Part shown: positions 1-20,911 of the stretch, piece by piece
Numbering within the stretch: the first letter of the stretch is position 1
How the letters are laid out: the number at the start of each line of letters is the position of its first letter
From: an uncultured Bacilli bacterium
Lineage (GTDB): Bacteria; Bacillota_I; Bacilli_A; RF39; UBA660
DNA: 20,911 nucleotides
NCBI GenBank assembly: GCA_910586425.1
Contig: CAJUHL010000030.1
Span: 1 to 20,911, forward strand
Reading direction: 5' to 3'
Made by a program: the position numbers and the translations under genes
The notes under the pieces: generated by a model
What the model was told of the DNA's origin: nothing
Database searches by the model: none
What the model saw: only the letters and a program-made list of their open reading frames with translations

Positions 1-73
1 CCGCCGTTTCTTTTTAGTATAGCACGGAATGGCATTATATGGAATAATTATTTGGCTAAATATATATAAGCCA

Positions 74-796
74 CTACACTAGTTTCAAATCAAAAAGTCT
101 CTTTTTTATCTCCTTTTCTCTTTTCAAACAAATTTTATATGATTTTTTCAATAAATCTAATTGTTCATTTTTATTAACATTCTTTTCTTTATTATTATGC
201 ACCTTTTGGTATTCCATAAGATAATATTTTTCTTTATAATAACAACAAGTCATATTATAGTAATACAAATAAACTTCATATAAAACATTAGCCAGTCTAA
301 TATAAATCGAACAATATTTATAGGTATCCACATCTAAATCATTATTTGTAATATAATTCAAACAATATATCCATAATTTATATATCATTACTATAGGTAC
401 ATACCACTTTATTATAGAATAAAGAATATAAATCTCATTTTTTTCAACCATGATTTTATAAATATCCTTCTTACGTTTCTTTTCTATCTTATATATTAAA
501 TTTTCGTATATATCTCTATAATATACTATCATGTCTTTTTTAAGTTTTTTTATCTCAATAAATAATTCGCAAAAACTACTTATCAAAGTAATGCAAGAAC
601 TTCCAAATACACCTATTATAATATTTTCAAATGTAATTATTCTATTTTCCTTTAAATCAAAAAAATAATATAATAATTTTAAAAAATTTTGATTCTCTAA
701 AAATAATATTATTATCAATGATAGAAAAGTAATAATTGCCATTCTTTTGACTAAAATAATACTTTTTTCAATGTTTATTCCCATAAAATTTACCAT
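74..796 (-). CDS. Two-TM membrane protein of unknown function
   Basis: I do not recognise the family. The 240-residue product starts with a short cytosolic stretch, then a strongly hydrophobic helix (about residues 18-37) and a second one (about 57-78), followed by a long Lys/Tyr/Ile-rich, mostly helical soluble part ending in basic helices. It is very low in GC and uses mostly A/T-ending codons, like its neighbour. The start lies 2 bp downstream of the stop of the broken endonuclease-like gene, so the two were probably one transcript with coupled translation; no clear ribosome binding site is visible. A weak 5-bp hairpin (TGGCT/AGCCA, 53-73) follows the stop. A nuclease-like gene beside a small membrane gene is an arrangement seen in defence loci, but that role here is only inference. 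Confidence 0.6.
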   Translation of the reverse strand: MVNFMGINIEKSIILVKRMAIITFLSLIIILFLENQNFLKLLYYFFDLKENRIITFENIIIGVFGSSCITLISSFCELFIEIKKLKKDMIVYYRDIYENLIYKIEKKRKKDIYKIMVEKNEIYILYSIIKWYVPIVMIYKLWIYCLNYITNNDLDVDTYKYCSIYIRLANVLYEVYLYYYNMTCCYYKEKYYLMEYQKVHNNKEKNVNKNEQLDLLKKSYKICLKREKEIKKRLFDLKLV

Positions 797-798
797 TT

Positions 799-1421
799 TT
801 AAAATTCATCTATTACACTACTAAATATGTCTTTTGCCAGTTCTTCATTTTCTTCATATATACATTGAGCTAATTCCATTAACTTATATGCCTTCCCTGT
901 CAAAGATGCTTCGTAATCATTTTCAAAATACTCTATAAATTCCTCCTCATAAAAATTCCGAATATCTTCTGCTAATTTTCACTATTCCAATATGAAATAT
1001 GAGTTTGATCACCTTTTGTTTTTACTTTATTTATCATTTTCCTAGCATTTTCATTTATTATTCCAGTTGTAGCAACAATAAAACGAAAAAGATGATGTAC
1101 ATCTCCAGAATTGACTTCATAAATATCTTTTGAAAAAGTTTCTTCGGCTTGATTTTATATTTCTTTAACAGTACTATTACTTTCTCTGGAACTATATGTA
1201 ATATCTTCTTGTTTAAATTGAATTCCTGTATACAACTTCAAATTATCAGCTATAGATTTTTCATAATATTCAATATCAATACCCTCTTCCAATTGTCCCC
1301 CTGTAAATTTTACACCTTTTAAGCATTTCCTTTTTAATAAAGGAATAAAAATATCTTTCGCCATTTTATGTTCCGACAAACCAGTCAATTTTTCCATTAT
1401 CAACTCATCATTCAAATACAT
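799..1421 (-). pseudogene. Broken Mrr-like restriction endonuclease-type gene
   Basis: Reading leftward from the ATG at 1421, one protein can be followed through two lesions. The first part (1421-1155) ends at a TAA. The same frame continues with a sensible sequence (residues ...QAEETFSKDIYEVNSGDV..., then FIVATTGIINENARKMI) to a TAG at 972-974. After a 1-bp shift it resumes (...AEDIRNFYEEEFIEYF...) to a TAA at 799. The intact part has the signature of a PD-(D/E)xK nuclease of the Mrr type: a KFTGG...GIDIEYYE stretch with the acidic residue, then GIQFKQEDI with the Q-x-K core. The product, if repaired, would be about 206 residues, which suggests an N-terminal nuclease domain plus a short helical tail. 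Two lesions argue that the gene is dead rather than misread. Family assignment rests on motif recognition only. Confidence 0.6.
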
Positions 1422-2216
1422 TGTTAAATCTCCATTCTAATCATTTGTATATTTCTTTATTGATAAAAATAAACACGACCATTTTACAAATTTTTACTAA
1501 ATATATTTTACCATTGATTAGATAGTAGAACAAATACATTTTAAATTGTTTGATTATATTTCCCATATATGCTTCTATCTCATCCAGATATGATATATGA
1601 GCAAAATATATTTTGATCATCAAACTAATTTCCCATCAAAACCGAACAGGATTTACATAATATTCATTCACCTCTCTTATCCCTCAAAATTCCCTTACAA
1701 AATCAGCACATTTCACCCCCTACCCACGTCAAATCCCTAAACTCCAAAACATTATGTAAACTAAATCCTCAAAATTTCTATAGAAATTCAAAATAACGAA
1801 TATTATTTCGAACATCAAAATTCGTACCAATTTCAGCCATTATATTTCATGTAATTCATGTAATCTTACTAACTCACAACATCCACGAACATAAAATAAT
1901 TCTTTGATATTCAAACCAAATTCGCAAAACATTCCATCACTACCAAACGGCACTGTCGCATCCAAGCCACAAAAACAATCCTCTCCCGAACCATTCGAAA
2001 AATTCGTATATACGAACAATTTCCCACTAATACAAAACCACTAAAAACCACAAATTCCATTGAAAAATAAAGACAAATCAGAAAAAAGATGAAATCTCAC
2101 CGAACTATAATATAGTTTCATTAATAATTTATTATCAACTGCTAACTGTAGCCCAGCACACTAAAGTTCCTATCTCCCGCACAAAAACGTCAAATTAAAA
2201 TCTCAGTTCTCAAATA
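1422..2216. other. AT-rich stretch without a convincing gene
   Basis: No reading frame here has a credible start, ribosome binding site and protein-like composition. From about 1650 to 2060 the + strand is strikingly poor in G and rich in C: in 1681-2040 I count about 22 G against several times as many C. Short words such as AAATTCG and TTCGAA recur. A small dyad (AACTAT/ATAGTT) lies near 2107-2121. It may be a decayed gene whose coding strand was the minus strand, since Firmicute coding strands are usually G-rich over C. Confidence 0.5.
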
Positions 2217-2416
2217 CTATCTATAAGAGCGCGCTGTAAGATGCAGCACGTTTTCCTCTTGTCCATCCCATGTCATTCCGATATAGTTTTTTAAAGAATG
2301 AAAAAAGCGAAAGAACAGCCCCTTCCACAGTTCGTTCTTTCTCCCACATACCAGTGTGTCCGCCATATACGGGATCGTGTCCCACTCGTGAGGCTCCGGC
2401 ACCACCGACATATACT

Positions 2417-2705
2417 ATGATAAGAGAAAACTCCCTGCTGATTCGCATAAAAATTTCATCAAAAGCCCTGTTTGATTCCTTCATGGCCGGATTCCGCCCT
2501 GAACTGCAGGCTTGTCCCTGCTGTGGTGCGAAGGCTCCTGCCGGATCCATGGCCTTTTATGCTTCAGGGGGAAATCCATGCTGACAACAGTACGCCGTAT
2601 TTACGACAGGATTATGTATTCACAGATGGCACTGCGCAGTCAACGGGATAAAGGTTGGAAAAATAATTCGCAGTTTGCGTCTCCCTTAATTCGCCATCCG
2701 ACATG
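2417..2705 (+). pseudogene. Frame-broken transposase-like remnant with zinc knuckle
   Basis: From the ATG at 2417 the sequence reads as a hydrophobic N-terminus, then SFMAGFRPELQ and a CPCCGA zinc-knuckle motif. Frame +1 then supplies GSCRIHG, completing a CxxC...C-x-I-H zinc-binding pattern, before the frames drift again toward 2705. This pattern resembles the N-terminus of transposon-encoded proteins of the DUF6431 type common in Lachnospiraceae; the name is given from memory of the motif. The remnant lies in a block (about 2217-2705) that is clearly richer in G+C than the flanks, which fits a separate origin. No terminal inverted repeats or target duplication were found. An overlapping open frame on the minus strand (2217-2411) was not recognised. 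Confidence 0.4.
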
Positions 2706-3689
2706 CTAACTTTCTTGATTAGCGTTTGTATTATTAATTTTTATTATATAAATATTATCTGATTTTATTTTTATTTCATTTGTATTATAAACAATTTTCA
2801 TTTCTCCATTTACTATCTCTTTTGTCTTTATAAAGTTTGAGAGAAGTATTTCTTTCACACCATTTCCATTGCAATATAATTCTGTAAGACAAATACTAAT
2901 ATTCTCTGTGACATCATCTTGAAATCTACATACAAAACTCGCTTTTTTTATTTTATAAGCATAACATTTAGGATAAATAACAAATGTACTATAATTTGAC
3001 CAGCCATAAGATTGTTTTCTTATATACGAAAATAAGATCTCATCATTCTTTTCAACACTCTCCAAACTACATTCTACTGCATATATGCTTTCCTCAACTG
3101 GATAATCAATATATAAATTTTTTACTGCATAAGGATATAAAATTATCTTTTCCTCATTATTTTTTGTTTTTTTTACATAACAGTTCTCTGGCATATGTTT
3201 ATTTTCTCCAAATATCCATGGGTTAAAAACATTATTATGCTTAACTTTTTTGCCAAAAATAAACCTATGAGAATAATGTATATCTGATTGATTATTGTCA
3301 TGTTTTGAAATTTCAAAAGAAAACTTAGCTTTCTTTATGTAAAAGTTATTTGTTTTATTTATTCCATTTGATATAGCTTCATTCTCACTATGCTCAAATT
3401 GATAATTCCTCATTAAAATCATTCTTATAGTTTGCACATGTCCTCTATGAGCAAGTAAAACAAGCCCATTCCATCTATTTTTTAATTTTGCATTTGAATA
3501 AACAGATATGAACCAAAAAAATAATAAAAGTGCAATTATGATTAATAAAATATTATATCCCCTGGACAAATCGTCTCCGTATAAAGATATCCTTAAACTG
3601 ACTATCGTAGAAACGATACTCAGAAGTCCAATAAAAACACTACCAGTCTTTTTCAAATTATCTTGATTTTTTCTTATATATTTCAACAT
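2706..3689 (-). CDS. Membrane protein with two TM helices and a beta-rich domain
   Basis: The 327-residue product has a short basic N-terminus (MLKYIRKNQ), two predicted transmembrane helices (about residues 16-34 and 46-64), a short basic loop, and then about 250 residues rich in alternating hydrophobic, Ser/Thr and aromatic residues typical of beta-strands, with few long helices. The ATG at 3689 has an AGGAG ribosome binding site 9 bp upstream, which supports this start. I do not recognise the family. The 2TM-plus-beta architecture recalls SMODS-associated 2TM/beta effectors of CBASS-type immunity, but no cyclic-nucleotide synthase gene is in the window and the protein is longer than the compact CBASS examples, so this is only a resemblance. 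It sits alone between a decayed region and a string of small genes. Low GC like the gene at 74-796. Confidence 0.7.
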   Translation of the reverse strand: MLKYIRKNQDNLKKTGSVFIGLLSIVSTIVSLRISLYGDDLSRGYNILLIIIALLLFFWFISVYSNAKLKNRWNGLVLLAHRGHVQTIRMILMRNYQFEHSENEAISNGINKTNNFYIKKAKFSFEISKHDNNQSDIHYSHRFIFGKKVKHNNVFNPWIFGENKHMPENCYVKKTKNNEEKIILYPYAVKNLYIDYPVEESIYAVECSLESVEKNDEILFSYIRKQSYGWSNYSTFVIYPKCYAYKIKKASFVCRFQDDVTENISICLTELYCNGNGVKEILLSNFIKTKEIVNGEMKIVYNTNEIKIKSDNIYIIKINNTNANQES

Positions 3690-3866
3690 ATATACATGCT
3701 CCTAAATATAATATATCAAGAACATTATAGCATATCCAAATCATCAATACCACTTATTTCCAAAACACACATTACTTCTCTCTCACCAAAAAGAAAAAGC
3801 CATGCCATCACGACACAGCTTTTCTTCCTTATTATATGTAGTTCTACACTATTCCTACATAACCCG

Positions 3867-4025
3867 CTATTCCTTGCGTTTACTAAACAAATATCCATCC
3901 GAAGCCGCATAAAATGCTTCTTCAAACTTCCTTATCTGTTCAGCATTCAGAGTATCTTTCAGCCTTTCCACACAGCAATCACAGATTTTCTTTTTCAGGC
4001 GATTACTCTCAACCACTTTCTTCAT
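3867..4025 (-). CDS. Small conserved-looking protein with CDCC motif
   Basis: The 52-residue form starting MKKVVES contains KICDCCVERLKDTLNAEQIRKF, so a paired-cysteine motif followed by an amphipathic helix, and ends in a basic tail. I chose the ATG at 4025 because GAGG lies 10 bp upstream; the frame stays open to an ATG at 4091, which would add 22 residues and overlap the upstream gene, and a further ATG at 4064 has AGGTGA in front of it. It is the last gene of a leftward run of small genes (6169 to 3867). Function unknown; the composition resembles small plasmid- or element-borne proteins. Confidence 0.55.
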   Translation of the reverse strand: MKKVVESNRLKKKICDCCVERLKDTLNAEQIRKFEEAFYAASDGYLFSKRKE

Positions 4026-4054
4026 CGTAAATATTCCTCTCACATTCGTACCTT

Positions 4055-4390
4055 TCATACCCATTCTTTCACCTGTAAAATATCCAGCCACATCAGAAAT
4101 CTGATTCCATCTCTCACACCCAACATATAAGTTTCCTCAAGTTCATAATTTTCAACTGTAGTCTGCCTTTCGTAATGCCTTCTTATTTTATCCTGTTCAT
4201 CTTCCTCCAGCTTTTCCAAGATTTTATCAATCTCTTCTTCACTTTTCCTCTGATATTTCTGTAATTCCTGATAATCCGGATTCCTGCTGATCCGTTCCAG
4301 CGCAACATCAATCCTTGAAGAGATAAAGTCTCCCCAACATGCACGACTTCTGTTTACTGCTTTTTCTGCCCAGTCTACCTGATTACTCAT
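4055..4390 (-). CDS. Small helical protein of unknown function
   Basis: The 111-residue product is predicted to be almost all helix. It opens with MSNQVDWAEKAVNRSR, has a charged coiled-coil-like middle (residues about 38-75, rich in Glu/Lys/Arg), and ends in a more hydrophobic stretch. The ATG at 4390 is preceded by GAGG with 9 bp spacing. It follows the Lar-like gene by 38 bp and precedes the 52-residue gene, consistent with one operon. I recognise the type as a common accessory-element protein of clostridia but cannot name its function. Confidence 0.75.
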   Translation of the reverse strand: MSNQVDWAEKAVNRSRACWGDFISSRIDVALERISRNPDYQELQKYQRKSEEEIDKILEKLEEDEQDKIRRHYERQTTVENYELEETYMLGVRDGIRFLMWLDILQVKEWV

Positions 4391-4428
4391 ATACTAATAC
4401 CTCTCTTCCTTTCGTATTTTCTCCAATT

Positions 4429-5727
4429 TCATGCTGAATTTTTGCTTTTGTTCTCACCATAATATCTCTGATTCCACCTGTAAGCCATATATCCAATAGT
4501 CTCTCTATCTGGTATTCTTTCAGGCGTTCCAAAATGAGAAGCTGAAAAGCAGCCTTTACTGCATACAACCTTTATTGTCTTTATTCCCTCCGGATCTCTT
4601 TTCCCATCTCTTCCCTTTGCGCTATTTCTTTTTATAAATCCAGCCTTATTTCCACAAAATGGGCACCGCTTTAATCCGTTTGCGTATGTAATTTCAGATG
4701 GCATGTCAGGTTCACACTCTGGAAGTTTATCAGGTAAAGTATCATCGTCAATCCACATATCATCGTTTTTTATGCGGTGATTCCATTTTTCCACCAGTGC
4801 ATTAATCACATCCTTAAACGCATTGACATAAAGTCTGTCCTTCTGATTTAAACCACTTGACTCAATCACATCCTTTTTCATGATATGCAAACAGTCATCA
4901 CATTCAACAGTAACTATCAGATCGAACCAAAATGTTTTCATATAAATATGGGGTTCTTTACCACAAAATGGACAAGGTAATAAATCATCATGCAGAAACA
5001 TTTCAGTAATATCCAGTTTTTTATGCCCTATCACATATTTTTTCATAATCTCCACTATCAAAAAATCAAAGAATTTAACTTGTTTCCTTTTGGTTTCCGG
5101 ATATTTGAAAAAGGATATAACAGCGTCATAAATAATCAATTCTTTTATATGGTACTTATTACCTCTACACCATACACACGTATACACACTTCTGTACATT
5201 TCAAAAACATCAAACATATTTACTTCTTTTGCATTCAGATTATCAATCATTCTGCAAAATTTTCTAATGCTTTTGTTCTTTTTAACATTCCCCAAAAACG
5301 AGATGTTTTCGCCTGTATATTCCGGTTCATAATCCATAGTCCTACATGAAATTGTTTTATATCGGTCTGATACAAAAACATCAAATTCTTTATATTCTGC
5401 ACAATCTTCTTTTTCTAAAAATTCCTCAAATGTCATTATGTTAGTAGAGGAAAGCCTAAAAGTTTGCCTGTAAAGATTGTCATATGTTTTTTCAGGAACT
5501 CTATATATGTAACAGTTATTGTCCTTTGATAACATTGACAGTTCAAAAATGTCCTCTGTTATTTTTTCAGAACGTCTTAATGCCGCATACAATTCATCAT
5601 ATGTAATACCATGTTTTTTAAAGTCGGACATAAAAACGCAAAATTCTTTAAAGTTTCCTTTATTTTCATAAGCCCTACTCAACCAACAATACAAATCGTC
5701 CAGCCATTCTTTATTGTTTATAATCAT
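4429..5727 (-). CDS. Double Lar-like zinc-ribbon protein
   Basis: The 432-residue product (from the ATG at 5727, GGAG 10 bp upstream; a GTG three codons earlier lacks spacing) carries two similar C-terminal zinc-ribbon modules. The first (about 252-320) has CPFCGK, then a CDDC pair and ends in EKWNHR. The second (about 355-422) has CPFCGN, then CSKGC and ends in YRWNQR. CPFCG...C..C...W-N is the pattern of the Lar restriction-alleviation family found in phages and plasmids. The N-terminal 250 residues are not recognised; they contain a CVWC pair near residue 185. The usual Lar protein is a single module of about 60-80 residues, so a tandem pair on a long N-terminal extension is unusual. An anti-restriction or nucleic-acid-binding role is inferred from the motif only. 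Confidence 0.7.
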   Translation of the reverse strand: MIINNKEWLDDLYCWLSRAYENKGNFKEFCVFMSDFKKHGITYDELYAALRRSEKITEDIFELSMLSKDNNCYIYRVPEKTYDNLYRQTFRLSSTNIMTFEEFLEKEDCAEYKEFDVFVSDRYKTISCRTMDYEPEYTGENISFLGNVKKNKSIRKFCRMIDNLNAKEVNMFDVFEMYRSVYTCVWCRGNKYHIKELIIYDAVISFFKYPETKRKQVKFFDFLIVEIMKKYVIGHKKLDITEMFLHDDLLPCPFCGKEPHIYMKTFWFDLIVTVECDDCLHIMKKDVIESSGLNQKDRLYVNAFKDVINALVEKWNHRIKNDDMWIDDDTLPDKLPECEPDMPSEITYANGLKRCPFCGNKAGFIKRNSAKGRDGKRDPEGIKTIKVVCSKGCFSASHFGTPERIPDRETIGYMAYRWNQRYYGENKSKNSA

Positions 5728-5757
5728 ACTCTTCACACTCCATCCATAATTACATAA

Positions 5758-5967
5758 TCAGCGTAAATACACCGCTTCATATACTCTCATAATTTTCTGT
5801 TGTCCTTCTGCATAATTTCTACAAGTATTGATAATTTCTTTTATATCCTCTCTGTACAAAAGTCCAAAATCATCAGCCAAAACTTTTAAATCTTTTTTAT
5901 CCTGCCTGTTGATACTCTTTTTTACCGGTTCTTTTATTAAGCCCAGTGTTGGTCTTCCTCTTCCCAT
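5758..5967 (-). CDS. Small GRP-motif protein with a repeated 45-residue domain
   Basis: The 69-residue product starts MGRGRPTLG, an AT-hook-like GRP motif, then SINRQDKKDLKVLADDFGLL and a conserved-looking tail ending IMRVYEAVYLR. The ATG at 5967 has GGAGG 9 bp upstream; the longer open frame to 6060 has no site and would run into the preceding gene. The C-terminal ~45 residues recur, at about 75 percent identity by eye, at the end of the broken gene at 8486-8830, where they are joined to a resolvase-type C-terminus. The GRP motif also occurs in the recombinase at 6267-6899, just before its own C-terminal HTH. A DNA-binding accessory role is likely but unproven. Confidence 0.75.
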   Translation of the reverse strand: MGRGRPTLGLIKEPVKKSINRQDKKDLKVLADDFGLLYREDIKEIINTCRNYAEGQQKIMRVYEAVYLR

Positions 5968-5986
5968 TATGCCGATTCCTCCATTC

Positions 5987-6169
5987 TTACTTACAAATTT
6001 TCTCCAAAACTTCCGCCAGCCGTTCCCGTCCACTTTGAAGATAAAACATCTCATCTCCAATAATAAGCGGTTTTTTCTGTTTATGTGCGGCTATGACTCT
6101 TTGTAGCGCCAATCCGATTCCAACCATAATTCCATTGCAAAATGCTTCATTTTCTGTTAAATTACTCAA
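5987..6169 (-). CDS. Small protein of unknown function, TTG start
   Basis: The 60-residue product begins MSNLTENEAFCNGIMVG, followed by a helix (IGLALQRVIAAHKQKK) and a second helix at the end. The start is a TTG at 6169 with GGAGG 8 bp upstream. An ATG 6 bp upstream of the TTG, in another frame, opens only a 4-codon frame (ATG AAT ATT GAG TAA), so TTG is the better choice. It is first in the leftward run of small genes and ends 20 bp before the GRP-motif gene. A TATAAT-like -10 lies near 6248-6253 on the minus strand but without a good -35. Confidence 0.6.
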   Translation of the reverse strand: MSNLTENEAFCNGIMVGIGLALQRVIAAHKQKKPLIIGDEMFYLQSGRERLAEVLEKICK

Positions 6170-6266
6170 TATTCATTCCTCCTGTTGTTTTATTTTTTTC
6201 ATCACTCTGTACTTCTCCACTTTCACAAATATTTTCCGCAAAAGTTATTATAATTTGCCGGATATT

Positions 6267-6899
6267 TCATTTTTTCCTTAAAATACCCGCATATTTATAA
6301 AATGTACTTACTGCTATCCCCTGCAGTTTTGCAAACTGTACCACGGAAATGCTTCCATATTCTCCAGATTGAAATTTATTGTATTCCTTAATAAACTCTT
6401 TTGGTACACCTGTAGCCGGCCTGCCCAGCTTCTTTCCCTTTTTTCTTGCCACATCAAGTCCTTGCATAACTCTATCATGTATCTTTTCTTTTTCCTGCTG
6501 TGCTATATGTGCCTTCAATGTGACAAAAATATCAATGATCATCTTTGACAAACTGTTGTCATTCATCTTTTCCCAGTCATTCAGAAATGGAACATCCAGA
6601 GCAACAACCCTGATTCCTTTTGACTGCAAATCTTTAATTTCCACGATCACATCATCTGCATTTCTTCCAAGACGGTCTACATCAGATATAATCAGCGTAT
6701 CACCGCTTCTAACGTGTTTCTTCATATTATGATAGTTTGATCTGTTATCAGCCTTTGTTCCTCCAGTAATAACATCTGAAACAAATTCATCAATGTAGAA
6801 TCCATTGTTTACGGAATATTCAATGATAGTCTGTTTTTGTCTGTCCGTTTTTTGATGATTAGTAGATATCCTCATATAAGCAAAAATCTTATTTTCCAT
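6267..6899 (-). CDS. Serine recombinase, resolvase/invertase family
   Basis: Small serine recombinase that would cut and rejoin DNA through a 5'-phosphoserine intermediate. The 210-residue form begins MENKIFAYMRISTNHQKTDRQ, with the catalytic serine at residue 12 in the R-I-S-T motif. The SDVDRLGRN motif of the catalytic core follows near residue 75, then the long E helix with QQEKEKIHDRV. The linker KLGRPATGVPKEF leads into a C-terminal HTH (FAKLQGIAVSTFYKYA). Length is normal for the resolvase/invertase class. I chose the ATG at 6899 because GGAGG lies 8 bp upstream; 22 further in-frame residues upstream have no ribosome site. Its upstream region holds dyads that could be its recombination site. 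Likely role is resolution of cointegrates or inversion on the mobile element. Confidence 0.93.
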   Translation of the reverse strand: MENKIFAYMRISTNHQKTDRQKQTIIEYSVNNGFYIDEFVSDVITGGTKADNRSNYHNMKKHVRSGDTLIISDVDRLGRNADDVIVEIKDLQSKGIRVVALDVPFLNDWEKMNDNSLSKMIIDIFVTLKAHIAQQEKEKIHDRVMQGLDVARKKGKKLGRPATGVPKEFIKEYNKFQSGEYGSISVVQFAKLQGIAVSTFYKYAGILRKK

Positions 6900-6929
6900 C
6901 TGTAATTCCTCCACAAAATCCATAATGAT

Positions 6930-7010
6930 TTTCATGTAAGATTTTCTTATCATATCCATCTTCAAAAATGCAAATTTCCACTTACATGAAATCGAATGTA
7001 TTCATATAAG
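6930..7010. promoter_or_regulatory. Candidate recombination (res-like) site
   Basis: CTTACATGAA (6981-6990) and TTCATATAAG (7001-7010) form a 30-bp dyad with a 10-bp centre and 9 of 10 arm bases paired. A further copy TTTCATGTAAG (6930-6940) is an exact 11-bp inverted match to 6981-6991. CTCATATAAG (6871-6880), just inside the recombinase gene, is a weaker direct copy. Position directly upstream of a serine recombinase, and a near-30-bp dyad with further half-sites, match the general layout of res sites in this family. It could instead be an operator for the gene. Confidence 0.45.
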
Positions 7011-7029
7011 GTTAATCAAATAAGTTCCA

Positions 7030-7058
7030 TTGTATTTTTCTCCATTTGGGTCTATACT
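7030..7058 (+). promoter_or_regulatory. Promoter for the small gene at 7085
   Basis: TTGTAT (7030-7035) and TATACT (7053-7058) are separated by 17 bp, a good vegetative-type spacing, and lie about 27 bp before the start codon of the only rightward gene in this part of the window. Confidence 0.5.
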
Positions 7059-7084
7059 GTTAATGAAAGCAGGCTGAATTTTCC

Positions 7085-7399
7085 ATGCTGAAAAAAATAT
7101 TTAAAAGGAGCGTGACCACAATAAACATAGAACTAAAACCCAGAAATCACTTTAAAGAATTTTTCCATGCCATTTTTAATAAACTTGAGGATCTCATGTT
7201 TACGATCTTCCAGAAGACTCCCGAACGGCTTATACCATCATTCCTTATGAAATGGATGGACAACTATACCAGAAAAAGACTGCATGAACTGGAACAGTCT
7301 GTGATCCGTCAACGCTGGAAGAAAGTACAGCTTGAAAAAGCTCTTGAAGAAATCCGCTCAAAAAATCAGGACGCAAAAGAAGCACCTTCAGATGATTAG
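7085..7399 (+). CDS. Small basic protein of unknown function
   Basis: The 104-residue product is basic at the N-terminus (MLKKIFKRSV), has a hydrophobic/aromatic middle (KEFFHAIFNKLEDLMFTIFQ, about residues 24-43) that may touch membrane, then RLIPSFLMKWMDNYT, and ends in a charged helix with an acidic tail. It has its own promoter upstream and a terminator overlapping its 3' end, so it is a monocistronic gene running against its neighbours. The ribosome site for the ATG at 7085 is weak (AGG, 11 bp upstream), while a better AAAAGGAG lies 24 bp inside the gene, just ahead of a GTG that is too close to it. The family is familiar from clostridial mobile elements but its function is unknown to me. 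Confidence 0.65.
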   Translation: MLKKIFKRSVTTINIELKPRNHFKEFFHAIFNKLEDLMFTIFQKTPERLIPSFLMKWMDNYTRKRLHELEQSVIRQRWKKVQLEKALEEIRSKNQDAKEAPSDD

Positions 7400-7425
7400 T
7401 TCATCCGTTGGTGCTTCCCATTTTT
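7379..7425 (+). terminator. Rho-independent terminator overlapping the 7085 gene end
   Basis: GAAGCACC (7379-7386) pairs perfectly with GGTGCTTC (7410-7417); an inner GATGA/TCATC pair extends the stem, and five T follow (7421-7425). The left arm lies inside the last codons of the gene. Confidence 0.75.
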
Positions 7426-7449
7426 CTGACATTTCAAAATGTCAAGTTT

Positions 7450-7647
7450 TCACATAGTCGCTACAGCTTTACGCATTAATGCTCTTCTCCGCTCAATCTC
7501 TCTTTCCGCTTCCTTGCCGCAATTATTGTAATATGCAACTTTTTCCTCTACGGTCATACCTTTTGTCCGTTCATAGTTCTGTTCCCTGATCTTATGAATA
7601 TCTTCAATAGTAAAATCGGGACTGATAACCAATGCTTCCATAATCAT
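7450..7647 (-). CDS. Small protein, second of a tandem paralogous pair
   Basis: The 65-residue product contains SPDFTIEDIHKIREQNYERTKGMT, then a charged helical tail rich in Glu and Arg. It is a close paralogue of the gene just upstream (7647-7820), which carries SPDFTIEDIHKLREYNY. The start ATG at 7647 overlaps the upstream stop as TAATG, so translation is probably coupled; a second ATG two codons later is possible. Both lie directly downstream of a PIN-domain remnant, which suggests that this small family is the partner (antitoxin-like) of PIN toxins; this is inference from order only. A short hairpin (TGACATT/AATGTCA, 7426-7443) follows the stop. Confidence 0.7.
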   Translation of the reverse strand: MIMEALVISPDFTIEDIHKIREQNYERTKGMTVEEKVAYYNNCGKEAEREIERRRALMRKAVATM

Positions 7648-7820
7648 TAAACCTTCTGCAATCTTCCATCCTCAATCTCTTTCAGGAAGGCTCTTCCACG
7701 TTCATTATAATAATTGCGCCTTTCCGATGGTGTCATATCTTTTGTGCAATAATAATTGTATTCCCTCAATTTATGAATATCTTCAATTGTAAAATCAGGA
7801 CTTAAGACAGGTTTTTCCAT
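7647..7820 (-). CDS. Small protein, first of a tandem paralogous pair
   Basis: This 57-residue frame starts MEKPVLSPDFTIEDIHKLR and ends EIEDGRLQKV. The first 35 residues match the following gene closely (about 60 percent identical by eye), while the tails differ. GAGGGATAATT precedes the ATG, so the ribosome site lies in the last codons of the PIN remnant, whose stop is 2 bp upstream. Coupled translation with a PIN toxin would suit an antitoxin, but in known VapBC pairs the antitoxin usually comes first, so the reverse order is worth noting. No DNA-binding motif is visible. Confidence 0.7.
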   Translation of the reverse strand: MEKPVLSPDFTIEDIHKLREYNYYCTKDMTPSERRNYYNERGRAFLKEIEDGRLQKV

Positions 7821-7822
7821 AA

Positions 7823-8038
7823 TTATCCCTCACTTTCCAACAAAACGGTAGGGCTGAGAATATCAATCGGTTTATATCCTGTTAAATTTGCAATTGCCCT
7901 TACTCCATGAATTGTTTTAATGTTTACAATATGCTTGAAATTCCATGATATGATACAATTACACTCTGTAACAACTGCCGCCGCTATGTGCTGACAATCG
8001 TCATAGCTTTTATTACTTAATCCTGTAACAGGCTGATT
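7823..8038 (-). pseudogene. C-terminal remnant of a PIN-domain protein
   Basis: This open frame runs from an in-frame TAG (8039-8041) to a TAA at 7823 and has no start codon of its own. Its 71 residues include KSYDDCQHIAAAVVTEC, then IISWNFKHIVN, GVRAIANLTGYK and PIDILSPTVLLE. That is the typical C-terminal half of PIN-domain ribonucleases (VapC-like toxins), with the late acidic residues of the DD motif and the SWNFKHI strand. The N-terminal half with the first catalytic aspartate is missing, so the protein should be inactive. Upstream the frame continues past the stop for a short stretch into the Uma2-like fragment, suggesting a deletion that joined two genes. Confidence 0.65.
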
Positions 8039-8084
8039 CTACGTTATAATCAACAACTGTTCCAGTTTTGCAAACACCTCCCAA

Positions 8085-8279
8085 TCATCTGTCTTCCACT
8101 TTAACTACTGATAATTTATAAGTAACATGTTTCGTCTCTGATGGTTTCACCTGAAAAACTTCTTCGTCAATTTCCAGTTCTGTAAAATCATCAGTATGGA
8201 TTTTCCCATTAAATAATTCAATCCTTATAAAATCCGGCAATTTATAATAATCATCAACTGTATAAAGACGTTTTGACAT
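8085..8279 (-). CDS. Uma2-like N-terminal fragment, possibly a deletion product
   Basis: The 64-residue frame starts MSKRLYTVDDYYKLPDFIRIELFNGKIH, which matches the opening of Uma2-family (PD-(D/E)xK-fold) proteins, where YTV-D-YY-LP-..R.ELI.G is typical. The catalytic part that normally follows (about 150 residues) is absent. The rest, with EVFQVKPSETKHVTY, does not look like Uma2 and may come from another gene after a deletion. The ATG at 8279 has GGAG 8 bp upstream, so it may still be translated. It abuts the PIN remnant, which is also truncated at this side. Confidence in the Uma2 assignment is modest. Confidence 0.45.
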   Translation of the reverse strand: MSKRLYTVDDYYKLPDFIRIELFNGKIHTDDFTELEIDEEVFQVKPSETKHVTYKLSVVKVEDR

Positions 8280-8485
8280 AATACGACTCCTGTATAAAAA
8301 TATGCTGTCAAATCACTTCCTGCTGTATTAACAGTATACCATTCTATTGCTGATTTCACAACGCTATAAAGTAAAACAGGGACAGATTTCTCCATCCCCG
8401 ATTCTACATATTCCATTCATAAAACAGACTTTTTCCCAATTCTCTCACGAAATATTCTTTAAACAGCCGATATATAACGGAACAA

Positions 8486-8830
8486 TTAACGCATATAAAC
8501 CGCCGTATACACCCTCATGATCCGCTTCTGGCCTTCCTCATAGCTCCCACAGGTCTCAATAATTTCCTGTATATCTTCTCTGTGTAAAAGGCCAAAATCG
8601 CCAGCCAGTACTTTTAATTCTTTCTTTTCCTGACCGCTTATAGCTCTGACACTGTTTTCGTATTTATGAAAAGTACTAAAGCCCATACCGAGTAATTTTG
8701 CAAACTGTCTTTTTGTTATTTTTCCGTATTTCCCCGCCAGGAATTTTCTATATTACCTGACAAATTCTTTCGGAATGCCCGTTTCTGTTTTTCCTGCTGG
8801 TCTTCCAACTGATCTGACTGCTTTTTCCAT
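8486..8830 (-). pseudogene. Resolvase-type C-terminus fused to a 45-residue domain, internal stop
   Basis: From the ATG at 8830 (GGAG 10 bp upstream) the frame reads GRPAGKTETGIPKEFVR, then a TAA at 8753-8755, then YRKFLAGKYGKITKRQFAKLLGMGFSTFHKY. This matches the linker and HTH of the recombinase at 6267-6899 (GRPATGVPKEF...QFAKLQGIAVSTFYKY). It is followed by SGQEKKELKVLAGDFGLL and a tail ending IMRVYTAVYMR, which matches the product of 5758-5967. The first 200 residues of a recombinase are absent and there is no catalytic serine. Either the single stop makes this a recent pseudogene, or translation restarts at the ATG at 8686 to give a 66-residue protein; that ATG has no convincing ribosome site. 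Confidence 0.65.
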
Positions 8831-8920
8831 ACTGATTTCTCCATCTTTATATACAGTTTTTTCAGGGGACAACTTCATATAAAGCTATCCCCACATTTTT
8901 GTTACTGTCCATTTACTTTC

Positions 8921-9946
8921 TTATGATACTGTTTCATCTCCATCCACACACTGAAAGAATCCATCAAAATGCTTTTCAATCTCTTCCAGCCTTTTTCTGA
9001 CTGATTCCTTTTTCGCTGACCCGCTTCCGGCATTCTGGTTATAAATATCCGATATGGAAGCGGATTTTTTACCGGAGAAAAATTCTGATGCCCATTTTGC
9101 CATCTGTTCATCTGACAGATCATTCTGCAGGGACTTCCACACAATCGGAACCATGCTGATCAAATGCGTTCTGGTCAATATCCGCTTCGCAGCCTTTTTA
9201 TCTTCCATCAGGCCATGCATGGCTACAATCCGGTTATAAATTTCCGTCAGCTGCTTCCGGTCTTCCTCTGTAATATCCACATCAGCCATGAGCGGACGAA
9301 TGATCTTTGTTTCCATGGACGGCCCCGCTTCATGAAGCATGGCATAGGATTTAATCACAATATCCTCATTTGTATATCGTGCCATTGCTTTTTCTGTCAG
9401 AGCACTTTTAAATAATTCATGCTGCCCGATCTCCCGTATGGTATCCATTGATCTGGCTCTGGCCCTTGTCAGTTCAATTGCTGATAATGGTTTTCCGTTG
9501 TTCAGCCTGAAGAACATTTCAGAAATCTCATCATCCGTGATTCCGTCAAAATAGTATACGGTCAGGGAATAACCCGTGATCTCGTCTCTCAGTGTCTCTT
9601 CCAGTTCATCAAAATGAAGAGTATTGATATCAACCATATCCGTTGTGCCGTCTTCATTTTCCACTTCTATCTCCGGAACATCTGTCAGTTCAAGTTTTCC
9701 ACTGATAAAGTCAACAATGGCATTTGTCCTCTGTTTTCCGTCCAGCATGTCATAGCCGTTTTCATTTTTCGCCGCATAAAACGGCGGTATGGGATATCCG
9801 ATCAGCATGGAATGGATCAGAAGACTCTTCCTTTTATCATCCCATACAAGACCACGCTGTACCGCATTGTCAAATCTGACGGTTCCATTCTGTGCCATTT
9901 TTGCAAGCTGTCTTGCATTCCAGTTGATATTTGCTCTCTTTAACAT
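8921..9946 (-). CDS. DUF262-domain protein (second of two)
   Basis: The 341-residue product carries a DUF262 domain, a ParB/sulfiredoxin-like fold known from GmrSD-type type IV restriction enzymes and the SspE family. The core motif is LDGKQRTNAI at about residues 68-77, preceded by VQRGLVW (29-35) and followed by FRLNNGKPLSAIEL. No C-terminal DUF1524 His-Me nuclease is present: the remainder is helical and ends in a Ser/Lys-rich linker and a short acidic tail. The ATG at 9946 has GGAGG 8 bp upstream; an ATG five codons earlier overlaps that site. It lies downstream of a sigma factor and a first, quite different DUF262 protein (10721-11806), probably in one transcription unit. Its activity is unknown; in the family the DGQQR-type motif is tied to nucleotide hydrolysis. 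Confidence 0.85.
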   Translation of the reverse strand: MLKRANINWNARQLAKMAQNGTVRFDNAVQRGLVWDDKRKSLLIHSMLIGYPIPPFYAAKNENGYDMLDGKQRTNAIVDFISGKLELTDVPEIEVENEDGTTDMVDINTLHFDELEETLRDEITGYSLTVYYFDGITDDEISEMFFRLNNGKPLSAIELTRARARSMDTIREIGQHELFKSALTEKAMARYTNEDIVIKSYAMLHEAGPSMETKIIRPLMADVDITEEDRKQLTEIYNRIVAMHGLMEDKKAAKRILTRTHLISMVPIVWKSLQNDLSDEQMAKWASEFFSGKKSASISDIYNQNAGSGSAKKESVRKRLEEIEKHFDGFFQCVDGDETVS

Positions 9947-10008
9947 ATAGCTTTCCTCCATATTTCCGAATGTATTTGTTATTGGTTACACTCATGAGTT
10001 AAAAGCTG

Positions 10009-10029
10009 TGGTGGAAATCGAATCCACCA
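10009..10029 (-). terminator. Candidate weak terminator hairpin
   Basis: TGGTGGA (10009-10015) pairs with TCCACCA (10023-10029) around a 7-bp loop. Read on the minus strand it follows the 54-residue gene and is followed, after CAGC, by only four T, so read-through into the DUF262 gene is likely. Confidence 0.3.
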
Positions 10030-10052
10030 TAAAGCACCAGCCAGCCCGATTC

Positions 10053-10217
10053 TTACTTTCTGATCAGTTTGGAATCATCAAACCATCTGACAGTTCCGTC
10101 TTTGTTAATGGGAACTTCTACTCTGTGACCGTTCCCATAGTCAATGATCCTTGACATCCTGCTTTTTCCATCATCGGTCAATTCTGCTCTTGTGAATATT
10201 TTTGCTGATTTGTGCAT
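10053..10217 (-). CDS. Small protein of unknown function (54 residues)
   Basis: This short frame starts MHKSAKIFTRAELTDDGKSR and ends WFDDSKLIRK. The ATG at 10217 has GGAGG 11 bp upstream, and composition is protein-like (alternating beta-type segments, IDYGNGHRVEVPINKDGTVRW). It lies between the 118-residue gene and the second DUF262 gene, same strand, so it belongs to that operon by position. No family recognised. Confidence 0.65.
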   Translation of the reverse strand: MHKSAKIFTRAELTDDGKSRMSRIIDYGNGHRVEVPINKDGTVRWFDDSKLIRK

Positions 10218-10303
10218 GATACTTTATCCTCCTTATTTATCATCAGCTTTTCGCTGTGATTATCTGTTTCTCAATTATCAATATGTTCTTCTTCATCTGA
10301 AGA

Positions 10304-10660
10304 CTATCTCATGGCATATCTGTCATATCTTCTGTTGCTGTTTCCACATTTTCCGTTTATCTGTCTGAAATATTCGTCCAGACTGAATGAATATGACCTG
10401 CTCTGTAAACAGACACATTTTCCGCTTTTCCGGACTGTTGTTTTCGCTATCACAATACTGTTAGTCAAAGACAGATAATTCCTGACAATTCCTTCCAGTG
10501 ATTTTCGCAAATCGCAGTACGGGGTGTCTACATAAAATTTAGTACCTTTATCCTCTTCATTTACGAAAAAGACAATCCTGTATGAAAAACAGTCTTCAAC
10601 CATGTTGTTTGCTTCACATCCACGTTCTATATCCTTGATAATATCTGAGATCGTATACAT
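10304..10660 (-). CDS. Unknown protein in the sigma/DUF262 operon
   Basis: The 118-residue product begins MYTISDIIKDIERGCEANN and has several short predicted strands (SYRIVFFV, KFYVDTPY, SIVIAKTTVR), then a basic, Arg-rich tail. The ATG at 10660 follows GAGGGG with about 6 bp spacing. It is 60 bp downstream of the first DUF262 gene, with an intercistronic hairpin between. No cysteine or catalytic motif stands out and I do not recognise the family. Confidence 0.7.
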   Translation of the reverse strand: MYTISDIIKDIERGCEANNMVEDCFSYRIVFFVNEEDKGTKFYVDTPYCDLRKSLEGIVRNYLSLTNSIVIAKTTVRKSGKCVCLQSRSYSFSLDEYFRQINGKCGNSNRRYDRYAMR

Positions 10661-10685
10661 AAATTCCCCTCATTTCCTTTGTGTA

Positions 10686-10708
10686 TGGGGAGAGACTCGC
10701 CCTCCCCA
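10686..10708 (-). other. Intercistronic hairpin
   Basis: TGGGGAG (10686-10692) pairs with CTCCCCA (10702-10708) around a 9-bp loop, between the first DUF262 gene and the 118-residue gene. There is no T run on the minus strand after it, so it is more likely an mRNA processing or stability stem than a terminator. Confidence 0.4.
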
Positions 10709-10720
10709 AATTTTCCACTG

Positions 10721-11806
10721 TTACGCTGCTTTTCTGATTTCCTTAAAATACTTTTCCATCAGTGCCACCAGATAATCAACTTTTCCATGAACCACACTGG
10801 CGTCTTTTGTTGAACGGGTAACGTCCAGAGAATCCCACATTTTCCCGTCAATTTCCGTATTTTTTCCGTCGATCACAAACCATTTGAGAAATCCGTTAAA
10901 CTCGGTATCTTCCTTTCCAGATTCTGTAAACGCCTTAAACGCCGCTACAAAGATATATGTATTTTTTCTATTGAACAACGTTTTATTTTCCGGTTCTACT
11001 GAAACAGCCAGCCTTGTAAGCAGATCATTAACCCTTCTGAAATCATCCATTGTACCGTTTTCATTCAGCCATTTAAAGCCCTGTTTTGTGTCCTTCCTGT
11101 ATCTGTCAGGATAATTACAGAGAAGTACAATATCACCTATCGTCCGTTCAATCGTTCCGTTTATTCTGGCCTGCCGGCTGCCGGAATACACATCCAGAAA
11201 GAATCTGTTTTCTGTTATCTCTCTTATTTCCCTGGCAAAAACATCTACATATGTAAACGCTTTCTGTGCCTGATTCATGGAAACATGGTTGTTATACTTG
11301 CGGACAAGTCTGGAAATTTCCGTTGTATCACAGTTCTGATGTATGGCAACTTCCAGCTGATAACCGTTGAATCTGTCTTTCAATTCTTCCGGAAGCTGCT
11401 CATATGTCCTGCTACGGATATCATACTGCACAGGTTCCCACATGATTTCCCCGTGTTCGTCTCTTTTCACGTTTCCGTTTTCATCCAAAATTTTCCGCTG
11501 ATAGGATACAAGGTATTCATCCATATTCTTTGTAATTCTGGTATTTCCATAACGGAATAAGGAAAGAGTGCTTGAACGCTGAAGCCCGTCAATGATCCAC
11601 TGTCTTGTGATTCCGTTTACTGTTTCCTCCCCCAGAATAACTGGCGGAATATAGTTGTCAGTCAAAACCGTATAAATCAACTCATTTACCATGTTTGGTG
11701 TCCACTGTCCGGATCTTCTCTGACATTCCTGATCGCTGCGGATTGTTTCCGCATTCATCAACTTTAAATACTGGTCAAGGCTGTACGTCTGTTTTCTGAT
11801 TTTCAT
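10721..11806 (-). CDS. DUF262-domain protein (first of two)
   Basis: The 361-residue product has the DUF262 signature: CQRRSGQW (about 28-35), YIPPVILGEE (52-61) and the core WIIDGLQRSSTLSLFRYG (70-87), followed by the EVAIHQNCDTTEISRLVRKYN segment and a helical C-terminal half. As in the other copy there is no DUF1524 nuclease domain. The two copies share only the motifs, not obvious overall identity, so they are separate subfamilies rather than a recent duplication. Its ATG overlaps the stop of the sigma-factor gene by 4 bp (ATGA), with GAGGG just upstream, so the two proteins should be made together. The family fold is ParB-like; the role here is unknown, and DNA recognition or modification sensing is inference. 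Confidence 0.87.
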   Translation of the reverse strand: MKIRKQTYSLDQYLKLMNAETIRSDQECQRRSGQWTPNMVNELIYTVLTDNYIPPVILGEETVNGITRQWIIDGLQRSSTLSLFRYGNTRITKNMDEYLVSYQRKILDENGNVKRDEHGEIMWEPVQYDIRSRTYEQLPEELKDRFNGYQLEVAIHQNCDTTEISRLVRKYNNHVSMNQAQKAFTYVDVFAREIREITENRFFLDVYSGSRQARINGTIERTIGDIVLLCNYPDRYRKDTKQGFKWLNENGTMDDFRRVNDLLTRLAVSVEPENKTLFNRKNTYIFVAAFKAFTESGKEDTEFNGFLKWFVIDGKNTEIDGKMWDSLDVTRSTKDASVVHGKVDYLVALMEKYFKEIRKAA

Positions 11807-12405
11807 GGTGTTCCCTCCTGAAATAAAATTTTTACGTTTTCGTAGCTTCTCATGATTTGCAGGTTGTCTGTATATTCTTTTTGCGATATTTTCAACATTT
11901 CCCGTATCTCATAAGGCCTGTATCCATCCACCAGAAGATTCAGGATATTTACCTGCTGACTGGATAATCTTGAAATATAACGCTGAATTTTTCCCTGATA
12001 CTGTCCGCTCCCCTGTCTTTTGATCACTTCCTCAAATGTATCAAAATCAGATGGTATAAATTCCATCAGGTTACATCCGTCTTCATCTCCGTTTACTGCG
12101 TCCAGTGAAACCGCCATTCTGTCCGCTTTACGCTTCATACGATTCCTTTTAGTTATATCTGTTTTGATATTATTTAAAAGGCATGAATACAGAAATCCAT
12201 CAAATGACTGTGAATCATCATACTTTTTTAATACCTGTACAAAAACCTCATTGGCAAGCGAATAAAAATCATCTCTATCCCTGTCTGACAGTCCACCGAA
12301 TTTAGATAAAATCTTATCAACTGTCCTGTGCAGTTTCCTTGCATTATTGGCATAATAGCTTTCCAGTATATCAGACTGTAAAACCGCCACCGCTTCAGTT
12401 GTCAT
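11803..12405 (-). CDS. Sigma-70-family (ECF-like) factor
   Basis: The 200-residue product fits an alternative sigma factor. A region 2 segment lies at about residues 38-90 (DRDRDDFYSLANEVFVQVLKKY, then the SFDGFLYSCLLNNI helix and a basic KRNRMKRKADR stretch). An acidic linker with DEDGCNLMEFIPSD follows, and a region 4 HTH lies at about 145-195 (LSSQQVNILNLLVDGYRPYEIREMLKIS). The length matches the ECF group. The ATG at 12405 has GGAGG 7 bp upstream. It is translationally coupled to the DUF262 gene behind it and is preceded by a structured leader. No anti-sigma gene is recognisable. It may direct RNA polymerase to promoters of the element itself, but no target site was identified. Confidence 0.8.
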   Translation of the reverse strand: MTTEAVAVLQSDILESYYANNARKLHRTVDKILSKFGGLSDRDRDDFYSLANEVFVQVLKKYDDSQSFDGFLYSCLLNNIKTDITKRNRMKRKADRMAVSLDAVNGDEDGCNLMEFIPSDFDTFEEVIKRQGSGQYQGKIQRYISRLSSQQVNILNLLVDGYRPYEIREMLKISQKEYTDNLQIMRSYENVKILFQEGTP

Positions 12406-12432
12406 TTACAGTTCCTCCTTCCTTTGACTACC

Positions 12433-12496
12433 TCCCACCATGATTAGGTGGGAACGCTCACAGCTTAAAGTCCTGTTTATAGTGGCTGTGACCACT
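12433..12496 (-). other. Structured leader with competing hairpins before the sigma gene
   Basis: Between the 92-residue gene and the sigma gene lie three pairings. TCCCACC (12433-12439) pairs with GGTGGGA (12447-12453). AGTGG (12481-12485) pairs with CCACT (12492-12496). TCACAGC (12458-12464) could pair with GCTGTGA (12485-12491), which would exclude the second. The leader could regulate the sigma gene, whose ribosome site lies about 15 nt downstream of the first hairpin. The hairpin string also recalls the right end of IS200/IS605-type elements with their TnpB guide RNA; no tnpB is present. Confidence 0.45.
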
Positions 12497-12497
12497 G

Positions 12498-12776
12498 TTA
12501 TTTGATTCTTAAAACGTTGAAAGAAGTTTTCTTTTCATACTCTTCCAGACTGCCGAGATCCTCTTCCAGCCTTGCCTTGTCCAGCGTCGTTCTGGTCTGC
12601 GGTTTATAGGTGATCTTTGCCGTGTCGGTGATCTCCGTGTCAAGTTTGTTTTCTGTCATGTAATCAATAATGGAATGCTCGATTGCCTTCAATTCGTTTT
12701 CAAGCTCTTCTTTCATTGCTTTCAGACTTCTTAACTCCTGCACTTTCTTTTCAAGTTCGTTCTTTGTCATACACAT
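12498..12776 (-). CDS. Small coiled-coil protein of phage/element type
   Basis: The 92-residue product has an N-terminal coiled coil (about residues 4-40, MTKNELEKKVQELRSLKAMKEELENE), then IIDYMTENKLDTEITDTAKITYKPQTRTTLD and a C-terminal VLRIK strand. This layout is that of small phage proteins encoded near single-strand annealing or recombination genes, although no such gene is here. The ATG at 12776 has AGGAG 8 bp upstream. It is the first gene behind the leftward promoter at 12941-12969, with a leader of about 160 nt. It ends just before the leader of the sigma gene. Confidence 0.75.
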   Translation of the reverse strand: MCMTKNELEKKVQELRSLKAMKEELENELKAIEHSIIDYMTENKLDTEITDTAKITYKPQTRTTLDKARLEEDLGSLEEYEKKTSFNVLRIK

Positions 12777-12934
12777 AATTCAATCTCCTTTTCTTATCTG
12801 ATTTGCAGCCCTTCCGTCATCTTCCTGGCTATTGACGCTTCCGATCAAGCGGCTCACAGGTATATGGACGGAAGTATTAGAAAGCTTTTCGGTCTTTCGG
12901 CTGTATTTTGTAGGTCTGTTTTGTTTGACCTTGT
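12777..12934 (-). other. Long 5' leader of the leftward operon
   Basis: The stretch between the leftward promoter and the first gene is GC-richer than the control region. CTTCCGTC (near 12820-12827) and GACGGAAG (near 12867-12874) form an 8-bp inverted pair on a 40-bp loop, and GAAAG/CTTTC pairs lie near 12880-12900. One minus-strand frame is stop-free for about 50 codons up to the TGA at 12780, 4 bp before the next start, but has only a GTG at 12857 and no ribosome site. I read this as a structured leader rather than a gene. Confidence 0.4.
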
Positions 12935-12940
12935 GATTAT

Positions 12941-12969
12941 ATTGTACACTTTAATGTACTTTATTTCAA
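12941..12969 (-). promoter_or_regulatory. Leftward promoter of the sigma/DUF262 operon
   Basis: Read on the minus strand, TTGAAA (12964-12969) and TACAAT (12941-12946) are 17 bp apart. The -10 box is part of dyad 1 (12942-12961), so binding there should block the promoter. Layout is the same as for the two rightward promoters of this region. Confidence 0.65.
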
Positions 12970-13064
12970 TAGTAATAGTACACAAAAATATACTTTATTT
13001 TTGTGCATTGTACATAATAGTGTACAAATATGCATATTGACATTTCGAACACAATAATGTACAA
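12942..13064. promoter_or_regulatory. Operator array, left group of four dyads
   Basis: Four sites share arms of 7 bp around a 6-bp centre. Site 1 is TTGTACA-N6-TGTACTT (12942-12961). Site 2 is TAGTACA-N6-TATACTT (12976-12995). Site 3 is TTGTACA-N6-TGTACAA, a perfect dyad (13008-13027). Site 4 is TCGAACA-N6-TGTACAA, degenerate on the left arm (13045-13064). Centres are 34, 32 and 37 bp apart, about three helical turns, so bound proteins would lie roughly on one face. Sites 1 and 4 cover the -10 boxes of the leftward and xre promoters. The neighbouring XRE protein is the obvious candidate ligand. Confidence 0.75.
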
Positions 13065-13065
13065 T
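13037..13065 (+). promoter_or_regulatory. Promoter of the XRE repressor gene
   Basis: A consensus TTGACA (13037-13042) and TACAAT (13060-13065) are 17 bp apart, 22 bp before the start codon of the repressor gene. Dyad 4 overlaps the -10 box, which suggests autorepression. Confidence 0.75.
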
Positions 13066-13087
13066 AAAATTAAGGAGGTGTCTTTTT

Positions 13088-13324
13088 ATGGGAGAAAGAG
13101 AAAAACAATACAGTGGAACAATCAGCTATAAAAAGCTTTTTGATCTAATGGAAGAAAAAAATATTAAAAAAAGAGATTTAAGAGAAAAATATAAAATATC
13201 GCCTACTATTGTAAACCGATTAAATAATAATTCTAATGTTGCTGTTGATACTATTATGTATTTATGCGAAATATTAGATTGTCAACCATCGGATATAATG
13301 GAGTATATACCAGCAACTAAATAA
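13088..13324 (+). CDS. XRE/Cro-type transcriptional regulator
   Basis: The 78-residue product is almost entirely a Cro/CI-type HTH: KKLFDLMEEKNIKKRDLREKY (helices 1-2), ISPTIVNRLNNN (recognition helix, about residues 38-49), VDTIMYLCEILDCQPSDIMEY (helices 4-5). It has no extra sensor or dimerisation domain, as in the small YozG-like group. The ATG follows AAGGAGG with 9 bp spacing. The gene is flanked on both sides by groups of the same dyad, three of which cover -10 boxes, so it probably represses itself, the leftward sigma/DUF262 operon and the rightward genes. What would release repression is not visible. Confidence 0.9.
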   Translation: MGEREKQYSGTISYKKLFDLMEEKNIKKRDLREKYKISPTIVNRLNNNSNVAVDTIMYLCEILDCQPSDIMEYIPATK

Positions 13325-13353
13325 TGTTTTTTTAATTTTATTATAACAGTGCA

Positions 13354-13441
13354 TAGTACACTTTTATATACTTTTCACAAATCAGATAGTATATTTTTGT
13401 GTACTTTTATTATTGACTTGTAAGTATACTATAGTGTACAA
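13354..13441. promoter_or_regulatory. Operator array, right group of three dyads
   Basis: Three further sites of the same form lie behind the repressor gene. Site 5 is TAGTACA-N6-TATACTT (13354-13373). Site 6 is TAGTATA-N6-TGTACTT (13387-13406). Site 7 is AAGTATA-N6-TGTACAA (13422-13441). Centres are 33 and 35 bp apart, as in the left group. Site 7 covers the -10 box of the next promoter. Confidence 0.75.
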
Positions 13442-13442
13442 T
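13413..13442 (+). promoter_or_regulatory. Rightward promoter overlapped by dyad 7
   Basis: TTGACT (13413-13418) and TACAAT (13437-13442) are 18 bp apart. The TGTACAAT end of dyad 7 forms the -10, just as in the xre and leftward promoters. A transcript starting near 13449 would include the left inverted-repeat arm at 13468-13494. Confidence 0.6.
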
Positions 13443-13467
13443 AACCTTAACAACAAAACAAAAAGCA

Positions 13468-13494
13468 CCCTGACAACTGAATAGACTTTACACT
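13468..13494 (+). repeat. Left arm of a 27-bp inverted repeat
   Basis: This 27-bp segment (CCCTGACAACT...TTTACACT) is the reverse complement of 13779-13805 with a single mismatch. Weaker similarity continues inward to ATGTGAT (13499-13505), matched by ATCACAT (13767-13773). The two arms enclose one gene (13534-13752). Confidence 0.9.
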
Positions 13495-13510
13495 CCAGAT
13501 GTGATATAAT
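13482..13510 (+). promoter_or_regulatory. Second, internal promoter before the 72-residue gene
   Basis: An extended -10 (TGATATAAT, TATAAT at 13505-13510) has a weak -35 TAGACT (13482-13487) at 17 bp, inside the left repeat arm. A transcript from here would lack the left arm, unlike one from 13413-13442. Confidence 0.5.
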
Positions 13511-13533
13511 CTTATCTACAGGAGGGACAAGCC

Positions 13534-13752
13534 ATGGATAAAGAATCAAGAGAATTATTCAATGCCATTGTTTCGGAACTTGACAGAGTAGAGCAAAAAA
13601 TATATGGCAGACTCGAAGAGGTCAATAATAAATTAGATGAATTACGTAAGGACATCAATTTATTAAAAGCCCGCAATGACTACCTTGATCTATACGCACT
13701 GTATAATCAGTTAGACAAAAGGCTGACCGATTTAGAAAAGAAAGTTTCATAA
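13534..13752 (+). CDS. Small coiled-coil protein between inverted repeats
   Basis: The 72-residue product is a near-continuous amphipathic helix: MDKESRELFNAIVSELDRVEQKIYGRLEEVNNKLDEL with heptad spacing of Ile/Leu/Val, then LDLYALYNQLDKRLTDLEKKVS. The ATG follows GGAGG with 8 bp spacing. It most likely forms a coiled-coil oligomer. The gene type is common in clostridial genomes and elements and its function is unknown. It sits inside a 338-bp block bounded by 27-bp inverted repeats and is followed by a hairpin terminator that uses part of the right repeat. Confidence 0.8.
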   Translation: MDKESRELFNAIVSELDRVEQKIYGRLEEVNNKLDELRKDINLLKARNDYLDLYALYNQLDKRLTDLEKKVS

Positions 13753-13778
13753 TAACCACATAACCCATCACATTTAAA

Positions 13779-13805
13779 AGTGTAAAGTCTATTGAGTTGT
13801 CAGGG
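13779..13805 (-). repeat. Right arm of the 27-bp inverted repeat
   Basis: Inverted copy of 13468-13494 with one mismatch (26 of 27). It overlaps the left half of the terminator stem at 13781-13813, so pairing between the two long arms in RNA would exclude the terminator. Confidence 0.9.
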
Positions 13806-13819
13806 ACTTTACATTTTTT
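13781..13819 (+). terminator. Terminator using the right repeat arm
   Basis: TGTAAAGTC (13781-13789) pairs perfectly with GACTTTACA (13805-13813) and a T-rich run TTTTTTATT follows. It lies between the 72-residue gene and the J-domain gene and would separate them unless prevented. Confidence 0.6.
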
Positions 13820-13836
13820 ATTGTGGAGGTTATGAG

Positions 13837-14358
13837 ATGGGAAAATATTTTAAAAACGTAACCACGTTAGAAGAATTAAGAAGACAGTACAGGGATTTAT
13901 TAAAGAAGTTTCACCCTGACAATGCAAACGGAAGCACGGAAGCAACACAGGAAATCAATGCTGAATATGACAGGCTTTTCAAAGTTTTGAAAAACAGACA
14001 TGAAAGCAAGACAACGAACAACAAAGAGAGCAACGCAAAGACAGATTTCAATAATATGAAATATGATTTTTCAGAGGATGCAAAGCTACGTGAAGCATTA
14101 CAGAAAATCATAACCTTTGATGGAATCAATATAGAAATAGTTGGTTGCTGGATATGGGTAGATGGTAACACATACGCATATAAAGACGCATTGAAGGAAA
14201 TCGGCTTTAAATGGGCCAGAGAGAAAAAGAAGTGGTATTTTCACACGGAAGCATTCAGGAAGAGAAGCAAGAAAAAATTAAGCATGGAAGATATACGCAA
14301 CTACTACGGAAGTACAGAAGTAGAGACAGAAGGGCGTAAACGGTTAAAACAGGCATAA
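13837..14358 (+). CDS. J-domain (DnaJ-like) protein
   Basis: The 173-residue product has a short J domain at the N-terminus (about residues 1-60), with LRRQYRDLLKKFHPDNANGS and the HPD triad at 26-28 that in the family stimulates Hsp70 ATPase. A charged linker (about 65-85) leads to a C-terminal module with WIWVDGNTYAYKD, then LKEIGFKWAREKKKWYFH, which I have seen in J-domain proteins of phages and integrative elements. No zinc-finger or substrate-binding domains of full-length DnaJ are present. I chose the ATG at 13837 (GGAGG 7 bp upstream) over an open extension back to 13792 that runs through the terminator. A local co-chaperone for element functions is a reasonable inference. Confidence 0.85.
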   Translation: MGKYFKNVTTLEELRRQYRDLLKKFHPDNANGSTEATQEINAEYDRLFKVLKNRHESKTTNNKESNAKTDFNNMKYDFSEDAKLREALQKIITFDGINIEIVGCWIWVDGNTYAYKDALKEIGFKWAREKKKWYFHTEAFRKRSKKKLSMEDIRNYYGSTEVETEGRKRLKQA

Positions 14359-14387
14359 GCACACACAAATTCATATTCATATAAATT

Positions 14388-14417
14388 CAGGGTGTAATTT
14401 TGGCAGATTGCACCCTG
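14388..14417 (+). other. 10-bp hairpin before the membrane-anchored gene
   Basis: CAGGGTGTAA (14388-14397) pairs with TTGCACCCTG (14408-14417), one G-U pair. No T run follows on either strand in the right place, so it is not a standard terminator. It lies 24 bp before the next start codon and may act on its translation. Confidence 0.5.
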
Positions 14418-14441
14418 ATAAAAAAGGAAGGGAATCACACC

Positions 14442-14828
14442 ATGAAATATATCACATATTCTATTATTCTTATTTCAATTTTATTTATGGCGCATTTCTC
14501 AGGTATGGAACGTGGTCAGGCAATGAATGAACCAAACTCATATTTACCGCTTGACCAGTGCATACCGCTTGAAGATATCGCCTGTTATTATGTAAATGAT
14601 TCTGGCGTTCTATGCGTCGAATTAAAGGATGTACAGCATCAGATAGATGATATTAACAATGATGCATATATAGACGTTATGGAAGGCTTACAGGACGTTA
14701 CAACGGCATTCCATGACAGATATATAGATATGAATACAGTCACAGGATACAGCGGGACTGATGAAGGATTGATGATTTATACAAAGGATGGAAACGGTTA
14801 TTATTTGGATGTTGAAATGATGGATTGA
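14442..14828 (+). CDS. Membrane-anchored protein of unknown function
   Basis: The 128-residue product starts with an uncleaved-looking signal anchor (MKYITYSIILISILFMAHFSG), so the rest (SYLPLDQCIPLEDIACYYVNDSGVLCVELKD, ending GNGYYLDVEMMD) should face outside. The exported part is acidic with several short strands and three cysteines. The ATG at 14442 has GGAAGG upstream with 8-10 bp spacing; an upstream TTG at 14400 is inside a hairpin and has no ribosome site. It follows the J-domain gene by 83 bp on the same strand. No family recognised. Confidence 0.7.
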   Translation: MKYITYSIILISILFMAHFSGMERGQAMNEPNSYLPLDQCIPLEDIACYYVNDSGVLCVELKDVQHQIDDINNDAYIDVMEGLQDVTTAFHDRYIDMNTVTGYSGTDEGLMIYTKDGNGYYLDVEMMD

Positions 14829-14846
14829 TGTTTGAGCGGATATATT

Positions 14847-14885
14847 AAAAACCTGACTTGTGATGAACGGAGCCAGGCTTTTATT
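14847..14885 (+). terminator. Candidate terminator after the rightward operon
   Basis: AAAA-CCTG (14847-14855) pairs with CAGG-TTTT (14874-14882) with one mismatch inside the stem, and further T/A follows. It lies shortly after the last rightward gene. Confidence 0.45.
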
Positions 14886-14900
14886 GTGCCGTTGATCTAA

Positions 14901-15053
14901 ATACCCTTTGTATAATTACGCTGTAATGCGTTTTAACGTTTCTGTACAATCTAAATAAGCTTATTTTCAGATTAAAATGATGCAAGGGTATACTTGTTAG
15001 GGTAGATGGCTTAAAATGGCTAAATTGGCTTATTTAAAGGGTGTAGAAACGTT
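14901..15053. repeat. Nested inverted repeats with iteron-like TGGCT repeats
   Basis: Two inverted pairs (8 bp: 14901-14908/14984-14991; 9 bp: 14935-14943/15045-15053), a central AAATAAGCTTATTT palindrome and three TGGCTTAAAA/TGGCTAAAT/TGGCTTATTT repeats at 9-10 bp intervals lie within about 150 bp. Helically phased short repeats beside a palindrome are typical of replication origins or protein-binding arrays, but no replication gene is near. Confidence 0.5.
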
Positions 15054-15260
15054 GTACGGGTTGTTTAATTGCAGTGATGGTTATTGATGATAGTGTATGT
15101 ATGATACAGGGACAGCAGGTGCAAGGATATATGCCGGTAGGTTTACATTTTGATTTAGATGCTTTAGTCCGTAAAAGCCCCCAGCAGTTGTATCCACATG
15201 TTAAGTTGATTTTGGAGATGTACCGAACCATCTATGCAAAACTTCTTTCAGCCTGTTTTT

Positions 15261-15318
15261 AAAGTATGTCACATCATATCGTGATATATTTGAAGAAAAA
15301 ATGGCAAAGTATGTCACA
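15261..15318 (+). repeat. Direct repeat of a 13-mer with adjoining dyads
   Basis: AAAGTATGTCACA is present at 15261-15273 and 15306-15318, 45 bp apart. The first copy runs into ATCA-N5-TGAT, the second into CACACT-GT-AGTGTG. This could be a paired binding site or the trace of a short duplication. Confidence 0.55.
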
Positions 15319-15470
15319 CTGTAGTGTGCAGAATTAGCCGTCTTTTTATAATAAGAGACTAATTATATAAATAAAGACTACTATCGTAACCATTTCCTGA
15401 TGTAAATTACTATATGAAATTATCGCAAGAACATTATCAAACTTATTTTTTACCCAAATTATAAAACAAT

Positions 15471-16265
15471 TTATTCCATTACTCTCATATTTACTATACC
15501 AAACCACACACCTTGACTGTCGCATGTAGTTTTAATTTTCATTTGTAGAGCATAATCCAAATCCATTTCAAATGTCTGAACCAATCCCTCTGGGTCAACT
15601 TCAATTGTTTTAACAGGATTTGTATCTAAATTATCTAAATAAATATCAACTTTACCAGTATTCATTCTAGAATAATCCACATGCCCAATATCAAATTTTA
15701 ATTTTTTATATTTTCCATCAAGATTAAATAAAACAAAATAACCATCTGCACAAATTTTTATTCCATCATAGTAATCATTTCCTGCCATTGTAATATTATT
15801 ATCATCACTAACTAACTCTACATAATCAGTCATATAATATGGTTTCTGTTGCGATAATAAATTTATATATTTTTCATTTGGTAAATTATCAGAATCATCC
15901 TCTTCATTCAAATAAATGATATCATTCTCTTGTTCTTGCATAGACATTTCCTTAATTTTATTATTTATCTTCAAAATTTCTTCATTTAGATTTTTATTCT
16001 TTTCTACCAACTCAGAATTTTCAACTTTCAATTGATATATTTTACTTGATAATTCTGTTTTTTCTTCCATCACTTTTATATAATCATCAGGGCTTATCGT
16101 TTGCAACTCTCCATCAAGAACAATATTGAATGTCTGATTATTTTCAAGATTTTGGTCATTCTTAAAGTCCTGTTTATTATTTATACCTATCACTTTTCCA
16201 CCAATAAAACCAACTATTAATGAAAAGACTCCTGCTATAATTGTATTTTTTGTGCTCGTTCTCAT
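15471..16265 (-). CDS. Membrane-anchored coiled-coil protein with NPCBM-like domain
   Basis: The 264-residue product has one N-terminal transmembrane anchor (about residues 8-27, IIAGVFSLIVGFIGGKVIG). A Glu/Lys/Asn-rich coiled coil follows (about 60-112), then a beta-rich C-terminal domain (about 135-264) with GKYKKLKFDIGHVDYS...GKVDIYLDN...VQTFEMDLDYALQMKI...VWFGIVNMRVM. That last pattern is the jelly-roll of the NPCBM/NEW2 type, which in other proteins sits beside glycan-binding or glycosidase domains. It should lie outside the cell, held off the membrane by the coiled coil. An ATG start at 16265 has AAGG at 13 bp, a poor site. Convergent neighbours are unrelated. Function unknown. Confidence 0.75.
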   Translation of the reverse strand: MRTSTKNTIIAGVFSLIVGFIGGKVIGINNKQDFKNDQNLENNQTFNIVLDGELQTISPDDYIKVMEEKTELSSKIYQLKVENSELVEKNKNLNEEILKINNKIKEMSMQEQENDIIYLNEEDDSDNLPNEKYINLLSQQKPYYMTDYVELVSDDNNITMAGNDYYDGIKICADGYFVLFNLDGKYKKLKFDIGHVDYSRMNTGKVDIYLDNLDTNPVKTIEVDPEGLVQTFEMDLDYALQMKIKTTCDSQGVWFGIVNMRVME

Positions 16266-16484
16266 ATGTTTTGTATACCTTCACAAATAATATTTTGTAT
16301 TCATTATACAGCCCTCTTACCTCTCCATCAAATCCCTCACCCCACATCCAGCACCCCAAACAACACATCTGGTAATTTCTCCCAAATAAATCTCGTTTTC
16401 TGTCAAAAAATGCCGTCTCAATCGTTTATAAAACAGAAGAACACAAACGAATCAATAATTATCTGTCAAAAAAGGAAAACCCAC

Positions 16485-16952
16485 ATGACCAGTAAATTTC
16501 AAAATTCCAACATTCTCACCAATATCCAGTCCTTCATCAACACCTACGGAAAGTCAGCTCTTCAGGATGCAATGCAGCAGTACATAGACAATCAGCAGAT
16601 ATACATTTGTAAAACCAAATCACAGACAACCAAAATAAAAATCAGTGATATTTACTATCTCCAGATCAAACAGCACAATATAGCCTTCCATACATCACAT
16701 GGCATATATAAAAAATACGGTACTCTCAGCCAAGAGCTGATCGCCTTGTTTCCTTACGGATTTATCAAATGTAACCAAAGCTGTATTGTCTCATTAAGCA
16801 AAATCAGATCCATCCAGAATAACGATATCACTCTTACCGATGATACAATTCTGCATGTCAGCAGATCCTATGCTCCAAAGGTCCTTACTGCTCTTAGTGG
16901 AAAGAACTATGCCTGCAATTCTTCTGATTCCAATATCAGCGTAAAAAAATAA
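16485..16952 (+). CDS. LytTR-domain DNA-binding protein
   Basis: The 155-residue product is a stand-alone LytTR regulator. A short helical N-terminus (about 1-35) is followed by the LytTR domain (about 38-140): KIKISDIYYLQIKQHNIAFHTSHG, then KYGTLSQEL, then FIKCNQSCIVSLSKIRSIQNNDITLTDD and SRSYAPKVL, the usual beta-rich DNA-binding fold. There is no receiver domain, so it does not depend on its own phosphorylation. The ATG at 16485 follows AAGGA with about 9 bp; the frame is open back to 16266, but that part is Pro/Ser/His-rich and unlike coding sequence. It is followed by a strong terminator, so it is monocistronic. Target genes are not evident. Confidence 0.88.
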   Translation: MTSKFQNSNILTNIQSFINTYGKSALQDAMQQYIDNQQIYICKTKSQTTKIKISDIYYLQIKQHNIAFHTSHGIYKKYGTLSQELIALFPYGFIKCNQSCIVSLSKIRSIQNNDITLTDDTILHVSRSYAPKVLTALSGKNYACNSSDSNISVKK

Positions 16953-16987
16953 GGCACATCAGATATTTTGTTACCTGATGTGCCTTT
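16951..16987 (+). terminator. Terminator of the LytTR gene
   Basis: AAGGCACATCAG (16951-16962) pairs perfectly over 12 bp with CTGATGTGCCTT (16975-16986) and TTT follows. The T run is short but the stem is strong. Confidence 0.75.
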
Positions 16988-17174
16988 ACTGTTTATATGG
17001 GTAGGGGGGTATATTTCCATCTGAAATATTTAAGTACCTACTATATAGGGGATACATATCTAATAAATCACACCTCATTATTTTTGTTTACTGACTACAG
17101 CATACATTATACTAAATATCACTCCTGCAATCAATTATTTTAAGTGTTTATTTAGCTTTGATAAATCGGTAAAA

Positions 17175-17219
17175 AAATGGCTATATCAGATATAATATTG
17201 TGCTCAAATATAGCCATTT
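17175..17219 (-). terminator. Terminator of the leftward gene at 17258
   Basis: AAATGGCTATAT (17175-17186) and ATATAGCCATTT (17208-17219) form a perfect 12-bp stem; on the minus strand it ends in seven T (17171-17177). It lies 38 bp beyond the stop of the 196-residue gene. Confidence 0.85.
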
Positions 17220-17257
17220 CACTTATTATATTATCTTCATATAAAAATAAATCTTCA

Positions 17258-17848
17258 TTATTCAATATCTTCTAATGAAAATACCTCACTATTATTAAAT
17301 TCTTTCTCAAGTTCTTTTATAACAATATTATTATTAACTAATTTTTCAATTAACTTTTCCTTTTTTACACCTTTAACATAATCATCAAAATACATTAAAT
17401 AAGCCATCTTTTCCAAATAATCAAAAATATCAGAAGGTTGTTCCATGCTTTTCTTTATCTCATCTGCTATATCTTCTAAAGCCTTTAATAACAAACCATC
17501 TCTATTATTTAAATAATCATTGTTTTCTATATAAAAATTGAAATCAAAAGATGGATCATAATTGCTTTCTTCAAATGCTTTTTCAAGTTGCATCATTACA
17601 TTACAACGATATCTCAAATTTGCTTTACATGCAAAATCAAAAACATGCATATTATCAGCACTATCTTCAAATTCATTAAGTAATATTGTTAGAAAAGCGA
17701 ATAAATTCTCATTAATCTCATATACATGCTCTAATAAAAAATTCTTATATCTATCTATTAGAGCACTCAAATATGCAAGTTCCACCACTTTAGTACCATT
17801 TCCCATACAACAATATTTGGAAACCATAAAATCAAATATTTGAAACAC
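17258..17848 (-). CDS. Helical protein of unknown function next to DUF4062
   Basis: The 196-residue product is predicted all-helical and acidic, with FDFNFYIENNDYLNNRDGLLLKALEDIADEIKK in the middle and an acidic end (FNNSEVFSLEDIE). I do not recognise the family. The start is uncertain: a GTG at 17848 or an ATG at 17827; neither has a ribosome site, and the frame stays open upstream through its promoter. It has its own promoter (17909-17937) and terminator (17175-17219), and lies 107 bp downstream of the DUF4062 gene on the same strand. A functional pair, for example effector and regulator, is possible from position only. Confidence 0.7.
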   Translation of the reverse strand: MFQIFDFMVSKYCCMGNGTKVVELAYLSALIDRYKNFLLEHVYEINENLFAFLTILLNEFEDSADNMHVFDFACKANLRYRCNVMMQLEKAFEESNYDPSFDFNFYIENNDYLNNRDGLLLKALEDIADEIKKSMEQPSDIFDYLEKMAYLMYFDDYVKGVKKEKLIEKLVNNNIVIKELEKEFNNSEVFSLEDIE

Positions 17849-17908
17849 TATATCATATATTGCGGCTGTCTGCCAAAGACGTGCTGACGAAGCAGAGCCT
17901 GACCGAAT

Positions 17909-17937
17909 AATATACCATATTATAATACGGATGTCAA
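17909..17937 (-). promoter_or_regulatory. Strong promoter for the gene at 17258-17848
   Basis: On the minus strand TTGACA (17932-17937) and TATATT (17909-17914) are exactly 17 bp apart. The leader behind it (about 17855-17905) is notably GC-rich for this region. Confidence 0.75.
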
Positions 17938-17955
17938 TAGGGCATTAAGAAAATT

Positions 17956-18528
17956 TTACCCTGCTAATTCTACATCGACCAATCTATTTATTAATTTTTC
18001 ATGCAATCCAGCTTCTTCATTAATTATAGTATTTCCACGTATCCATCCAACAGATGGATGCCTTTTTATAGTTGATATCATAGATCTTGAAACTTTTCCT
18101 GCCAAATCCTCTTTACTGTTCCAATATTTTACCATCTTACCTTTTGAAGCATATTGTATAAAGGCATTTAACTTTTTTCTTTTTTCTTCACTTTTTTCAC
18201 TTTTATCTAAACTTATAGAACCAATATTATTATGTATAAATGTCAAAACAGGAATTCCCTTTTTTATTGCATATCTATATTCCATCTCTGTAAAACTTTT
18301 TCCATTCTTTCCAATGCTACCATACCGACCTGCTATAACCAAAATGTAATAATCACACTCATCAATAACTGATTTTATAAATTCAAATTGTTTATCATCA
18401 TCTGCTGGAAATGTTTCCATGCCACAAGGTATACAATCTAGTTCAAGTAATGCATGAATAACATCCCTTCTTTCTTCTCGTAAATCTTCATATGTTGAGC
18501 TTAAAAACACTGTATATTTTTTATTCAT
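17956..18528 (-). CDS. DUF4062-domain protein
   Basis: The 190-residue product opens with MNKKYTVFLSSTYEDLREERRDVIHAL, the defining motif of DUF4062 (SSTYEDL at about 10-16), then CIPCGMETFPADDDKQFEFIKSVIDECDYYILVIAGRYGS and SFTEMEYRYAIKKGIPVLTFIH, a Rossmann-like fold related to TIR and nucleoside-processing domains. In larger proteins this domain is the N-terminal part of STAND ATPases and other predicted immune proteins; here it stands with only a short helical tail (about 130-190). The ATG at 18528 has GGGGGA about 8 bp upstream and is preferred to one five codons earlier. No NTPase or sensor domain is fused; the next gene downstream may be the partner. Function not established. Confidence 0.85.
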   Translation of the reverse strand: MNKKYTVFLSSTYEDLREERRDVIHALLELDCIPCGMETFPADDDKQFEFIKSVIDECDYYILVIAGRYGSIGKNGKSFTEMEYRYAIKKGIPVLTFIHNNIGSISLDKSEKSEEKRKKLNAFIQYASKGKMVKYWNSKEDLAGKVSRSMISTIKRHPSVGWIRGNTIINEEAGLHEKLINRLVDVELAG

Positions 18529-18636
18529 ACATATATCCCCCATAATCTCATCCCTACATTGTCCAAGTTAATACTATCTTTTTTTATTATCATACCATAA
18601 ATACATTCCCATTTCCATATCCCGACAAAAATCCGC

Positions 18637-18684
18637 AAAAAAAATAAAGCATACCAAATAAGTCCACCCTATCCGATATGCCTT
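18637..18684 (-). terminator. Terminator of the small leftward operon
   Basis: On the minus strand AAGGCATA (18677-18684) pairs with TATGCTTT (18646-18653), one G-U pair, with a 23-nt loop, and is followed by T8 (18637-18644). It lies 36 bp beyond the stop at 18720. Confidence 0.65.
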
Positions 18685-18719
18685 ATAATAAATCACACTA
18701 CTCTACTAACCCATCTCCA

Positions 18720-19160
18720 TTAACTAAAATATGTATTACTTCGTTCCCTCTTTACCGATTCCATCCCCTTATCTAACAATCTTCTATTTCGGTCCATATA
18801 AGCATCACATGATTTACTATCTTCTTCATTTTTCTCCGCGTTCCTGATACCTCTGTTTATGGCAGCAGTCATCTCTTTTGTCCTGTATGCGTCTTCTGAT
18901 TTTCTCTGTACACCCTCTTCATGAATATTCTGTAAAATCTGATTATGCTTCTGGTTCTGCTGTTCTTCTCTTGCCATTACTTTTTCAATGTAAGAATTGA
19001 GAAGGTTGCTACTATGCTGTATTCTTTCCCTCTCGGCTTCATCCCTTCTATCCATTTCAATCCTGTTTGCCCTTACCCTATCACGTTCCTTACGGTCACG
19101 CTCCGCACATACTAATTTAATCATGTTTAATTTCGATTCTGCTGTATTTGTTTTATTCAT
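18720..19160 (-). CDS. Highly charged coiled-coil protein
   Basis: The 146-residue product is very rich in Arg, Glu, Asn and Gln: RDRKERDRVRANRIEMDRRDEAER and then long helices with no hydrophobic core, so an extended coiled coil is expected. There are no catalytic motifs. The ATG at 19160 follows GGAGGGCATTTAACT, nearly identical to the leader of the gene just upstream, so the leader may have been duplicated. Third in a leftward operon behind the HNH-AP2 gene and ended by a terminator. Function unknown. Confidence 0.75.
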   Translation of the reverse strand: MNKTNTAESKLNMIKLVCAERDRKERDRVRANRIEMDRRDEAERERIQHSSNLLNSYIEKVMAREEQQNQKHNQILQNIHEEGVQRKSEDAYRTKEMTAAINRGIRNAEKNEEDSKSCDAYMDRNRRLLDKGMESVKRERSNTYFS

Positions 19161-19179
19161 AGTTAAATGCCCTCCAATC

Positions 19180-19371
19180 TTAATATCTCAATAAGCTCTT
19201 TTCTACTTCCATCTCTGCTTCAAGCTGTACTCTTTTTTCATTAATTCTGCATAATTCCTGATTATCATGGTTGATATGCGCTATGGTTTCCTCCGTATCT
19301 AATCGGTGAAACTTCTCCGCATATTCGTCTTCAATCAGTTTGGTTTTAATCTTCTTTTCAAAATCTGTCAT
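19180..19371 (-). CDS. Small charged helical protein
   Basis: The 63-residue product (MTDFEKKIKTKLIEDEYAEKFHR..., ending EVEKSLLRY) is a single amphipathic helix or helical hairpin rich in Glu and Lys. The ATG at 19371 follows AGGAGGACATTTAATT, almost the same leader as the next gene. It lies 20 bp behind the HNH-AP2 gene and 19 bp before the next, so these three genes form an operon. Function unknown. Confidence 0.75.
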   Translation of the reverse strand: MTDFEKKIKTKLIEDEYAEKFHRLDTEETIAHINHDNQELCRINEKRVQLEAEMEVEKSLLRY

Positions 19372-19391
19372 AATTAAATGTCCTCCTAAAT

Positions 19392-20363
19392 TTAATCATC
19401 CATCTCAATCTTCCAGTTCATCATAGCTTCATATACTTTATCTGGAATCTTACTCTTGTATCTGTCAGCCATTACAATTATAAGTGCTTCTTTATGTCTC
19501 TTATATTCCAGAAATGCTTCTTCTGGAGTATTGTAATATCCCAGTTTAACATTCTTACCATCAACATTCAGTGATGCACGATACTTATTTTTGCTTTTCT
19601 CATAACTCACTCCAAGCGGATATTTACCCCGTTTTCTTTTGCAGTTTAAAAGCAAAGTATTGATCGTATGAGGAACAAATACACATGTTTCAGGGCTGTA
19701 TACTTTATTACCTTTGAACAAAATATCTTTATCAAGGTCCATCTGTTCATCACCAGTCATATAGTAATTCTCTTCTACCCATTTATAGAATCGTTCCTTA
19801 TCTTCCAGCCAGTAATCACATATGGTACATCCCTTATATTCCGGAAATCTGTTATGTAATTTTATATTGTAACAGCGTGTCTGCATATCATTCCACAGCC
19901 TTTTTGCTTTCATAAGATTATTATTCAGGAATGGTATATATTTCTGTTCTCTACCCAAATCTTCTACACTGATCTTCCCATTTTTCAGACTATGCATTTC
20001 ACTGTCAGAGACATAAATCAGGTTATTGTATTTACTGTTGGAACTATCACCATCAATATGATATACTTTGTTTTTACCCTTTACTGGTTCTAAAAATGTC
20101 TGCGCCACTAAATTATCTGCATATACATCTCTTTTATATTCTACATCGCTTTCATCTTCATAGAATACCTTCCAATGAACCCTGTTTGTTGATTTTGCTA
20201 ATGTTTCATTATGTACATAGAATTTGCCCTTAATATTATTGGCTAACCTTCCCTCGGATGAAATATAATAATGCTTTGTTCCTTCTATCAGCATGAACGT
20301 TTCAAGTTTATTTAATGGCTTTATGCCTGTACGCTTTAAATCTAATATGTTTATTTCCTGCAT
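19392..20363 (-). CDS. HNH-type / AP2-domain homing-endonuclease-like protein
   Basis: The 323-residue product is built like a phage homing endonuclease. An N-terminal NUMOD-like segment (YYISSEGRLANNIKG, about 32-46) leads to an HNH-like core with VYHIDGDSSNSKYNNLIYVS (about 100-119). A middle module follows with WNDMQTRCYN and DKDILFKGNKVYSPETCVFVP, and then a C-terminal AP2-type DNA-binding domain (about 251-290, GVSYEKSKNKYRASLN...LGYYNTPEEAFLEY). The HNH core keeps the HIDG and the Asn of N-x-x-N-L, so it may be active; I see only one clear His of the usual pair. The ATG at 20363 has only a distant GGAAG. It is first gene of a three-gene operon. It may be selfish, or a nuclease recruited by the element. 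Confidence 0.8.
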   Translation of the reverse strand: MQEINILDLKRTGIKPLNKLETFMLIEGTKHYYISSEGRLANNIKGKFYVHNETLAKSTNRVHWKVFYEDESDVEYKRDVYADNLVAQTFLEPVKGKNKVYHIDGDSSNSKYNNLIYVSDSEMHSLKNGKISVEDLGREQKYIPFLNNNLMKAKRLWNDMQTRCYNIKLHNRFPEYKGCTICDYWLEDKERFYKWVEENYYMTGDEQMDLDKDILFKGNKVYSPETCVFVPHTINTLLLNCKRKRGKYPLGVSYEKSKNKYRASLNVDGKNVKLGYYNTPEEAFLEYKRHKEALIIVMADRYKSKIPDKVYEAMMNWKIEMDD

Positions 20364-20473
20364 TGCTTAGTTAGATACTTCCTTTCGATACGTCTTTAGA
20401 TAGCCAACACAAAATCGTGTTCACTAATAATTGAGCATCCCGATTGTATGCTCCGATTCCTATTCATAATAAA

Positions 20474-20504
20474 AGAGACAATACGATTGATTCATACTGT
20501 CTCT
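20474..20504 (-). terminator. Candidate terminator or bidirectional hairpin
   Basis: AGAGACAATA (20474-20483) pairs with TACTGTCTCT (20495-20504) with one G-U, around an 11-nt loop. On the minus strand TTTTATTATG follows; on the plus strand GGGTTTTGTTTG. It separates the HNH-AP2 operon from the region to its right. Confidence 0.6.
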
Positions 20505-20585
20505 GGGTTTTGTTTGATTATTCAGTTTTTAATGTATTTCCCATATTTTCTTATATTTTTCAAATTAGGTATTGACAAGCATTGA

Positions 20586-20645
20586 GGTAAAAGGAGGGGG
20601 TTATATAACAGAGATATATAAGTTATATTCCCCCCACCTTTTACC
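20586..20645. repeat. 24-bp imperfect inverted repeat with G5/C6 blocks
   Basis: The left arm (20586-20609: GGTAAAAGG, G5, then ATATAAC) and right arm (20622-20645: GTTATAT, C6, then CCTTTTACC) match at 21 of 24 positions around a 12-nt AT-rich loop. No T run follows on either strand, so it is not a normal terminator. A TTGACA lies just left of it (20573-20578). The G/C blocks in a dyad recall the origin of transfer of ICEBs1/Tn916-type elements, but no relaxase is in the window. Confidence 0.7.
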
Positions 20646-20660
20646 CCTACCTACACCATA

Positions 20661-20906
20661 TCAAGCTACATCCTCAATAATGATATTGGGATAACCGTCT
20701 GATTGAATATGATACTGTTCTTTCAATGCCTTATTTGCTTTGACCTTTTTCAGTCCATATAAACCCATAATCTCATTCAGACTGCGCTTAATCTGCGTTT
20801 CAGTAACTTCATACCTATATTTATTGCCAAGAATATATACAACTTCCTTTTCAGTACAATATCCTTTTCGCTGGATACACTGTAATATAATCTCGGAAAT
20901 CTTCAA
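20661..20906 (-). CDS. Small helical protein, cut by the window edge
   Basis: The readable 81 residues (KISEIILQCIQRKGYCTEKEVVYILGNKYRYEVTETQIKRSLNEIMGLYG..., ending PNIIIEDVA) have a winged-helix look: three helices, a turn, then two short strands. A TTG at 20906 could be the start but the frame is open to the edge, so the gene may begin outside. Its stop lies 15 bp from the large inverted repeat at 20586-20645, so it may belong with that site. Family not recognised. Confidence 0.55.
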   Translation of the reverse strand: MKISEIILQCIQRKGYCTEKEVVYILGNKYRYEVTETQIKRSLNEIMGLYGLKKVKANKALKEQYHIQSDGYPNIIIEDVA

Positions 20907-20911
20907 AGTAC

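Follow-up and report, generated by a model that had tools for sequence, protein, structure and literature searches.

How might a gene for a 78-residue DNA-binding protein, with inverted repeats on both sides of it and genes leading away in both directions, govern the region in which it lies? We have addressed this question in the window (the whole stretch of DNA that was analysed, 20,911 bases), and we think it likely that the locus is the immunity (lysogeny-control) cassette of a temperate-phage-like element of Lachnospiraceae, a reading drawn from sequence comparison. The earlier note on this DNA had proposed an off-switch for an accessory module; the layout of repressor, dyads and promoters on which that proposal was built stands, but the unit looks like an exchanged immunity cassette of phage type and not only like an off-switch.

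A pattern search of the window for GTAYA-N6-TRTAC gave exact cores at 12944, 12978, 13010, 13356, 13389 and 13424, the sole exact matches across its entire 20,911 bases, and a seventh core with one mismatch (GAACA..TGTAC) at 13047. By chance, a mean of 0.015 exact dyads and a maximum of 1 are expected (3000 dinucleotide shuffles of 12900-13460). The seven 20-bp dyads, one of them degenerate, that had been described on both sides of the repressor gene were thus all located. We number them from the left, without assigning a strand: sites 1 (12942..12961), 2 (12976..12995), 3 (13008..13027) and 4 (13045..13064) form the left cluster and sites 5 (13354..13373), 6 (13387..13406) and 7 (13422..13441) the right one, all being exact except site 4, which has the degenerate GAACA arm. 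The start-to-start spacings are 34, 32 and 37 bp on the left, 309 bp across the gene and 33 and 35 bp on the right, so that the spacing of 32-37 bp given before holds within both clusters. These spacings correspond to phases of 17-189 degrees at 10.5 bp per turn, and the helical phasing is therefore not uniform, contrary to what had been suggested, although the distances between sites are conserved. Each cluster is an inverted copy of the other (93% for 12966-12994 against 13388-13416 and 86% for 12940-12961 against 13422-13443): sites 1-2-3, with spacings of 34 and 32, mirror sites 7-6-5, with spacings of 35 and 33, and site 4 is an extra site at the repressor's own promoter. This mirror-image relation was absent from the earlier description.

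Three predicted promoters coincide with these dyads, namely the leftward P_L (12941..12969, minus strand; TTGAAA-17-TACAAT), P_rep of the repressor gene (13037..13065, plus strand; TTGACA-17-TACAAT) and the rightward P_R (13413..13442, plus strand; TTGACT-18-TACAAT). In each of them the -10 hexamer is formed from a dyad arm, as had been noticed, with a -35 hexamer at 17-18 bp, and all three have one dyad between -35 and -10 and another upstream. Site 1 covers the -10 and spacer of P_L, and site 2 lies immediately upstream of its -35; site 4 covers the spacer and -10 of P_rep, with site 3 upstream of the -35 and centred ~54 bp upstream of the predicted start; and site 7 covers the spacer and -10 of P_R, with site 6 upstream of the -35. 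We note that the AT-rich interval 12700-14000 holds 12 promoter-like matches where 6.3 are expected (sd 2.3), about twice the chance level, so the hexamers by themselves are weak and it is their location inside conserved dyads that makes the argument.

The repressor gene (13088..13324, plus strand) encodes a 78-residue protein of the Cro/C1 type that matches the HTH_26 profile (PF13443) over residues 17-75 with 62.5 bits against a cut-off of 22. Its best match in the PDB by fold and sequence is VanUG (HTH_26, PDB 3tyr), and it has the fold of this solved HTH_26 relative. No separate oligomerisation or autocleavage domain was found in the 78 residues, of which HTH_26 takes up 17-75. A protein search matched 42 records among phages (E 1e-3) and 24 among plasmids (E 1e-6), each of them less than 60% identical to the repressor. 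When the repressor alignment was used, 3 of 397 genomes of the family (E 1e-24) and 1 of 64 genomes of the Blautia schinkii genus (E 1e-20) were found, each at a locus found previously.

The earlier note had proposed comparing the dyads in related elements. Relatives were sought with the repressor protein and with a 22-row alignment, and seven loci came from genome contigs; copies were kept out of the counts (L012 of L001, L013, identical to L010, L016, on the same contig as L002, and L017-L023 of L005-L011). The four closest, L005 (Eubacterium sp. 14-2), L006 and L007 (Lachnospiraceae MAGs) and L008 (Blautia schinkii), have repressors 84-95% identical to that of the window, and all four keep the seven sites at nearly fixed spacing, so that the set is retained where these relatives retain the gene. 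From site 1 to site 2 the spacing is 34 in all five seven-site loci (the window and L005-L008), and from site 3 to site 4 it ranges from 37 to 40. Site 4 is degenerate in all five, reading GAACAC in each of the four relatives, and site 2 of L006 carries one further mismatch. (A greedy promoter-dyad scan missed site 1 of L005, which was seen otherwise, and took a shifted site in L015.) Compared with the window, 68-69 of the 70 dyad-arm positions are alike in L005-L008 (97-99%), as against 31-39 of 42 in the N6 spacers and 57-69 of 90-91 (63-76%) in the DNA between sites. Dyads were seen within the promoters of near as well as remote relatives. A viral contig, L001, whose repressor is 67% identical, has four upstream dyads and none downstream.

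The dyads also appear to be tied to the repressor in kind. Repressors that are 67-95% alike go with the GTACA half-site, whereas those at 56-59% identity (L009, L010, L011, L014 and L015) go with ATACA-N6-TGTAT dyads instead; since this split tracks repressor kinship, it may represent one change rather than many. In the ATACA group a dyad lies between TTGACA and the -10 of the repressor's own promoter in L009, L010, L014 and L015 (L011 is masked there), and a right promoter dyad is present in L010, L011, L014 and L015, the right-hand pairs being 33-34 bp apart in each of the latter; upstream, sites are more loosely spaced, and the scan missed some of them. The repeats differ again in L002 (48% repressor) and L003 (40%), those of L003 looking asymmetric by eye.

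Symmetric N6 dyads were also counted, without supervision, in the 220 bp to each side of the gene. This count, to which asymmetric arrays are invisible, reached four or more at 10 of the 13 in-group loci and at none of 30 loci with more distant HTH_26 proteins, with a shuffled mean near 1. Three in-group loci fell short of four: L002, L003 and L011, the last being masked on its upstream side. Among the control loci (13 of the 30 on the minus strand, flank counts being independent of strand), five had two dyads (L057, L065, L071, L076 and L082), those of L057 being the same two as in L002, and the rest had one. One control, L056, which shares its locus with L085, can be seen by eye to have GTACA-N6-CGAAC sites in an array on the left, ~33-35 bp apart. 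The control figure of 0 of 30 is therefore too low, and the layout extends beyond what the scan shows. Dyad-pair patterns were also found in 9 and 29 stretches of viral contigs, where L027 is the phage of L001 and the others may be chance.

Loci that share the flanking genes of the window allow a comparison in the other direction. The first gene of the leftward operon, orf92 (12498..12776, minus strand), encodes a small protein without an assigned function, and the second rightward gene (13837..14358, plus strand) a DnaJ-domain protein just below the Pfam gathering threshold, for which a search at E 1e-20 gave matches in 17 of the family's 397 genomes. In these sister loci the middle is occupied by an RHH-like regulator, by an XRE together with an RHH-like regulator or by no regulator, with own repeats in each. 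Thus L083 and its copy L091 keep orf92, a Pistol ribozyme, a small first rightward gene and the DnaJ gene around an RHH-like protein (PF01402 just below gathering) with ATATTGGTGCTAATAT repeats. L085/L092 is seemingly composite, its two cassette genes (2601-3028 and 1841-2010 of L085, minus strand) comprising one for an HTH_26 protein, with asymmetric GTACA-N6-CGAAC sites on the left, and one for a small second protein on the right, RHH-like by eye (no Pfam match above gathering), with GGTACCC repeats. Another small protein, again RHH-like by eye and without a Pfam match, accompanies ATAACGATATCGTGTTAT-type repeats in L095. The arrangement is not universal, since L087, L089, L090 and L093 have repeats but no repressor gene in the space between the divergent genes. 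At L087 (3247-4279) the repeats that separate the divergent orf92 and DnaJ genes are ACACA-N6-TGTGT dyads, and a gene for a 35%-identical XRE protein is found ~1.8 kb downstream of DnaJ.

The edges of the differing block fall near the promoters. The window and L112 are homologous as far as 12985, a point ~40 bases inside the P_L -10; no homology is then seen until 13437, where the P_R -10 has its first base, and from there it continues. The pattern is reversed with L006 and L007, where the cassette is the more conserved part (85-86% in the repressor gene and 79-86% in the arrays) and its neighbours are less so (68-70% for orf92 and 63-65% for DnaJ). Conservation of the cassette in L005 says little, because 18639-19548 and 20383-20911 are equally conserved at 86%. 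The 33-base 5' leader of the P_L transcript (12912..12944, minus strand), which forms the left edge of the exchanged block, scores above shuffled controls in 5 of 10 loci (L091 32, L087 30, L006 26, L007 25, L090 25) and not above them, or by one base only, in L005, L089, L093 and L095; the stretch of L092 ends short of P_L and its left-leader value is void. The 32-base P_R leader scores above controls in 6 of 10 (L005 29, L006, L092 and L095 27 each, L091 26, L007 23) and not, or by one base only, in L087, L089, L090 and L093. Combined, these comparisons fit the exchange of a regulator-operator block between elements with the same flanking genes, with the window and L112 as the clearest pair and the other loci more diverged. 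We also note that ~50 bp at 17005-17055 of the window, outside assigned genes, are 85-90% identical in L112 and L090.

To what kind of element does the cassette belong? Proteins of the window include sigma-like, GmrSD_N, Lar-like, HNH and DUF4062 proteins and a serine recombinase (6267-6965) whose best PHROG match is to DNA invertases, and no virion gene was found in the window. Around L005, 2 of the 7 proteins tested had PHROG matches, none structural, and a nucleotide search with 8900-15300 gave no phage match and, among plasmids, two short matches to DnaJ. Contigs of relatives do carry phage genes: tape measure protein, primase and integrase genes lie 16-31 kb from the repressor in L006, and terminase, portal and head protein genes 11-18 kb from DnaJ in L112, distances at which they may belong to another element. 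Several relatives of the repressor sit in viral contigs, with neighbours read by eye only. Given that no virion gene was found in the window and that only 2 of 7 proteins matched around L005, we call the element phage-type and leave its exact kind undecided. Separately, a 435-aa protein encoded at 4429-5736 on the minus strand has two Lar-type (restriction alleviation) stretches.

The locus might instead be no more than an autoregulated XRE rheostat in a non-phage accessory region, plasmid- or ICE-like and with no role in superinfection immunity, a reading that we regard as unlikely. VanUG, the nearest solved relative, is described as tuning a resistance operon (PMC4405338, consulted in part), the Xre repressor of plasmid pLS20 as controlling divergent promoters through two operator groups (PMC4207663, likewise in part); no structural phage genes were found in the window, and phage matches around L005 are few. 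Against this, phage structural genes are present on the contigs of two backbone relatives, relatives of the repressor lie in viral contigs, and regulator and repeats differ as a block among loci with the same flanks.

If the locus is an immunity cassette, the 78-aa HTH_26 repressor, probably as a dimer, would bind the seven dyads, and because these lie between -35 and -10 and just upstream of -35, bound repressor would exclude RNA polymerase from P_L and P_R and shut both the leftward and the rightward operon. Through the conserved weak site 4 it would limit its own synthesis. Repressor and matching operators would travel together between elements that have these flanking genes in common, and since the block moves as a unit, immunity would be specific to each block. 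An autocleavage domain would not fit into so short a protein, so induction would need a protein antirepressor or dilution. Should this be right, the cassette would represent a compact and easily tested immunity system of mobile elements in gut Lachnospiraceae, consisting of a 78-residue protein, seven sites and three promoters, and the natural swaps of regulator-operator blocks with different folds at the same junctions would make immunity specificity testable by cassette exchange.

It is improbable that the dyads are mainly bound by another factor, such as a host regulator or a paralogous XRE, with the 78-aa protein acting elsewhere; this idea draws on L087, with its repeats, the missing repressor between them and the XRE gene beyond DnaJ, yet the half-site differs with the group of the linked repressor, and different regulators accompany different repeats at the same place. 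That the mirrored clusters are recombination sites between which the repressor segment inverts, for instance by means of the serine recombinase at 6267-6965, we consider highly improbable: the 29-nt arms are 93% complementary and the best PHROG match of the enzyme is indeed to DNA invertases, but an orf92 homologue lies 5' of the repressor gene in all five seven-site loci, on which ground we reject inversion, and moreover the dyad arms are conserved while the DNA between sites drifts, and site placement tracks the promoters.

The proposed immunity cassette invites comparison with bacteriophage lambda, in which cI lies between OL and OR, divergent promoters contain operators, a weaker operator lies at the repressor's own promoter, and repressor and operators are exchanged between relatives. 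By sequence, the present locus resembles a lambda-type immunity region in having a repressor gene between operator clusters that overlap divergent promoters, in the weaker operator at the repressor's own promoter (here the degenerate site 4, predicted to be weak) and in that repressor and operators appear to pass jointly from one related element to another. It differs in that the repressor is a 78-aa protein consisting of an HTH without a cleavage domain and no Cro was identified, in having four plus three sites 32-40 bp apart in mirrored clusters within ~500 bp, and in that RHH-like regulators can replace the repressor. Despite the layout, we do not file it as lambda-type because the rightward operon was not found to open with a Cro gene, nor the repressor to have several domains; in a search for a Cro-like second repressor at the start of that operon, none was seen, orf72, the first rightward gene, having no HTH match.

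Other known systems share some of these features. VanUG of the vanG operon resembles the repressor in fold and sequence and is reported to bind two imperfect inverted repeats at its own promoter, which it autorepresses; it differs in acting on a resistance operon, in competition with a response regulator, and the portion of that article drawn on here reports no two-sided array of seven sites (PMC4405338). RcoLS20 of plasmid pLS20 is likewise an Xre repressor at divergent promoters with two operator groups, but its operator sequence is another one, and looping across 75 bp and tetramers are reported for RcoLS20 in the part of the paper used (PMC4207663). Gifsy-type phages, according to excerpts of one report, have small repressors that are not cleaved, together with antirepressors and heteroimmune relatives (PMC3121763). 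The likeness lies in a small repressor that is not cleaved, as predicted here from its length, and in heteroimmune relatives; the Gifsy-type repressors differ in being in the 150-aa range, and no antirepressor was identified in the present element. We did not recognise the cassette as described in open-licence PMC literature searched by titles and the starts of abstracts, which is weak evidence of absence.

The two operons may also be controlled at the level of RNA, with promoter choice setting the reach of rightward transcription and a ribozyme splitting the P_L message; this second layer is a tentative proposal that we hold with less than even confidence. On the left, the proposed promoter of a sigma/DUF262 operon is present, but the sigma-like gene is not its first: orf92 comes first, followed directly after its stop by a Pistol self-cleaving ribozyme (RF02679; 12426..12496, minus strand), with the sigma-like gene (11803..12405, minus strand; Sigma70_r2 below Pfam gathering, PHROG sigma at E 1.1e-9) and the adjoining DUF262/GmrSD_N gene (10721..11806, minus strand) further down. 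The covariance model matches the Pistol at full length with 70.2 bits against a gathering threshold of 34.5. The ribozyme also follows orf92 in L006 and L007 (2 of 10 loci scanned; not in L005 or L008), and occupies the same place in L083 and its copy L091. Neither sigma nor DUF262 had a tblastn match in the examined stretches of L005-L008; the pair recurs in L112. The Pistol class is said, in the part of the source used, to be frequent near phage-related genes and in Firmicutes (PMC4604425). The motif here is an ordinary member of this known class, and the notable point is its position between the first and later genes of P_L, where it would sever the first gene from the remainder of the message. 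Two different GmrSD_N/DUF262 proteins are encoded on the minus strand, at 8921-9961 and 10721-11806.

On the right, a leader arm of the rightward transcript (13468..13494, plus strand) is 96% complementary to 13779-13805, the 5' half and loop of a terminator-like hairpin with a T run (13776..13818, plus strand), and the two arms flank the whole of orf72 (13534..13752, plus strand), which encodes a small protein whose Pfam matches, HSBP1, SHE3 and MtrG, are all below gathering. The transcript 13449-13825 folds with z = -6.6. The hairpin at 13776-13818 was missed by a simple scan for terminators, which allows loops of up to 8; Rfam miRNA matches at the hairpin were below gathering and were taken as look-alikes. 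In the ten loci compared the leader-hairpin duplex, at -27 to -44 kcal/mol, is stronger than the hairpin, at -17 to -23. The pairing of each leader with its own hairpin beats cross pairs, being the best of 5040 permutations in the seven backbone loci, and across all ten loci none of 100000 random pairings was as good as the true set; the own pair is best in 6 of 10 rows and 7 of 10 columns, L005 being one exception. Complementarity between leader and hairpin is thus maintained across the ten loci. A second promoter-like site (13482..13510, plus strand; TAGACT-17-TATAAT) has an extended -10 (TGATATAAT), and its start would fall past the leader arm; an extended -10 follows the leader arm, by eye, in 9 of 10 loci, the exception being L084.

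The co-variation of leader arm and hairpin suggests a promoter-dependent antitermination in which the arm would be the antiterminator. In transcripts from P_R the leader arm would pair with the 5' half of the hairpin, so that polymerase continues into the DnaJ gene and those beyond it. A transcript begun at the inner extended -10 promoter would have no arm, the terminator would fold, and orf72 alone would be expressed. If the pairing acts as proposed, it would provide a simple coupling of read-through to the promoter that fired. The complementary arms may instead serve RNase III processing or have a role at the DNA level. No leader arm acting on a terminator past a whole gene was recognised in the open-licence PMC literature, again by titles and the starts of abstracts. 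Lastly, the leader-arm sequence occurs twice in L008, at 845 and 14931 and in one orientation, beside two integrase frames (848-1393 and 13241-14482), one of them full and the other shorter, with very similar C-terminal parts, and in that locus the leader arm may be an integration site.
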